Shown piece after piece: positions 1 to 64,000 of a stretch of DNA of 64,000 nucleotides. The notes beneath the pieces were generated by a model. The model made no database searches. It worked only from the letters and a program-made list of their open reading frames with translations, and had not been told where the DNA came from. The translations under genes and the position numbers were made by a program. The DNA lies in assembly GCF_027925145.1 (NCBI RefSeq), contig NZ_AP027130.1, forward strand, positions 1,054,001 through 1,118,000. The letters are read 5' to 3'. This DNA comes from Thermodesulfomicrobium sp. WS (GTDB lineage: Bacteria; Desulfobacterota; Desulfovibrionia; Desulfovibrionales; Desulfomicrobiaceae). How positions within the stretch are numbered: position 1 is the first letter of the stretch; every line of letters starts with the position of its first letter.

Positions 1-1
1 A

Positions 2-610
2 CGCCAGGGACAGGTGCGGGCGCGGCGGGTATATGTCACGGCCGTGCAGCGCTTCTCCTGCCCCGGGCTTCCTGGGGCGCACAACCAAGCCAACCTGGAG
101 GCCGCGTTTCATGCCTGCCGCTTTTTCGGCGTGGACGAGGCGGCCTTTGCCGCAGCGGTCAAGGATTTTCAGGGGCTTCCCCACCGCCAGGAAGTGGTGT
201 TCGAAAAGGACGGGGTGCGTTTTGTGGATGATTCCAAGGCCACCACGCTCGAATCTCTGGCAGCGGCCTTGCGCGCCCAAGATCGGCCGGTACGGCTCTT
301 GGCGGGAGGGGTGTTCAAGGGCGGGGATCCTGCAGAGCTCGCCCCGTTGATCCGGGAGCACTGCCGCAGCATTCATTTGTTTGGCCAAAGCCGGGAGGTG
401 TTTGCCGCAGCCTGGGAACATTTGGGGCTGCCCCTTTCCTGGCACCCCACCCTGGAGGAGGCCGTGGCCGAGGCTGTGCGCATGGCTGTCCCCGGAGAGA
501 CGGTGCTCCTCTCTCCAGCCACGGCGAGCTTCGACCTTTTTGCCAACTACAAGGAACGTGGTGCGGTCTTTGCCGCAGCTGCCCGCCGCGCCATGGGGGT
601 TGCGGGATGA
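2..610 (+). CDS. murD: UDP-N-acetylmuramoyl-L-alanine:D-glutamate ligase, 3' part only
   Basis: This is the C-terminal 200 or so residues of MurD, the cytoplasmic ligase that adds D-glutamate to UDP-MurNAc-L-Ala. The 5' half, including the ATP-binding P-loop, lies before the window. Family motifs visible are the GAHNQANLEAA segment of the central domain, the VDDSKATTLES segment that opens the C-terminal domain, and the terminal LSPATASFDLFANYKERG block. A GTG at 14 could be mistaken for a start, but the homology runs through it. The stop overlaps the ftsW start in an ATGA junction (607-610), so the two are translationally coupled. Family and function are secure; only the upstream boundary is unknown. 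Confidence 0.95.
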   Translation, partial: RQGQVRARRVYVTAVQRFSCPGLPGAHNQANLEAAFHACRFFGVDEAAFAAAVKDFQGLPHRQEVVFEKDGVRFVDDSKATTLESLAAALRAQDRPVRLLAGGVFKGGDPAELAPLIREHCRSIHLFGQSREVFAAAWEHLGLPLSWHPTLEEAVAEAVRMAVPGETVLLSPATASFDLFANYKERGAVFAAAARRAMGVAG

Positions 611-1719
611 GCGCGCCTCAAGGCCTGCGGAAGCCCTCGTGGGATGTGCCGCTTTTGGCCGCGGTGCTGTGTCTGACGGCCTTGGGACTCATCATGGTGT
701 TTTCCGCCAGCGGCATCGTGGCGGAGAAGACCATGGGCAGCAAATATGTGCTGTTCCAAAAGCAGCTCTTTTTCGTGGGGCTGGGGTTGGCGGTCATGAT
801 GGCGGCCATGCGCATCCCCGTGGCCTTCTTCCAGCGTCATGTCTATTGGTGGGTGTTTTTTGCCTTGGTGCTGCTCATTTTGACCTTGGCCTCCCCCCTT
901 GGCGTGCGCATCGGCGGGGCCAGACGCTGGCTGCACCTGGGCCCGCTTTCCTTCCAGCCCCTGGAAATGGCCAAGATCGCCCTGGTCTTGTATCTGGGGT
1001 ACTTTTTCTCGCGCAAACAGGAGAAGGTGAAGACCTTTAGCGTGGGATTTTTGCCGCCGCTTTTGATGACCGCGCTTTTTTGCTTGCTCCTCATGCTCCA
1101 GCCGGACTTTGGCGGCTCGGTGTTTTTGGCCGCCATCTTGTTTCTGCTCTGCTTTGTGGGGGGCACGCGCCTCATCTTTTTGGGGGCGTCGGTGCTTTTG
1201 GCCGTGGTGGGGGGCATCCTTTTGGTGCTCCATTCGCCGTATCGCCTCAAGCGGGCCTTTGCCTTTCTCGATCCCTTTCAAGACGCCCAGAATACGGGGT
1301 ATCAATTGGTGCAGTCCTTCTATGGGCTCGGCTCGGGCGGCTGGTGGGGCGTGGGGCTGGGGCAAGGGCGTCAGAAGCTCTTTTTTCTCCCCGAGGCCCA
1401 CAATGACTTCATCTTGGCGGTCATGGGCGAGGAGCTCGGGTTCGTAGGGTTGTCGCTGGTTTTTGCGCTGGTGGCGGTCATTTTGTGGCGGGTGTTTGTC
1501 ATCGCCTTGCGCCAGCGGGATCTGGAGCGCCGCATCGTCGCCTTGGGTATGGGCGCCATCATCCTTTTGGGGGCACTGCTCAATAGCGCGGTGGTGCTCG
1601 GCATGCTTCCTCCCAAGGGCGTGCCCATGCCGTTTGTGAGTTACGGCGGCAGCCACATCTTGGGCGGATTTTTCTGTGTGGGCATGCTTCTCAACCTTTC
1701 CCGGGAGAATGCGCCATGA
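607..1719 (+). CDS. ftsW: FtsW, SEDS-family septal peptidoglycan polymerase
   Basis: This is a 370-residue polytopic membrane protein of the SEDS (FtsW/RodA/SpoVE) family, which polymerises lipid II at the division septum together with a class B PBP. Around ten hydrophobic segments can be counted. Family signatures are GLIMVFSASGIVAEK near the N-terminus, GGARRWLHLGPLSFQPLE, the loop with LPEAHNDFILAVMGEELGF and the C-terminal KGVPMPFVSYGGS. The position between murD and murG in the dcw cluster identifies it as FtsW rather than RodA. It overlaps murD by 4 bases and murG by 4 bases. Confidence 0.96.
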   Translation: MSAPQGLRKPSWDVPLLAAVLCLTALGLIMVFSASGIVAEKTMGSKYVLFQKQLFFVGLGLAVMMAAMRIPVAFFQRHVYWWVFFALVLLILTLASPLGVRIGGARRWLHLGPLSFQPLEMAKIALVLYLGYFFSRKQEKVKTFSVGFLPPLLMTALFCLLLMLQPDFGGSVFLAAILFLLCFVGGTRLIFLGASVLLAVVGGILLVLHSPYRLKRAFAFLDPFQDAQNTGYQLVQSFYGLGSGGWWGVGLGQGRQKLFFLPEAHNDFILAVMGEELGFVGLSLVFALVAVILWRVFVIALRQRDLERRIVALGMGAIILLGALLNSAVVLGMLPPKGVPMPFVSYGGSHILGGFFCVGMLLNLSRENAP

Positions 1720-2789
1720 ATATCGTGCTGACCACAGGAGGTACGGGCGGCCATATCTTTCCTGCGCTCGCTGTGGCCGAGGCCCTGCGGCAGCTGGAGC
1801 CCACCGCGGCGGTGGTCTTCGTGGGCGGGACCTACGGCCCGGAAGGGCGCATGGCGCATGGGGCGGGTATCCCCTTCGTGGGCTTGCCGGTGCGTGGGGT
1901 CATTGGCCGGGGGCTGCGGGGCGCTGTCGCCGGGGCGCGGCTCGGGGCCAGTGTGCTCATGGCCGGAGGACTCTTGCGTTCCCTGCGGCCCGCAGTGGTG
2001 GTGGGCTTTGGCGGGTATGCCGGGTTTCCTGCCGTGGCCGCGGCCAAGGTGCTGCGCATCCCTTGTGGGATCCACGAGCAAAACAGCATCCCCGGTGCGG
2101 CCAATCGGTGGCTTGCGCGCTGGGTGGACCAGGTGTGGACCAGTTTTCCGGACATGGCGGACCCGCTTTTTTCAGGGCCGCGGGTGCGGTGCACGGGCAA
2201 TCCGGTGCGCCAGGCGGTGTGCGCCGTGGCGGGCGTGCGTCCGCCGGCGGGCCGTAATCTTTTGGTCGTGGGGGGAAGCCAAGGGGCCCGTGCCCTCAAT
2301 GATCTCATGCTGGCGCACGCTGCGCGTTTGCGCGCCGAGGGGATTCGCCTTTGGCATCAGACCGGCGCCGAAGATTTTGCGCGGGTGCAGGCAGCCTATG
2401 CCACCGCTTACCCCGAGGCCCGGGTGGCACCCTTCATCGACGCCATGGACGAGGCCTACGCCTTTGCCGACGTGGTGCTGTGCCGGGCCGGGGCGACGAC
2501 CATCGCGGAGCTCACCGCCGCCGGCAAGCCGAGTATCTTGGTGCCGTTTCCGTACGCCACCCATGACCACCAAACCAAGAACGCCCAGGCCCTGGCGGCT
2601 CGCGGGGCGGCGGTGGTGCTCCCCCAGAGTGTCTTGCCGAGTGTGGATGTGGTGCGCATGCTCACCGACCTCTTTGCCGCTCCGGACCGTTTGGCGGCCA
2701 TGGGCAAGGCCGCGGCGGCCTTGGGCCGCCCCCAGGCGGCGCGTACGCTCGCCGAAGACATCATACGCTTGGCGCAGAGGAAGTCATGA
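1716..2789 (+). CDS. murG: UDP-GlcNAc:undecaprenyl-PP-MurNAc-pentapeptide GlcNAc transferase
   Basis: MurG (357 residues, normal family length) is the peripheral inner-membrane GT28 enzyme that converts lipid I to lipid II. The N-terminal glycine-rich loop GGTGGH is at residues 8-13. Next come [14 protein letters not shown] and the [12 protein letters not shown] segment. The donor-binding domain has [13 protein letters not shown], and the UDP-GlcNAc-binding motif [17 protein letters not shown] is followed by HQTKNAQ. The start overlaps the ftsW stop and the end overlaps murC (ATGA junctions), as in a single dcw transcript. Confidence 0.97.
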
Positions 2790-4147
2790 GATCGAAAATT
2801 CAGCGAATCCATATGATTGGTATCGGTGGCTCGGGCATGAGCGGCATTGCCGAGGTGCTGGCCACCTTGGGATATGCGGTGCGTGGATCCGACCTGGCGG
2901 AGTCCGCAGCGGTGCGGCGGTTGCGGGAACTCGGGATCACCGTGTTTTTGGGGCATGCCCGCGGTCAGGTGGGTGACGCGCAGGTGGTGGTGCGCTCGTC
3001 GGCGGTGCGCGACGACAACCCCGAGATCCTCGAGGCCCGGGAGCGGGGTATTCCCATCATCCCCCGGGCGGAGATGCTCGCCGAGCTCATGCGCCTCAAA
3101 ATAGGGGTGGCGGTGGGCGGCACCCATGGCAAGACCACCACGACCTCGCTCATCGCCACGGTGTTCACCGAGGCAGGGCTGGATCCCACGGTGATCATCG
3201 GCGGCCGGCTCAATGCCTTGGGGTCCAACGCCCGTTTGGGGGCAGGGGAGTACCTGGTGGCCGAGGCCGACGAGTCCGACGGGTCGTTTTTGTGCTTGCT
3301 GCCGCAGGTGGCGGTGATCACCAACGTGGACGCCGATCACCTCGATTTTTATCCCAACCTTGCGGCCATCGAGACGGCGTTCGCACAGTTTGCCAATAAC
3401 GTACCGTTCTACGGATTGGTGGTGGCCTGCGGCGACGACCCTGGGGTGCAGGCCATTTTGCCCCGTATCAAGCGGCCGGTGCAGACCTATGGGTTTGGTC
3501 CTGGCAACCATTGGCGGGCGGAAATCCTGGAGGTGGATCACGGGTCCCGGTTTCGGGTGTGGGAGGCGGGCGCCATGTGGGGCGAGGCGGTGGTGGCCCA
3601 ACCGGGGCGGCATAATGTCTTGAACGCCCTCGCCGCGATCGCGGTGGCCCAGGAAGCCGGTGTCTCGTCAGAGGCCATCTGCCATGGTTTGGCGCATTTC
3701 GCGGGTGTGGGACGGCGTTTTGAGCGCAAAGGCGAGCGTAATGGGGTGCTGGTGGTGGACGACTATGGCCATCACCCCACGGAGATCGCCGCCACCCTGG
3801 CCACGGCCCGGCAGGTGTATCCGGGCCGCCGTCTCGTGGTGGCCTTTCAGCCGCATCGCTTCACCCGCACCAAGGCGCTTTTTGGCGAATTTGCCCGGGT
3901 GTTTTCCGGAGTGGACACCGTGCTCCTCACCGAGATTTATGCGGCAAGCGAAGACCCCATCCCTGGGGTGAGCGGGCAAAGCCTCGCCCATGCCATCCGC
4001 CAGGTGTCGGATACGCCGGTGCATTTTTTCGCGGACTTTGCTGCCCTCGAGGCTGCCTTGCCCCAGCACGTGCAGCCGGGCGACGTCCTGATCACCCTCG
4101 GGGCAGGAAGTATTTGGACGGTGGGGCAACGGTACCTTGAAGGCTAG
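2786..4147 (+). CDS. murC: UDP-N-acetylmuramate:L-alanine ligase
   Basis: MurC (453 residues) is the first Mur ligase and adds L-Ala to UDP-MurNAc in the cytoplasm. The N-terminal Rossmann segment is [15 protein letters not shown]. The ATP-binding P-loop GTHGKTTTT is at residues 112-120. Downstream are the central-domain [10 protein letters not shown] and the [14 protein letters not shown] motif typical of MurC. In most proteobacterial dcw clusters murB or ddl follows, but here the next gene is ftsQ, which overlaps the last 11 bases of murC. No murB is seen anywhere in the window. Confidence 0.97.
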
Positions 4148-5009
4148 GGAGCGACTGGCACGGCGGGTGGTGCTCACCCGGGGGCGTAAGCCGCGGAAGA
4201 ATGTTTCCCGGGAGCCGCACCGCCCTGTTTCTTCCGGGGGTACCCCGTGGTGGGTCACTCTGGGGCGCGGGTTGCGCTGGACTGTGGGGATACTTTTGGG
4301 GTGCGTGCTCGTGGCGGGCATCAGCCTCGGTATCCTGTGGGGGTATCGGTGGGTCACCGGGCACGAGCTGTTCCAACTGCGGCAGCTCACGGTGCAGGGG
4401 ACGCAGCGGTTTACCCCGGAGGAGGTGGCCGCTATGGGGGGGCTGCAGCTGGGGCAGAGCGTGCTCGATCTCAACATTGCCGAGGTTCGGGCCCGCATTG
4501 CCGCCAACCCGTGGATTCGCGAGGCCTCGGTGACGCGGGTCTTGCCGGATACGGTGATCATTGAAATCGGGGAGCGACGGCCGGTGTTTCTCGTACCCCG
4601 GGAAGGGACCTTTTTCTATGCCGATGCCGAGGGGCGACCCATTGCCCCGGTGACGCCGGAGCGCTTTGTGTCCTTGCCGGTGCTCGAAAAGGACGAAGCC
4701 GTCGATGTGAGCGCGGGGCTCAAGCAGGTGCTCGCCGCTATGGAACGCAATCAATTGCCTTTTGGTACGCACCAGGTGGCGTGGATCCGCCAGGAGAGCG
4801 CGGAGCAGTATAGTTTGATGATCGAAAAACCGCGGGTCTTGATCCAATTGGACGGCAGGGACGTCGCTTCCATGGTGGAAAGTCTTGGCCGTTTATGGCA
4901 GGATTTGACGCAGCGAGGGGAAATGGACAAGGTCGCCAGCGTGTTCGTCATGCCGGGCCGCGCTTGGGTTTCCCTGAAAAAGGACGCGAGCCGGTCGGGA
5001 AAGGAGTAG
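4137..5009 (+). CDS. ftsQ: FtsQ/DivIB division protein with POTRA domain
   Basis: This is a 290-residue bitopic membrane protein of the divisome core. A basic cytoplasmic N-terminus (about 40 residues) is followed by one membrane segment (about residues 42-66) and a periplasmic POTRA domain. That domain shows [19 protein letters not shown] and the conserved [16 protein letters not shown] and EIGERRPV stretches. The FtsQ C-terminal domain follows. The proposed TTG start at 4137 lies inside murC. No strong Shine-Dalgarno sequence precedes it, so coupling to murC translation is likely and the exact start is uncertain. The next gene, ftsA, begins two bases after its stop. Confidence 0.9.
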
Positions 5010-5011
5010 GT

Positions 5012-6238
5012 ATGGCCAAATCGGAAATGATTGTGGGCTTGGATATCGGCACCACCAAGATCTGTGCCGTGGTCGGCGAGGTGGATGGCGAAGGGGTCAA
5101 TATCGTGGGCATTGGCACCAGCCCATCCACCGGGTTGCGCAAAGGCGTGGTGGTGAACATCGAGCAGACCGTGCAGTCCATCAAGCGCGCTCTGGAAGAG
5201 GCCGAACTCATGGCGGGCTGCGAGATTCGTTCGGTGTACGCGGGCATTGCTGGAAGCCACATCAAAGGGTTCAACAGTCACGGGGTAATCGCCGTCAAAG
5301 GCGGCGAGGTCACGGCCCGGGACATCGAACGGGTGCTCGACGCCGCCAAGGCCGTGGCCATCCCTTTGGACCGGGAAGTGATCCACATCCTGCCCCAAGA
5401 ATACATCGTGGACGACCAGACCGGCATCATCGATCCCCTCGGCATGGCGGGGGTGCGCCTGGAGGTGAAGGTGCACATCGTCACCGGCGCGGTGACCAGC
5501 GCCCAGAACATCGTCAAATCCTGCCACAAATCCGGCCTGGATGTGGAGGACATCGTCCTCGAGGCCCTGGCCTCCAGCAAGGCGGTGCTCACCGACGAAG
5601 AGCGGGAGATCGGGGTGGCCCTGGTGGACATCGGCGGCGGTACCTCGGACATCATCATTTTTCATGGCAATTCCATCAAGCATACCGGCGCGGTTCCCTT
5701 GGGCGGCGCCAATCTCACCAACGATATCGCCTTTGGTCTGCGCACCCCCACCCAGGCGGCGGAGCGCATCAAGGTGCGTTATGGCTGTGCCTTGGCCGAG
5801 TTGGTGCACGAAGACGACATCATCGAGGTCCCCAGCGTGGGCGGCCGTGAGCCGCGCAGACTCTCCCGGCAGGTGCTGGCGGAGATCTGCGAGCCGCGCA
5901 TGGAGGAGATGCTCATGCTCGTGGATCAGGAATTGGTGCGCTCGGGCTACAAACATCTCATTGGGGCCGGGGTGGTGCTCACCGGCGGCGCTTCGCGCAT
6001 CGAAGGCATCCAGGAGCTGAGCGAACGCATTTTCAATCTGCCCACGCGGACGGCCTCGCCCATGGGAGTGGGGGGGCTGCGGGACGTCGTGGACAATCCC
6101 ATGTATGCCACCGCAGTGGGGCTGCTCCTCTATGGGGCGGAACAGCATGGTCAGGAACACCGCATCCGCATCCGGGACACCAATGTCTTTCACACCATCT
6201 TGTCGCGCATGAAGAAGTGGTTTGCAGATATTAGCTAA
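5012..6238 (+). CDS. ftsA: Cell division protein FtsA
   Basis: FtsA (408 residues) is the actin-like ATPase that tethers FtsZ to the membrane. The chosen ATG at 5012 has an AAGGAG ribosome-binding site at 5001-5006; the open frame extends upstream but only over ftsQ. Visible signatures are the phosphate-1 loop [15 protein letters not shown], the [15 protein letters not shown] phosphate-2 loop, the adenosine motif [11 protein letters not shown] and the [11 protein letters not shown] segment. The C-terminus ends in a short amphipathic sequence rich in K and W ([10 protein letters not shown]), consistent with the membrane-targeting helix. It lies directly upstream of ftsZ. Confidence 0.97.
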
Positions 6239-6309
6239 CGAAGTCAGAAGTTGCAGTACAACCCTGTGGGGAGAGGGGGATGCTCCCCAAGAACGTGTGG
6301 GAGGGGAAG

Positions 6310-7539
6310 ATGTTTACGCAGATCGAATCAGACAGCTTGGAGAGCCCGGCCATCATCAAAGTCATTGGCGTGGGCGGAGGCGGCGGCAATGCCATCAACA
6401 ACATGATCGCCTCGCAGCTGCAGGGGGTGACCTTCATCGCCGCCAACACGGACGTGCAGGCCCTCAAGACGTCCAAGGCGGAGATCAAGGTCCAACTGGG
6501 TGAGAAACTCACCAAGGGACTCGGTGCCGGGGCCAATCCCGACGTGGGGCGGGATGCGGCCATGGAGAGCCAGGGCGTCATTCGCGATGCCTTGGGCGAG
6601 TGCGACATGGTGTTCGTCACTGCAGGCATGGGCGGCGGCACCGGCACCGGCGCAGCCCCGGTGGTGGCGCGGGTGGCCAAGGAAATGGGCGCCCTGACTG
6701 TGGCCGTGGTCACCAAGCCCTTTTTCTTCGAAGGCAAGCGGCGCATGCAGCAGGCGGAGCGGGGCATCAAGGAATTGCGGGAGATCGTGGACAGCATCAT
6801 CGTGGTGCCCAATGATCGCCTGTTCGCCATCGCTCCCAAGAAGACCCCGGTGGTGGAGATGCTGGTCAAGGCGGATGAAGTGCTCCATCAGGCGGTCAAG
6901 GGCATCTCGGACCTCATCATGGTGCCGGGACTCATCAACCTGGATTTTGCCGACGTGAAGGCGGTCATGGAGCAGATGGGGCTCGCCATGATGGGCACGG
7001 GGGTCGCCACGGGCGAAGGCCGGGCGCGTGAGGCGGCCATGCGGGCCATCACCAGCCCGCTGCTCGATGACATCAGCATCGAGGGTGCGCGCGGCGTCAT
7101 CCTCAATGTGACCGGCGGGTACGACATCTCCATGGATGAGCTCAACGAGGCGACTTCCATCATCCACGAGGCCGTACATCCGGATGCCCACGTGATCTTT
7201 GGCATGGCCTTTGATCCCGAGTGCACCGAGGAACTGCGGGTGACGGTCATCGCCACCGGCATTCAGGAGGCGCAAAGCGCCCCGGAAAAGACCAAGGCCG
7301 CGGCCGCTGCGCCCACTCCCAAGGCCAAGGACCGGCCGTATTTCGTCCCGCAGGGCATGGAAGGGCGTGAGAAGAACGACCTGTCGGTGCCCACCTACAT
7401 GCGGCGCCAGCAGACCGCAGCGGCGGAGGAGCGCCCGCACCCCAAGGTGCGCCCCTTGCGTCCTGCGGAGGAACCGGAGTTTACCTTTGACGAGGAGGAG
7501 TTCGAGATCCCCTCGTTCATTCGGATGCAGGCTGACTGA
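6310..7539 (+). CDS. ftsZ: Cell division GTPase FtsZ
   Basis: FtsZ (409 residues from this start) is the tubulin-like GTPase forming the Z-ring. [17 protein letters not shown] opens the GTP-binding domain. The tubulin signature [15 protein letters not shown] and the T7 loop region [11 protein letters not shown] are intact. The C-terminal linker is about 70 residues, and the conserved tail peptide is [14 protein letters not shown], which binds FtsA. An upstream in-frame ATG exists at 6280, but the ATG at 6310 is better placed after GGGAGGGGAAG and gives the usual short N-terminus. About 70 bases separate it from ftsA. Confidence 0.97.
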
Positions 7540-7544
7540 CTTCT

Positions 7545-9206
7545 GTGCGGCTGTCTTCCATCCTCCCTCGGGCGGCGCAGAGGCAATGGGGAGGAAGGTT
7601 GCCCGTGGCCGTGGTGTTTCCCGAGGCCCCAGAGGCAGCCTTGTCCACCTTGGGCTGGCAGGTGGTGTACCGCCTGCTGGCCGAAAATGACCTCTTCTGC
7701 GTGGAACCGGTCTTTGCCGACCCAGCATCCCCGCGGCCCAGATCCGTCCATACCGGCACGGATTTGGGCCGTTTTGCACTGGTGCTGGCAAGCCTCAACT
7801 TTGAGGGCGACTATCCGGCCTTGATGCGGCTCTTCATGGATGCCGGCATCCCTGTATCGGCCCAAGATCGTGGGGATTGGCCGCTCATTATGGCTGGCGG
7901 TCCGGTGGCGTTCCTCAATCCCTTTCCCGTGCTGCCAGCCCTGGACGCCCTCTGGTGCGGCGAGGCTGAGGCGGGTTTTCTCCGCGTGGCCGAGCGTATC
8001 GCCCGCACTTGGGTGCGCGGAGGCAGCAAGGCCCAAGCCTTGGAGTCCCTGGCCGCCCTCCCCGGATGCCTGGTCCCGGGGCGAAGCCCGCTTCCGGTCC
8101 AGCGCCAGGTGGTCGCAGACTTGCGCACCCCGGCGCATTCGGTCTTCGTCAGTCCCGAGGCCCGGTTTGCGGGGATGTTTCTTCTCGAAGTCAACCGTGG
8201 CTGTCCCTACGGGTGCCGTTTTTGCGCCGCAGGCTCCATCTACCGACCTGCCCGGCAGGCCTCCATGGAGGCCCTGCAGCGTATTGTGGAAGCGGCATCT
8301 CCGCGCAAGGTGGGGTTGGTCGGCACGGCCCTTACCGACTGGCCGGATCTCATGCCGTTTCTTTCCTGGTTGCGGGGTCGGCGGGCGCAGTTTGCCCTCT
8401 CTTCCGTGCGCGCCGATGGTCTGACCGAAGAGCTTTTGGCCTTTCTGCGCCACGCCGGGATACGCACCGTGACCTTGGCCCTGGAGGGCGCGAGTTCCCG
8501 GCTGCGGGCCGCCATGAACAAAGGCCTGGATGAGGATGCCGTGCTGCGGGTGGTGGCCACCATGAGCCGACTGCGTTTTGAGACCCTCAAGCTCTATCTC
8601 ATCGTGGGTTGGCCTGGCGAGGAAGAAGCGGATTTCAAGGAATTGGAGGGGTTTTTGGAGCGCATCCAGCAGGCCCGGCGTGCCGGGCAGGCAGGCCGCG
8701 CTGCGGGTCTCAAGCTCATCCAGCTTTCTGCCAGCGCCCTGGTGCCCAAGCCCTGGACCGCCATGCAATGGGCCCCCATGGCCTCTCTGGAACGCATTGC
8801 GGCGGCCATGGTCCGGGTTCGGTCCATGGTCGCCCGGCATCGCGGCATGCGTTTTTCTGCGGAAAACGCCCGCCAGGCCTGTATCCAGGGGTATCTCGCC
8901 CGTGCGGACGAGTCGGCCTTTCCCGTGATCGTCGAGGCCGCCGAGCACGGGTGGGGGAAGGTGTGGCGTTGCCATGGGGCATATATCGAGGCCGAGGCAG
9001 GTCGGCCGCGTCCGGTGGCGGATCCGCTGCCGTGGGAGCGTTTGGACGTCGGGGTGCGGCGGGCGTATTTGCGTGGCCAATGGGAAGCCTTTGGCCGCAG
9101 TCGGCCCACGCTGGCATGCCCCCCGGGGTCGTGCAGCGCGTGCCGGCGCTGCGGCATGGAGCGTATCATGGAAACGATGTTCGAGAAGGAGGTGCCGCAA
9201 CCATGA
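7545..9206 (+). CDS. Radical SAM protein, function unknown
   Basis: This 553-residue protein starts with GTG five bases after ftsZ. The radical SAM cluster motif CPYGCRFC (cysteines 220, 224 and 227) sits after EVNRG and is followed by an AGSIYRP segment. Before it lies a region of about 200 residues, possibly a degenerate cobalamin-type N-terminal domain. The C-terminus has a second cysteine cluster (CPPGSCSACRRC), which could bind a metal or an auxiliary cluster. The architecture is similar to B12-binding-domain-type radical SAM proteins of the YgiQ/TIGR03960 kind. The substrate is unknown and I do not assign one. It overlaps the next gene by an ATGA junction. Confidence 0.8.
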   Translation: MRLSSILPRAAQRQWGGRLPVAVVFPEAPEAALSTLGWQVVYRLLAENDLFCVEPVFADPASPRPRSVHTGTDLGRFALVLASLNFEGDYPALMRLFMDAGIPVSAQDRGDWPLIMAGGPVAFLNPFPVLPALDALWCGEAEAGFLRVAERIARTWVRGGSKAQALESLAALPGCLVPGRSPLPVQRQVVADLRTPAHSVFVSPEARFAGMFLLEVNRGCPYGCRFCAAGSIYRPARQASMEALQRIVEAASPRKVGLVGTALTDWPDLMPFLSWLRGRRAQFALSSVRADGLTEELLAFLRHAGIRTVTLALEGASSRLRAAMNKGLDEDAVLRVVATMSRLRFETLKLYLIVGWPGEEEADFKELEGFLERIQQARRAGQAGRAAGLKLIQLSASALVPKPWTAMQWAPMASLERIAAAMVRVRSMVARHRGMRFSAENARQACIQGYLARADESAFPVIVEAAEHGWGKVWRCHGAYIEAEAGRPRPVADPLPWERLDVGVRRAYLRGQWEAFGRSRPTLACPPGSCSACRRCGMERIMETMFEKEVPQP

Positions 9207-12200
9207 GGTATGTGATTCGTGTCCTGATCCTTTTTTGGGCGGCAATCCTGGCAGGGCTGGTGACTGTACTCGTGGAACCGGCGCTGGCGACGGCGGTGGG
9301 GATGCCGGCGCACCGGTGGGCGATGATTGCTTTGGCGGCCGGTGTCGGGGGCGGGGCGAGCGTTGCCATGGTGTGGACGGTTGGGGGGCGCATGGCCTGG
9401 GATCGTCTGATTGCCGTGGCCGTGGTGTGGGCGGCGCTGGCGGCGGCCTATCAGCCGGGGCTTGCGGTATGGACAGCGCCGCGGGCGTGGGGGGATGTGC
9501 TGCGCCTCTCGGAGGTGGCGGTGGTCTTGGCGGCCATGGTCCAGGGGTGGGTGGCGTTGGGGTGCGCCTTGTGGCGCAAGAGCCTGCCGCCGCTGCGGGC
9601 CTCTGTGGCCCTGCTGCTGATCGTGGCGGTGGGCAATATCCTTTTTATGCTCCAAAACCCCGTCATGCTCCAGGGCCTTGCCCGCACCCTGCCGCTTGCT
9701 GCGCGGGCACAGGAGCTGGCGGGCCGAGTGGTGGTGCTGGCTGCTGCCAATGTGGGGCTGGCCGCGGCCTTGAACCTCCTGTGCATGGGGCATGTGTTGG
9801 GCCTGGGGCGGCTGTGGGGGCTTTTGGTGCTTGCTGCGGCTGCTGCCGGGATTTCGCCTCTGTGGGCCGAGCTGGGGGCATCGCCCATGGCCGCGGCCCT
9901 GCCGGCCCCGCTTCCCCCTTTGGCGGCGGTGCTGGGGGTGGCCCTTGCCCAGGGCAGTCTCTGGGCGGAGGTGTTTTTGATGACCGGCCTGGTCATGGAC
10001 GCCATGCACGGCCGCCGGCCCGCCTGGTATTGGGGATATCCTGCGTTTCGTGACGGCCTTGGCCGGGGCGCGGCTTACGGCACGCTCTTTTTGGGTCTGG
10101 TGCTGGTCGCGGACGCCGTGATCCATTGGCCATGGGTGGAGCGCGCCTTTGCCATGGCGCCGTCGCTTTCCTGGATGGCCCTGGGGATAACGGTCATGCC
10201 CCTGGCCGTGACCGTGCTGGAGTCTTTCGACGGCGGGCGGCCGTTCTTCCAGCGGCTGGGGGAGAACTATCGCCGCTGGCCGCTCTTTGTGCACGGCGCG
10301 GTGTTCGGCCTTGCCCTCTCGGCCTTGCAGCCGGTGGAGATCGTGCCGCTTCCCGCGGGGCAGCGGTTTCTGCTGGGCGCGCTCCTTGGGGTGATCGCCG
10401 GAGCGGGGGGGGCATTGGTGTGGGATTTGGGCGAAGTGGCTTGCGGCCTGCGCCGCCATCTGCGCTCGTGGCGGACCTATGGGGTGGCGGCGGGCCTGGG
10501 GATCTTTGTGGGCGGGGCCATGGCCTGGTATGTGGACCCTTCGCAGTCCGCCGTGATCGGCAACAAATTCCGCCAATATGCCACGCTGTTCGCCGAGGGC
10601 GGGGGGAGTTACGTCATCTACCCGCTCTTTAGCAAATGGGGGGCCATGGATTTGGGAGCGCGCGGCGGCGGGGCCCTGCTTTTGTTCCAGGAATCGGTGT
10701 CGGGAGTCATCAATTGGTCCCTGGCGGCGCCTCTGTTCAGTGTGAACTTTTTCCTGCTGACGGCCCTCTTCACCCGCTCCTGGGCACCGCTTCGGCTGCT
10801 CGCCAGCCGCGACGGGCTGGTTTTGATCGCCGAGGGCACGGTGCGCGTGCTGCGCTGGGGGCTGTGGATGGCGCCGGTCATCTATTCGTTTTTGCGCATT
10901 TCGCCCGAACCTACCTGGTACAACCAGGACGGCTTGGTGCGTACGCTTGCCGCCATCATTCAGGATTGGCGCTTGGACCCCTCCGCCTTTCGCTTGTGGA
11001 GCCGGGAGGTCTTTCTGGGTATTTTGGCGTATGACTGGTTTCGCATCCTCATCTGGTTCGATCACATGGGCCTGCGGGTGGCCACGCTGGTGAACCTGTC
11101 CTTTGTGGGGGGCGACCGGTTGGACGAATTTTTGGCCCGTTTCCTTGGGGCGCGGGTGCGGTCGCGCTGCATCCCTGAAGCGGTGCGGCGTTTTGCCACC
11201 TGGGCGCCGCTGCTCATCCCCTTTTATTTGCCCATGGGCGCGGACTGGGCCTACGTGTGGGACGGAGCCGAGGCCGTAAGCCGCACGGGTGCAGGGCAAA
11301 TCGGTGTGCTCTTCCCGGTGATCGGGGCTTTTCTCATCGGCAGCGGCCTGATGGTGGCTGCGGCCTGCAGGAGAGAGTCTCGGGCATGCGCCGTGGGGGC
11401 AGCCGGGCGGTGCCCGGCGCAAGACATCGTGGTGCACAACGGCGTGTATGCCTCCATCTTTGGTCGGGATGGCCGTGGCTATGCCCGGGTGTTCCGCGCC
11501 GCACGGCATGGACACGAGATCGACCTGACCGCTCGGCCACTGTCCCGGGCCCACGACGTGGGCCGCATCGTGTACTTTCGTGCGGGTGAAGCCTTGTGGA
11601 GCCTCGGCTGCCGGCCCACGCGGCACCCCGAGGCGGTGCACACCGTGGTGCGCTTGGACGACCTCTCCGTGCGGCAGACCTGCTCGTGCCAGGGCATCGA
11701 GGCGCGCATGGACGCCGTGGTGGCGGAGGACGCGCCGGGTGAGGCGTGGATCGTCCACCTCACCAATGTCTCGGACGCACCGGTGCAGCTGGAGATCACC
11801 TCCTACCGGGAACTCACCCTGAACGACCCCTCGGCCCAGGCCCGGCATCCCTTTTACAATCGCCAGCACATCACCACCTGGTGCGTGGTGGAGGAGAGCC
11901 CGGCCCCGCGTTCGGCCGCCATCTTTGCCAATAACCGCCAACTCAAGGCTGGCGAGCCGCCGCGGCCAACGCGCGAGACCTACGTGCACTTGGTGGCCGG
12001 CTTGGAGGACGAGTCCCGGCTGGTGGGCTATGAAGACAGCCGGCTGCGCTTTTTAGGCCATGGCACGCTGCGTCGGCCGCAGGGGCTTTGGGGCGTACCG
12101 CAGCCCATCTCCGACCAGAGCCTCCACGTCACCTTCGATCCCATCGCGGCCTTTCGTCTGGCCGTGGATCTGGCGCCGGGAGATACCACGGCCTTTGTGC

Positions 12201-14677
12201 TCGTGGACGCGTACGGACCGAGCCCCGAGGCTGCCATGAACCTGGCCGCCCGCCTGGCAGGCATCGACCCCTTGCCTGCGCGGCCCAAGGGGCAGCCGAC
12301 CTCCCTGCCCATGGTCGAGCCGGACCTTGCCGCGGCACTCACCCAACAGCAGGGGCCGTGGTTTGCCTTTCGGGACCAAGTCCCCAGCGTGCAGGTACCG
12401 GGGATCACCCCGCGGCGGTTTGCCCACCTCATGGTCAATCCCCTCGGCTATGGCGTGGTGGTGACCAATGACGGCGCCATCGCCTCGTTTTGGGGCAACT
12501 CCCAGCAGAACGCCCTGACGCCCTATAGCGCCGATGCCACGACGGTACAGGAACCCGGGCAGATGCTCTACGTGCGCGACCTGGAGAGCGGCCGGGTGAC
12601 CTCGCCCTTGCTCGTCCCCTTCCGGGAGCCTGAGGCCGAATGCCGCGTGGAGTACGGCCTGGGCTGGTGCCGCTTCCACAAGGAGATGGACGGCCTTGCC
12701 ATGGAGTGGACCATCGCCGTGCTCCCGGACCGGCCCATGGAACTGCGGCTGTTGCGCCTGCACAACCATGGCTCGGGGGAGCGCCGTCTGGCCCTGACCA
12801 TGTATGCGCAGATGATTTTGGCCGAGATCCCCGAAGATAGCCGCGGCCAGGTGGAGGCTTGGGCGGATGCGCCGCGCTCCATGCTCCTCTTTACCCGGCC
12901 GGAAAACCGGTACCGCAAAGGCGTGGCCTACGTGGCCTGGAGCGTGGAGACCACGGCCTCGGAGACGGTCATGAGCCGGTTTTTGGGGGAAGGCCGGGAC
13001 CTGAGTATGCCGTATTTCGTGGAGATGGGACATTCCGATACCACGCAGGAGGATGACGGCCTGCGCGTGGCCGCCATGAGCGGGGAAGTGCGGGTGCCTG
13101 CCGGTGGCACGGCTGTCGTGTGGATGGCGGTGGGCCAGGAGCCCAGCGCCGAGGACTGCCAGCGGCGAGTGGCAGCGATCCAGGCCGTGGAGGACGTGGA
13201 GCGGGAGATGGCGGCGGTCGAGACCTGGTGGCAGCGGCGTTTGGCCGGCGGAGTCCAGGTGGAGACCTCGGCCCCGGCCGTGGACCGGTTGGTGAACGTG
13301 TGGCTGCCGTACCAGATCCTGACCGCCCGGCTGTGGGGGCGCCTGGGGCCGCAGCAGCGCAGTGGGGCGTATGGATTCCGGGATCAGCTTCAGGACGTGC
13401 TCCCCTTGTGCGTGGGCATGCCCGCCTTGGCCCGGCGCCAGATCTTGCTCCATGCCAGTCAGCAATTCCTCGCGGGCGATGTGCTCCAATGGTGGCATCC
13501 TGCCCCGGACGGGGCCACCGGCTTCGGCATGCGCAACCGCGCCTCGGACCCGCATCTGTGGCTGCCGTATCTGGTGGCCCATTATGTGGAGACCACGGGG
13601 GATGACTCCATTTGGGACGAGCGCGTGCCCTTTATGGAGGGGCGACCCATTCCCCCGGGTGCCGAGGGCATTGCCTTTGCGCCGACGCCCTCCCGGGATC
13701 GGGCCACGGTGCTGGAGCATTGCCTGCGCGCCGTGGAGCGCACCTGGCGCCGTCGCGGGCGCCATGGGCTACCGCTCATGCTCGCCCATGATTGGAACGA
13801 CGGTCTGTCGGCCGTGGGCGTGCGCGGCAAAGGCGAGAGCGTGTGGTTGGGGTTTTTCCTCCATCTCACCTTGCGTCAGGTGGCGGAGGCAGCCGCCAGC
13901 CGCGGCAAAAAGCGTCTGTCCCGCCAGCTGTTGCGGCGTGCGCAGACGCTGGGGAGCGCTCTGCAGACCGCCTGGCGCGATGATCACTTCGTGCGCGCCT
14001 TTACCGATGCGGGAGAGGAGCTCGACTATCTCGATGCCCTGACCGCGGCCTGGCCCATGCTTTCGGGGGCCGTGCACCTGCCGCAGGCAGAGGCGGCCCT
14101 GGTGCGCGGTGCGGCCTCCCTGGAAAAGCCCAACCTGGTGCAGCTTCTCGATCCGCCCTTTACCGAGCGCTCCACCCCTTACCCCGGGCGCATCGCCGAC
14201 TATCCGCCGGGGGTGCGGGAAAACGGCGGCCAGTATTCCCACGGCTCGTCCTGGTTGGTGGACGCCCTGGTGGCCCTGGCCCGCCAGGTGTTGGCCCAGG
14301 GGGATGTGGAGCGCGCGGCGCAGCTCCGCCGCCAGGCCCTGCGTCTGTGGCTCAAGATCTCGCCGCTGACCCATACGCTTCCGGAAACCATGCCCGTGTA
14401 CGGGCTTGCCCCCCACCAGCAGGCGGCGGACATCTCCTTTGGCCCGGGCTACGAGGGCCGGGGGGGATGGAGTTGGTACACCGGCGCTGCCGCCCGCATG
14501 CTCTGGGCCATGTACGGGATTTTGGGTCTGCGCTTTGAACGGGGCAAACCCACGGTGGACGCCCGTTTGGCGCGCCTGGGTGCGGAGTTTGCCGTGCACC
14601 GGATCGTGGTGGACGGCGCGTGTGTGTATCAAGCCCCGGACGCCACGTGTGGTGCGGACCTGGGAGGGCAGCAGTGA
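9203..14677 (+). CDS. Large polytopic membrane protein with C-terminal GH94/glycosyltransferase-36-like domain
   Basis: This is a protein of about 1,824 residues. The ATG at 9203 has a strong AGAAGGAGGTG site; the open frame extends further upstream but lies over the radical SAM gene. Residues 1 to about 735 hold roughly 14-16 hydrophobic segments. From about residue 740 a soluble region resembles the C-terminal half of cyclic beta-1,2-glucan synthases and GH94 phosphorylases: NPLGYGVVVTNDGAIASFW, GAYGFRDQLQDVLP, DWNDG at residues 1530-1534 (the position of the family's general acid) and NGGQYSHGSSWLV. The GT84 transferase domain present in full NdvB/Cgs proteins is not recognisable. It probably remodels or degrades a beta-glucan at the membrane. 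Direction of reaction, substrate and topology are inference. Confidence 0.8.
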   Translation: MRYVIRVLILFWAAILAGLVTVLVEPALATAVGMPAHRWAMIALAAGVGGGASVAMVWTVGGRMAWDRLIAVAVVWAALAAAYQPGLAVWTAPRAWGDVLRLSEVAVVLAAMVQGWVALGCALWRKSLPPLRASVALLLIVAVGNILFMLQNPVMLQGLARTLPLAARAQELAGRVVVLAAANVGLAAALNLLCMGHVLGLGRLWGLLVLAAAAAGISPLWAELGASPMAAALPAPLPPLAAVLGVALAQGSLWAEVFLMTGLVMDAMHGRRPAWYWGYPAFRDGLGRGAAYGTLFLGLVLVADAVIHWPWVERAFAMAPSLSWMALGITVMPLAVTVLESFDGGRPFFQRLGENYRRWPLFVHGAVFGLALSALQPVEIVPLPAGQRFLLGALLGVIAGAGGALVWDLGEVACGLRRHLRSWRTYGVAAGLGIFVGGAMAWYVDPSQSAVIGNKFRQYATLFAEGGGSYVIYPLFSKWGAMDLGARGGGALLLFQESVSGVINWSLAAPLFSVNFFLLTALFTRSWAPLRLLASRDGLVLIAEGTVRVLRWGLWMAPVIYSFLRISPEPTWYNQDGLVRTLAAIIQDWRLDPSAFRLWSREVFLGILAYDWFRILIWFDHMGLRVATLVNLSFVGGDRLDEFLARFLGARVRSRCIPEAVRRFATWAPLLIPFYLPMGADWAYVWDGAEAVSRTGAGQIGVLFPVIGAFLIGSGLMVAAACRRESRACAVGAAGRCPAQDIVVHNGVYASIFGRDGRGYARVFRAARHGHEIDLTARPLSRAHDVGRIVYFRAGEALWSLGCRPTRHPEAVHTVVRLDDLSVRQTCSCQGIEARMDAVVAEDAPGEAWIVHLTNVSDAPVQLEITSYRELTLNDPSAQARHPFYNRQHITTWCVVEESPAPRSAAIFANNRQLKAGEPPRPTRETYVHLVAGLEDESRLVGYEDSRLRFLGHGTLRRPQGLWGVPQPISDQSLHVTFDPIAAFRLAVDLAPGDTTAFVLVDAYGPSPEAAMNLAARLAGIDPLPARPKGQPTSLPMVEPDLAAALTQQQGPWFAFRDQVPSVQVPGITPRRFAHLMVNPLGYGVVVTNDGAIASFWGNSQQNALTPYSADATTVQEPGQMLYVRDLESGRVTSPLLVPFREPEAECRVEYGLGWCRFHKEMDGLAMEWTIAVLPDRPMELRLLRLHNHGSGERRLALTMYAQMILAEIPEDSRGQVEAWADAPRSMLLFTRPENRYRKGVAYVAWSVETTASETVMSRFLGEGRDLSMPYFVEMGHSDTTQEDDGLRVAAMSGEVRVPAGGTAVVWMAVGQEPSAEDCQRRVAAIQAVEDVEREMAAVETWWQRRLAGGVQVETSAPAVDRLVNVWLPYQILTARLWGRLGPQQRSGAYGFRDQLQDVLPLCVGMPALARRQILLHASQQFLAGDVLQWWHPAPDGATGFGMRNRASDPHLWLPYLVAHYVETTGDDSIWDERVPFMEGRPIPPGAEGIAFAPTPSRDRATVLEHCLRAVERTWRRRGRHGLPLMLAHDWNDGLSAVGVRGKGESVWLGFFLHLTLRQVAEAAASRGKKRLSRQLLRRAQTLGSALQTAWRDDHFVRAFTDAGEELDYLDALTAAWPMLSGAVHLPQAEAALVRGAASLEKPNLVQLLDPPFTERSTPYPGRIADYPPGVRENGGQYSHGSSWLVDALVALARQVLAQGDVERAAQLRRQALRLWLKISPLTHTLPETMPVYGLAPHQQAADISFGPGYEGRGGWSWYTGAAARMLWAMYGILGLRFERGKPTVDARLARLGAEFAVHRIVVDGACVYQAPDATCGADLGGQQ

Positions 14678-15651
14678 GGCGGGTGTGGGTGTTCGTCCCG
14701 CCCCGGCCGGTGGTGAGCGGCGGTATGCGGGTGCTGGTGCAGGTGGCCCGGCAGCTGCGGGCGTGGGGGGGCCTGGCTGGGGTGCTTTGCTGGGAAGAGC
14801 CGCTTGCCGAGGCTTCGGACCTGCCCTGGCAGGCGGCGCGCAGCGCCCCCCTTGCCGCAGGCGACGCCCTGCTGGTGCCGGAGGGCTGGCCGGGCGCCCT
14901 CACCTTGGGGGTCCGCGCAGGCTGCCGGTTGGTGGTCTACTGTCAGAACTGGGCCTATCTCTTCCATGGGCTCGCCGAAGGCGTGCGCTGGCAGGACCTG
15001 CCGGTGGAGTTTCTTGCAGTCTCTCAGCCGGTGGCCTGGTATATCGAGCAAGTGACCGGGAAAGCGCCTGCGGTGGTGCGGCCTGCCATTGATCGCTCTC
15101 TGTTCCATCCCCCTCCCGTTTCTCAGTCCCCGCGCCCGCTGCGCGTGGCCTTCATGCCGCGTAAAAACAAGGCCATGGCCGAAGGCGTGCGCCGCATCGT
15201 TGCCGAGCGCAATCCGCATCTGCCGTGGCAATGGGTCCCCATCCATGGCTTGGACCCGGCAGGTGTGGCCGAGCTATTGCGTTCTTGCGCCATTTTTCTT
15301 GCCACCGGGTTTCCTGAGGGCTGTCCGCTGCCGCCCCTGGAGGCCATGGCCTGCGGCTGCCTGGTAGTAGGGACCACGGGCTTTGGCGGTTGGGACTATG
15401 CCCGGCCGGTGGACTCCAAGGCCCCGCTTCCTTCGGGGATCCCTTTGCGCCCAGTGCCGTGGGGAGGCAATGGCTGGTGGGTGGCGGACGGCGACATGCT
15501 GGGTGCGGCCCTGGCCCTGGAGCGGGCGGCGGCGTGCCTGGAAATTGCGGATGCGTGCCAGCAGGTGCGCGCAGCAGCCTTTCGGACCGTGGCGGCGTAC
15601 GATGCGGAGCACCAGGCTGCGGAGGTGGCGGCGTGGGTACAGGGCCTCTAG
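14674..15651 (+). CDS. Glycosyltransferase, GT4-like
   Basis: This 325-residue protein starts at a GTG overlapping the stop of the preceding GH94-like gene. It looks like a short GT-B transferase: VFVPPRPVVSGGMRVLVQVA at the N-terminus, then an acceptor-side half. A donor half carries GFPEGCPLPPLEAMACGC, the E-x7-E type nucleotide-sugar-binding motif of GT4 enzymes. The protein is shorter than most GT4 members. Position suggests it acts in the same glycan pathway as the downstream transferases. Donor and acceptor are unknown. Confidence 0.75.
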   Translation: MRRVWVFVPPRPVVSGGMRVLVQVARQLRAWGGLAGVLCWEEPLAEASDLPWQAARSAPLAAGDALLVPEGWPGALTLGVRAGCRLVVYCQNWAYLFHGLAEGVRWQDLPVEFLAVSQPVAWYIEQVTGKAPAVVRPAIDRSLFHPPPVSQSPRPLRVAFMPRKNKAMAEGVRRIVAERNPHLPWQWVPIHGLDPAGVAELLRSCAIFLATGFPEGCPLPPLEAMACGCLVVGTTGFGGWDYARPVDSKAPLPSGIPLRPVPWGGNGWWVADGDMLGAALALERAAACLEIADACQQVRAAAFRTVAAYDAEHQAAEVAAWVQGL

Positions 15652-16394
15652 CCTGGCCTTTGGATTTTCGCTCCCACTTGGCCGTGGTGGTGCTCCACTA
15701 TGGGGACCCCCGGCGCACCGCGCGTCTGGTGGCGCAGATGGAAGAGGGGCTTGCCCCGGGGGTGGTGCGGGTGCTCGACAACGCCGCCCCGATGCCCTTT
15801 GCCGGCGCCTGGGTGCGGCTTTCCCGGAACCTCTTTTGGGGCGGGGCCTTGGCCTGGAGTGTTGCGCGTGCGCGCCAGGAAGGTTTTTCCCACCTCTGGT
15901 TTCTCAACGACGACCTCACCTGGATGACTCCACGGCCCATTGCCCGGGCCTGGGCGCGGCTTGGGGAGATTTCCGCCGCCATCGGGCCAGTGGCAGTGTA
16001 TAGTCCTGGGTTTACCGCCCATCCCTATCACCCGCAGATGGTGGCCCGGCGGGGGGGCGGTTTTCGTACCGTGCGCTTTTGCGACGGAGTGGCACCTCTC
16101 CTGCATTTGGATTTTTTGGCGAGCTGCGGGCTGCATTGGGAGGACAACCTCCCCGGCTACGGCGTGGATGTGGTGCTTTCCGCCCGGGCCGTGGATCTGG
16201 GCTGGCAGGTGGTGGTGGACCACCAACTGGTGGCGCGCCACGTGTTCCATGCCTCGGCCCGCCGTGATCCTGGGTTTTTGGAGCACGCCGCCCGCCTGGA
16301 GGCCGCCTTCCTTACCCGGCATCTGGGCCCGGATTTTCGGGAGCGCATCCAATGCTGGAGTAAAGAGGTGCACGAACATTCCTGCACGCGGTGA
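15633..16394 (+). CDS. GT2-like glycosyltransferase
   Basis: The proposed GTG at 15633 is preceded by GGAGGTGG (15621-15628) and lies within the last codons of the upstream gene, giving 253 residues. LAVVVLHYGDPRRTARLV resembles the GT2 N-terminus. LDNAAPMPF and HLWFLNDDLTW fit the nucleotide-binding strand and the DxD-like metal site of a GT-A fold. A later GVDVVLSARAVDLGWQVVV segment resembles the end of the rhamnosyltransferase-like GT2 group. Much longer in-frame extension upstream is shadow coding over the previous gene. Specific activity is not assignable. Confidence 0.7.
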   Translation: MGTGPLAWPLDFRSHLAVVVLHYGDPRRTARLVAQMEEGLAPGVVRVLDNAAPMPFAGAWVRLSRNLFWGGALAWSVARARQEGFSHLWFLNDDLTWMTPRPIARAWARLGEISAAIGPVAVYSPGFTAHPYHPQMVARRGGGFRTVRFCDGVAPLLHLDFLASCGLHWEDNLPGYGVDVVLSARAVDLGWQVVVDHQLVARHVFHASARRDPGFLEHAARLEAAFLTRHLGPDFRERIQCWSKEVHEHSCTR

Positions 16395-16461
16395 CGCACG
16401 TTGGGAGCCGTTCGTCCGCGGCCTTGCCGTGGACCTCTGCATACTTCAAGGAGGAACGTGC

Positions 16462-18084
16462 ATGGTGGACATCCGTCGGCTCTGGCCGAAGCTCCCCGTC
16501 GGGGCGCGGCGGGGGCTGCTTCAGGGAAGCGTGGGTCCGCTCCATCTCATGGGCTTGGCCACGGAGGTGCTGGAGGCCGGGGCGGCGCAGCCGGAGCTGC
16601 TGCCTTTGGGGGTGGACTTGCTGGTGGCGGCCTGGTGCAGCGGAAGTATGCTCGACGGCGCCGTGGCCGCCCAGGTGGCGGCCGTGGTCGAGCGCTCGCC
16701 GGGGGTCCCAGAGCCGGTGCGCCGCCTTGCCCGCATCGCGGCGGCTTCGTGGCGGCCGCCGGAAAAGACGCCTCTGGCACGCCTCGTGGCGCGTCGGGAT
16801 CTTGCCCGCTTGGAGGCCCTGATCGCCCGGGAACTTGCCCGGGACCCGGGAAATCTCTTTTGGGTGCGGCAAGCAGTGTCCATCGGCCTGTTTGATGACC
16901 GGGACTGCCTGGTGGAGCAGGCGGTGTCCGCGCTCACGCAGGCCCTCCCTCCCCTTGCTTCGGCAGTGGTCATGGAGCTTGCCGCGGTGCGAGGAGATTG
17001 GGAAGGCGTGGCCGCCCTTGCCCCCCAGGTGCCTGGGCCCGTGGCCGCTTTTGCAGAGGCCGTGGCCGTAACGCACCTGGGCGGTGTGGAGGCCGCCCGT
17101 CCGGCATGGCGGCGCCTGCTGCGGCAATGGCCCTGGCTGCTGCAGGCCGTGCTCGTGCTCTTCGATCTTGTGGAAGGCGTCTTGACTGCCCGCTGCGCCC
17201 CGGAGACGCCTGGTGTGGTGGCCACCTATACCTTGGATAAGCCCGAGGACCTGGATCGCACCTTGGCGAGCCTTGCGGCCTCGCGTCTGCATGGGGCGCA
17301 GCTCTGGGTGCTCGACAACGGCTGCGCCGCGCCGGCCAAGGCGGTCATGGCGCGGTGGCAGGAGCAGCTTGGGTCGGCCATGCGCACCATCACCTTGCCG
17401 GTGAATATCGGCGCACCTGCGGCCCGCAATTGGATCCGCGCCGAGTTTCTGCAAAGCGGTCTTCCCTGGCTGGTGTACGTGGACGACGATGTGCAGGTCC
17501 CTGCAGACTGGCTGGAAGGGCTTTGGGCGGCGCGCACGCGCGTCCCGCAGGCCGGGGTCTGGGGGTGCCAGGTGGTGGACGCCACCCGGCCCTGGGTGCT
17601 GCAGAGTGTGGATCTGCACCTGACCCCGGCATCGGACGAAGGCCAGCGCTTCAAGGTGTCGGATTTGCACCATCAGGTCTTGAACTGGGGGGCCTTTGCG
17701 TATCTGCGTCCGTGCGCCTCGGTCACGGGCTGCTGCCACCTTTTGGATGCCCGGGCCGTGGCTGCGGAAGGGGAGTTCGACATCCGCTTTTCGCCTTCCC
17801 AGTACGATGACTTGGAACGCGACGTGCGCATGCTCACCGCCGGTCGCATGGCGGTGTATCAGGGGCATGTGGCCATCCGCCATTTCAAGCGCACGGGGCT
17901 GGCTGCGGCCACGAGCACCACGCAATGGGCCAATGCCGCGGCCAACTTGGAGAAACTGCAGAAAAAATACAGCCAAGAGACCTGGAAGGAGCTCATGGAG
18001 CGTGAGACCCAGGTCCTGGAAGACGATCTCTGGCCCAAGCTTGCCCGGGTGCGGGCTTGGCTTGCCGAGGAGGAGGAGGGATAA
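16462..18084 (+). CDS. Glycosyltransferase, GT2-type with helical N-terminal region (NIGAPAARNW group)
   Basis: This 540-residue protein starts at ATG 16462 with AAGGAGGAACG just upstream. The first 240 or so residues are leucine- and alanine-rich repeats that look TPR-like. The C-terminal GT-A domain has LPVNIGAPAARNW, the VYVDDDVQVP metal-binding stretch, TGCCHLLDARA and FDIRFSPSQYDDLERD. The same four blocks recur in the proteins at 20684-22324 and 22321-23895, so the three form a local paralogous group. The stop overlaps the following ATG (TAATG). The sugar transferred is unknown. Confidence 0.8.
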   Translation: MVDIRRLWPKLPVGARRGLLQGSVGPLHLMGLATEVLEAGAAQPELLPLGVDLLVAAWCSGSMLDGAVAAQVAAVVERSPGVPEPVRRLARIAAASWRPPEKTPLARLVARRDLARLEALIARELARDPGNLFWVRQAVSIGLFDDRDCLVEQAVSALTQALPPLASAVVMELAAVRGDWEGVAALAPQVPGPVAAFAEAVAVTHLGGVEAARPAWRRLLRQWPWLLQAVLVLFDLVEGVLTARCAPETPGVVATYTLDKPEDLDRTLASLAASRLHGAQLWVLDNGCAAPAKAVMARWQEQLGSAMRTITLPVNIGAPAARNWIRAEFLQSGLPWLVYVDDDVQVPADWLEGLWAARTRVPQAGVWGCQVVDATRPWVLQSVDLHLTPASDEGQRFKVSDLHHQVLNWGAFAYLRPCASVTGCCHLLDARAVAAEGEFDIRFSPSQYDDLERDVRMLTAGRMAVYQGHVAIRHFKRTGLAAATSTTQWANAAANLEKLQKKYSQETWKELMERETQVLEDDLWPKLARVRAWLAEEEEG

Positions 18085-19436
18085 TGGAACAGGTGCGGTA
18101 TCTCATCATCGGCGCCGGTCCCACGGGCCTTGGGGCGGGCGTGCGCCTGCGGCAATTGGGCATCGAGGATTTTCTTCTCCTGGAGCGGCACGACTATGCC
18201 GGCGGCCTGTCGGCAAGCTTTCGCGACGCGGCGGGCTTTACCTGGGACATCGGCGGCCATGTGGTCTTTTCCCGCCTGGAGCCGTTTTTGCGCCTGCTGG
18301 ATCAGGCCCTGGGCGAGGACGCCCTCACCCACCAGCGTCGTGCCCGGGTGCGCCTGGCGGACCGGTGGATCCCCTATCCCTTCCAAAACAACATCCGCCA
18401 TTTGCCCAAGGAACTGGTGTGGGAATGCGTGCAGGGCCTTTTGGCTTCCCGCCTTGCGCCGCAGGAAGCGGCCCATTTCGGCCAGTGGATGGAGGCCGTG
18501 TTCGGGGCGGGCATTACCCGGCTTTTCATGCAGCCGTACAATTTCAAGGTCTGGGCCACCCCGGCCGAGGCCATGGACTTTCGCTGGATCGGCGAGCGCG
18601 TGGCCGTGGTGGACCTGGCCGACGTAGTGCGCCGCATCATCCTCGAAGAAGACGCCACCGATTGGGGCCCCAACGCGGTGTTTCGTTTCCCCAAGCATGG
18701 CGGTACCGGGGCCATTTTCCGCCGCATTGCTGAAAGCATTGCGGAGCACATCCGCTACCAGGCCCCAGTGCACCAGGTGGACTGGGAGAAAAAAATCGTC
18801 ACGTACGGCGATGGGCACTGTGTTGGCTATGGGGATTTACTCTCCACTATGCCTCTGGACCTTTTTGTCTCGCAGGTTGTGAGTCCCAAAGACCCGCATA
18901 TGGTGGAAGCCGCCTCCCTTTTGGAGCACAACGGGGTCTATGTCTCGGGCATTGGCATTGCCGGGCTGCGCGAGGACCCCACCTGCTGGATGTATTTTCC
19001 GGAATCCAATTGCCCCTTCTACCGGGTGACCAACTTCCACAACTATTCGCCCTTCAATGTGGCCGAGCCCGGGAAACAGATGGCCTTCATGAGCGAAACC
19101 TCCTTTTCGCGCCATAAGCCGGAAGACCTGGACGCCATGCAAGACGCCGTCACCCGAGGGCTTCAGAACGTGACCCTTATGCGCGCCGAAGACGCCATCG
19201 TGACCTGCTGGGAACACCGAGTGGACTACGGCTATCCCGTGCCCACCCTGAGCCGCGACCGCGCCCTGGCCACGATCCAGCCCTGGTTGGAGGCGCGGCA
19301 CATCTTCTCTCGGGGCCGTTTTGGTGGCTGGAAATACGAAGTGGCCAACATGGACCACAGCGTAGTGCAGGGCATGCAGTGGGCCGAGCGGATGGTGCTC
19401 GGCACAGTGGAACGGATCTATCAGCTGCCGCAGTAA
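18084..19436 (+). CDS. FAD-dependent protein, UDP-galactopyranose mutase / amine oxidase fold
   Basis: This 450-residue protein has an N-terminal dinucleotide-binding motif GAGPTGLGAG, the LLERHDYAGGLS segment that contacts FAD and a DIGGHVVFSR block as in COG1232 proteins and UDP-galactopyranose mutases. The C-terminal RGRFGGWKYEVANMDHS has the layout of the flavin-closing segment. In glycan clusters such proteins usually isomerise or oxidise a nucleotide-activated or lipid-linked sugar. Classical mutase motifs are not clear enough to name it glf. A GAGGAGGAGGG site precedes the ATG. Its 3' end overlaps the convergent gene 19421-20668 by 16 bases. Confidence 0.75.
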   Translation: MEQVRYLIIGAGPTGLGAGVRLRQLGIEDFLLLERHDYAGGLSASFRDAAGFTWDIGGHVVFSRLEPFLRLLDQALGEDALTHQRRARVRLADRWIPYPFQNNIRHLPKELVWECVQGLLASRLAPQEAAHFGQWMEAVFGAGITRLFMQPYNFKVWATPAEAMDFRWIGERVAVVDLADVVRRIILEEDATDWGPNAVFRFPKHGGTGAIFRRIAESIAEHIRYQAPVHQVDWEKKIVTYGDGHCVGYGDLLSTMPLDLFVSQVVSPKDPHMVEAASLLEHNGVYVSGIGIAGLREDPTCWMYFPESNCPFYRVTNFHNYSPFNVAEPGKQMAFMSETSFSRHKPEDLDAMQDAVTRGLQNVTLMRAEDAIVTCWEHRVDYGYPVPTLSRDRALATIQPWLEARHIFSRGRFGGWKYEVANMDHSVVQGMQWAERMVLGTVERIYQLPQ

Positions 19437-20668
19437 GGCTCGTTGCGGGAGCGAGCCTCTGCCCACTGGTCGTAGAGGGTGGCAAGCTCCATCTCGCCTT
19501 GGGCCGTAAACATTGCGCTCAAGTGTCGGGCCAAGCGGATCAGCTCGGAAGCGTGCTGATCCGCTTGGCGTTCCTCTTCTATGAGTTTGCCAGCGTAGCG
19601 GGTGAGGACCGTATCCCCAGCGCGGGTAGCGGTCTTGGCCAGGGCAAGGAATTGCTTCACACCCGGGAAGAACTGGGCGGCCAAAAACCGCAAGGGGACG
19701 GCTTCCTGCCAGGCCCCGCGTGTTTCGAGCCAATGGCCCAGACGCTCGTAGCCGGGCTGCCAGAGCGGCTCTTCGGTGATGGCGGCAAGCCAGGCCGCCG
19801 GGTCTGTGGTGTGGGCGAGGCGCGCCGCCATCGTTTTTTCCCGCTGGGGGGAGAGGAGCATGACCGGATGCAGGCTGGGCGAGAGCCCCATGCGGTAGCC
19901 TTCGGCCTGCAGATGGCGGTGGAAGTCTGGGCGGATGCGGCCGGCCCAGCGTTGGGAAAAGCGCCGGGCATTGGCGGTCTCAGCGGCAAAGCGGCCTGGG
20001 GTTTGGCTCGTGAAGTGGATGAGAGTGCTCTGGGGCTGGCATTGGATTGGTTCTCCCAGCCCTTGGGCGCGCAGGCAGAGATCCACGTCTTCGAGGCCAT
20101 TGGTGTAGCCTTCATCGAAACCGCCAAGACGCTGAAAGAGTTCGCGCGCTAGGGCCAGGGCCGCGCCGGTGACCGCCTGCACGCGGCGCGGGCGGCTGAC
20201 CGCCGGGTGGCTGGCGGGAAATTGTTCGAACACATGGCATACCTTGGGCCCTGGGGTAAAGGCCACCCCCACGTGCTGCACCCGTTCCGCCCCTGGGTAG
20301 AGGAGGCGGCTGCCGACGATGCCGCCTTGGGCGCGCAGCGCTGTCACGAGCGGGTCCGCAAATCCAGGCAGGGCCAGGGTGTCGTTATTGAGAAACAAGA
20401 GCAATGCACCCTGGGCGTGGGCCGCGCCGCTGTTGCAGCCCCGGGCGAATCCTAAATTGGCGGGATGCCGAACCAGCCGAAAGGCGGCGCCAAAGAGGGC
20501 GGTCCCCAGCTCGGGGAGCTCGTGGGCGGTTTCGTCTTCGGAGCCGTTATCCACCACGATGATCTCTACCGGCCAGGCCGGAAGCTCCTTGCGCAGGCTC
20601 TGGAGGCAGTCGCGCGTGAGCCGCCACTGGCCGTAGACCGGGATGATGATGCTGAGCACTGGGGGCAT
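19421..20668 (-). CDS. GT2 glycosyltransferase, rhamnosyltransferase-like
   Basis: This is a 415-residue GT-A enzyme. LSIIIPVYGQWRLTRDCLQS, IIVVDNGSEDET, NLGFARGCNSG and LFLNNDTLALPG are the standard order of GT2 motifs. GGFDEGYTNGLEDVDLCLRA marks the acceptor/catalytic-base region of the WcaA/RfbF type. About 170 C-terminal residues without clear family match follow. It is the last gene of the minus-strand operon and lies 15 bases downstream of the next transferase. Its tail overlaps the convergent flavoprotein gene. Donor sugar unknown. Confidence 0.85.
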   Translation of the reverse strand: MPPVLSIIIPVYGQWRLTRDCLQSLRKELPAWPVEIIVVDNGSEDETAHELPELGTALFGAAFRLVRHPANLGFARGCNSGAAHAQGALLLFLNNDTLALPGFADPLVTALRAQGGIVGSRLLYPGAERVQHVGVAFTPGPKVCHVFEQFPASHPAVSRPRRVQAVTGAALALARELFQRLGGFDEGYTNGLEDVDLCLRAQGLGEPIQCQPQSTLIHFTSQTPGRFAAETANARRFSQRWAGRIRPDFHRHLQAEGYRMGLSPSLHPVMLLSPQREKTMAARLAHTTDPAAWLAAITEEPLWQPGYERLGHWLETRGAWQEAVPLRFLAAQFFPGVKQFLALAKTATRAGDTVLTRYAGKLIEEERQADQHASELIRLARHLSAMFTAQGEMELATLYDQWAEARSRNEPYCGS

Positions 20669-20683
20669 GGTGCAACCGTTGGG

Positions 20684-22324
20684 TCAGGAGCGCTGCGCGT
20701 GCTGCGGAGGCAGCTCTGGGACCAGATGCAGATTGTTCATCGTTTGCAGGGCTTGCTGATGGGGGAGAAAACGGTAGAAAAACTTGACGTCATTGCCCCG
20801 TACATTGCCGATTTTTGTCATATCGTGGGATGTTTGCCTGCCGACGCCGGACATTTGATAGTGGATACATTCCACCAGTCCACAGTACATGACCGTAAAC
20901 CCGTGCAGGCAGAGATCGATGTCATGGGCGATGTCGTCCATTTGGGATGGGGAGAAGCGGATATCAAAGGAAGGGACAGTCTGGATGGCTTCGCGGGTCA
21001 GTACGTGGCAGCAGCCCATGACGTTTGTGGTTGGACGGATGAAATCATAGAATCCAGCGTCATAGTTCCATGTCGGCGTGTCGAGACTGATGCGCAGCAG
21101 ATCTTCCCGGGCCACGGCAATATTGTGGTAGAGATATTGGAGCCGTTTGGGGGTGCCTGGAGCAAGGATCTTGGCTCCAGCCACTGCAGCCTTGGGGGTG
21201 CGGGAGAGGACTGTGAGCAAGGTAGTCAGCCAATGCGGGGGGATCTCCACGTCGTCGTCGAGAAAGGCCACATAGTCGGCGCGCTCTGCCGCCTCGGTGG
21301 TAAGCAGCCAATTGCGGGCCGCCGGGGCGCCGATGTTGGTCGGCAGCGCGATGACCTCGATGGCATTGGCAAAGTATCGTTCATTGATGGCCCGAACCGC
21401 AGCGGCGGAGTCGTCGGTGCAATGGTTGAGGAGCACACTGATGCGTGCATTGCCCAGGTGAGACTGGGCGAGGCTTCGCAGGGTCTTCTGGAGAAGTTCG
21501 CTCTTGTTGTACGAATAGAGGAAAATGGCGATGTTTTTTTCAAGGACGGATTTGTCCTCAGTAAATCCGTCTCGAATTTGCTGCATTCTGCATTGCATTG
21601 GAATTTGGAGAGGATCCAGAGCAATGGATTTTTCCAATGCCATGAGAGCCTTCTGCCTGTCTCCTAAACGCACATATGCTTCGGAGACAAAATTGAGGAC
21701 CACTTCGTTATGTTCGATCTGGGGCCAGATATTTTCGGTAATGGAGGCAGCCCGTTGGTAGTCGCCTTGAATAACTGCATATTGCAAGATCTGGGCTTGA
21801 AGGAGCGGCTGGAGTGGAGCCGGGACCTTGGCAAGGTCGAGCCAATCTTGCCCCACCGGGATGTTTCGTTCCAGGTCCGTAAGTAAGAGGAGATCGATGA
21901 GGGCAGGGGAGTAGGGGTATTGGAGATATATCTTGGAAAGTATCGTGTGGCGAAGATGGATATCGTTTTGTGTGCAGAGATTCGTGATCTTTTGGGAGAT
22001 GCGCGGAGGGATCTGGATCTTTTCGAGTATGGGAAGGAGCGGGTCGGCGGCACCGGTCATTTGCTCGGCAATGCGGCGGATTTCGCTGTGGAAGGGCTGC
22101 AGGTGGACGAGCTTGCGGATCAGATACCCAAACCAGGCGCGAATGCGAGGGCCCACTTCTTCTGGGGGCGTACGATTGAGTCGATTGGCGTATGCGGTCC
22201 CGGTAACCGCATCGAGGAGAAAATTCCCAAGGTAATTGCGGAGGTGATCGATGACTTCTGTAGAGGAGAGTGCGTCGAGTTCACCATACAGCCCATTGTC
22301 AATGATTCGGTACGTGATGTTCAT
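20684..22324 (-). CDS. Glycosyltransferase, GT2-type with helical N-terminal region (NIGAPAARNW group)
   Basis: This is a 546-residue protein. About 260 N-terminal residues are helical and TPR-like (for example AYVRLGDRQKALMALEKSIA). A GT-A domain then starts near IAIFLYSYNKSELLQKTL. It carries LPTNIGAPAARNWL, VAFLDDDVEIP, MGCCHVLTREA and FDIRFSPSQMDD, the same blocks as its two paralogues. Its start overlaps the stop of 22321-23895 by 4 bases. The gene is visibly less GC-rich than the plus-strand paralogue. Which sugar each paralogue adds is unknown. Confidence 0.8.
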   Translation of the reverse strand: MNITYRIIDNGLYGELDALSSTEVIDHLRNYLGNFLLDAVTGTAYANRLNRTPPEEVGPRIRAWFGYLIRKLVHLQPFHSEIRRIAEQMTGAADPLLPILEKIQIPPRISQKITNLCTQNDIHLRHTILSKIYLQYPYSPALIDLLLLTDLERNIPVGQDWLDLAKVPAPLQPLLQAQILQYAVIQGDYQRAASITENIWPQIEHNEVVLNFVSEAYVRLGDRQKALMALEKSIALDPLQIPMQCRMQQIRDGFTEDKSVLEKNIAIFLYSYNKSELLQKTLRSLAQSHLGNARISVLLNHCTDDSAAAVRAINERYFANAIEVIALPTNIGAPAARNWLLTTEAAERADYVAFLDDDVEIPPHWLTTLLTVLSRTPKAAVAGAKILAPGTPKRLQYLYHNIAVAREDLLRISLDTPTWNYDAGFYDFIRPTTNVMGCCHVLTREAIQTVPSFDIRFSPSQMDDIAHDIDLCLHGFTVMYCGLVECIHYQMSGVGRQTSHDMTKIGNVRGNDVKFFYRFLPHQQALQTMNNLHLVPELPPQHAQRS

Positions 22325-23895
22325 GCGGGAACCCCCATCTGGGCTTTCCAGAAATGCCGAGTGTCTTCCGAAAAATCATCCCAGGCGCGGGCAAGCGCCG
22401 TGCGCCAGGCTTCCGCCTCGGCCTCCTGGACGCGGGCATGGATGCTGCGCAACTCTTGGCCGCGGAATTTGCCTTCCATCTTTTGGTGATTGCCCCATAC
22501 ATGGGCCCAGGCAGCCTCGCTTTTGGGTGCGGCGCTGCCTGCATCTTGCAAGTGGATGATACGCACCCGGCCGTCGTAGAGCACCATGCCGCCATGTTTC
22601 CAGATTTGGATATCCCGCTCCAGGTCGTCCACCTGAGAGGGGGAGAACCGGACATCGAAGTCAGGGACCCCGAGGCGCTCCATGCGGCGGCGGTGGAAGA
22701 GATGGCAGCAGCCCATGACGGAGAGGCACGGCCGCACCACGTCGTATTGTCCAAGGTCGAAGAACATGGGGGCATTGGGGGTAAAGCGGATGTGCTGTTC
22801 CCCGACTTCCTGGAAGTAGCGGTACACATACTGGATGGTGTGGAAGGCGTTGGGGTTCACCACCTTGCCGCCCACGGCGCAGTATTGGGGATGCGCTTCC
22901 AAATCGGCGAGAAAGCGGGAGAGCCAATGGCGCGGCAGCAGCACATCGTCGTCCAGGAAGGCTACGTAGCGGGCCTGCTGGACCTCCGGCAGATGCCAGA
23001 GCCAATTGCGTGCCGCGGGCGCACCGATATTGACCGGCAGATGGATGCAGCGCACCGGTCGGCCTTGGGCCACGCGGGCGACCCCGGCCTCGAGGTCTGC
23101 CGGGGAAAAGGCCGTGGATCCGTTATTGAGGAGGGTGATGGCCGCATCGCCAATGTCGGTGGCGAGTACACTTTCCAAGGTGCGGAGCGTGGTTTCCAGC
23201 TTGTTGAAGGTGTAGAAGAGGATATGCACGGTGGCATCGGCTTGAGGAAGCGCTGGAAGGCCTTCACCGAGCAAGGCCAGTTGCTCCACGGCGTGCGGCT
23301 GGGCGGGCTCAAGACGCAGGCTTGCCACGAGGTGGCGGCGCGCGGCTTCGGCGTCGCCGTGGAGCATGGCGATGGCGGCACGCAGGTTTTCCGCCCAGAA
23401 GCAGGTGGGGGCAGCGCGTTCCAAGAGCAGGTCCCGGAGTTCGGTGGCGCCTAAGCCGTGGGCGGCCCAGGCCAGGATTCCGAAGTTGGGATTGCTTGGT
23501 GCGGTGTGCGCCCAGGTGTGGGCCTCTGTTGCAACGACTTCAGGGTGCTGTCCCGTTGCCCAGAGGGAAAGCAGGATTCGGTGCCGGGCCGGGGCTGGAA
23601 GGTCGGTGCGGAGCAGGGCCAGGGGGTCGTCGCGGTGGCGCTCTATAATCGCGTCGATGGCGGCGCGGGCAGGGGCGTCCGGGAGCGGCACGGGGGCGCG
23701 TCCCATGGCCGCAGCCAAAGAGTTGGCCAGTGCCGCAAGTTCGCGGTTCCAGGGTTCCAGGGCTAGGGCATGGCGCAAGAGCGCGTGGGCGAACTCCATG
23801 TGCGCGGCAGACGGCGTGCCCTCAAGGAGCTGCTGTGCTGCCCAGATGGCCGGGGCTGTTTCCAGGGTGCCGCGGAAACGAAGGAAGAAGTGCAT
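22321..23895 (-). CDS. Glycosyltransferase, GT2-type with helical N-terminal region (NIGAPAARNW group)
   Basis: This is a 524-residue protein with an alanine-rich helical N-terminal half and a C-terminal GT-A domain. The domain begins at VHILFYTFNKLETTLRTL and shows LPVNIGAPAARNWLW, VAFLDDDVLLPRHWL, MGCCHLFHRRR and FDVRFSPSQVDDLERD. It is the third member of the local paralogue set. Gene end and the start of the next transferase overlap by 4 bases, and upstream it is 8 bases from 23904-26180, so all belong to one transcript. No clear Shine-Dalgarno sequence is visible before its ATG. Confidence 0.8.
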   Translation of the reverse strand: MHFFLRFRGTLETAPAIWAAQQLLEGTPSAAHMEFAHALLRHALALEPWNRELAALANSLAAAMGRAPVPLPDAPARAAIDAIIERHRDDPLALLRTDLPAPARHRILLSLWATGQHPEVVATEAHTWAHTAPSNPNFGILAWAAHGLGATELRDLLLERAAPTCFWAENLRAAIAMLHGDAEAARRHLVASLRLEPAQPHAVEQLALLGEGLPALPQADATVHILFYTFNKLETTLRTLESVLATDIGDAAITLLNNGSTAFSPADLEAGVARVAQGRPVRCIHLPVNIGAPAARNWLWHLPEVQQARYVAFLDDDVLLPRHWLSRFLADLEAHPQYCAVGGKVVNPNAFHTIQYVYRYFQEVGEQHIRFTPNAPMFFDLGQYDVVRPCLSVMGCCHLFHRRRMERLGVPDFDVRFSPSQVDDLERDIQIWKHGGMVLYDGRVRIIHLQDAGSAAPKSEAAWAHVWGNHQKMEGKFRGQELRSIHARVQEAEAEAWRTALARAWDDFSEDTRHFWKAQMGVPA

Positions 23896-23903
23896 AAGGT
23901 TCG

Positions 23904-26180
23904 TTATCCAAGGATTTTTTTTGCCATGGTTTGGGTGGCGGCCAGCAGGTCCGCAGGAAGCGTGATTTCTGCTTGCGGGCGGCCTTCTTCAATGATCTGC
24001 AGAAACAGCGGCAACACTTTTTCCCAGGAAAAACACGCATTCCAAAGTTCGGTGCCCAGGACACCCAAAGCCTTGCGCAGGGCTGGACGCTCTAGAAGCC
24101 TGTGGATGGCGCGGGGGAATTGTTCCAGCGGGCAGACCACCCCGCCAGCGTCCCAGTGCACACTATTGCATTGTGGCGTGGCAATCCAGGGGGTGCCGTG
24201 GTGCATTGCCTGGAGGATGACCAGTGGCCGGCATTCGGCATGGGAGGAAAGGAGCAGGATGTCCGCCTCGGCGATGGCAGCGTCCGCTTCGTGCGCGGGA
24301 AGGGGCCCGAGGATGCGGATGCGGGGATCCTGGGCCGCCAGCTTCTTTACTGCGGCAAAATAGTGCTGCTCGTGGGGCCACGGGAGGGCGGCGCCGATGA
24401 AGACCATCTGCCAGGTGCCTGGGGTCTTGGAGAGGACCTCGATGAGTCCGAGCTGGTTCTTGACGGGCCAGAAATTGCCCACGTGGACGAGAAGGGGCAG
24501 GTCTGGAGAAAGCCCGTGGCGCTCTCGAAACCCAGGGTTGGGCGCATAGGGGGTGAGGGCGTGGGGAACGAATATGGGATGCACTCCGGCGGCACGCAAG
24601 AATTGCGCGTCGAGCCCCCCTGGGGTGAGGCACATGCACAAGCGGGCGCGATGGAGTACTGCTGCGATCAACGCCTCCTGCTGGTGCGCGATCCAGCCCT
24701 GCACGAGCTCCGGATTGATGACCGGGATGAGGTGGATCGGGGTTTGGGGAGAGGCAGAAAGCATGGGGGCATGCATCCAGGAGTCCGGCTGGCCGAGGAA
24801 GAACGCCGCATGGTAGTCGGCGTGTTCGAGAAAATGCGCATACGCCGCATATTGGTCCCCAAAGTGGCTGTCCTGGAAACGCCCACTGCAGTGCCACTGC
24901 AGGATGTGCATGCCGTGATGCTGGAAGGTTTGGCGCTCAGGGATCTGGCGGGTAGCCACATGGACTTCATAGCCTTCACGGACCAGTTGGGCGCCGAGGT
25001 CTTGGAGAAAGATTTCGCAGCCTCCCAATGATGGCCAGAAAAAGTCACTTCCCAAGAGGATACGCTTGCGATGCGGCTGCACTGCTACCACTGCAGGGGG
25101 CGGCGTGTAGGATTGGGGGTGGTGCACCAGGGGCATGCAGGTGGCTTCAATCTTGGCGAGGGCGCTCGCTTCTTGCGGAAGGTCCGGGTGCAGGCTCTGG
25201 ATGATATGGATCGCAGACTGAATGGATGGATCTCGGAGTAGCTTGAGCAAAAGAAGATGTTGCTTCAGTTTTGCAAGGTAATATTGGGTGATGCTGCATG
25301 AATCATCAAAAAAATGTATCCGTTGACATGCATTTTGTAGAGATACCAGAAGAAACCCTATGATTTTGCTTAGATTGTCCTTTTGGTTTTCCTGTGCGCA
25401 TCGCAGGGCAGTTATTGCGCACCCCAGGGCATGAGCAATCCATATTTGATAAGAATTTTGCGCAAATTCCCACTTTTGCATCACTTTGAATGTTCTATGA
25501 TGCATGATGATGTCATGCTTGATCTGATTTTTTTTGTTGGCGCTCATGCTTTTTGCATGTTTTCTGTATACAACATATGTTTGAGCATGAGAGTAAAATT
25601 GCATACCGCGTACTGCGCAGCGAAACCAAAAATCATAATCTTCGCATGCGCGCAGTGTCGTATCGAAAAATCCGTTTTCCAGTGCGCGGTGACGACGGAT
25701 GATATAGGCGTGTGGGGGGGCAATGTTGAAATGGCATAGATGCAGAGGAATCGAGTCTCGCACCAACCACCAGAACCCTATGGGCGCCAGCGGTCCGTCT
25801 GGCCCCATGGAGAGGACTTCGCGGGTTTGGCAGATGGCGATATCCACATCTGGCTGGGTTTCGAGGATGGATGTTTGTACGGGAATGGTATTGGGAGCCA
25901 AAAGGTCGTCCGCGTCGAGAAAGAGAAGGTATTTTCCCGTCGCGTGCCGCATGCCCGTGTTTCGTGCCGCAGAAAGACCTGCGTTCTCTTGATGGATGTA
26001 GGTGACGTGTTCTTGGAATTGTCGGGCGATCTCCGGTGTATTGTCTGTGGATCCGTCGTCGATGACGATGATCTCTTTGGGGATGTCTTGTGCGCTTGTC
26101 AGCACGCTTTGCAGGCATTGTTGCAGGTATGCCCCGTAATTGAAACATGGTATGATAACGGAGATCAGGGGATTTTTCAT
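23904..26180 (-). CDS. Two-domain glycosyltransferase: GT2 fused to GT4
   Basis: This is a 758-residue fusion. Residues 1 to about 230 are a GT2 domain (ISVIIPCFNYGAYLQQCL, IIVIDDGSTDNTPEIA, AGLSAARNTGMRHATGK, LLFLDADDLL). A helical linker follows. From about residue 375 a GT4/GT-B domain begins with RILLGSDFFWPSLGGCEIFL, and its donor half has LVHVGNFWPVKNQLGLIEVL and SSHAECRPLVILQAMHHGTP. A single chain could therefore make two successive linkages. The DNA for the GT2-linker part (about 25.2-25.7 kb) is more AT-rich than that for the GT4 part, hinting at a mosaic origin. Confidence 0.85.
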   Translation of the reverse strand: MKNPLISVIIPCFNYGAYLQQCLQSVLTSAQDIPKEIIVIDDGSTDNTPEIARQFQEHVTYIHQENAGLSAARNTGMRHATGKYLLFLDADDLLAPNTIPVQTSILETQPDVDIAICQTREVLSMGPDGPLAPIGFWWLVRDSIPLHLCHFNIAPPHAYIIRRHRALENGFFDTTLRACEDYDFWFRCAVRGMQFYSHAQTYVVYRKHAKSMSANKKNQIKHDIIMHHRTFKVMQKWEFAQNSYQIWIAHALGCAITALRCAQENQKDNLSKIIGFLLVSLQNACQRIHFFDDSCSITQYYLAKLKQHLLLLKLLRDPSIQSAIHIIQSLHPDLPQEASALAKIEATCMPLVHHPQSYTPPPAVVAVQPHRKRILLGSDFFWPSLGGCEIFLQDLGAQLVREGYEVHVATRQIPERQTFQHHGMHILQWHCSGRFQDSHFGDQYAAYAHFLEHADYHAAFFLGQPDSWMHAPMLSASPQTPIHLIPVINPELVQGWIAHQQEALIAAVLHRARLCMCLTPGGLDAQFLRAAGVHPIFVPHALTPYAPNPGFRERHGLSPDLPLLVHVGNFWPVKNQLGLIEVLSKTPGTWQMVFIGAALPWPHEQHYFAAVKKLAAQDPRIRILGPLPAHEADAAIAEADILLLSSHAECRPLVILQAMHHGTPWIATPQCNSVHWDAGGVVCPLEQFPRAIHRLLERPALRKALGVLGTELWNACFSWEKVLPLFLQIIEEGRPQAEITLPADLLAATQTMAKKILG

Positions 26181-28072
26181 AAAAGACTATGAAGTGGTTG
26201 AGCGCAAAAGGTGCTGGTAACCCCTAAAATGGATCCCCATTGGGGTTGCCGCTGGACGCATTCTTCTGCTGCGTTGCGGGCAGCGGTGATGCGTCCTAGC
26301 GTGGTATTGACGCAGTAGAGGCGGTAGTAGGGTTGCCATTGGTTGTATGGCGCCAGGTTGGCTGCTCTGATGTAGTCAGCGATGGCCTCGGGGAGTCGGC
26401 CTGCTGCCTCTTGCCGCAGACCTCGCCAGAAGTACGGCATGGGGCGGTCTGGATGCTTGGCGATGGTCTCTTCGATACGCTTTGCAGCATCTGGATGCAT
26501 ATTGGCAATGACTTGATGCTCTTCGAGCAGACTACTTACAGGATACATGTGTGGATGCAGCGTATGCAGGCATGCCACCACTTCCGGCCAATGGGCCCTC
26601 ATGATCGTAGACATGGATCCATGCCCATGGATTCGGTAATGGAAAAAACATTGTTGGATGCGGTACGGCTTTATGCCGAGTGGAGTACATTGTATCCAAA
26701 AGTTCCAGTCTTCTGCTCCCCACGGGATGCTGGGGTCGTAACCCTGGCCCATGGTCCATAAGTCTTTGCGGTACAGCGATGCATAAGGGAATGTGTTGCG
26801 CTCGAGGATTTCCGCCCAAGAGTATTCCGGTGGGGTCCAGACATTGTTGCGCGCCCCGAACTCCTGCACATTGGAAAAGATGAGATTGATTTCAGGATGG
26901 TTGGCAATGATGTCCGCAGCGTGGTGGAGAAAGCCCGGGGCAAAGCAGTCGTCGCAATCCAGGGGCAAAATCCAATCACCACGGGCGCGGGCGATTCCGG
27001 CATTGCGGGCATCGGCCATGCCGCCGTTGGGTTTGTCGATGACGTGGATGGGCAGAGGGGTGTGTGCGTGCGCCAAGCGGTGGGCCACGGCTGAGGAGTC
27101 GTCGGTGCTCCCATCGTTGACGATAATGATTTCCAGAGGCCCGTATCGCTGGGCTACCAGGCTTGCCACAGCCTGGGGCAGGAAGGCCGCGCCATTGAAG
27201 ACAGGAATGACCGCTGTGATGGACGGAGGGGTGTTGCCTGGCTGGATTTGGATGCGGGTTGGGCGGAGATGGAGCGGGGCTTCGAAATGAACGGCATTGG
27301 GGACGAGAGAGGCATAGGCGTCGCTATCAATGCGTTGGCCTGCGTCAAAATATTGGGAGAGGGTTTCTGCATCGATGGAGTGTGCTGCAACACGGTTGTC
27401 ATAAACTTGCTGTACTCGGTTGAGTGGATTGCAGAATCCAACGGATTGCGGATATATGATGCGCCATGGCATGTGGGCAACGAGATTGGTATGTTGACTG
27501 AGTGCTGCTTCGAGAGTGTTCGGGTTATCGAAAGCGATATTTTGCAGAAGGCTGATAATGGTCGACGCCCGGTAAAGAGAACCAGAAATTTCTAAAGGAT
27601 ATCCAAAATCATACTCCGCATTGTCCCAGCGAAAACGTAACATTGTAGATTTGGGTATAGGCTCGAGCAGAGGAATTTCCTGTGAGGCATTTTGTGGGTA
27701 ACAATATACAGTATTTTTTCCTAAAAGAAGGTTCGCCGACAGCACCTCCGGACACATTTCCATGGATGTAATACATTCATGCAGGGAGAAAGGACGGTAA
27801 AAAAGGACGTCGTCTACGGCGAAGAGAATCCATGGCGCATCAGCGATAAGAGCGAGCAATTGATGGCGAAAATGGGTTTCCCGGATATATTGAACTTGAG
27901 GAAATTCCCGTTGGAGGCAATCATATTGGTGTTGATGATGTTTATTTGATGTATGATATAGTATTCGAATGGATATTTCTTCTGCTTCAATACAATTTTT
28001 AAAGAAAGACTGCAGGGCGCCGTGTAATTGTAACGCCCTGTCTTTGCTGAAAAATATTGCTTGAACGTTCAT
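26177..28072 (-). CDS. Two-domain glycosyltransferase (GT-A-like N-terminus, GT2 C-terminal domain, TPR tail)
   Basis: This is a 631-residue protein. The first 290 or so residues (starting VQAIFFSKDRALQLHGALQS, with ILFAVDDVLFYRPF) look like a divergent GT-A domain. From about residue 290 there is a standard GT2 domain: ITAVIPVFNGAAFLPQAVAS, IIIVNDGSTDDSSAV, NGGMADARNAGIARARGD, LPLDCDDCFAPG and WGAEDWNFWIQ. The last 110 or so residues are TPR-like. It overlaps both neighbours by 4 bases in the operon. Base composition is intermediate to AT-rich. Substrates unknown. Confidence 0.8.
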   Translation of the reverse strand: MNVQAIFFSKDRALQLHGALQSFFKNCIEAEEISIRILYHTSNKHHQHQYDCLQREFPQVQYIRETHFRHQLLALIADAPWILFAVDDVLFYRPFSLHECITSMEMCPEVLSANLLLGKNTVYCYPQNASQEIPLLEPIPKSTMLRFRWDNAEYDFGYPLEISGSLYRASTIISLLQNIAFDNPNTLEAALSQHTNLVAHMPWRIIYPQSVGFCNPLNRVQQVYDNRVAAHSIDAETLSQYFDAGQRIDSDAYASLVPNAVHFEAPLHLRPTRIQIQPGNTPPSITAVIPVFNGAAFLPQAVASLVAQRYGPLEIIIVNDGSTDDSSAVAHRLAHAHTPLPIHVIDKPNGGMADARNAGIARARGDWILPLDCDDCFAPGFLHHAADIIANHPEINLIFSNVQEFGARNNVWTPPEYSWAEILERNTFPYASLYRKDLWTMGQGYDPSIPWGAEDWNFWIQCTPLGIKPYRIQQCFFHYRIHGHGSMSTIMRAHWPEVVACLHTLHPHMYPVSSLLEEHQVIANMHPDAAKRIEETIAKHPDRPMPYFWRGLRQEAAGRLPEAIADYIRAANLAPYNQWQPYYRLYCVNTTLGRITAARNAAEECVQRQPQWGSILGVTSTFCAQPLHSLL

Positions 28073-30261
28073 TTTTTGACTGCCTCTATAAAATATCCTG
28101 TTGTAAAATCTTCATTTTTAAAAATTTTGTCCATAGCATATAGATATTGTGGAAGATATTGGTGAAAGAGTTTTTTGATAGCCGAGGATCGGTCTCCATG
28201 ATATTGGTGGTGCTGCTCAAATGTCCAGGAAACACGAGCACATTCTTGGGCAAGAAGCGCAAAAAAACCGCCGTTGGGAATAATTTCTACGATATGCATA
28301 CCTAAACTTGGAAGAACGCGTTCGTAGAAGTAACGAGTAAAACCACCATAATAATGAAATGGTGCTTGGTGTACTCCGGATCCAAGAGGAGCGATCAACA
28401 AAAGTTTTCCACCTGGTTTGAGGATACGAATCATTTCTCGCAATGCACCTTGAGGATCTATGACGTGTTCTAATACTTCTGTGCACAGAATTACATCAAA
28501 AGATTTATCTTGAATAGGTATCGCAGTGATATCGCTTTCAATGTCGATATCCCCGTATTCTGTTTTCCCGCCAAGTTTAATGCCTTGGTATTTTTTGAAA
28601 TCTTGGGAAAAATAGTGGCAGTGGGAAAAGAACTCTTTATAGGGGCAGGTCCCCGCTCCTACGTCGAGAACCATTGCTCCTGGGGAGATGGTGGCTGCCT
28701 TGGCCTGCACCCATTGATCCCGGCGGCGTTGATTGAAATCGTGGATTTCTTCAGTGGGAGGGGCGTCAGCAGGCAGGGGGAGAATCTGCTGGAGGGTATC
28801 GTCGATCGAGATACTTGGAGCATGGATGGGGTGGTGAGCGAGAAAATTGCGGAGCTGGGTTTTCCATATCTCATACATTGGCATCTCGGAGGGCGCAACT
28901 ATACTCAGCCAGAGTAGTTCGTCGGCGGCCTGGAGAAGTTTCTCTTCTGGGATATCGTGGGTTTTTATGGCGATGGCTGTGACATTGGCTAAGTAGGGGG
29001 GATGATCCCAGGTGCTTTGAGAGATAGTAATGTCCTCAAACCCTAAGTGGGACAAGGTTGCTGCGAAGCGTTCAGGAAACCAATGGTCTACGTGGTATGC
29101 CCAGTGGTCTGTTTGGTCTCCTGCCAAGTGGCGTGCGGCTGCTGTTTTGTGCTTGAAGGGCGCGTTGGAAAGGATCGTCTTTGCGCTACCTTCGAGATCT
29201 GGGGTTTCTATGTGGATTTTACCCCCTACGCGAAGCCAGCGATGCCAACGGATAAGTAATCCTAACGCTTCTACACGACTGAAGTGCTCAAAGACGTGAT
29301 GGAGACGAATTTCATCGACCGTGTTGTCCGGGAATTGGAGTTGAGTGATATCGGCAAATATATCCGCTTTTGGTCGCATAACAGCATGTTCTTTTGGCGG
29401 ATAATCTATATTGATATATCCATCTAAATATTTTTCTCCGCATCCAAGATGGAGTTTTAAAGGATTTCCTGGTGAATACAATTTGTCTTTATACATTTTA
29501 TATATAATATATTCTTTATTAATTTGATTTTTAACTTCTAATATTCTATTAACTTTGTCTATTTCGTAATAGATTTTCGACCATTTTCTTTTATATAAAG
29601 CAATATCTTTTTCGGATATATTTATATTTTGTTTTTTTGTCATATCAATTATATCATCGTGGAAAACTTTAGCATCTATACATGGGATAATGCGAAATCC
29701 TGCGCGAAGAATACGAAGACAGAGATCTCCATCCGCGCAATAAAAATTATATGCTGTGTCAAACCCCCCTAATGATTTTGCTATATTGGTATTAATGAGT
29801 CCGTAATTAATGAGGATTTGATCACCCAGTGTTAAATCAATTCCATATTGAGACCATGGTGAATCTAGTGGAGCGCTTGCGTTGCGATATGCCATAGCAA
29901 CGCCTCCGGCTAATCCTGAGTATTTCTGTGCCATATCGAGGGCATAAACAAAAGCATTTGGCATGAATACAATGTCGTCTGATGCATACATAAACCATGG
30001 AGAATTTGTTTTTTTTAATAAAAATTGCATCATCTCTGGCCAAGACGGCTTTCTCTTTGGAAAAAATTTATTTTCGTCTAAAATTATGGTTTGTGGAAAA
30101 ATCGTTGGTATTTTTTGAGCATTATCATCAATATCTGCATACAAAACGAGTGCTTGCCACTGTATCCGGCCTGCTGCTTGAAGTACAGATTCAAGCATGC
30201 GTATGAGCATCGCGTATCTATTCTTTGTTGGAATAAGAAGGGTAATAATTGGTTTTTTCAT
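28069..30261 (-). CDS. Three-domain protein: GT2-like domain plus two SAM-dependent methyltransferase domains
   Basis: This is a 730-residue protein. Residues 1-250 form a GT2-like domain (ITLLIPTKNRYAMLIRMLES, MYASDDIVFMPN). At about 285-450 is a class I methyltransferase of the predicted SAM type (LKLHLGCGEKYLDGYINID, DEIRLHHVFEHFSR). At about 515-730 is a second class I methyltransferase (MVLDVGAGTCPYKEFF, FDVILCTEVLEHV, LKPGGKLLLIAPLGSG). Coupled transfer and O-methylation of a sugar, or chain capping, would fit, but this is inference. The gene is strongly AT-rich with poly-T/A stretches unlike the flanking chromosome. Confidence 0.8.
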   Translation of the reverse strand: MKKPIITLLIPTKNRYAMLIRMLESVLQAAGRIQWQALVLYADIDDNAQKIPTIFPQTIILDENKFFPKRKPSWPEMMQFLLKKTNSPWFMYASDDIVFMPNAFVYALDMAQKYSGLAGGVAMAYRNASAPLDSPWSQYGIDLTLGDQILINYGLINTNIAKSLGGFDTAYNFYCADGDLCLRILRAGFRIIPCIDAKVFHDDIIDMTKKQNINISEKDIALYKRKWSKIYYEIDKVNRILEVKNQINKEYIIYKMYKDKLYSPGNPLKLHLGCGEKYLDGYINIDYPPKEHAVMRPKADIFADITQLQFPDNTVDEIRLHHVFEHFSRVEALGLLIRWHRWLRVGGKIHIETPDLEGSAKTILSNAPFKHKTAAARHLAGDQTDHWAYHVDHWFPERFAATLSHLGFEDITISQSTWDHPPYLANVTAIAIKTHDIPEEKLLQAADELLWLSIVAPSEMPMYEIWKTQLRNFLAHHPIHAPSISIDDTLQQILPLPADAPPTEEIHDFNQRRRDQWVQAKAATISPGAMVLDVGAGTCPYKEFFSHCHYFSQDFKKYQGIKLGGKTEYGDIDIESDITAIPIQDKSFDVILCTEVLEHVIDPQGALREMIRILKPGGKLLLIAPLGSGVHQAPFHYYGGFTRYFYERVLPSLGMHIVEIIPNGGFFALLAQECARVSWTFEQHHQYHGDRSSAIKKLFHQYLPQYLYAMDKIFKNEDFTTGYFIEAVKK

Positions 30262-30273
30262 ATTATACGCATT

Positions 30274-32148
30274 CTAGTGCATACGGATAGCAAAGGCCAC
30301 ACCATATCCAAGTTCTGTGAATTCAAAACAGCTCATATTAGGACGAGATTGTACTTCCTGTTGCCAAACATTAATAAGTTGTGGATGGGATGGGTGGGCT
30401 ATGTCATCGAAAACAATTGCACCTCCGATGCGAAGCCGAGGCAAGACGTTACGAATATCCATAGTTGCTCCTTCAGGAGAGTGATCACCGTCTACGGTGA
30501 TGAGGTCAAATGTTTGCTGAGGGTTGGCTGCAAAATATGCAGGCACTGTTTCTTGAGAGTTTCCACTGACGAGGTTAAGTTTTCCCTTATGGTTAAGGCG
30601 AAGTAGTTGATCGCGAACGAACTCTGGACCTGGATTTTCCATTCCTGCATAGTCTTGAATCCACATATCAAATCCAACGATATCTACTTCTGGACAGCAA
30701 GAAGCAACCATTGCCATGCTTCTTCCTTGGCGAACTCCTATCTCCAGGTAATTTTTTACATCAAGAGATTTTGATAAATGGTATAAAACAGTACATATGT
30801 CTGCATATCTCCAATTTTCTTTGAAATTTTCAATTCCTTTTTTTATAAATTCATTTAAAAAAATTATATAATCATCTTTTTGTATTTTATTTAATATATT
30901 ACATACATTTTTATATATATTTATATCAAATAGCCCAGATGCGAATGTTTGTGATCCTGCAATGGCTGGATGGTACCATTGTTTTTGTGCAAAAAATGTA
31001 TTTTTTATGTTGTATATTGCTTTTATTTTGATATCTTTATTTTTTTTACCTATAATATTTACTATTTTTGATATATCTAATCCAAATTTTATTCTTGCTT
31101 CACGATTTTTTGCAATAGCATCTAATTCTCGTTGAGTTCCTATCGTTGAATTCAACTTGTCAAGATTTGCTTCTATTGCTTGTGCAAGAGCAAAAGGGTT
31201 GCCCGCCTGAAAGGAAATTCCGTATGGAGGATTTTGTTCCTTATGTACCGGTATATCCGAGTAGATAATAGTCTTTCCAAACATTCGTGCGTCTTCAACG
31301 ACAGTGCTCCAACCTTCAAAAAGAGATGGTTGAACAACAGCCATAGATGCTCGAAGAAGTTGTATTTGATCTGTCCTATCGATGAGCCCGAGAATTTGAA
31401 TTTGTTGAGAAAGATTATTTTGCTCTATATATTCTTTTAATGAATTAAAGTAATTGAGGTCTCGATGATCTTCGGTTGATCCTGTGCATACGAGATTTAT
31501 ATAAATATTTTTCTTTTTAAGAATATTTATAGCTTTAAATAGTGATAGATGATCTTTGTGTTTCCAAAACTGGTTGCAACAAATAATGTATTTGTTATTG
31601 ATATGAAATTTTTTTAAAGTAGAAGAAGCATCCATTTGAATCCATTTATCATCTAATGATGATACGAATCTAAGTATATATGTAGGACATTGTGGGAAAA
31701 AAAATTTTTGAAAATCGTTGAGTGCAGATTGGCTGCTTAAAATAACTGCATTTTTTTGACATGCTAAATATGAAAAATATTTTTCTCTCCATTGAATATC
31801 TTCATTTGAGAAAAAATGAGGAAGGTATTTGTGTTGGAAATCTGGTATCCAGAATGCTCGCGCTGGATTTGCAGATACTCCTGGATCTTCTGCAGGGAAA
31901 GGATATAGAACATCAACATCATCCATGGATACACCAGGGACAAAAGGACGGATGTCATCTGCAAGATGAAGTATGCTTTGATACTGTCCAAGATGATCGA
32001 TTTGCTCTGGGAGGACAAAAAAGACCATACGCAGACGGTGGGAAGGAGGAAGTGTTCCTATGGCAAGGACGATGTTTTTGAGATAATTGGGGCCACCAGT
32101 CCAGCCATCGCTGCCCCATTGAATGATTAATCCGAGAGTAGTGGACAT
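30274..32148 (-). CDS. GT4 glycosyltransferase fused to class I methyltransferase
   Basis: This 624-residue protein starts at ATG 32148, where AAGGAG is suitably spaced; an ATG two codons upstream is too close to that site. Residues 1 to about 380 form a GT-B transferase (donor half with IICCNQFWKHKDHLSLFKAI and QPSLFEGWSTVVEDARMFGK). From about 440 there is a methyltransferase of the Methyltransf_24 kind (YLEIGVRQGRSMAMVA, VDIVGFDMWIQDYAG, FDLITVDGDHSPEG, IGGAIVFDDIAHPSH). The middle portion is very AT-rich. It lies 12 bases upstream of the previous operon member. Confidence 0.85.
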   Translation of the reverse strand: MSTTLGLIIQWGSDGWTGGPNYLKNIVLAIGTLPPSHRLRMVFFVLPEQIDHLGQYQSILHLADDIRPFVPGVSMDDVDVLYPFPAEDPGVSANPARAFWIPDFQHKYLPHFFSNEDIQWREKYFSYLACQKNAVILSSQSALNDFQKFFFPQCPTYILRFVSSLDDKWIQMDASSTLKKFHINNKYIICCNQFWKHKDHLSLFKAINILKKKNIYINLVCTGSTEDHRDLNYFNSLKEYIEQNNLSQQIQILGLIDRTDQIQLLRASMAVVQPSLFEGWSTVVEDARMFGKTIIYSDIPVHKEQNPPYGISFQAGNPFALAQAIEANLDKLNSTIGTQRELDAIAKNREARIKFGLDISKIVNIIGKKNKDIKIKAIYNIKNTFFAQKQWYHPAIAGSQTFASGLFDINIYKNVCNILNKIQKDDYIIFLNEFIKKGIENFKENWRYADICTVLYHLSKSLDVKNYLEIGVRQGRSMAMVASCCPEVDIVGFDMWIQDYAGMENPGPEFVRDQLLRLNHKGKLNLVSGNSQETVPAYFAANPQQTFDLITVDGDHSPEGATMDIRNVLPRLRIGGAIVFDDIAHPSHPQLINVWQQEVQSRPNMSCFEFTELGYGVAFAIRMH

Positions 32149-32193
32149 TTCCATCTCCTTTGCATGGGTATTTACCCTGCGGTATATATTCCA

Positions 32194-33102
32194 TTATCGC
32201 TGCGCACACTCCATGAGATACCACTGGGCGAATCTGCCCACCCCTTGTTCAAGCGATAATTTGGGAAAGAAACCTTGAGTCCGCAACAGTGAAATATCTG
32301 CTTCCATGTATTGGGGATCTCCTTCTCGAATCTTTCCATTGAAGCGCAGAGAAATATTTTTTCCAAGTTGTTTGATAAGTAATTGAGCAAGATATCGGAC
32401 AGATATTTGTTTCCCTGAGGCTACATTTATGGCGATATTTTTGACTTCGTTCGTAATCAATATTTTTACTGCTTGTGCAAGATCGTATATATGGATAAAG
32501 TCTCGCGTTTCATCTCCGGTTCCGAAGAGCTCTATAGTTTCAGATTGCGATTTCTGCGCTATATCCCATAAAAGTTGTTTGCGAATTCCTTCGCCGTAAC
32601 ATGAAAAAATACGTAGAATTAAGTAATTCTGACTATATAATTCATGATACTGACGAATGATATTTTCGCTGTGCATTTTATGGTATCCATAGGGAGAAAT
32701 GGGACGGAGCGGAGTTGCCTCAGTGATGGGAAGGCATTGTGCGTTTCCATATACAGCTGCGCTGGACGGAAAAATGAAGTCTGCTTTGATACCAGATGTC
32801 CGTATAGCATCAAGCACATGAGCTACCAATCTGGGGCCAGCATCAAAATCTGCTGTAGGGTTTTCTGTAGAAAATGGAACAGACCCGTATCCAGCGCAGT
32901 GTACTACAACATTAGGTTTCCATTTTTTTAGTATTTTATTAAAATTGATGTCAGGTAGTTCTAGCTTTTTATAGTCTTCAAGTGTGTTTTTAGTTTTACT
33001 AGATCTGCCTATGCCAAAAACACGAAATGAAGATATTAGCATTTTTGCTATATTAGATCCTATAAATCCGTTAACTCCAGTTATCAATATGGATTTTTTC
33101 AT
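32194..33102 (-). CDS. NAD-dependent sugar epimerase/dehydratase
   Basis: This is an extended short-chain dehydrogenase of 302 residues. ILITGVNGFIGSNIAKML holds the NAD-binding GxxGxxG, HCAGYGSVPF and the SSAAVYG block follow, and the catalytic Y-x3-K is in SPYGYHKMHSENI. The best start is the second of two adjacent ATGs (33102), five bases after GGAG; upstream in-frame ATGs have no such site. Length and order fit nucleotide-sugar 4-epimerases/reductases such as GalE/RfbD-type proteins, but the substrate cannot be read off. Strongly AT-rich. Confidence 0.85.
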   Translation of the reverse strand: MKKSILITGVNGFIGSNIAKMLISSFRVFGIGRSSKTKNTLEDYKKLELPDINFNKILKKWKPNVVVHCAGYGSVPFSTENPTADFDAGPRLVAHVLDAIRTSGIKADFIFPSSAAVYGNAQCLPITEATPLRPISPYGYHKMHSENIIRQYHELYSQNYLILRIFSCYGEGIRKQLLWDIAQKSQSETIELFGTGDETRDFIHIYDLAQAVKILITNEVKNIAINVASGKQISVRYLAQLLIKQLGKNISLRFNGKIREGDPQYMEADISLLRTQGFFPKLSLEQGVGRFAQWYLMECAQR

Positions 33103-33151
33103 CATAACTCCATCAGTATTTTTCGACATATTTTCGATTTATATTTTATTT

Positions 33152-33811
33152 TTATATGGAATATCCGCCGCCAACAATTGGGTTGACTTTTTTAGTTTTT
33201 GCATTTTTCTTGAGTATAAGAGCGTATTCTTCGCGGGAGGGAACTGTATGCTTATCTCTTGATTCGAGTAATTCTTGAATGTGTTCTTTTCCATGAACCT
33301 TAATCCATGTGTTCGATGCAAAGTCAAATATCTTTATGATGTGTGCTGGAGCGCCTGCGACAACGCAAAATGGAGGGATGCTATGAGTGACAACGGAATT
33401 AGCTCCTATAACACACCCCCTCCCTACGACGACATTCCCAGAAATAACAGTATTTATTCCTAGCCAACAGTTTTCCTCTATCACGAGCTTTCCGGCTGTT
33501 GCCCCTTGATCCATGTATGGCATTATGATGTCACTATATACATGATCTGCGTCAGATACAAAAACTCGTGGTGCGAATAAGCAGTAATCACCTATTTCTA
33601 CATATCCTCCGGAAGAGATCATGGAATTGCGTCCAATGAGAACACAAGATCCAATATGGATATGTTTTTTATCGTCACGATGACAAACATTGATCCATGT
33701 ACTTTCTCCTATGCAAGACCCTTGTCCTATAGTAATGTTTTTTATGCCGATAATTTGAATTCCATTTCCAAAACTTACTCCAGGAAATATACTTGTGAAA
33801 TTTATATGCAT
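33152..33811 (-). CDS. Hexapeptide-repeat (left-handed beta-helix) acyltransferase
   Basis: This is a 219-residue acyltransferase of the WcaF/maltose O-acetyltransferase type that would O- or N-acylate a sugar. Several imperfect hexapeptide turns are seen (IGQGSCIGESTWINV, IGSCVLIGRNSMISSG, VEIGDYCLFAPRVFVSD). VIEENCWLGINTVISGNVVVG and the C-terminal VIGANSVVTHSIPPF and VVAGAPAHIIK follow; the latter is the hallmark end of this family. It is the most upstream intact gene of the minus-strand operon ending at 19421. No Shine-Dalgarno sequence is evident before its ATG. Very AT-rich. Confidence 0.85.
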   Translation of the reverse strand: MHINFTSIFPGVSFGNGIQIIGIKNITIGQGSCIGESTWINVCHRDDKKHIHIGSCVLIGRNSMISSGGYVEIGDYCLFAPRVFVSDADHVYSDIIMPYMDQGATAGKLVIEENCWLGINTVISGNVVVGRGCVIGANSVVTHSIPPFCVVAGAPAHIIKIFDFASNTWIKVHGKEHIQELLESRDKHTVPSREEYALILKKNAKTKKVNPIVGGGYSI

Positions 33812-33859
33812 AATTTTAATATATTATAAATTTCATATATGTTTTGTGATATAGCTTTT

Positions 33860-34126
33860 TCAATATGGAAAACACGTACAGTCATATCTTGGAAGAGCAA
33901 ACGGTGACGCCATATCTTTTGTTGAGACGTCTCGGTGCTCCACTGAGAGACAGTAGTGAATTCCATATTCTTGAAGTAGAGCAATGGTGGTTTCGCTGTA
34001 GCTTATGGCTCCACCATCCTCTTCTATGGTCCATGCCACCAGTGTCTTGCCGCCTACATTCCGTAGATTTTTTCCGGGGATTCTCTTGGATCCCCCTCGT
34101 GCAGTGATCAGGCCCAATAATCGCAC
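33860..34126 (-). pseudogene. Truncated CMP-acylneuraminate (nonulosonate) cytidylyltransferase fragment
   Basis: From a GTG at 34126 the reading frame gives GLITARGGSKRIPGKNLRNV followed by GGKTLVAWTIEE. This is the N-terminal CTP-binding signature of NeuA/PseF/LegF-type cytidylyltransferases. The family likeness then stops abruptly, and the frame ends about 55 residues later, far short of the usual 220-240 residues. AAAGGAAAG precedes the GTG. The remaining sequence to about 33812 has no recognisable gene. This is probably the leftover of a nonulosonic-acid activating gene destroyed by deletion next to the insertion-sequence scar. Confidence 0.65.
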
Positions 34127-34189
34127 TCTAGCTTTCCTTTGGGACAATTTGGATAAGAGTAAATAAGATTCAGCAATGCCTATGTCATG

Positions 34190-34368
34190 GCTCTCCTCAC
34201 CCCCGCCGCGCCCCCCTGTCAGGCAATCCTCTCGCCAAGTCGGCAGGACCGAAGTCGGCTGACCTGTCTCCCGGCTCAGTGCATCCAGGCTCTCGCCGTA
34301 CGCAGCCGTAGGACCACTTCCTGCTTCCGTTTTGCTGACCAACGTTTGGGCAACTTCTTCTCGTTCAT
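34190..34368 (-). mobile_element. Insertion-sequence remnant: frameshifted start of a transposase orfA
   Basis: An ATG at 34368 with CAGGAGGTGTCC just upstream opens MNEKKLPKRWSAKRKQEVVL, typical of the basic helix-turn-helix start of IS3-type OrfA proteins. This frame stops at 34276. The continuation of the same protein (GESLDALSRETGQP, then TWREDCLTGG) is found in another frame from about 34300 to 34200. A one- or two-base indel therefore broke the gene. Nothing of OrfB or the right end follows; the sequence runs into the cytidylyltransferase fragment. Family placement is by memory of the motif, not by search. Confidence 0.65.
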
Positions 34369-34401
34369 GGACACCTCCTGTCGCACTTATTCCGCAACCA
34401 A

Positions 34402-35601
34402 TTATGTGTCCAGTTTATTCGGGAGACTACCCATTGAGTTCTTATTGAAATTTCGATCAGGATCCATATTCTGGTCCTTCAAGGAAATGTGCTTGCGAAT
34501 GATCCGGTCTAGTTCCTCAACTCTACGTTCCATGGAATGGTCTTTTAAGCATCTTTCCTGCCCTTTGGCAGCAATTTCTTCTCTTTTTTTAGGATTTGCT
34601 AGATAATAATCTAATTTATCAATTAGCTCTTTGCGATCATTGAATGTTTCAACTTCTTTACCGATGTCAAAATATTTCGAAATGTTTACAAAATGTTCCG
34701 TCAGCAAAAAAACACCACTGCCGGTTGCCTCGAAAATTCGCATGTTAGCGGTATCTTTGCCTCCAATATCAATTTTAGAATTCTTTTCAGGATCAACAAT
34801 ATAATGGTCCGCTCTGGAGTCAAAGGCAATTCTACCTTGACGCAAGGCTTTGTACATTTCGATGCCGTAAACCGGCGGAGCAAGATGCTGTTTTAGAACA
34901 ACGGGAATCTGGTTCTGCTCTCCTGTCAGATGCAGTGCGCATTTAAATCCTTTGGTATTTGCCGTCTTGGCGATTTGCCGGAGATAATATCCTCGCTTGG
35001 CATGCTGGTTTAGGGTATACTGGCCAATAAAAACAATGTCCTTTGATGGCTTAATATCTTTGATTCGATCGGCAATGGATGTAGGAAAGCCAGGGATAAA
35101 CAACTCACCGTGCTTGGCCCCCCGTTGCACAGCCAAATCCAGGAGAGGTCTTAGGCTGGACAGCATGACGTCGAAGCCGGACCAGTCGATATTGTGCGGA
35201 AATGTAGCCGCTCTCCAGCCAAGGATCAGATTAGGCTTATGACTCAGTTTGCGGACAAACGTGCCGCTAAACCCAATAGGATCATTCAAATAGAGGATAT
35301 CCGGCTCATACTCCTCAATCTGCTTTCTTGTAATTTCCTCAATCCAATTATCTGTCTGTAATGTGTAACTGCTATTTTCCTTAAGCCATTGAAATTGTGC
35401 TTGAGGACAATTAGCAATGACAAGGCGAGATTCATAGCCTACTTGATGCATGTAAGGCGCAAACATATGCACTGCGCCAAATGCATCGGTAATTAATACA
35501 TCTATCTGATCTTGAAAAGATGCTTTGTGAAGTAATTTGAATCTTGAATAAATAGATTTAATATGTTGTGGGTAAAATGTATGGATTTGAAGAAAACGCA
35601 T
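34402..35601 (-). CDS. CgeB-like glycosyltransferase (GT-B)
   Basis: This is a 399-residue GT-B protein resembling CgeB/DUF3880-type transferases. The N-terminal half handles the acceptor (FLQIHTFYPQHIKSIY, YEPDILYLNDPIG). The C-terminal half has VFIGQYTLNQHAKRGYYL, GIEMYKALRQGRIAFDSRAD, NMRIFEATGSGVFLLTE and the closing DHSMERRVEELDRIIRKH. The last 25 or so residues have no family counterpart and run into sequence that looks like the end of the adjoining insertion element. The natural C-terminus may therefore have been replaced. Moderate, less AT-rich base composition than 28-34 kb. Confidence 0.8.
   Translation of the reverse strand: MRFLQIHTFYPQHIKSIYSRFKLLHKASFQDQIDVLITDAFGAVHMFAPYMHQVGYESRLVIANCPQAQFQWLKENSSYTLQTDNWIEEITRKQIEEYEPDILYLNDPIGFSGTFVRKLSHKPNLILGWRAATFPHNIDWSGFDVMLSSLRPLLDLAVQRGAKHGELFIPGFPTSIADRIKDIKPSKDIVFIGQYTLNQHAKRGYYLRQIAKTANTKGFKCALHLTGEQNQIPVVLKQHLAPPVYGIEMYKALRQGRIAFDSRADHYIVDPEKNSKIDIGGKDTANMRIFEATGSGVFLLTEHFVNISKYFDIGKEVETFNDRKELIDKLDYYLANPKKREEIAAKGQERCLKDHSMERRVEELDRIIRKHISLKDQNMDPDRNFNKNSMGSLPNKLDT
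34408..34419. repeat. IS-end-like motif, copy 1
   Basis: The 12-base string GTCCAGTTTATT lies about 40 bases in front of the orfA remnant start. It has the look of an insertion-sequence terminal repeat. A copy with one mismatch and the same orientation is at 42163-42174. Confidence 0.35.
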
Positions 35602-35708
35602 ATTATTTTCTCGTGTCCAGATTCAACACTTTTTAAAATTGGAGTTAGGAATCATGAGCGACTTCACGGAGGCAATCCAACAATTAATTCGCAATCACGC
35701 ATAAAGGT

Positions 35709-38558
35709 TCACGTTGCGGAAGCAATCTCAAGATAGACTTTTGCTAGATCATGACGGCATTTGGATTTCATTCTTTTGGACTGAGTCATAAGCCAGTCAC
35801 GTCGGGTATTCCTTGCTTCGTCGGTCTGCCAAGAAGATTTACCCGGATTCGCACATCTCAACTCTCCTCCACGGGAAATCAACCACTTTGCCGCATTCAC
35901 ATAGCAAGTATCGTCAACAGTTCCCGCCATGGCCCTGTTCCTGAGTGCCTCAACACCTCTCCATGCCCCCTCTCTGCCGCCCCTGCAGTGATCATACCCA
36001 TGGTCCTGGTGTACTGCCGTGATGAAGGCTGTTCCGTCAATGATCGGAATTTCGTCTTCAAAAGGTCTTTTTACTAGCCAGTTGTCCCAGGCCGTGCGTC
36101 CCAGGGCGAAGGGGGGCATACCACGCCAAAGGCCGCGGGGGTGGATGAAGTAGTCCAGGCCTGTTTCGGGGTGCAGGAAGCCATTTTCCTGGATATCTTT
36201 GCTGAGCGTCTCCATCCACTCAGGTGAATGGAAATCAATCTCCTCCCAGACAGGCAAGTCCCATCTCCGGCCGATGACCAAAAATTCGGGAAACTGCTCG
36301 ACCACTTTTTGAGCAGCTGCCTGGAAGTTATTCATCAGGATGATGTCGGCGTTGACATAGGCCAGGATGTCGTTTTCTGCTGCGTCCCATGCCTTTCTGA
36401 AGATATCATCTACCAGAGGCGTGCCGAATTCGTTGGTGGCAATATCCGGGATATGCCGTGCTCCCACCTCCAGGGCCATTTCCCGGACCCCAAAATCATT
36501 GCCCATCAGGATGATCTCCGGCTTCGGGTCAAGGCAGGCCCAGCTGCGAATGGCGTTTTTCTGAATTACGGCCTCGTGTCCCTTGAACGCCTTGGGCACG
36601 GCAAATATGGTCAGGCCCTTGCGGCCGGTCATCCGGACCTTGGGGCGGCCCACCCTCTGTTCCAGGTCATCCGCCAGACGATTGGCGCGCCAGCCCTCTT
36701 TGCCTCCCTGCCGGGCCAGTTGCGCCAATTTATACGCGTCATCTAGTTGCCCGAGCCGGGCCTGGCACACAGCCAGGGCAAAGCAAGCGGACTGGCTGGG
36801 TTCCTTGTTGATCAGGTCGACCAGGATTCGGACGCATTCCTGGAGTTGCCCTTGCTGATAAAGCCTGGCCACCTTGGGCAGGATGTGGGAGGCTAGGGGT
36901 TCATTGGCTCTCAATGCCAGGGGGTTGTATTCGATAACGCCGTATTCTCGTTCATTATGGTCACACCGGGCTGGCTGTTGATTATTATGCTGTTCTTTGT
37001 CCCAGGGAAACCATACATGCTTGCCCCCAGGAACAAAACCGAGATCAATGCCGCGGGAGTTGACGAACTCCATCAGCGGCCAAACCTCTCGAAATCCCAT
37101 GAAGGAGCCCCCCTTGTGATACGGGGCGTAGTGACCCGTGAAGCACTGGAGCTCATCGATTTGGCCGAGGAGGAACTTGTCGAAATATTCTTCCACATTG
37201 TTCGGCCCAAGCCGCTCCTGGGAAAACCAGATGTCGTCAACAACCACAAGGCTGTCTTTGGGTAGGTGGGGGAGCGCGTTTTTCAGCACGTGCCGCATGA
37301 TGGGAACATTGGCCAGGTCGTGGGCGTCAACGAAAAACAGGACGCGATCCCTGTCGGACCAGAGGGTCTTGAAATCCATGGATAGGATGTTCTGCTCATG
37401 GAAGGTGATGCGGGATGTAACCACCGGGAAGTGCTCATTGGCTTTCCAAAAAGCTTTGAATGAGAGATCCACGGCGTGTATTCGAGCATTGGGCACGGCC
37501 AATGTCCATGCCCTGGTGGACATGCCGCAGAGAGTGCCGAGTTCGACGATGATCGTGGGGGCGACTCCCCGGGCAAGCGCGGTCAAGGACTCCAAAGATT
37601 CGGCTGATTGATCGCGATAGTAGAGCCTGTTCTCAATGATGGAAATGAGGCTTATCCAATGGGAATACGGCAATGGTGCAGGAATGCTTCCGATAGGCTT
37701 TGAAATCGAACTTTTCAAAGTCATGTCTGGCGTGGTTCCAGGGTAGTTCATTTCGACAGGGTCGATGCTTTCAGCCTTGGTGTCCGATTTCTTCGGGATC
37801 TGTCCATTATTTTTTTTGTAGAAGAAGGCATCACTTTCGGATATTTTTCTAAACTCATACCCCCAAGACGTAAGTAATTTAACAATTTCATCGGTATGAT
37901 ATCCGAATTGGGCGGTATTTCGTTCATCGAATTCTAGTAGAATCCGGGGAAAAGTGCTGCGTATAAGCTCCTCGCCGCCAAGCAAAACCGGCAATTCACA
38001 ACCCTCTGTATCGATTTTTATCAGATCAACGTGAGAAATTTTTTTCCATTTTGCAACGTTGTCTAACGTATCCATCGGAACTGATATTTCATGCCAACTC
38101 CCAAATCGTTGCGGTAGCCCAATGCATGACAGCCCAGAATCCGTCCCCGTTGTAGGGATTTTAAGTTTCACCGTACCAGTTCTGTCGGAAAGCGCTATAG
38201 GAATTGTCTGAATATTATTCTGTAGTGCATTGAGTGCAATGTTGTTTTTTAATATCCGGTAAGCTTCAGGGTTTGGTTCAAAGGCGTAACCTTTTATCGA
38301 TCTGTTAAGTACTGGAAGCAGGCAATAGAGGCCCGTATTCGCTCCGATGTCGAGTATGACTGGGCTTTTAATACTTTTAGCCTGATCATAAAAGAACTTT
38401 AGCGTTTCGGGATCCCATGGTCGAGGCATGCCTGTGTCAGGATCCTTGCCTTGCCATGCCCCTCCTATTTTGGTGGCAGTTAGATCGATTTTCACTTTTG
38501 CACCTAATAACAAATGCGCTTCGATTATTTGTATCTGTGGATGAGTCGAAGTTTGCAT
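35709..38558 (-). CDS. 949-residue fusion: FkbM methyltransferase, second methyltransferase-like domain, TPR, transferase-like domain
   Basis: Residues 60-250 form an FkbM-type methyltransferase (VILDIGANTGLYCLLPVL, GYAFEPNPEAYRILKNNIAL, VDLIKIDTEGCELPVLLGG). About 300-510 is a cephalosporin-hydroxylase/class I methyltransferase-like domain (IIVELGTLCGMSTRAW, VLFFVDAHDLANVP, DSLVVVDDIWFSQE). About 570-640 is TPR-like. From about 655 a GT-A-like domain appears (FAVPKAFKGHEAVIQKNAIR, NDILAYVNADIILMNNF, DGTAFITAVHQDHGYDH). Such four-part proteins occur in surface-glycan islands of Deltaproteobacteria. The likely role is sugar O-methylation plus transfer, which is inference. No export signal seen. 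Confidence 0.75.
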   Translation of the reverse strand: MQTSTHPQIQIIEAHLLLGAKVKIDLTATKIGGAWQGKDPDTGMPRPWDPETLKFFYDQAKSIKSPVILDIGANTGLYCLLPVLNRSIKGYAFEPNPEAYRILKNNIALNALQNNIQTIPIALSDRTGTVKLKIPTTGTDSGLSCIGLPQRFGSWHEISVPMDTLDNVAKWKKISHVDLIKIDTEGCELPVLLGGEELIRSTFPRILLEFDERNTAQFGYHTDEIVKLLTSWGYEFRKISESDAFFYKKNNGQIPKKSDTKAESIDPVEMNYPGTTPDMTLKSSISKPIGSIPAPLPYSHWISLISIIENRLYYRDQSAESLESLTALARGVAPTIIVELGTLCGMSTRAWTLAVPNARIHAVDLSFKAFWKANEHFPVVTSRITFHEQNILSMDFKTLWSDRDRVLFFVDAHDLANVPIMRHVLKNALPHLPKDSLVVVDDIWFSQERLGPNNVEEYFDKFLLGQIDELQCFTGHYAPYHKGGSFMGFREVWPLMEFVNSRGIDLGFVPGGKHVWFPWDKEQHNNQQPARCDHNEREYGVIEYNPLALRANEPLASHILPKVARLYQQGQLQECVRILVDLINKEPSQSACFALAVCQARLGQLDDAYKLAQLARQGGKEGWRANRLADDLEQRVGRPKVRMTGRKGLTIFAVPKAFKGHEAVIQKNAIRSWACLDPKPEIILMGNDFGVREMALEVGARHIPDIATNEFGTPLVDDIFRKAWDAAENDILAYVNADIILMNNFQAAAQKVVEQFPEFLVIGRRWDLPVWEEIDFHSPEWMETLSKDIQENGFLHPETGLDYFIHPRGLWRGMPPFALGRTAWDNWLVKRPFEDEIPIIDGTAFITAVHQDHGYDHCRGGREGAWRGVEALRNRAMAGTVDDTCYVNAAKWLISRGGELRCANPGKSSWQTDEARNTRRDWLMTQSKRMKSKCRHDLAKVYLEIASAT

Positions 38559-38596
38559 GATAGCGTGCTCCGTGTGACGTAGTGATTGAATGAAGA

Positions 38597-39445
38597 TTAT
38601 TCTTTGTCAAGCTTTGCATTTATACACATGTGCCAGCCAGCTGTTTTTTCCAATATGCGGAATACAAGTTTTGGCAGAACGGCGAAGTACCAGACTTTTT
38701 TATATTTATGTTGTTTGTACTGCTGAATAGAGTATGGAAATATATGGTCCACAATTATTCTTGTGACTGTAAACCCATGCAAGAGATCCTTCACGCTCTT
38801 GCGTGAGTAGGTATAGGTCACTGGGCATCCGGTTTGAGCCTCGGAGTATTTGGCCACCAGCTCATCAAGCTTCCAGAATGCGCCCTTGCCATATTTCAAC
38901 AATATCCACAGTACCTTCCATGAGTATCGGTTGTAGACCATTATTTTGAGTTCGCTTTGCGAGCCCATGTACTTGTGGATTTCACGGATCACGTTTTCGG
39001 GATGGGGCGTATGGTGGATGACGCCGAAGGAATAGACGAGGTCGTAGGTCTCTACTGGTACGTATTCGGAGAGGCGTTCGGCGTTGGCCTGGATAAAGGT
39101 GATGCTGCTCTGCAGTCCGAGGACTTCGGCCCGTTTGCGCGCCACTTGTAACGATTCGTCCGACAGATCCACCGCCGTCACCATGGCCCCGGCCCGGGCG
39201 AAGTTCATGGTGTCCGTGCCGATGCCGCAGCCGATCTCCAGCACCTTTTTGCCCTTCCAGCGTTCGAATTCCGCGAAGCGTGGAATGTGCGGCTCGACAA
39301 AATACTTTCTGGATTCCACTTCATCGAAATATTCCCGAGTCCCCAAAGGCTTGGTGGAGTGCCGGATATTGCAGGGTCGGGCATTCCAGTAGGCGCGGAC
39401 GTCTTCAATGCTTTTTCCCGCGAATTGGCGCAAAGCAGATTCCAT
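38597..39445 (-). CDS. Class I SAM-dependent methyltransferase
   Basis: This is a 282-residue methyltransferase. Motif I is VLEIGCGIGTDTMNFARAG, followed by the acidic VTAVDLSDESLQVARKRA loop. Motif III is YDLVYSFGVIHHTPHPENVI. The first 60 residues and last 100 or so are specific to this subgroup. The ATG at 39445 directly follows the stop of the upstream dehydrogenase, and AGGAGGAACATAA provides the ribosome site, so the two are coupled. It probably methylates a sugar or sugar-nucleotide of this glycan cluster; substrate unknown. Confidence 0.85.
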   Translation of the reverse strand: MESALRQFAGKSIEDVRAYWNARPCNIRHSTKPLGTREYFDEVESRKYFVEPHIPRFAEFERWKGKKVLEIGCGIGTDTMNFARAGAMVTAVDLSDESLQVARKRAEVLGLQSSITFIQANAERLSEYVPVETYDLVYSFGVIHHTPHPENVIREIHKYMGSQSELKIMVYNRYSWKVLWILLKYGKGAFWKLDELVAKYSEAQTGCPVTYTYSRKSVKDLLHGFTVTRIIVDHIFPYSIQQYKQHKYKKVWYFAVLPKLVFRILEKTAGWHMCINAKLDKE

Positions 39446-40777
39446 TTATGTTCCTCCTAAATCCGTGGCTCCCAGGCCCAAGGCCAGATACGAGAACCGA
39501 TGAAGAAGCGTTCCTCGTGCAATACGCCAGCAATCTAGTAGCCAAGGGTCCGGACCTGCCGCCTGCTCTAGACGCGACCAATCCAGAGATGCGTATTCCG
39601 GCCATTGCGTCATCATGGCCACGATTCTGGCACCTTCGACTGCCTGATATGGTGACGCGCAAAGCTTGCCAAGCTCGGCCAGTTCCTGACTGGAAAGCTT
39701 CACGGCCAAGGGATCGTGCAGTCGCAGTACATAACCGACCTCTGCCAGGCGATGGGCCAAAATGACTGCCGGCGATTCCTCGACAATATGGGTGCCCGGC
39801 TTGTAGGCTAGCCCCAGCAGGGCCACGGGCCCTGGCTGGGCCACAAGTTTCGTGATTGTGGCGAACAGACGGTCGACAACATCGTCATTGACCTGTGTTA
39901 CGGCGGGGCTCAAACGTAGGGCAAGGCCTTTGGATGCGGCATAGTGTTGTAGGGCTCTGTTGTCCCGGGGGAAGCATGGTCCGCCGAAACCCAGCCCCCC
40001 CTTGAGGTATTTCGGGCCGATGCGGCTGTCTGCGCCAAGAGCGGCGGTCACCGTATCCACATCTGCTCCTGGAGTTGCGCCACAAAGCGCGGCCAGCTCA
40101 TTGGCAAAGCTGATCTTCATGGTCACGAAGCAATTCAAGGAGATCTTGGCGATTTCCGCATTGATCAGGTTCATGACCGCGTATTGAGGTGAACTCTCGA
40201 CCATGGATGCGTACAGATCGCGGACTGTGTTTCCGGAATATACATCCGATGCGCCGATCAAGACCATGTCCGGATGCAGGAAATCACGAATCACGGAACC
40301 CAGGGAAATAAATTCCGGGTTGTAGACCAGTCCGAAATCCTTGCCGCAGGTTTTTCCGGTCAGGCCCTCCAAGAGGGGACGAAAAACCCTATCGCAAGTG
40401 CCGGGCATGACTGTGGAGACAATATCTATGATGTGAAAGCCGTCCTTTTCCTTGAGCGTCGGCCCCAGCTCCTTCAGGACAGCTTCAAGATAGACGTTGG
40501 AAAAAGCGCCGTCCGAGTTGCTGGGCGTGGGGACGATGATCAGTGTCACCTCTGCTTCATGGATGGCTTTGGCGTAGTCCGTCGTGAAAATCATGTTCGC
40601 CTGGGCAGTATCTAGCAGTTCAGGTAGTCCGGATTCCGCAATGGGACATGTGCCGGCATGGAGTTCGGCAATGTGGCCGGGATTGTTGTCCACTCCGACA
40701 ACCCGGTGCCCTTTCGCGGCAAAACAGGCCGCCGTACACAGCCCGAGTTTTCCAAGACCAATGACCGAGATGTTCAT
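39446..40777 (-). CDS. Nucleotide-sugar dehydrogenase (UDP-glucose/GDP-mannose dehydrogenase family)
   Basis: This is a 443-residue NAD-dependent four-electron dehydrogenase that turns a nucleotide hexose into its uronic acid. NISVIGLGKLGLCTAACFA holds the NAD fold, IIVPTPSNSDGAFSNVYLE follows, then VYNPEFISLGSVIRDFLHPD. The catalytic cysteine is in GGLGFGGPCFPRDNRAL, and LLGLAYKPGTHIVEESPA marks the UDP-binding domain. The ATG at 40777 gives the normal N-terminus; a GTG three codons earlier is possible. It is upstream of and coupled to the methyltransferase gene. UDP-glucose versus UDP-GlcNAc/ManNAc or GDP-mannose specificity is not decided. Confidence 0.9.
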   Translation of the reverse strand: MNISVIGLGKLGLCTAACFAAKGHRVVGVDNNPGHIAELHAGTCPIAESGLPELLDTAQANMIFTTDYAKAIHEAEVTLIIVPTPSNSDGAFSNVYLEAVLKELGPTLKEKDGFHIIDIVSTVMPGTCDRVFRPLLEGLTGKTCGKDFGLVYNPEFISLGSVIRDFLHPDMVLIGASDVYSGNTVRDLYASMVESSPQYAVMNLINAEIAKISLNCFVTMKISFANELAALCGATPGADVDTVTAALGADSRIGPKYLKGGLGFGGPCFPRDNRALQHYAASKGLALRLSPAVTQVNDDVVDRLFATITKLVAQPGPVALLGLAYKPGTHIVEESPAVILAHRLAEVGYVLRLHDPLAVKLSSQELAELGKLCASPYQAVEGARIVAMMTQWPEYASLDWSRLEQAAGPDPWLLDCWRIARGTLLHRFSYLALGLGATDLGGT

Positions 40778-40836
40778 GAAATACACTGCCCCGTATGTTA
40801 AAAAGTTCTGATAAAATGGAGGATTATCAGATCCTT

Positions 40837-42069
40837 CTAGATGAATTTGTAGGTCATACTGTCATTCAGGATGACCTGCTCGTAGATCTGGTTGTGTGGC
40901 TGATATGTGCAGCGCGGACATTCTGTCTCCACATCAACGAGATCGTGAATCCTCCAGTGATCCTTGTTACCCCAGACCTGGTCGATCCTGGAAACATCCT
41001 CGCAATCCGTCAGCAGCTCCAGCTTGCTGTCTCCCCTGCGGTCGCAACACAAGCTCATGACGTAACTGTCCGCGGGTGAATCTTTGCGGGAGGGGGGAGA
41101 GATGACTGCGGTCATGAACACGGCATGGCACTTGTGGAAACAGTTTGATCGCTCGAACTGATCGTTGAACTTGTGGGTAATGCCGTAGACGCCGAAGGTG
41201 TCGTCATCCAGTTCCTGGGCCTTGGCCAACTGCTCATTGAACAGGGCCACGTCGTCATCGGAAAAGCGGATTTTCTCGTTGGTTCCAATCTTGTCCCAGG
41301 GGGTTCCTGCAGGGCGGATATGGATATTCTTACAGCCGATCTCCTTGGCCAGCTTGGCCGCCTCAAAGAGCTCGCCGATATTGTCCTTGTAGAGGAGATA
41401 TTTGAAGCTGACCCCATAGGAGGGATGCTTCATGCCCAACTTGGTGTTGTGCCGTCTGGAATAGTCCGTCAGCAGGGCGATATTCTCGATGACCTTTTCG
41501 AACACCTGTTTGTTCGGGTTCAGCCCCTTCAAGGCATGAAACGTCTTGGACGACCCGGCATCCACGGATACCCCCACCCAGGTGCATTGAGACAGGGGAT
41601 CAATAGCATCCATGATCTGCGACCCATTGGTGACGATCCCAACCTCGACGCCATTGGAAATCACTTTGTCGATGAACGCAGGTGTCTCCGGATTAAGCAG
41701 TGGCTCTCCGCCTCCGGCAATGCAGATGGCCTTGACTCCACAATTATCAAAATGTCTCTCTCCCCAGCGGGGCAGAAAATCGGCAAGTTCCGAGAGCACT
41801 TTCCCGGAAAGCTTGCAATTGCGGTGCGTGCGGATATATTCGGCATTGCACCATACGCAATTGAAATTGCAGATATTGGTGGGATCAACCGTGATCAGGA
41901 CAGGAGGGGGAATAGGCCGGCCTCGCTTGATCTGCCGCCACCGTTCCACATGGACCAACAGTTTGTAGCTGTTAAACGGATTCCACCGCTTCTGCGCGGT
42001 CCACTCCTTAATCTTGCAGGGCTGGGACTTTTTCACGAAGTCTAGGATGTTAGGTGCTGATTGGAGCAT
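40837..42069 (-). CDS. Radical SAM/SPASM protein
   Basis: This protein has 410 residues from the ATG at 42069; a GTG four codons upstream is an alternative. ITVDPTNICNFNCVWCNAEY carries the C-x3-C-x2-C cluster motif, followed by a KAICIAGGGEPLLNPE segment. The C-terminus has cysteines (FHKCHAVFMTAVIS, LCCDRRGD, ETECPRCTY) arranged like a SPASM or twitch auxiliary-cluster domain. Radical SAM proteins of this form occur in polysaccharide and aminoglycoside-like loci (epimerases, dehydratases), but also in peptide modification, so no substrate is assigned. It is the most upstream intact gene of the 34.4-42.1 kb block. Confidence 0.85.
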   Translation of the reverse strand: MLQSAPNILDFVKKSQPCKIKEWTAQKRWNPFNSYKLLVHVERWRQIKRGRPIPPPVLITVDPTNICNFNCVWCNAEYIRTHRNCKLSGKVLSELADFLPRWGERHFDNCGVKAICIAGGGEPLLNPETPAFIDKVISNGVEVGIVTNGSQIMDAIDPLSQCTWVGVSVDAGSSKTFHALKGLNPNKQVFEKVIENIALLTDYSRRHNTKLGMKHPSYGVSFKYLLYKDNIGELFEAAKLAKEIGCKNIHIRPAGTPWDKIGTNEKIRFSDDDVALFNEQLAKAQELDDDTFGVYGITHKFNDQFERSNCFHKCHAVFMTAVISPPSRKDSPADSYVMSLCCDRRGDSKLELLTDCEDVSRIDQVWGNKDHWRIHDLVDVETECPRCTYQPHNQIYEQVILNDSMTYKFI

Positions 42070-42162
42070 GTTGAGCCTCACAGGGTTGTCTTGTCATAGG
42101 CGCATGCAGTTTATGATCACGTAGAAATAACCCTTTCTTGAGCTCTTGACATGATGGGATCG

Positions 42163-42174
42163 GTCCAGTTTGTT
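42163..42174. repeat. IS-end-like motif, copy 2
   Basis: GTCCAGTTTGTT matches the motif at 34408-34419 at 11 of 12 positions in the same orientation. The two copies bracket the 34.4-42.1 kb gene block. Chance similarity cannot be excluded at this length. Confidence 0.3.
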
Positions 42175-42630
42175 GAATTTTCAATCCGTTGCGGGTCAAA
42201 CGCGACATGTGAACCTAATAAATCCATTTCGCCTGTATCGTTTTTTGGTAAGTTCCGCTATTTTACCAGTTTTTGCGTGTGACGCAATTTGGCTAGGTGG
42301 CACACAGTCATTTCTCCCTATGCTCACACCGTGCCCCGCCCCAGCACAGAACAACATTTTGACATCCCTGGGCGGCGATCGAAACTGGCAGATATACTTG
42401 ATCATTTTTAGGGCATGGATTGCCTGGTTTGAGGTTTTTCAATAATTTTTGCAAATTTCGGGCCGAAATGAGTTGCTCTCGGTTGCCCAAAATACATTTC
42501 TCAAACTGCTTTTGTTTGTGCAGAAGCGGATTATCCAGGGCACCCTGGATCCGTGAAGTTGTTGTATTGGTAACAAGGTGAATAAGGCCTTCTTGCGCAT
42601 GGGAATGCTTGTCCACAATATGTGCTCAAG

Positions 42631-42789
42631 GTCATTTCCCAGGATACGGTCATGGAGATGGCTCTGGGATTGAAGAAAGCCGCTCGGCGCAGGATCAAGA
42701 CGGCGATGATTTCCGTGATCTTGATGTCATGCCAGTTGGTTAGTCACGCTCGGGGATTGGTCGTGCAGCTGGGGGATTCTGATGCCTAG
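42631..42789 (+). pseudogene. Possible transposase C-terminal remnant
   Basis: A 52-codon open stretch ending in TAG at 42787-42789 encodes MEMALGLKKAARRRIKTAMI and later VSHARGLVVQLGDSDA. The arginine/alanine-rich helix followed by a HAR-x-LV-x-L ending resembles the C-terminal end of IS1380/IS4-type transposases. No upstream part of such a gene is found, so this would be a decayed fragment. The call rests on resemblance only. Confidence 0.35.
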
Positions 42790-42887
42790 CATCGCTGTTT
42801 TGGTGGGTTGTTTCAACGGCTCAATCTAGGGTAGCTCCAGCAATATAGAAATTTTGATCAGCAAAGTTGTCTTGGTATTTCATTGAG

Positions 42888-43853
42888 TTACCCCCGCCAC
42901 GCCCCTTGATGGGTCACGAACCACGCGTAGGTCTTTTGGAGTCCTTCCTCAAAGCCAATGACAGGACGCCAGCCTAGGGCGGTGATGCGCGAAATATCGA
43001 GGAGTTTGCGCGGGGTGCCGTCTGGCTTGGAGGTGTCAAAAATCAGACGGCCATCAAATCCGGTGATGCGGGCCAGCATTTGCGCCAACTCCTGGATGGG
43101 GCAATCTTTGCCGGTCCCCACGTTGAGATGGCATTTTCCGGGCGGGATATGGGCCTGCCAGGTGGCTGCCGGCAGTTCCATGACAAAGCGGCAGGCGGCG
43201 GCCAGGTCGTCCACGTGGAGAAATTCCCGTCGCGGGGTCCCGCTTCCCCAGATGGTCACCGTGGGGGTTCCGGCGCGTGCGGCCTCGTGGAAGCGGCGCA
43301 TGAGGGCGGGGATGACGTGGGCGTCTTGGGGATGGAAATTGTCTCCTGGCCCGTAGAGGTTGGTGGGCATGAGGCAGCGGTAATCCCGGCCGTACTGACG
43401 GTTATAGCTTTCGCAGAGCGTGATGCCTGCGATCTTGGCCACGGCGTAGGGTTCGTTGGTGGCTTCCAGGGGGCCGGAGAGGAGCGCTTCTTCGGGGATG
43501 GGTTGGGGGGCGAACTTCGGGTAGATGCACGAAGATCCCAAAAAAAGGAGCTGTTGCACGTCGGCCATGTGGGCGGCATGGATGACGTTGCATTGGATCA
43601 TCAGATTTTCATAGATGAACTGTGCCGGGTACGTACTATTGGCGAGGATGCCTCCCACCTTGGCTGCAGCGAGATAGATCTGGTCAATGCGCTCGTGGGC
43701 AAAAAAGGCGCGGACTGCATGCTGGTCTGTAAGATCGAGCTCGGCATGGGTGCGGGTGATGATCTCGCAATCTCCATGGGACTCAAGCTCGCGAACGATG
43801 GCTGCGCCGACCATCCCCCGATGTCCGGCTACGTAGATGCGTTGGCTACTCAT
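42888..43853 (-). CDS. fcl: GDP-L-fucose synthase
   Basis: Fcl/WcaG (321 residues from ATG 43853) is the NADPH-dependent epimerase-reductase that converts GDP-4-keto-6-deoxymannose to GDP-L-fucose. The NADPH motif is [13 protein letters not shown], followed by [20 protein letters not shown] and the [15 protein letters not shown] block. The catalytic Y-x3-K is in [12 protein letters not shown], and [20 protein letters not shown] is typical of Fcl. Longer in-frame extension upstream lies over gmd. It overlaps gmd by 8 bases. GC-rich, like the core genome. Its product implies fucose or a derivative in the glycan. Confidence 0.95.
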
Positions 43854-44973
43854 GGCGGCAGAACACCTGAAAACCTGAATCCATGCACAGTTTGTCCTTG
43901 AGGGCGAGCTCCAGATCCGCCTGCACCATCTCGGTGACCAATTCCTCGAAGGAGATTTGCGGGGTCCAGCCGAGTTGCTCTTTGGCCTTGGAAGGGTCGC
44001 CGAGCAGGGTATCCACCTCGGTGGGCCGGAAATAGCGTGGATCCACGGCCACCACACAAGTCCCTACGGCGGGACGGAGCCCGTGCCATGGGGCATCGAT
44101 GGGGTGCAGGCGGGCGATGATGCCTTGCTCGTCGATACCGCTTCCTTGCCAGTGAATCTCCATGCCCAATACCGCAAAGGCCCGTTCTGCGAACTCCCGC
44201 ACCGAGTGCTGCTCTCCAGTGGCGATGATGTAGTCGTCGGGCTGTTCTTGCTGGAGCATCATCCATTGCATGCGCACGAAGTCTTTGGCGTGCCCCCAGT
44301 CGCGACGGGCATCGAGGTTCCCCAAATAGAGACAGTCTTGCAGCCCCAAGGCGATGCGGGTGGCGGCGCGGGTGATTTTGCGGGTGACGAAGGTTTCGCC
44401 GCGGATGGGGGACTCGTGGTTGAAGAGGATGCCGTTGACGGCATACATGCCATAGGCCTCGCGGTAATTGACGGTGATCCAGTAGGCGTAGAGCTTGGCC
44501 ACACCGTAGGGGCTGCGCGGATAGAACGGGGTGGTTTCCGTTTGCGGGGTCTGGCGCACCTTGCCAAAGAGCTCGCTGGTGGACGCCTGGTAGAAGCGGG
44601 TGTGGTCCTTGAGATTCAGGATGCGCAGCGCTTCCAGCAGTCGGAGGGTACCCAGCGCATCGGCATTGGCCGTGTATTCCGGGGTCTCGAAGGATACCTG
44701 GACGTGCGACTGGGCACCGAGGTTGTAGATTTCGTGCGGTTGGACCTCTTGAATGACGCGGATGAGGTTGGTGGCGTCGGTGAGGTCGCCGTAGTGGAGG
44801 ATGAAGCGGCGATCCGGGGCGTGGGGGTCCTGGTAGAGATGGTCCACGCGGTCGGTGTTGAAGAGGGATGCCCGGCGCTTGATGCCGTGGACCTCGTAGC
44901 CTTTTTCCAGCAAAAACTCGGCGAGATAGGCGCCGTCTTGGCCGGTGATGCCGGTGATGAGTGCTCGTTTCAT
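43846..44973 (-). CDS. gmd: GDP-mannose 4,6-dehydratase
   Basis: Gmd (375 residues) makes GDP-4-keto-6-deoxy-D-mannose, the Fcl substrate. [19 protein letters not shown] carries the NADP-binding motif. [32 protein letters not shown] and [19 protein letters not shown] are family hallmarks, and [20 protein letters not shown] holds the catalytic Y-x3-K. An AAGGAAGGGATC site precedes the ATG. With fcl it forms a two-gene GDP-fucose unit; no manA/manB/manC for GDP-mannose supply is in the window. Confidence 0.97.
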
Positions 44974-45027
44974 GATCCCTTCCTTAGGTTCGCAGCCCTC
45001 TCTGCAAATGGCGAGCCACGTTCAGGG

Positions 45028-45888
45028 TCACAGGCCGTTTTCGTCCCAGATCCCTCCGTATACTTCCACAGTGGAAGTCACCTGGGGGATGAGGTCCAGG
45101 AGGAGGCTGGGATCGAAGCCTTTGGGCAGCGGCGTGGTCCAGAAGTCCGGGGGAGCGTCGGGAAAGAAGCTCATGCCTGCCTGGATGGCCATGTAGGTGC
45201 CGAGGCGCAGGAGCATGCGCACGTGGTCTGCGTCCGGCGGTGGGGAGAGGAGGTTTTCCGTGCAGTGCACGGCGAGTTCGGGAAAGTACCAGGCCCGCAG
45301 GAGGTTTGCCCCGGCCAGGGTGTGATCCCATCCGCCAAAGAGCTGCTGCTGGCGCTCCATGAGTTCGGGCATGGAGGCGGGCGGCGGGGTGAGCATCTGG
45401 CCGAAGGCGTCGGGAAAATTGTGCAGCAGGACGAGAAAGCCGATGGTATGGAGCGCCGCCAGCGGCGTCAGTACGGCGAATTCCTCTTGGGTGAGGCGGA
45501 AGTATGGGCCAAGGTGCATCTGCAGCAGTTCCACCGCCACGGATGTCCCCAGGCTTTGGGCCCACAGCTGGCGGAGGATGGTTTCGTGCTCGGGGTTTGG
45601 ACTTGAGAAGGCGTCGTGCAGCACCGTAAAGTAGAAAATCTTTTGGAATTCTTTGCGTCCCATGCGGATGATGGCGTCCTGCACATCGGTGATGGGGCGC
45701 AGGGGCATGAGGAACGGGGAGTTGGCATAGGCGAGCACGCGGCCGGTGAGCACCGGGTCGAGGCGGACGATGGCGGCGATCTCCGCGATTTCACTCTCCT
45801 CGCGGCCCAGGGCCTGGATGAGTTCCAGGGCTGTTGGGCGCATGGCCGGCAGGTGCAAATCCAGGGCGGCAGGGATGAGGATGCTCAT
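45028..45888 (-). CDS. HDOD domain protein
   Basis: This protein has 286 residues from the ATG at 45888, which has GGAG seven bases upstream; earlier in-frame codons lack a site. The pattern LPAMRPTALELIQALGREES, IAAIVRLDPVLTGRVLAYAN and DVQDAIIRMGRKEFQKIFYF is the HDOD fold, an HD-like helical domain with degenerate metal ligands used in signalling proteins. Such proteins often act in regulation of motility or stress, frequently with c-di-GMP pathways, but no fused output domain is present. The gene follows the YibE/F-like gene in the same direction, 108 bases away. Confidence 0.8.
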   Translation of the reverse strand: MSILIPAALDLHLPAMRPTALELIQALGREESEIAEIAAIVRLDPVLTGRVLAYANSPFLMPLRPITDVQDAIIRMGRKEFQKIFYFTVLHDAFSSPNPEHETILRQLWAQSLGTSVAVELLQMHLGPYFRLTQEEFAVLTPLAALHTIGFLVLLHNFPDAFGQMLTPPPASMPELMERQQQLFGGWDHTLAGANLLRAWYFPELAVHCTENLLSPPPDADHVRMLLRLGTYMAIQAGMSFFPDAPPDFWTTPLPKGFDPSLLLDLIPQVTSTVEVYGGIWDENGL

Positions 45889-45996
45889 GGCCGTGCTCCA
45901 AGGCTGATGAACCAGGCGTTCCCCTGTTGCCAGAGGGGCATACGTCCGCTTTGGCGACGGTGCCGGGTGAAGTCTTGGCGGCAATTGCGGGAAAAA

Positions 45997-47142
45997 TCAA
46001 TGCTGCGCTGCAGGGGGATGGAACCGCGGGCGCCGTGCCAGAAGTGTGGCCCCCACCAGGGCGGTGCACGGGGCCACGAGCACCATGCCAAAGCTCCCAA
46101 CCACGGTGCGCAGGACCTCGGCCGCCACGTAGGTGCTGTTCATGATGACTGCAAGGGGGATGCCCTGGGCCATGAGCAGCATGAGCAGGGCCGTGGCCGT
46201 GCCGGAATAGGCAAGAAGCAGGGTGGTGGTCATGGTCCCCACCACGGCTTGGCCCACGCGCAGCCCGGAACGCAAGAGCTGGCCGAAGGTGAGGGCGGGG
46301 TTGGCGGCAGCCACCTCGGCCATGCTGGTGGCCACGTCCATGGCCAGGTCCATGACCGCGCCGGAGCAGGCCAGAAAGATGGCGGCAAGGAAGATTTGGG
46401 TCAGGTCGAGGTGCCCCAAGCCCATGTGGAGCAAGGTCTCGGAGAAAGGAAGCACGCTGCCGTGCACCCGGAAGGCGGCGCCAAAAAGGAGCGCCATGGC
46501 GCAGGTGGTCAGGATCCCCAAAAGCGATCCCAGAAAGGCTACGGCCCCCCGGCGGGAAAGCCCGGCCACGAGGAAGATGATGGCCGCCAGGAGTACCGTG
46601 GTGACCAGGAGGGTCACGAAAATGGGGTCCCAGCCGGAAAGCAGTGCCGGCACCAGGAGTTTCCAGAGGGCATAGGCGGAAAACACGAAAGAAAGGAGCG
46701 CCTTGGCCCCGGTCCAGCCGGCAAAGACAATGAGCGCCAGGGCAAAGAGGCCAAAGAGCGCAAGCTCCACGTCGAGGCGGTAGAAGTCGTGGGCCACGGC
46801 CACACTGATGTCGCCCTGGTCATCGAGGGTGAGCACCGTCAGGACGCGGTCACCCACGTGGAAGCGCTTGTCGAGCTCGAGCTTGCCGAGGATTTCGTTA
46901 TGGGCGGTGACTGTTCGGCCGGCAAAGGGGCCGTCGAGAAGCTCCACGGTCACGGACTGGATGCCTGTGGTCACGGGCCCGAGAGTGCGGACCCGGCTGT
47001 CATCGGTGGCAATGACCTTGCCCTGGCTGCGGAGGCTTCGGGCCGGGCCGCGGGAGTCGAACCCCGTGGGCAGGAGGTGGAGCACCAGGGTTGCCAGGGT
47101 GATGACCAGACAGAAGAGGGAGTCACGGCGGGTGGAGCGCAT
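45997..47142 (-). CDS. YibE/F-like polytopic membrane protein
   Basis: This is a 381-residue protein with an N-terminal membrane anchor, then a soluble region of about 100 residues (VTVELLDGPFAGRTVTAHNE, HVGDRVLTVLTLDD). Seven or so membrane segments follow, including FLACSGAVMDLAMDVATSMA and SGTATALLMLLMAQGIPLAV, the signature stretches of the YibE/F family. The biochemical role of this family is unknown. The gene follows the alkaline phosphatase gene at a 54-base distance, and a perfect 10-bp stem-loop lies just before its start. No good ribosome site is visible. Confidence 0.8.
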   Translation of the reverse strand: MRSTRRDSLFCLVITLATLVLHLLPTGFDSRGPARSLRSQGKVIATDDSRVRTLGPVTTGIQSVTVELLDGPFAGRTVTAHNEILGKLELDKRFHVGDRVLTVLTLDDQGDISVAVAHDFYRLDVELALFGLFALALIVFAGWTGAKALLSFVFSAYALWKLLVPALLSGWDPIFVTLLVTTVLLAAIIFLVAGLSRRGAVAFLGSLLGILTTCAMALLFGAAFRVHGSVLPFSETLLHMGLGHLDLTQIFLAAIFLACSGAVMDLAMDVATSMAEVAAANPALTFGQLLRSGLRVGQAVVGTMTTTLLLAYSGTATALLMLLMAQGIPLAVIMNSTYVAAEVLRTVVGSFGMVLVAPCTALVGATLLARRPRFHPPAAQH

Positions 47143-47152
47143 GGGATGGCAG

Positions 47153-47185
47153 GCGGGCCCGGAACGGACGGGGTGCCGGGCCCGC
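47153..47185 (-). promoter_or_regulatory. Perfect 10-bp stem-loop ahead of the YibE/F-like start
   Basis: GCGGGCCCGG at 47153-47162 and CCGGGCCCGC at 47176-47185 are perfect inverted repeats around a 13-base loop. They sit between the alkaline phosphatase stop and the YibE/F-like start. No T-tract follows on the minus strand, so it is not a classical rho-independent terminator. It ends 10 bases before the start codon, where a ribosome site would be, and could limit translation or stabilise RNA ends. Confidence 0.55.
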
Positions 47186-47196
47186 GGGTAAGGATG

Positions 47197-48741
47197 TTAG
47201 CGGGTAGCCACGGCCTTGGAGAGGCCAAGGGCGCGGGTGAATTTGTCGAAGAAGGCGGTATTGTCGTAGTAGCCGGCAAAAGCCTCGGCGCCGACGCCCG
47301 TGGCGGTGGTGATGACCGGCACCCCGGTGTGCGAATACGAGGTCCAGCCGATGCCGGCCTTGGCGTTGAGGATATGGGTGAGGGTCACGGTGAAGGGCTC
47401 ATAGCTGCCGTAGAGCAGGTAGTCGCGGGAACCCTCGTCGATCTTGCCGTTCTGCATGCTGCGGGCAAAGGCGGCCTTGAGGTCGGCGAGTTCGTAATCC
47501 TTGAGGAAGAGGTCGTACTTGCCTTGGACCTGCTTGGCGTATTCCTTGTCCGAGGCCGCCTTGGCCATGTCCGCCATCTCTTCGGCCGTGGGCACCTTGA
47601 GACCGAAGTGGGCGGTGATGAGCTCCGCTGCTTCCTCGAAGCTCCCTTGGGGATGCGCCTTGCGCCAGGCGTCGAAAATTTCGTCGAAGGCCACGTACGA
47701 GACCTTCTGCTGGGTGAGGTTCTTGAGATAGGTGGCGTACTTGGTGCCCGCAAAGCCAATGGACATGCCGCCGGTCTCGTGGTCGCCGGTGACCACGATG
47801 AGGGTTTCCTTGGGGTGCTTGGCGGCGAACTCCAGGGCCTTGCCCACGGCCTTCTCCAAGGCGAGCATGTCGTGGATGGCGCTGGCGGCGTCGTTGGCAT
47901 GGCAGGCCCAGTCCACCTTGCCGCTTTCCACCATCAGAAAAAAGCCCTTGGGATTGTCGAGCATCTCGATCCCCTTGGCGGTGAGATCCGCCAGGGTGAG
48001 GTCTTCGGGGGTCGTGTCGATGCTGTAGGGCATGGCCGCCTCGTCCTGCAGGCGCGGTGCGATCACCACCGCCTTGGTGCCGGGCGTGAGGGACGCAAAT
48101 CCCTGCCGGTCACGTACGAGGGTGTATCCCGCCTTGGTGATGGCCTCGAAGACGTTTTCTTTGGGGCCGTCGCCCTTGGCCTTCTTGCCTTCGGGGTCCA
48201 GCAGGCCGCCGCCGGCAAAGTAGTCGAAGCCGCTCTGGGCGAGTTCCAGGCCGATTTCGTAATAGTTCTTGCGGCTTGGCTGATGGGCGTAGAAGGCGGC
48301 TGGAGTCGCGTGATCCAGGGAGACGGTGGTAACGATCCCTACCTTGAAGCCGGCCGCCTTGGCCATCTCGGCGAAGGTACGCACAGGCTTGCCCTCCGAG
48401 TCCACCCCGAGGCCGGCATTGTAGGTTTTCACGCCACAGGCCATGGCCGTGGCCGCAGCCGCGGAGTCGGTGATGAGGCTCTCGCTGGAGTAGGTGGTGG
48501 TCAGTCCCTGTGCGGGGAACTGGGTGAAGTTGAGCTGCTCGATGCCGGGTTGCGCGGTTTTTCCCGCGAGCAGGGCCTTATAGGCCTCGGTGACGTTGAT
48601 TTGCGAGGCGCTCATGCCATCGCCGATGAAAAGGAACACATACTTGGCCTGGCCCGCCATGGCTGCGGTGCACACCAGCACCTGGAGCAGCAGGGCACAG
48701 AAGAGGCGGGCGGCTGCCTGGGACCAGATGGAAGAACGCAT
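47197..48741 (-). CDS. Alkaline phosphatase, periplasmic
   Basis: This is a 514-residue phosphomonoesterase of the PhoA family. A signal peptide of about 28 residues (RLFCALLLQVLVCTAAMA) directs export. FLFIGDGMS provides the first metal ligand, and SLITDSAAAATAMACGVKTY contains the nucleophilic serine. GIVTTVSLDHATPAAFYAH, LMVESGKVDWACHANDA and IVVTGDHETGG carry the remaining metal ligands. It releases phosphate from organic esters in the periplasm. AGGAGGTTTCC precedes the ATG. No Pho-box could be identified with confidence upstream, so phosphate control is only presumed. Confidence 0.93.
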   Translation of the reverse strand: MRSSIWSQAAARLFCALLLQVLVCTAAMAGQAKYVFLFIGDGMSASQINVTEAYKALLAGKTAQPGIEQLNFTQFPAQGLTTTYSSESLITDSAAAATAMACGVKTYNAGLGVDSEGKPVRTFAEMAKAAGFKVGIVTTVSLDHATPAAFYAHQPSRKNYYEIGLELAQSGFDYFAGGGLLDPEGKKAKGDGPKENVFEAITKAGYTLVRDRQGFASLTPGTKAVVIAPRLQDEAAMPYSIDTTPEDLTLADLTAKGIEMLDNPKGFFLMVESGKVDWACHANDAASAIHDMLALEKAVGKALEFAAKHPKETLIVVTGDHETGGMSIGFAGTKYATYLKNLTQQKVSYVAFDEIFDAWRKAHPQGSFEEAAELITAHFGLKVPTAEEMADMAKAASDKEYAKQVQGKYDLFLKDYELADLKAAFARSMQNGKIDEGSRDYLLYGSYEPFTVTLTHILNAKAGIGWTSYSHTGVPVITTATGVGAEAFAGYYDNTAFFDKFTRALGLSKAVATR

Positions 48742-48834
48742 GGAAACCTCCTGGAAAAAATGGTGGCAACAACGCCGCCCCTTAAAGGGCAGGCCTGTGG
48801 CGCCTGAGCGGCGGTTTGGAGACGTTCGTGCAAC

Positions 48835-48857
48835 AAAAAACCCGGCCTTGGGCCGGG
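48835..48857 (-). terminator. Rho-independent terminator
   Basis: On the minus strand CCCGGCC-CAA-GGCCGGG (48857-48841) is followed by six T (48840-48835). It lies 12 bases after the stop of the zinc-finger gene and separates it from the alkaline phosphatase gene. Confidence 0.9.
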
Positions 48858-48869
48858 CTCGGGGGCGCG

Positions 48870-49172
48870 CTAGGATTTGCGCACGCTCTTGTTGATGGTT
48901 TCCATGAGCTGGGCCACCAGCTCGGGGTGCTGCTGCTCACCGCCGGCGGCCTTGGGCCAGCGCAGGCGATGGTAGGAGATGGTCGCCTTGGCGGCCAATT
49001 GGTGGACACGGGAGATGAGGACCTCTATGGTCTCTTCCGACAGGAAGACATGGCCGCAGGCTGCACACTGCAGGGCCGGGACTTCCTCGAAGCAGAAAAG
49101 CTGGTTGCGGCATTCCATCTGATGATTGACCAAGGCTTCGTGCATTTCCTGGCCGCATTTGACGCATTGCAT
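48870..49172 (-). CDS. YgiT-type zinc-finger protein
   Basis: This is a 100-residue protein. The ATG at 49172 follows CAGGAGGAAACGCC; further in-frame upstream codons have no site. MQCVKCGQEMHEALVNHQ and LQCAACGHVFLSEETIEVLI give two CxxC pairs as in YgiT/MqsA zinc-finger domains. An uncharacterised helical tail follows. In true MqsRA modules an RNase toxin gene is adjacent and a HTH is fused; neither is seen here, so an antitoxin role is not supported. It is divergent from the dehydrogenase gene at 49283 and ended by a strong terminator. Confidence 0.75.
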   Translation of the reverse strand: MQCVKCGQEMHEALVNHQMECRNQLFCFEEVPALQCAACGHVFLSEETIEVLISRVHQLAAKATISYHRLRWPKAAGGEQQHPELVAQLMETINKSVRKS

Positions 49173-49230
49173 GGCGTTTCCTCCTGGGCGAAAATGGGAA
49201 GTGACTTTGTAATGCCGGCGGTAGGCCTTG

Positions 49231-49247
49231 GCAAGCGCTCCGCTTGC
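49231..49247. promoter_or_regulatory. Inverted repeat in the divergent intergenic region
   Basis: GCAAGCG-CTC-CGCTTGC is a perfect 7-bp inverted repeat with a 3-base spacer. It is placed 35 bases before the dehydrogenase start and 58 bases before the zinc-finger gene start. No T-run follows in either direction, so an operator or a weak hairpin is more likely than a terminator. Confidence 0.45.
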
Positions 49248-49282
49248 GGGAAACAATAAAATTCAATATATTTGGAGGTATT

Positions 49283-50173
49283 ATGCGCGTTGGTTGGATT
49301 GGCGCCGGTGTCATGGGGAGTTCCATGTGCGGGCATGTGCTCCGGGCCGGGCACGAGGTGTACGTGTATACCCGCACCAAGGCGTCGGCTGACGGCTTGC
49401 TGGCCGCGGGCGCGCATTGGTGTGCCTCTCCGGCTGAGGTGGCCCAAAAGAGCGAGGTGGTGGTCAGCATCGTGGGCTACCCCCATGATGTGCGCGCCAT
49501 TTACCTGGAAGACGGGGGCGTTGTGGCCAGCGCCGCGCCGGGGACCGTGCTGGTGGACATGACGACATCGAGTCCGTCCTTGGCGCAGGAGATCGCGGCC
49601 GCGGCTGCCGCCCGTGGCATCGACGCCCTGGACGCCCCGGTGTCCGGGGGCGATGTGGGGGCGCGCAACGCCACGCTCTCCATCATGGTGGGCGGCGAGG
49701 CCCAGGCCCTGGAGCGGGTGCGGCCTGTCTTGTCCTGCATGGGTTCCACCATCCGCCACATGGGGCCGGCAGGGGCGGGGCAGCACACCAAGGTGTGCAA
49801 TCAGATGCTCATCGCCGGGACCATGATCGGCATGGTGGAGTCGCTCCTCTATGCCGTATCCGCCGGGCTTTCCATGGAGGATGTCATTGCCGTCATCGGC
49901 AGTGGCGCCGCGGGCTGCTGGTCCGTGAACAACCTCGGGCCGCGCATTGCCCGGGGGGACTTCGATCCCGGGTTTTTCGTCAAGCATTTTGTCAAGGACA
50001 TGGGCATTGCCCTGGAGGAATGCCGACGCATGGGGCTTTTCGTCCCGGGGCTTGCCCTGGTGGAACAGCTCTATCAGGCCGCCATGGCGCAAGGATATGC
50101 CCATCTGGGGACCCAGTCGCTGTACAAGGTGCTGTGCGCCATGAGCGGCCGCCGGGAAGACGGCAGCAAATAA
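49283..50173 (+). CDS. 3-hydroxyisobutyrate dehydrogenase family oxidoreductase
   Basis: This 296-residue enzyme starts at ATG 49283 after TTTGGAGG. The N-terminal Rossmann motif is VGWIGAGVMGSSMCGHVLRA. VDMTTSSPSLAQEI and DAPVSGGDVGARNATLSIMV are the family's substrate and signature segments, and GAGQHTKVCNQ contains the catalytic lysine. Members reduce or oxidise beta-hydroxy acids (3-hydroxyisobutyrate, tartronate semialdehyde, glyoxylate/succinic semialdehyde) with NAD(P). The exact substrate is not decided. It sits just upstream of the hybrid kinase gene, 10 bases away, so the two may be co-transcribed. Confidence 0.88.
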   Translation: MRVGWIGAGVMGSSMCGHVLRAGHEVYVYTRTKASADGLLAAGAHWCASPAEVAQKSEVVVSIVGYPHDVRAIYLEDGGVVASAAPGTVLVDMTTSSPSLAQEIAAAAAARGIDALDAPVSGGDVGARNATLSIMVGGEAQALERVRPVLSCMGSTIRHMGPAGAGQHTKVCNQMLIAGTMIGMVESLLYAVSAGLSMEDVIAVIGSGAAGCWSVNNLGPRIARGDFDPGFFVKHFVKDMGIALEECRRMGLFVPGLALVEQLYQAAMAQGYAHLGTQSLYKVLCAMSGRREDGSK

Positions 50174-50183
50174 GAGGACGCCG

Positions 50184-53100
50184 ATGCGTTGGCTATGGAT
50201 CGTTGTGCTGCTTCTTGGCAGTGTCCCGGCACGCGCCAGTGATATTCGCAATATCCTGTTTCTCAATTCCTACCACAGTGGATACACGTGGTCGGACACC
50301 ATCATGGACGGCGCCCGGCAGACGCTTCTGGCAGCGCGCAAGGATGTCTATATCCAGATGGAGTTCATGGATACCAAACGCTTTGCCGATGCCCGGCATC
50401 TGGAAGAGCTGTACCAATATTACCGCTCCAAGTTCGCGGGGATCACGTTTGATGTGATCCTCGCTTCCGACAATGCGGCCTACGATTTTGTCCAGCGCTA
50501 CGGCGATGAACTCTTCCCCGGGACACCGGTGGTCTTTTGCGGGGTGAACGATGTCGCCCCCAGGGAGGTCCTGCATCGGGAGCGCACCACGGGCGTGCTC
50601 GAAGAATTCGACATGGAGGCCAATGTGCGCCTCATGCGGGAGTTTTTCCCCAACCGGCATCGCTTGGTGGTCATTGGCGACCAAAGTGTCACCGGTGTGG
50701 CCATTGCCAACCAGGTCCGGGCGGCTCTTGCCCGCAATGCCATCCCCATGGAGGTGGAGTTCTGGGCGGAATATACCCTGGAGGATCTGCTGGCGCGCAT
50801 CCGCCTGCGCGCCGCAGACAGTGTGTTCTTTTTTATCCCATTCTACAAAGTCATTGGAAATTCCGTATATTCTGCCCAGGATCTTTTGCGTATCGTGTGG
50901 CAGCAGACACGGGCCCCCTTTTTCAGCGCCTGGAATTTTCTCCTGGGTCATGGCCTTGTGGGCGGAAAGCTTTTGGACGGCTTTGCCCATGGGGCCCAGG
51001 CCGCCCAGATGGTCCTGCGGATCTTGGAGGGCGAGAGCCCGGCGCGCATCCCGGTCGTTTCCGGCGCCACGGACCGCTACCGCTTCGACTACCGCATCCT
51101 TCAAGAGCTGGCCATCGGCACGGACCGCTTGCCTGCGGGAAGCGAGCTCATCAACGAGCCGCCGGCCTTCTACTCCATTGATCGCCGCCAATTTTGGACC
51201 ATCATCGTCTCCTTGGTGGTGCTCCTCTGCATCCTGGTGCTGTTGGTGGTCAATATCCTCGAGCGCCGCCAGGCGGAGCGGCGGCTGCGCGAGCAGGTGG
51301 CCTTTCTCGGCACCCTCATGCGGGCCCTGCCGCTTCCCATCTACATCACCGACGCCCGGGGCGCCATTCAGGCGGTCAATCCGGCCTTTGAAACCTGGTT
51401 CGGGGTGGATGCGGCAAATCTCGATGCCTTGCGCCCGGACGTGCGTGAGCAGCTGACGCAGCCGCGTTTTGCACCCTACGAAACCGAGCTCCCCTACCAT
51501 GACGGCTCTGCGCGCTCGGTGGTGCTCCACAAGGCTGCGGCGGCCACGGCCAACCTGGGGATTGTGGGCGCGATTCACGACATCACCGAGCGCAAACGCG
51601 CGGAAAACGACCTGCGTCTGGCGGAGGAAAAGTACCGCGGCATCTTCGAGAACTCGGCCCTGGGCATCTTCCGCACCACCCCCGACGGCCGCTGGCTGGA
51701 CGCCAACCCAGCCTTGGCGCGGATGCTCGGCTACGCGTCGGCGGCAGATCTCATGCTCGCCCATCCCAACATCGCCTCCCTCTATTTGGCCGAGGAGGAC
51801 CGCCGGCGCATCGTGGAACTCTACCAGCGCTCCCACGGCTTGGTGGAGGCGGAGATCCAGTTCCGCCACCGTCATGGCGAGGTCATCATCGCCAACCTCA
51901 ATGCCCGGTCCGTGCGCCACGAGGATGGCTCCATTTCCCACTTTGAAGGCTTCCTCGAGGACGTCACCGCCAAGAAGGCCGCAGAGCGTGCCCTGGCCGC
52001 CTCGGAGGAGATGCTCCAGCTGGTGCTCAATACCATCCCCCAATTGGTGGACTGGAAGGACCGGTCGCTGCGCTTTTTGGGCGCCAACCGCCGGTTTCTC
52101 CAATTTATGGGGCTTTCCGAGGTGGGCGAACTCGTGGGCCGCACGTACCGGCAAGTGGCCACGGATCCTTCCTGGGTGGAGGTGGTGGACGAGCTCGACC
52201 GCCAGGTCATGGAATCGGGCGAGCCCCTCTATGGCGTGCGACGGCAGACCAGAAACGCCGCCGGCGAGGAAGTGGTCCTGTTGGTGAGCAAGGTGCCGCT
52301 GCACGATGCCCGGGGCCAGACCGTGGGAGTGCTCAGCACGGCGGAAGACGTCACCGCCGTGGCCCGGCTGGAGCGCCAGCTCATGCAATCCCAGAAAATG
52401 GAGGCCATTGGCACGCTCGCCGGTGGTATTGCCCATGATTTCAATAACATTCTTACCTCCATCATGAACTCCACCGAGCTTGCCTTGGAAGACGTGCCTG
52501 CCGGTTCCTTGGTTTCCCAAGATCTAGAGCGGAGCCTGCGCGCCGCGCAGCGGGGCAGCCGGCTGGTCAAGCAGCTTTTGGCCTTCAGCCGGCCGTCCAA
52601 GGAGGGGTTTGAGCCCACGGACGTGCGCGAGGTGGTGGCGGAATGCGTGGCCTTGGTGCGGGCGTCGGTGCCGCGCACCATCACGGTGGAATCGCATCTT
52701 GAAGAGGACGTCCCCTTGTGTTTGGCTGACCCCACCGGCGTGCATCAGGTGGCCATGAATCTTTTGACCAACGCCTACCAGGCCATTGGCGCTCGGACGG
52801 GGCATATCGCCGTGGGGGTGCGGCGCTGTTTTCTCGACGCCACGGCCGCGGCCCCGTTGGGCGTGGAGGAAGGCTCCTACGTGGTGCTCTGGGTGCGCGA
52901 CGATGGTCCGGGGCTTGCGCCGGAGATCGTGGACAAGATCTTCGACCCCTTCTTCACCACCAAAGGCAAAGGCGAGGGCACCGGGCTTGGGCTCGCGGTC
53001 GTGCATGGCATTGTGCACAACCACCGCGGTGGTATCCAGGTGCAGAGCACTCCGTATGTGGCCACGGAGTTTGCGGTGTTCTTCCCTTCCCTTGGGGATG

Positions 53101-53513
53101 TGTGTCTTTTGGAGAGCGCGCGGCCGTCTCAGGAAATCCAGGGCTCGGAGATCGTGGTCTTTGTGGAGGATGACGAAGACCAGCTGGAGACCATCCCGCG
53201 CATGCTCCGGCAATTGGGATACACCGTGCACGCCTTCGCCGACGGGGCGAGTGCCCTTGCCGCCTTGCGCCAGGGGCTTTCCGCTCAGGTGGTGGTGACG
53301 GACTTCGACATGCCGCAGATGACGGGGGTGGAACTGGCGCGCTCGCTTTTCGAGGCAGGGCTGCGGCTTCCGGTCATCTTGATTTCCGGGCGCATTCAAG
53401 AAAAACACCCGGCCTTTACGCACGTCGAAACCGTACTTCCCAAACCGTACAACCGTGAACAATTGGCCGGGGCCATCCGGCGCGCTGTGGAGCGAGAGAC
53501 GTCATGGCGGTAG
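50184..53513 (+). CDS. Hybrid sensor histidine kinase with ABC-substrate-binding-type sensor, PAS domains and receiver
   Basis: This is a 1,109-residue membrane kinase. A signal peptide (1-18) is followed by a periplasmic domain of the ABC_sub_bind type (FLNSYHSGYTWSDTI, FDVILASDNAAYDFV, TPVVFCGVNDV) up to about 300. One membrane segment lies at 335-360. About three PAS domains (370-730) precede the HisKA box LAGGIAHDFNNILTSI (His 751). The ATPase domain shows DDGPGLAPEIVDKIF and GEGTGLGLAVVHGIV. A C-terminal receiver has TDFDMPQM with Asp 1040. The sensor resembles those binding amino-acid-like ligands, but the ligand is unknown. It overlaps the regulator gene by 10 bases. Confidence 0.92.
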   Translation: MRWLWIVVLLLGSVPARASDIRNILFLNSYHSGYTWSDTIMDGARQTLLAARKDVYIQMEFMDTKRFADARHLEELYQYYRSKFAGITFDVILASDNAAYDFVQRYGDELFPGTPVVFCGVNDVAPREVLHRERTTGVLEEFDMEANVRLMREFFPNRHRLVVIGDQSVTGVAIANQVRAALARNAIPMEVEFWAEYTLEDLLARIRLRAADSVFFFIPFYKVIGNSVYSAQDLLRIVWQQTRAPFFSAWNFLLGHGLVGGKLLDGFAHGAQAAQMVLRILEGESPARIPVVSGATDRYRFDYRILQELAIGTDRLPAGSELINEPPAFYSIDRRQFWTIIVSLVVLLCILVLLVVNILERRQAERRLREQVAFLGTLMRALPLPIYITDARGAIQAVNPAFETWFGVDAANLDALRPDVREQLTQPRFAPYETELPYHDGSARSVVLHKAAAATANLGIVGAIHDITERKRAENDLRLAEEKYRGIFENSALGIFRTTPDGRWLDANPALARMLGYASAADLMLAHPNIASLYLAEEDRRRIVELYQRSHGLVEAEIQFRHRHGEVIIANLNARSVRHEDGSISHFEGFLEDVTAKKAAERALAASEEMLQLVLNTIPQLVDWKDRSLRFLGANRRFLQFMGLSEVGELVGRTYRQVATDPSWVEVVDELDRQVMESGEPLYGVRRQTRNAAGEEVVLLVSKVPLHDARGQTVGVLSTAEDVTAVARLERQLMQSQKMEAIGTLAGGIAHDFNNILTSIMNSTELALEDVPAGSLVSQDLERSLRAAQRGSRLVKQLLAFSRPSKEGFEPTDVREVVAECVALVRASVPRTITVESHLEEDVPLCLADPTGVHQVAMNLLTNAYQAIGARTGHIAVGVRRCFLDATAAAPLGVEEGSYVVLWVRDDGPGLAPEIVDKIFDPFFTTKGKGEGTGLGLAVVHGIVHNHRGGIQVQSTPYVATEFAVFFPSLGDVCLLESARPSQEIQGSEIVVFVEDDEDQLETIPRMLRQLGYTVHAFADGASALAALRQGLSAQVVVTDFDMPQMTGVELARSLFEAGLRLPVILISGRIQEKHPAFTHVETVLPKPYNREQLAGAIRRAVERETSWR

Positions 53514-54895
53514 TGCTGATCGTCGACGATGACATCCAGGTGCGTGAGACCCTCGACAGCCTGGCGCGGCGCATGGGGCACCAATGCTTCCATGCCGCCA
53601 CCTTGGCCGAAGGACGGCAGGCGTTGCAAGACCATCCGGTGGACGTGGTGTTTCTCGATGTGTGCCTGCCCGATGGCAATGGCTTGGATATCTTGGCGCA
53701 TGTGCGCGCCGCGTCGCAACCACCCGAGGTCATCATCCTCACCGGCCAAGGCGACCCGGACGGCGCGGAGCTGGCCATTCAGAGCGGGGTGTGGGACTAC
53801 CTCATCAAGCCCTCGCCGCTCAAGCAGATCCGCCTCTCCCTCAACCGCGCCTTGGCGTACCGGGAAGAGAAGATCGCCAAGGCGGCGCCGCAGCTGGACC
53901 TTTCGGGCCTGGTGGGCGAAAGCCTCTTGGTGCGGGAAAGCTGCGCCTGCGTCGCCCAGGCCAGCCGCACCGATGCCACGGTGCTCATTACCGGCGAGAC
54001 CGGCACCGGCAAGGAGCTCCTTGCCCGCATCATCCACCGCAACAGCCTGCGCGCCAGCGGCCAGTTCGTGGTGGTGGACTGCGCCGCGCTTACGGAAACG
54101 CTTCTCGAAAGCATCCTCTTTGGCCACGCCAAGGGGGCCTTTACCGGCGCGGAGCGGGATCGGGTGGGCCTGGTGCAGCTGGCGGACAAGGGGACGCTGT
54201 TTCTGGATGAGATCGGCGAGCTTCCCCTGTCGGCCCAGAAGGTCTTTTTGCGGGTGCTCCAGGAGCGCACCTTCCGGCCGGTGGGTTCGACCCAGGAGAT
54301 GCGCAGTGACTTTCGTCTCATCTGCGCCACCAACCGCAATCTGGAGACCATGGTGGCGCGGGGGCAGTTCCGGCAGGACCTCTTCTACCGCATCAATACC
54401 GTGCATGTGAGTTTGCCGCCGCTGCGCCACCGCGGCGAGGACGTGATCATCCTCGCCCAGTACCACCTGGAGCGCCTGTGTCGGCAGCGCAACATTCCCG
54501 TCAAGACCATGGACGCGAGCTTCGTGGACATGCTGCTGCGCTACGATTGGCCCGGTAACGTGCGCGAGCTCTTCAATACCGTGGAGCAGTCCTTTGTGAT
54601 GGCCGGGGCTGAGTCCGTGGTGTACGCCCGCCACCTGCCGGCGGCAGTGCGTATCCGCGTGACGCGCTCCCGCATCCAGGAGCGCGCGGCCGAGGAGGAT
54701 GCGCCCCCTTCGCGGACCGGGCAGGGGCTGCCTTCCCTCAGGGAATGGAAGCGCCGCGCCGAGCGCGACTATTTGGTGCGCCTGCTTGAGGCCCATGGCC
54801 GGGATATCGGCCGGCTCCAGGCCGTCTCGGGGCTGTCGCGCTCCCACCTCTATGCGGTGCTGAAGAAGCACAACCTGGATTTGCCGCCCGCTTAA
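53504..54895 (+). CDS. Sigma-54-dependent response regulator, NtrC family
   Basis: This is a 463-residue regulator. The N-terminal receiver has the acidic pocket VDDD, phosphoacceptor Asp 52 in VVFLDVCLPDG and lysine in YLIKPSP. The AAA+ domain (about 140-370) has Walker A GETGTGKE, GAFTGA for sigma-54 contact, FLDEIGELP and FRQDLFYRIN. A Fis-type HTH (LQAVSGLSRSHLYAVLKKHN) closes the protein. The cognate sensor is the overlapping upstream hybrid kinase. The regulated genes are unknown; no clear sigma-54 -24/-12 element was found before neighbouring genes. Confidence 0.95.
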   Translation: MAVVLIVDDDIQVRETLDSLARRMGHQCFHAATLAEGRQALQDHPVDVVFLDVCLPDGNGLDILAHVRAASQPPEVIILTGQGDPDGAELAIQSGVWDYLIKPSPLKQIRLSLNRALAYREEKIAKAAPQLDLSGLVGESLLVRESCACVAQASRTDATVLITGETGTGKELLARIIHRNSLRASGQFVVVDCAALTETLLESILFGHAKGAFTGAERDRVGLVQLADKGTLFLDEIGELPLSAQKVFLRVLQERTFRPVGSTQEMRSDFRLICATNRNLETMVARGQFRQDLFYRINTVHVSLPPLRHRGEDVIILAQYHLERLCRQRNIPVKTMDASFVDMLLRYDWPGNVRELFNTVEQSFVMAGAESVVYARHLPAAVRIRVTRSRIQERAAEEDAPPSRTGQGLPSLREWKRRAERDYLVRLLEAHGRDIGRLQAVSGLSRSHLYAVLKKHNLDLPPA

Positions 54896-54902
54896 GCCGC
54901 GC

Positions 54903-54934
54903 GGCCGCGGCGTTTACCGTTTACAACCGCGGCC
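54903..54934. promoter_or_regulatory. 8-bp inverted repeat after the regulator gene
   Basis: GGCCGCGG (54903-54910) and CCGCGGCC (54927-54934) form a perfect stem around a 16-base loop in the gap between the regulator and the aminotransferase. The sequence after it (CTCTTG) is not a proper T-run. It may be a weak terminator or processing hairpin. Confidence 0.4.
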
Positions 54935-55009
54935 CTCTTGCCTACAAACCCCCATCCCGTGCGGGGCACCCCGGACGGAGAATGCGTCACTATCGTTGAG
55001 GATGCCATT

Positions 55010-56311
55010 ATGCGACGGACTATTGAACACGTCGGCTGGGGACAGCTGACGTATGAAATTCGGGCCATCGTGGCCGTAGCCCAGGAACTGCGGGCCATGG
55101 GGGTCCCCATTACGTGGGAAAATATTGGGGATCCCATTGAAAAGGGGGAAAAGCTGCCCGAGTGGATGAAGACCATCATCGCGGACTTGACCTTGGAGGA
55201 TCGCTCCTATGGCTACTGCGCCACCCAAGGCGTGCTGGAGACACGGGAATTTCTCGCCCAAATGGTCAACGAGCGCGGCAGCTACCAGGTCACGGCCGAC
55301 GATATCATCCTGTTCAATGGTTTGGGCGACGCCGTGGCCAAGATTTTTGGGTTTTTGCGCCGCGAGGCGCGGGTCATCGGCCCGTCGCCGGCATACTCCA
55401 CCCATTCCTCGGCCGAGGCTGCTCATTCGGGCTACGATCACCTTACTTACGAGCTCGATCCGGACAACGGCTGGATGCCGGACTTGCAGGATTTGGAGAA
55501 CAAGGTCCGCTATAACGACTCCATTGCCGGGATCCTGTTCATCAACCCCGACAATCCCACGGGCGCGGTGTATCCGTGTTCGGTCATCGAACACATCGTG
55601 GATATTGCCCGGCGCTATGACATCTTCGTCATTGCCGATGAGATCTACGCCAATATCGTCTACGAGGGAGAGGAAACCTGTGCCCTTTCCCAAGCCATTG
55701 GCGAGGTGCCGGGCATGGCGCTGCGGGGGATCTCCAAGGAATATCCGTGGCCTGGGGCGCGTTGCGGCTGGATCGAGGTCTACAACAAGGACAAGAATCC
55801 GGAGTTCAAGGCCTATATCCGCAGCCTGCTCAATGCGAAGATGCTGGAAGTGTGTTCCACCACGCTGCCGCAGCTCTCCATCCCCAAGATCATGGGGGAT
55901 CCGCGCTATCCTGCCCATCTGGAAGCCCGCCGCCGCATGTTTGCACAGCGGGCGCAGGAAGCGTGGGAGGCATTTCAGAACATCCCTGGGGTGCGGGTCA
56001 TCAAGCCGCAAGGAGCGTTCTACATGTCCGTGCTGTTTGACGATGGTGTGCTCAACGATCGTCAAACTCTCCCCATTGCCAATGCAGAGGCGCGCAAGTA
56101 CGTGGAGCGTATTGTGCAGGGGGTGCCTGCGGACAAGCGCTTCGTCTATTATCTCTTGGGTGCGACCGGCATCTGTGTGGTGCCGCTGACCGGGTTTTGC
56201 TGTAACCGCAAAGGCTTTCGCGTGACCTTGTTGGAATGTGACGACGCCAAGCGGCGTTGGACATGGCAATCCATCGCGCAATCCATCACGCAGTACTTGG
56301 CTTCGGCCTGA
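55010..56311 (+). CDS. PLP-dependent aminotransferase, class I/II
   Basis: This is a 433-residue fold-type I aminotransferase. ENIGDPIEKGEKLPEWMKTI at the N-terminus, GYCATQGVLETREFLAQMV, FNGLGDAVAKIFGFL, INPDNPTGAVYP (the class I NPTG element), VIADEIYANIVYEGEE and ISKEYPWPGARCGW are in order. The PLP lysine is Lys 243. The ATG at 55010 follows GAGG; a TTG 24 codons upstream is less likely. Amino-acid specificity (alanine, aspartate or aromatic) is not clear. It may supply amino acids alongside the racemase gene 12 bases downstream, but this link is only positional. Confidence 0.88.
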   Translation: MRRTIEHVGWGQLTYEIRAIVAVAQELRAMGVPITWENIGDPIEKGEKLPEWMKTIIADLTLEDRSYGYCATQGVLETREFLAQMVNERGSYQVTADDIILFNGLGDAVAKIFGFLRREARVIGPSPAYSTHSSAEAAHSGYDHLTYELDPDNGWMPDLQDLENKVRYNDSIAGILFINPDNPTGAVYPCSVIEHIVDIARRYDIFVIADEIYANIVYEGEETCALSQAIGEVPGMALRGISKEYPWPGARCGWIEVYNKDKNPEFKAYIRSLLNAKMLEVCSTTLPQLSIPKIMGDPRYPAHLEARRRMFAQRAQEAWEAFQNIPGVRVIKPQGAFYMSVLFDDGVLNDRQTLPIANAEARKYVERIVQGVPADKRFVYYLLGATGICVVPLTGFCCNRKGFRVTLLECDDAKRRWTWQSIAQSITQYLASA

Positions 56312-56323
56312 TACGGGATCCCC

Positions 56324-57133
56324 ATGACGGATCTACCCATTGGGGTGTTCGACTCCGGCATCGGCGGGCTGACGGTGTTGCGCGCCTTGCGGAAGGCTTT
56401 GCCTTCCGAGACGTTCCTGTACCTTGGAGATACGGCGCGGCTGCCTTATGGCACCAAGAGCCGGGAGACTGTGGTGCGCTATGCGGTGCAAAGCACCCGT
56501 GCCCTGTGGGAGCGCGGAATCAAGCTCCTGGTGGTGGCCTGCAATACCGCCTCGGCAGCGGCCTTGGACGCCCTGCGCGCCGCCTATCCCGGGCTTCCTG
56601 TGGTGGGCGTGGTGGGGCCAGGGGCGGAGGCTGCCTGCCAGGCAAGCCGCACCGGACACATCGCGGTCCTCGCCACCGAAGGCACGGTCCGGGGAAAGAG
56701 CTATGAGCGGGAGATCCTTGCCCGTCGGCCTGAGGCCAGGGTGTATGGTCAGCCCTGCCAGCTCTTTGTGGCCCTGGCGGAGGAAGGGTGGTTTGACGGC
56801 GAGGTGACCCGGCGCACCGCCGAGGCGTACATCCGGCCGCTCCTTGCCCAAGCGCCGGTGGATACCATTGTTTTGGGGTGCACGCATTTTCCGGTACTTG
56901 CACACGCCATTGCCGCCGCGGCCGGGCCCAAAGTGACCTTGGTGGACTCGGCCCAGATCACGGCGCGGTTCGTGACCCGGATTTTGGAAGAAGACAGGCT
57001 TGCCACGTCCAGGACCACTCCAGGCGCTGTGGCCTTTTTTGCCACGGACAGCGCCGAGCGTTTCGCCCGGGTGGGGAGCCTTTTTCTGGGAGAGCCTATC
57101 GACCCAAACGACGTGACCATCCTGGATCTGTGA
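56324..57133 (+). CDS. murI: Glutamate racemase
   Basis: MurI (269 residues) makes D-glutamate for MurD. Signatures are IGVFDSGIGGLTVLRAL, LGDTARLPYGTKS, the first catalytic cysteine in LLVVACNTASAAAL and the second in VLGCTHFPVLAHAI. The order and spacing are those of the family. The gene follows the aminotransferase by 12 bases and shares TGATG with the next gene, so the region is an operon. Confidence 0.96.
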   Translation: MTDLPIGVFDSGIGGLTVLRALRKALPSETFLYLGDTARLPYGTKSRETVVRYAVQSTRALWERGIKLLVVACNTASAAALDALRAAYPGLPVVGVVGPGAEAACQASRTGHIAVLATEGTVRGKSYEREILARRPEARVYGQPCQLFVALAEEGWFDGEVTRRTAEAYIRPLLAQAPVDTIVLGCTHFPVLAHAIAAAAGPKVTLVDSAQITARFVTRILEEDRLATSRTTPGAVAFFATDSAERFARVGSLFLGEPIDPNDVTILDL

Positions 57134-57783
57134 TGCTTTTGGCCGTGGACATCGGTGTGCGTACCGGGCTTGCCCGGCTGAGCCCCCACGGAGAGGTCCT
57201 GTGGTGCCGATCCCATAATTTGGGGAACGTGACCCGCCTCAAGCGGGCGGTGCACGCCATCCTGACCCAGGAGACAGGCCTCGAGTGGCTGGCGCTCGAA
57301 GGCGGAGGCCGGTTGGCGGAAATCTGGGCGCATGCCGGGCGCGCCCGGGGGCTGCATGTCCTGCAATGCCATGCCCAGGATTGGCGGGCGGACATGCTCC
57401 TGCCCCGGCAGTGCCGGGATGGCCGTCAGGCCAAAGCCGCTGCTCGTCGTTTGGCGGAGGCGGCCCTGGCGCGCATGGGGCGGCCGCACCGCACCGCGCT
57501 CGATAGTGATGCCGCAGAGGCCGTGCTCCTTGGGATTTGGGCCATGCGCCATTTGGGGATTGCCCCAACGGAGGAAAAACCCATGTATTTTGGAAAACGC
57601 CATCTGGAAACGTCCATACCGTGCCGCGACTGTGGGGGGCACCTCACCGTGCAGCGGCTTTGCCGCGAAGTGCGACTGGTGTGCCCCAAATGCCACAAGG
57701 CATTTTCTTTGGCGGAATATTATCACGTCCTGGACGAAACTGTTGAGGAATTTCTTGCCAATACCTATGCTGATCGAATCTGA
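57133..57783 (+). CDS. RuvC-like (RNase H fold) domain fused to a dual-CXXC zinc-ribbon domain
   Basis: This is a 216-residue protein whose ATG overlaps the murI stop. Residues 1 to about 145 look like an RNase H/RuvC fold: LLAVDIGVRTGLARLS (first Asp), LEWLALEGGGR (Glu) and DSDAAEAVLLGIWA, echoing the DAADA motif of RuvC. From about residue 151 the sequence is a small domain with IPCRDCGGHLTVQRLC and VCPKCHKAFSLAEYYHV, two CxxC pairs. It resembles the stand-alone 'dual CXXC motif' small proteins of sulfate reducers. Nuclease activity is not shown. An internal start could give the C-terminal part separately (next entry). Confidence 0.7.
   Translation: MLLAVDIGVRTGLARLSPHGEVLWCRSHNLGNVTRLKRAVHAILTQETGLEWLALEGGGRLAEIWAHAGRARGLHVLQCHAQDWRADMLLPRQCRDGRQAKAAARRLAEAALARMGRPHRTALDSDAAEAVLLGIWAMRHLGIAPTEEKPMYFGKRHLETSIPCRDCGGHLTVQRLCREVRLVCPKCHKAFSLAEYYHVLDETVEEFLANTYADRI
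57583..57783 (+). CDS. Possible internally initiated dual-CXXC small protein
   Basis: Inside the preceding gene, in the same frame, an ATG at 57583 has GGAGG (57570-57574) eight bases upstream. It would give a 66-residue protein starting MYFGKRHLETSIPCRDCGG, with the second CxxC pair in VCPKCHKAF and ending DRI. This is the size and layout of the stand-alone small dual-CXXC proteins. It could be a genuine second product or only a coincidental purine run. No in-frame TGA is present, so selenocysteine is not used here. Confidence 0.4.
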   Translation: MYFGKRHLETSIPCRDCGGHLTVQRLCREVRLVCPKCHKAFSLAEYYHVLDETVEEFLANTYADRI

Positions 57784-59053
57784 GAGTCCCACACAACCGC
57801 GGATCATTCCCCGAAGCGAACATCCCATCTCCCGCAAAAACATCCATCCCGACGCCCTCAAAGTGATGTACCGTCTGGTGCATCATGGATTCCTCGCCTA
57901 TTTGGTGGGCGGGAGCGTGCGGGACTTGATCTTGGGGCGCACCCCCAAAGACTTCGATGTGGGCACCAATGCCACGCCCAATCAGGTCAAGCGGCTGTTC
58001 AAGAACTGTTTTCTGGTGGGGCGGCGGTTTCGGCTCGCGCACATCCGTTTTGGCGAGCATGTGGTGGAGACCGCTACCTTTCGGCGTACTCCAGATGTGG
58101 ATGAAGACGGGGACGTGTGCCTGGTGGAGGACAATTGCTTCGGCACCCCGGAAGAAGACGCCTTGCGCCGGGACTTCACCATCAATGCGCTTTTTTACAA
58201 CATCAAGGATTTCAGCGTCATCGACCACGTGGGCGGGCTGGAGGACCTCCACGCCCGGGTGGTGCGCGCCATTGGGGACCCTAACCTGCGTTTTCAGGAA
58301 GACCCGGTGCGGATGCTGCGGGCCGTGCGCTTTGCCTCGCGGCTCGGCTTTCATATCGAGCCCGCCACCTACCACGCCATCCTGACGCATCACCGGCAGA
58401 TCCTTCGGGCGCCGGTGCCGCGGCTCTTCGATGAGCTCTTGCGGCTTTTTGCCTATGGCAGCGCCGAGGCGGCCTTCCGCCTGCTCTATAAGACCGGGCT
58501 GCTCCATGACCTCATTCCGGAGATCGCGGACTTTCTCGATCACGACCACGGTCAGGATTCGCGCCTGTGGGCATGGCTTGCCGCACTGGATAGCATGGCG
58601 GCCGCATCCCCCGAGCGCGGCACCCCGGCCGTCAACTTGGCGGTGCTTTTGGCGCCGGCCATCGCCTGGGTGGAAGAGCGCTATCGTCGCGCTGCAGAGA
58701 CCGTCCAGCATGCGGCCTTGGTGCGCGATTTGGCCACTCCGGTGCTGGTGCGTCTGGGCGCGCCGCGGTGGCTTCAGGATCGGGTGATCCTGACGCTCCA
58801 GTACCAGAAGCGCTTCGATCCCCTGGCGCGCAAACGCTTCTCCAAGCGCGGCTTTTTGGCTCAAGCCGTTTTCCCGGAGACCTTGGCCGTCTTTGAGGTC
58901 GCCTCCCGGTGCGGGCACGGGGACGAGGACGTGCTCCGCTCCTGGCAGGAGCTGGCCCAAAGTGCGCCCTTGCCCGCCCCGCGTCCGGAGAAGCCCGCCC
59001 GGCAGGGGCGTCGGGTGCGTCGTCCTCGCCGGGCAGGGGTGCGTCCGGCTTAG
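57767..59053 (+). CDS. pcnB: Poly(A) polymerase I / CCA-type nucleotidyltransferase
   Basis: This is a 428-residue class II nucleotidyltransferase that adds A tails to RNA 3' ends. GFLAYLVGGSVRDLILGRTP and the KDFDVGTNATP metal-binding stretch lead into ETATFRR, followed by GTPEEDALRRDFTINALFYN, which is typical of PcnB. FQEDPVRMLRAVRFASRLGF belongs to the neck. The basic C-terminal tail (RPEKPARQGRRVRRPRRAG) is also typical of PcnB rather than CCA-adding enzymes. The start lies 17 bases inside the previous gene. The stop overlaps the convergent transporter gene by 4 bases. Confidence 0.9.
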   Translation: MLIESESPTQPRIIPRSEHPISRKNIHPDALKVMYRLVHHGFLAYLVGGSVRDLILGRTPKDFDVGTNATPNQVKRLFKNCFLVGRRFRLAHIRFGEHVVETATFRRTPDVDEDGDVCLVEDNCFGTPEEDALRRDFTINALFYNIKDFSVIDHVGGLEDLHARVVRAIGDPNLRFQEDPVRMLRAVRFASRLGFHIEPATYHAILTHHRQILRAPVPRLFDELLRLFAYGSAEAAFRLLYKTGLLHDLIPEIADFLDHDHGQDSRLWAWLAALDSMAAASPERGTPAVNLAVLLAPAIAWVEERYRRAAETVQHAALVRDLATPVLVRLGAPRWLQDRVILTLQYQKRFDPLARKRFSKRGFLAQAVFPETLAVFEVASRCGHGDEDVLRSWQELAQSAPLPAPRPEKPARQGRRVRRPRRAGVRPA

Positions 59054-59574
59054 GAGCGGTCTTCGTCGGGGTCGGGGCGCAGCCAGCCGGTGCGCTCCAC
59101 CAGAGCAAAGGCCATGACGCCCAGGACCACGCCGCCCACGGCCTGGATGAGGTTGGGGATGACTTCCGCCAGCGCCCCTTGGAGCCCGATGCTGGGCATC
59201 AAGGCTTCTCCCGCAAAATAGGCCGCCACCATGGCGCCGCCGCCCAGGCTCGCCCAGAGCCAGCGCAGGCGTCCGCTCTGCTGGGCGGCCAGGGCGGCCA
59301 GCGCTCCTTCCAGCCCCTTGGCGATCAGGGTGAGGGGCGCAAACAGGGCAAAGCCGCCGAACACGTCGGCCGCGGCCGATCCGAGTCCTGCGGCCAGCGC
59401 CCCCCACCACAGCGGCCGCCGTCGGGCCACGGTTCCCAAGACGAATCCGGCGAAGATCACCGCCACGTCGCCCACGTTGAAGTATCCGCGGCTGGGCAGC
59501 GGCACCCGCACGAAGAGCGTGGTCAAGCACACGAGGATCGTCAGGGTGAGGGTGAGAATACGGGCATTGGTCAT
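59050..59574 (-). CDS. ECF-type transporter S component
   Basis: This is a 174-residue integral membrane protein with about six membrane segments. VPLPSRGYFNVGDVAVIFAG and FVLGTVARRRPLWWGALAAG resemble S components of the ECF-ribofla_trS/HmpT group, which bind vitamins or precursors. Start ATG 59574 has GGAGGAAGACCC upstream. It is the last gene of a four-gene operon (two ATPase-like proteins, T component, S component), each overlapping the next by 4 bases. Substrate unknown; no riboswitch was recognised. Confidence 0.75.
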   Translation of the reverse strand: MTNARILTLTLTILVCLTTLFVRVPLPSRGYFNVGDVAVIFAGFVLGTVARRRPLWWGALAAGLGSAAADVFGGFALFAPLTLIAKGLEGALAALAAQQSGRLRWLWASLGGGAMVAAYFAGEALMPSIGLQGALAEVIPNLIQAVGGVVLGVMAFALVERTGWLRPDPDEDRS

Positions 59575-60179
59575 GGGTCTTCCTCCTCCAAAAAGGCCAT
59601 GCGGGCATCGTAGACGCGCATGGTGGTTTCGGTTTGTTGGTACATGGCGGCCAGCGCCGCCACCAGAAGGACCATAAGGCGTCGCGCTTGGCGCACGGCC
59701 CAGTGCCCTTGGGCCAGATGCGGATCGTGGCGGGTCAGCCACCACAGCCGCTCCAGGGTGGGGCGGCTTTTGTGGAAAAGGGCATGGCCGATGATGAGAA
59801 GGCGACGCCAGCGCTTGGGGATCGGCAAGGCCACCAGGTCGCGCAGATTGATGGCCGCAGCCGCTGCCTGCACACTCCAAAACGAGTTGGGAAACACCAC
59901 CGCCTTGCGCAGGGAATCGAGGGTCCAGTCCGTGCGCCCGCCGACGCCCAGGGCATCCAAGATCAGACCCATGAGCACGAGCATCCCCACAAAGGGGATC
60001 AGAAAGCGTGCGTCCGCCCCCAGGCCCGCCCAGCCGCCGCTTCGCAGGCGCAGGCCCGCAAGCAGCACAAGCACCGTGGTTTGGAAGGCAAGATGGTCAT
60101 ACCACGGCCCAAATACCCCCGCGGCAAAGTACGCCGCCACCAGCGCAGCAAGGATCGTCACCTTGGCGCCGCCCTTCAT
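59571..60179 (-). CDS. ECF transporter T-like transmembrane component
   Basis: This 202-residue protein starts at ATG 60179 after GAGGAGGTCC. It has four to five hydrophobic segments at the N-terminus (VTILAALVAAYFAAGVF, FLIPFVGMLVLMGLILDAL) and a long charged C-terminal part with RPTLERLWWLTRH and HWAVRQARRLMVLLVAAL. In EcfT proteins this part contacts the ATPases via short Ala-Arg-x motifs; the RQARRL here may correspond. It is shorter and more divergent than typical EcfT. Assignment rests on operon position and topology. Confidence 0.65.
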   Translation of the reverse strand: MKGGAKVTILAALVAAYFAAGVFGPWYDHLAFQTTVLVLLAGLRLRSGGWAGLGADARFLIPFVGMLVLMGLILDALGVGGRTDWTLDSLRKAVVFPNSFWSVQAAAAAINLRDLVALPIPKRWRRLLIIGHALFHKSRPTLERLWWLTRHDPHLAQGHWAVRQARRLMVLLVAALAAMYQQTETTMRVYDARMAFLEEEDP

Positions 60180-60664
60180 GGTCGGACCTCCTCGATGCGG
60201 ACATCGCGGCCACGTCGGGTCACCTTGAGGCAATGGGTCCTCGGCCAGGGCCGCGGCTGATGGGAGACCAGGAAGGCTGCGGCCACCGGCAGGGCGAGCA
60301 GCCGCTGCATCTCTTCGGGAGTCAGATGGCGGTCGGTTTCATCGAGAACCAGGACATCGTCTGCGCCTGCGTCGGCGGCCCATGCGGCTCCCAGGGCCCC
60401 TTGCGCGCGCGGCGCCGGCATCCCCTGGGCCGCCAGGGTTGCGGCAAGGACGTGGGCCTGGAGGGCAAGATCCTGGGCCACGAAAAATACCCGCCGTCCC
60501 TGTTCCTCAAGGCGGGGCAGGAGCACGCGTTCCAAAAACACGGTCTTGCCCGCGCCGTTGTCGCCCATCACCTGGACGGTGCTGCCCGCAGGCAGGGCGA
60601 TGGCGGGGACGTGGAAGGTGAAGCCTGGCGGATCCACGTATGCTTCCCAGGGCCCGAGGTTCAT
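60176..60664 (-). CDS. ABC ATPase half carrying the P-loop (no signature motif)
   Basis: This is a 162-residue protein. Walker A GDNGAGKT is at residues 34-41, a Q-loop glutamine at 64 (VFFVAQDLALQAH), Walker B plus catalytic Glu in DDVLVLDETD (Asp 108, Glu 109) and an H-loop His 135 in AFLVSH. Between the Q-loop and Walker B only about 40 residues are present instead of the usual 65, and no LSGGQ-type signature is found. The protein encoded just upstream (60661-61023) has that signature but no P-loop. Probably one of two halves of the ATPase of this ECF-like transporter. Confidence 0.75.
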   Translation of the reverse strand: MNLGPWEAYVDPPGFTFHVPAIALPAGSTVQVMGDNGAGKTVFLERVLLPRLEEQGRRVFFVAQDLALQAHVLAATLAAQGMPAPRAQGALGAAWAADAGADDVLVLDETDRHLTPEEMQRLLALPVAAAFLVSHQPRPWPRTHCLKVTRRGRDVRIEEVRP

Positions 60665-61023
60665 GGGGCTTCCTCCATGAGGATGGTGGCCTGGGGCAGG
60701 GTTTCGGCCAAAGCGGTCTGCAGCCGGGCGCGGTTGGTGGCGGACAGGGCGGCTTGGGCGCGGCGCAGGTCAAAAACGAAGGGCGGGCGCTTGCGGCAGA
60801 TTTCCGCCCAGAGCCCTGCGGCCAAGAGCACCTGTTCTCCGCCGGAGTAGCTGTGCACCGCGCGCTCCAAGTCCACCTCGATGCCAAAGCGCTTTCCCCA
60901 TTGGACAAGCGCCGCGGCAGCGGCCTTAGGGGTTTGGGCAAAGAGCAGAATTTCGTTGCTGAGCGTGGTCGTCACCCATAAGGTGTCGGCGTCCAAGGAA
61001 AGTACAGGCAGGGAGGTGGGCAT
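60661..61023 (-). CDS. ABC ATPase half carrying the signature motif (no P-loop)
   Basis: This protein has about 120 residues (ATG 61023; a TTG at 61038 is an alternative). It lacks any Walker A. SNEILLFAQTP resembles the region after the Q-loop of EcfA proteins. The signature YSGGEQVLLAAGLWAEI (SGGEQ at residues 60-64) is clear, followed by a degenerate Walker B region (PFVFDLRRAQAAL). No ribosome site is visible for either start. It overlaps the P-loop gene by 4 bases. It may pair with that protein to build one composite ATP site; this is inference. Confidence 0.65.
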   Translation of the reverse strand: MPTSLPVLSLDADTLWVTTTLSNEILLFAQTPKAAAAALVQWGKRFGIEVDLERAVHSYSGGEQVLLAAGLWAEICRKRPPFVFDLRRAQAALSATNRARLQTALAETLPQATILMEEAP

Positions 61024-61465
61024 GGATGGTCGCGTCAAATACAGTATTGAATGTTGGCTCTATCATCCCCGTTCGGGCCGGTTCTTGCTGCTCTTGTGCC
61101 CTGCCACCTCCGTGCACGGCGAGTACTGGCAGCCGGTCACCGGAGGCAGGCTCCCCCATGAAGATCCCCGGGCCGCCTGCGTGCGGGAGGTGGAGGAGGA
61201 GACCGGAGTGGTTTTGTCTCCGGAGTCTCTGCACGAGGTGCTCGAAGAATTTTGCTTCTGCATCCCGGAAACCCAGGTAGAGCTGCGCAAGCCCGTGTAC
61301 CTCGCGGCCGTGGAGAGCACTGCAGTGCGCGTCTCGTCCGAACACCTGGACGCCGCCTGGTTTGCGCCGGACGAGGTGCCTCGGCTTTTGGGCTGGGATT
61401 CTTACCGCCAGACCTTTGCCGTGGTGCGCGAGGCGGCGGCGCAGCGCTTGGCCGACACGCCTTAG
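61022..61465 (+). CDS. Nudix hydrolase
   Basis: This is a 147-residue Nudix enzyme that hydrolyses a nucleoside diphosphate linked to another moiety. The complete Nudix box (G-x5-E-x7-REVEEETGV) is present in GGRLPHEDPRAACVREVEEE, with the following TGVV. ATG 61022 has GGGAGGTGGGC upstream. The start codon overlaps, on the other strand, the ATG of the minus-strand ATPase-half gene (CATG at 61021-61024). The stop overlaps the convergent TlpA-like gene by 4 bases. Family members of this size include dihydroneopterin triphosphate and nucleotide-sugar hydrolases. Confidence 0.88.
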   Translation: MDGRVKYSIECWLYHPRSGRFLLLLCPATSVHGEYWQPVTGGRLPHEDPRAACVREVEEETGVVLSPESLHEVLEEFCFCIPETQVELRKPVYLAAVESTAVRVSSEHLDAAWFAPDEVPRLLGWDSYRQTFAVVREAAAQRLADTP

Positions 61466-62073
61466 GGCATGCGGGCCACGGCGGCGAGCATCTGGCGCAC
61501 CTCCGGATGGTTCCAGTCCGCGCCGCCGACGTGCGCGTACACGATGCGGCCTTTGCTATCCAAAATATAGGTCAGCGGCAGGGTTGTGGCCTTGAGCGGC
61601 TCCGGCACGTTCCCCAAAAAGGCGTACAGGGGCATGCGCAGGTTCTTGGCCACAGGATGGCGGGCGATGTCTGCCGGGTCCTCTTCGCTCACACAGTAGA
61701 CCGCAACGTCACCGTCCTTCCAGAGTGCCTCGAGGGAGGGCATTTCCTCGCGGCAGGGCGGGCACCATGTGGCAAAGAGGTTGAGCACGGTGACCTTCCC
61801 GCGCAGGTCGGCGCAGGAGATGGTTTTCCCGGCAAGATCTTGGAATTGGCAGGCAAGGTCCGCCACATTGAGGCCGATGACCCCGCGGGCGGCTGCTTCC
61901 GAGCGCTTGAGGGCCGCGGCCTGGCGGGCGGCCTCCTGGGCCGTTTCTCGCCGGGCTTCAGTATCGCTTCGCAGCATCTGGGCGGACCAGGAGCCGGCTA
62001 TAAGCTCAATGAGCATCACGGTGATGGCGCCGACCAAAAAACCGGCAACCGAATGTTTGGTGATGATGGCCAT
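61462..62073 (-). CDS. TlpA-like membrane-anchored thiol:disulfide oxidoreductase
   Basis: This protein has 203 residues from the ATG at 62073 (site GAGGAAG). One N-terminal membrane anchor (VAGFLVGAITVMLIELIAG) is followed by an alanine/arginine-rich helical linker and a thioredoxin-like domain. The active site is WCPPC in LNLFATWCPPCREEMPSL, and the cis-proline region is TLPLTYILDSKGRIV. It acts in the periplasm, probably in reducing disulfides (cytochrome c maturation or other). It is coupled to the upstream pseudouridine synthase gene by TAATG. Confidence 0.88.
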   Translation of the reverse strand: MAIITKHSVAGFLVGAITVMLIELIAGSWSAQMLRSDTEARRETAQEAARQAAALKRSEAAARGVIGLNVADLACQFQDLAGKTISCADLRGKVTVLNLFATWCPPCREEMPSLEALWKDGDVAVYCVSEEDPADIARHPVAKNLRMPLYAFLGNVPEPLKATTLPLTYILDSKGRIVYAHVGGADWNHPEVRQMLAAVARMP

Positions 62074-62810
62074 TACTTCCTCGTGGAACTGTTGGGTGAG
62101 ACCAGGGCAGCGATTTCGTCGGCACTCAAATGGCGCCAGGAGCCGGGCGGTAAGTCCCCGAGGCGCACGGCGTCTACTCCTACTCGCCGAAGGCGCAGGA
62201 TGACAAGCCCAAGGTCTCGGCACATGCGGCGGATCTGGCGGTTGACCCCCTGGCGCAGGGTCATGGTGAGGAGGGTATTGGGGCCTTGGCGTTGGGCAGA
62301 GACCTCCACCGGACGCAGGCGCTCTCCCTCGGCCAGGCGCATGCCGTGGCGCATGGTCTCCAGGGCGGCGGCAGGGACCTTGCCGCGCACCAGCACTTGG
62401 TAGCGTTTGGAATGCTCGAAGCGGGGGTGGGTGAGGCGCAGGGCAAGATCACCGTCGGTGGTGAGCAGCAGCAGCCCCTCGGACATGACGTCCAGTCGGC
62501 CCACGGGAAAGAGGCGGCGGGAGGTGAGCTCCGGCGGCAGAAGATCGAGGACCGTGGGCCGACCCTGGGGATCGCGGGCTGTGGTGACCACCCCCACGGG
62601 CTTGTGGAGTACGATGACCACGTGCTGTTGCGGCAGCTCCAACGGCCGACCATCAAGGGTGACGGTGTCGGCGGGCAAAACCCGCCGGCCCGGCTCGCGG
62701 CAGACGTCGCCGTTGACCATCACCCGGCCGGCAAAGATGAGCTCGTCCGCCCCCCTGCGGGAAGCTGCCCCGGCGGCGGCCAAGAAACGGTTGAGGCGCA
62801 GTGCTTCCAT
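62073..62810 (-). CDS. 16S/23S rRNA pseudouridine synthase, RsuA/RluB family
   Basis: This protein has about 245 residues from the ATG at 62810; another ATG at 62822 is equally possible and no clear site favours either. The N-terminal S4 RNA-binding domain (LRLNRFLAAAGAASRRGADE) is followed by the catalytic domain with the active-site aspartate in FPVGRLDVMSEGLLLLTTDG. The closing family block is LRQGVNRQIRRMCRDLGL. RsuA (16S U516), RluB (23S) and RluE cannot be separated by eye. It lies in an operon with the TlpA-like gene, divergent from valS. Confidence 0.88.
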   Translation of the reverse strand: MEALRLNRFLAAAGAASRRGADELIFAGRVMVNGDVCREPGRRVLPADTVTLDGRPLELPQQHVVIVLHKPVGVVTTARDPQGRPTVLDLLPPELTSRRLFPVGRLDVMSEGLLLLTTDGDLALRLTHPRFEHSKRYQVLVRGKVPAAALETMRHGMRLAEGERLRPVEVSAQRQGPNTLLTMTLRQGVNRQIRRMCRDLGLVILRLRRVGVDAVRLGDLPPGSWRHLSADEIAALVSPNSSTRK

Positions 62811-62994
62811 GACCGAAGCCATAGAGCGCAGCGGCATGGGGGGCAAGTGGAGGCGTGGCGTCTTGCCTTGATTTTTCCCCCCCCTGCCGGTAGGCGTGGA
62901 CGGCTTGCGCGGCGATCGCTCCGCGCCATCCGACGACCAGTGGCGGGCGCGTATTGGTGCTCGTGATCCTGGTTCCATCAAGGAGAATGACCTC

Positions 62995-64000
62995 ATGTCC
63001 ACCACAGAGCTTGCCAAGGGCTACGAGCCTGCTGGCGTGGAAGCGCGCTGGCGCGCCTTTTGGGAGGAGTCGCGCGCCTTTACTCCAGACGTGGAGCGCG
63101 CGTGCTCCGCGAAAGCATCCAATTATTCCATCGTCATCCCGCCGCCCAACGTCACGGGGGCCCTGCATATGGGCCATGCCCTCAATATCACGCTGCAGGA
63201 CATCCTCTGCCGCCACATGCGTCAGCGAGGAAAAAACGTGCTCTGGATTCCCGGCACGGACCACGCCGGCATCGCCACGCAGAACGTGGTGGAGCGGCGT
63301 CTGCTCGCTGAAGGCGTGCGCCGCGAAGACCTGGGACGGGAGGAATTCGTGCGCCGGGTGTGGCAGTGGAAGGAGGAGTACGGCGGCCGTATCCTCAACC
63401 AGATCCGTCGCCTTGGCGCGAGCGTGGACTGGACGCGGGAGCGCTTCACCATGGACGAGGGGCTTTCCCAGGCCGTGCGCGAGGTCTTCGTGCGCCTCTA
63501 CGAGGAAGGTCTGGTGTATCGAGGCAAATATTTGGTCAATTGGTGTCCGCGCTGCCATACCGCCCTGGCCGATGACGAAGTGGAATACGCGCCAGCCCGG
63601 TCCACCCTGTACCATCTCCGCTATCCCTTGGCTGAAGGCGACGGCTTTGTGACCATCGCCACGGTGCGGCCGGAGACCATGCTCGGCGACACGGCCGTGG
63701 CCGTGCACCCAGAGGATGAACGCTACCAGCACCTGATCGGCAAAAAGGTGCGCCTGCCGCTGGTGGACCGCCTGATCCCCATCATCGCCGACGCCTACGT
63801 GGACCCGGAATTCGGGACCGGGTGCCTCAAGGTCACACCAGGCCATGACATGAACGACTGGGAACTCGGCCGCAAGCACGGCCTGGAGATCGTGAGCGTC
63901 ATCGACGATCATGGCCGCATGAACGCTAGTGTCCCTGAGGCCTATCAGGGGCTTTCCGCCCAGGAGTGCCGGGCGCGGGTGGTGGAAGACTTGCGGGCCA
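62995..64000 (+). CDS. valS: Valyl-tRNA synthetase, 5' part
   Basis: ATG 62995 is preceded by AAGGAG (62980-62985). The encoded N-terminal 335 residues are Val[21 protein letters not shown], the HIGH-class motif in [38 protein letters not shown] and then the editing domain from about residue 215 ([40 protein letters not shown]). The KMSKS motif and anticodon domain lie past the window end. It charges tRNA-Val in the cytoplasm. No T-box-like leader is evident in the 184 bases between it and the divergent synthase. Confidence 0.95.

Follow-up and report, generated by a model that had tools for sequence, protein, structure and literature searches.

A conserved multi-spanning membrane domain joined to a predicted GH94 phosphorylase, and its genomic association with osmoregulated periplasmic glucans

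The cyclic beta-1,2-glucan synthase Cgs (NdvB) is organised as GT84-GH189-GH94, and its GH94 domain is cytoplasmic and controls the length of the glucan by phosphorolysis (PMC10901819; PMC11842490). Soluble GH94 phosphorylases such as cellobiose phosphorylase and 1,2-beta-oligoglucan phosphorylase are single enzymes without a membrane domain. In the OpgGH (MdoGH) system of the osmoregulated periplasmic glucans (OPGs), OpgH is a GT2-type synthase, and OpgG and OpgD are beta-1,2-glucanases of family GH186 (PMC10514313). In the publications consulted, this system is not described as having a GH94 component. The turnover and recycling of periplasmic glucans are poorly understood.

In the current analysis we describe a gene encoded in the window, the whole stretch of 64,000 nucleotides of Thermodesulfomicrobium sp. 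WS DNA that was analysed, whose product of 1824 residues comprises a membrane domain followed by two GH94 supersandwich domains and a GH94 catalytic domain. The open reading frame (9203-14677, + strand) starts with the ATG at 9203, preceded by GGAGG, and ends at 14677. Its start shares an ATGA overlap with the stop codon of an upstream radical-SAM gene (7545-9206, +), and its stop is overlapped by the probable GTG start, at 14674, of a downstream GT1-type glycosyltransferase gene (14674-15651, +); both linkages are genus-local. Full-length homologues, with sequence identities of 74% within the genus and of 52-54% in another genus of the family, show that this is not a chance reading frame. The relatives include Desulfomicrobium proteins and a protein of an uncultured Desulfomicrobiaceae MAG with 70% identity over the membrane half.

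Like Cgs, this is a membrane protein with a presumably cytoplasmic GH94 part, whose C-terminal phosphorylase region has two supersandwich domains, a GH94 catalytic domain and the same catalytic residues. Unlike Cgs, it is devoid of the GT84 domain, the Cgs N-terminal domain, the GH189 cyclase and the Cgs membrane part of 6 transmembrane (TM) segments, in place of which an unrelated domain of about 18 TM segments is found. The GH94 fold and the phosphorolysis residues are also shared with the soluble phosphorylases. The GH94 part is of an already known type; what sets the protein apart is its combination with a membrane domain that lacks a Pfam entry and a fold match in the PDB. In the open-access literature, our coverage of which is incomplete, no description of this architecture was found. 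One genome (G009) encodes both a canonical Cgs of about 2950 residues and a membrane-GH94 protein (G009:C1:503551-505707, G009:C1:2803242-2808626), so that in this genome one is not simply a substitute for the other.

The GH94 half

The only Pfam families matched by the 1824-residue protein are GH94_b-supersand, in two stretches, and Glyco_hydro_94, with scores of 236 and 212 bits respectively against curated cut-offs of 23 and 27, which places the protein in GH94. The first supersandwich domain (residues ~740-1010; 11420-12232, +) is the equivalent of Cgs GP1 and the second (residues ~1065-1320; 12395-13162, +) that of Cgs GP2; the catalytic domain matched by Glyco_hydro_94 spans residues 1342-1774 (13226-14524, +). 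In the profile comparison with NdvB/Cgs, residues 736-1798 align with the C-terminal part of Cgs over 1020 columns (hhalign probability 100%, E 6.5e-124). Cgs/NdvB is likewise the best match of this half among PDB sequences, with 390 bits, and cellobiose phosphorylase scores far below it (109 bits).

The first-pass annotation had noted a retained DWNDG motif, and the general acid of this motif, D1530 (13790-13792, +), is indeed conserved in 61/61 relatives, as are R1393, H1680 (14240-14242, +) and G1761; T1760 is kept in 60/61. Judging from GH94 structures, we take R1393, H1680, T1760 and G1761 to be the phosphate-binding positions. The Cgs-type profile match together with the conserved catalytic residues predicts an active phosphorylase of the Cgs type. 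Its specificity is presumably for beta-1,2-glucan, as suggested by the similarity to Cgs and by the genomic context described below.

The membrane half

Residues 1-734 (9203-11404, +) form a domain with about 18 predicted TM segments that has no Pfam or PDB match in sequence or fold. A membrane part of about 735 residues directly preceding the GH94 half, and the lack of a GT84 domain in it, had been proposed in the first-pass annotation, and both are borne out. Residues 1-740 have no significant Pfam match even at E<=10, and a profile comparison of the membrane half with the N-terminal 1550 residues of Cgs gives an hhalign probability of 0.2%, as does that with OpgH; it is thus unrelated to the GT84-bearing part of Cgs and to the GT2-type synthase core of OpgH. 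PF10091 is absent from the protein and from the genome containing the window. A profile search of PDB sequences with the membrane half was empty, and a Pfam search of 32 diverse members gave scattered single weak matches with no family in more than one member. An AlphaFold2 model of this half, built from an alignment of 76 sequences, is of high confidence (pLDDT 89.5, pTM 0.89), and a Foldseek search of the PDB with it returned no match at E<=0.001 to a GT-C membrane fold or to any other (lowest E-value 0.11; the top-ranked matches have TM-scores <0.15). Viral structure models also gave no match, and the statement that the domain has no known fold refers to comparison with the PDB and these viral models. 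A hidden GT84, GT2 or OpgH-like domain, which would have overturned the earlier description, was sought by Pfam at E<=10, NCBIfam, PHROGs, hhalign, PDB sequence profiles and Foldseek, and none was found.

No other part of the protein is as highly conserved as the membrane core (residues 431-700; 10493-11302, +). Among 63 complete members the mean identity of the core to the window protein is 58%, against 48% for the GH94 catalytic domain, and near-invariant columns make up 25.6% of the core against 14.4% of the catalytic domain. The core includes an invariant WYNQDG motif (residues 572-577; 10916-10933, +) on the predicted periplasmic side and a near-invariant DHMGLRVATLVNLSF motif (residues 620-634; 11060-11104, +) on the predicted cytoplasmic side. 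The membrane and GH94 halves also diverge in step with each other (Mantel r 0.93). The conservation of the core and this co-divergence argue for the membrane domain being a working part of the protein rather than an anchor, and the earlier term "membrane-anchored", correct in that this is a membrane protein, understates the role of the half that holds its best conserved region. Cgs demonstrates that membrane tethering of a GH94 domain is possible, and the domain might simply serve as a scaffold that keeps the enzyme near the inner membrane; with a core conserved above the enzyme itself and about 18 TM segments, which far exceed the needs of tethering, we regard this as highly improbable.

The same conservation above the level of the GH94 enzyme could be expected if the membrane domain were an undescribed transferase, either GT-C-like and using a lipid-linked sugar or transferring a substituent, that modifies the periplasmic glucan at the conserved outer loops while the GH94 half trims in the cytoplasm. 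The invariant acidic and aromatic residues of the predicted outside loops (WYNQDG, WYxDxxQ) could form an active site for such an enzyme. In the PDB, however, no GT-C, GT2 or acyltransferase has a matching fold, neither OpgH nor the N-terminal part of Cgs gives a profile match, and no Pfam family recurs in the 32 diverse members, so that the proposal is unlikely.

Distribution and association with periplasmic glucan genes

A profile scan of public genome contigs with the alignment of the membrane domain confirmed 107 loci, of which 80 were kept. They are distributed in Desulfobacterota and other deltaproteobacteria, Gammaproteobacteria, Alphaproteobacteria (many of them Methylocystaceae), Omnitrophota, Planctomycetes, Verrucomicrobia/Limisphaerales, Lentisphaerae, Elusimicrobia and others. 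The order membrane domain, first supersandwich, second supersandwich and catalytic domain is kept in every complete reading frame, and the two halves are never separate in complete intact reading frames; one locus (L084) is split into two reading frames, and the other fragments stop at or near contig ends. The result is a deeply conserved family of many phyla, with a membrane domain that has no Pfam or PDB counterpart, tied to periplasmic glucans.

A link to envelope biogenesis had earlier been drawn from the position of the gene after ftsZ, which lies two genes upstream with the radical-SAM gene in between. Synteny comparison confines the order ftsA-ftsZ-radical SAM-membrane-GH94 gene to the genus of the window, and the division link was dropped; the envelope link itself stands by another route, namely the co-occurrence and gene linkage of the family with OpgG and OpgH, which is much stronger than the ftsZ neighbourhood. 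In a sample of the phylum, OpgH is encoded in 6/6 carriers of the gene, representing 6 genera and 6 families, against 18/395 genomes overall (p 3.7e-9 by genome and 4e-8 by genus, each treated as independent). In a sample of the class (348 genomes) it is present in 10/10 carriers. Among 44 further carrier genomes a strong OpgH is found in 24, including 22 of the 23 proteobacterial and desulfobacterial ones; those without it are mainly Omnitrophota, Planctomycetes and similar organisms.

Apart from common genomes, direct linkage to opgG or opgGH is seen in seven loci. The gene is followed by opgG and opgH on one strand in L030 and preceded by opgG and opgH in L082, and opgG lies directly upstream of it in L019, L021, L022, L023 and L024. 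The opgG copies of these last five loci form a supported clade of their own, apart from the opgH-linked opgG of L023; the paralogue adjoining the membrane-GH94 gene in that locus (L023:7946-9610) may be a dedicated partner glucanase. OPG genes are not adjacent to the gene in the window or in the alphaproteobacterial loci. The genome of the window encodes opgGH elsewhere, with OpgH at G000:C1:1274692-1276620, and a second OpgG/OpgD-like gene that does not adjoin opgH (G000:C1:249360-250796).

The OPG link is not universal, since OpgH is absent from the Omnitrophota, the Planctomycetes and some other carriers. In carriers without OpgH the link to glucans rests on PF10091 enzymes: among the neighbours in Omnitrophota are secreted PF10091 enzymes, soluble GH94 proteins and sugar ABC permeases, along with a solute-binding protein and a ROK regulator.

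These occurrences bear on the suggestion that the protein is a novel synthase, in which GH94 would run in reverse to build beta-1,2-glucan from cytoplasmic glucose-1-phosphate and the membrane domain would export it, taking the place of OpgH or Cgs, above all in phyla where both are missing. GH94 enzymes are reversible and are used in making beta-1,2-glucan (PMC11842490), many Omnitrophota and other carriers are without OpgH, and the nearby PF10091 enzymes could process the product. Nearly all proteobacterial carriers, however, already possess OpgH, so that a second synthase would be superfluous there, and the GH94 domain of Cgs only trims. The prevailing cellular phosphate, moreover, normally favours phosphorolysis by such enzymes. 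Synthesis and export is in our judgement improbable. Replacement of OpgH by the membrane-GH94 protein in proteobacteria is rejected, as OpgH is present alongside it.

Orientation and possible function

In the 18-TM model of the membrane half, the predicted inner loops carry 17.4 Lys/Arg per 100 residues against 7.0 in the outer loops, and the net loop charge is +17 inside against -1 outside. This bias places the GH94 half, whose side of the membrane the first-pass annotation had left to be predicted, in the cytoplasm; the assignment is inferred from sequence and would hold only if the Pro-rich segment at residues ~667-685 does span the membrane, which is its weak point.

Relatives from Omnitrophota, Planctomycetes and Verrucomicrobia have additional modules that bear on the outer face. 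In 29 of the relatives, one to three extra repeats of about 140 residues, absent from the window protein, precede the membrane domain, with apparent signal peptides, judged by eye, ahead of them. The model of the repeat (pLDDT 92.9) has as its best fold match the CBM11 glucan-binding modules (E 1.3e-7, TM-score 0.57), at a sequence identity of only 12-15%. A transferase was also considered in these long N-terminal extensions and is discarded, as they have no meaningful Pfam match and a CBM11-like fold. The repeats also occur as a separate reading frame just upstream of the membrane-GH94 gene (L045:3-2111, L063:8967-9734 and L076:2-775). From the apparent signal peptides and the CBM11-like fold, the repeats are probably glucan-binding modules situated outside the membrane, with the enzyme inside.

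We propose that the protein is an inner-membrane phosphorylase of beta-1,2-glucan that faces the cytoplasm, belongs to the OPG system, carries a membrane conduit of its own and trims or re-imports periplasmic glucan, and assign to this reading a probability of about 0.45. Of the three functions suggested earlier, the membrane glucan phosphorylase and the chain-length trimmer fit best and the novel synthase less well. With the GH94 half in the cytoplasm, the substrate would be beta-1,2-glucan in the form of OPG-type chains, which glucanases of the GH186 OpgG/OpgD-like or PF10091 kind would have cut. The membrane core would pass or present the chain between periplasm and cytoplasm, and GH94 would then release glucose-1-phosphate from its non-reducing end by phosphorolysis, so that the glucan could be trimmed or recycled without ATP cost. 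The least certain step is the direction, namely re-import and trimming rather than synthesis and export. A conduit of this kind coupled to phosphorolysis would, if true, be a new mode of polysaccharide transport across a membrane, and it would account for the recovery of carbon from bacterial periplasmic glucans or for the control of their length. Stated more broadly, the membrane domain may represent a new class of polysaccharide translocase, one that takes beta-1,2-glucan across the inner membrane and needs neither ATP nor a GT2 synthase, the chain being pulled by cytoplasmic phosphorolysis or, in reverse, pushed by polymerisation of glucose-1-phosphate; this wider claim we consider rather doubtful.

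Elsewhere in the window, near the division cluster, the region 19421-32154 (-) holds a surface-polysaccharide cluster of large glycosyltransferase and methyltransferase genes, including GT2 fusions, a bifunctional GT2+GT1 protein and a GT1+methyltransferase. The gene at 50184-53513 (+) encodes a hybrid sensor kinase in which PAS domains and a receiver domain are combined with an ABC-substrate-binding-like domain.
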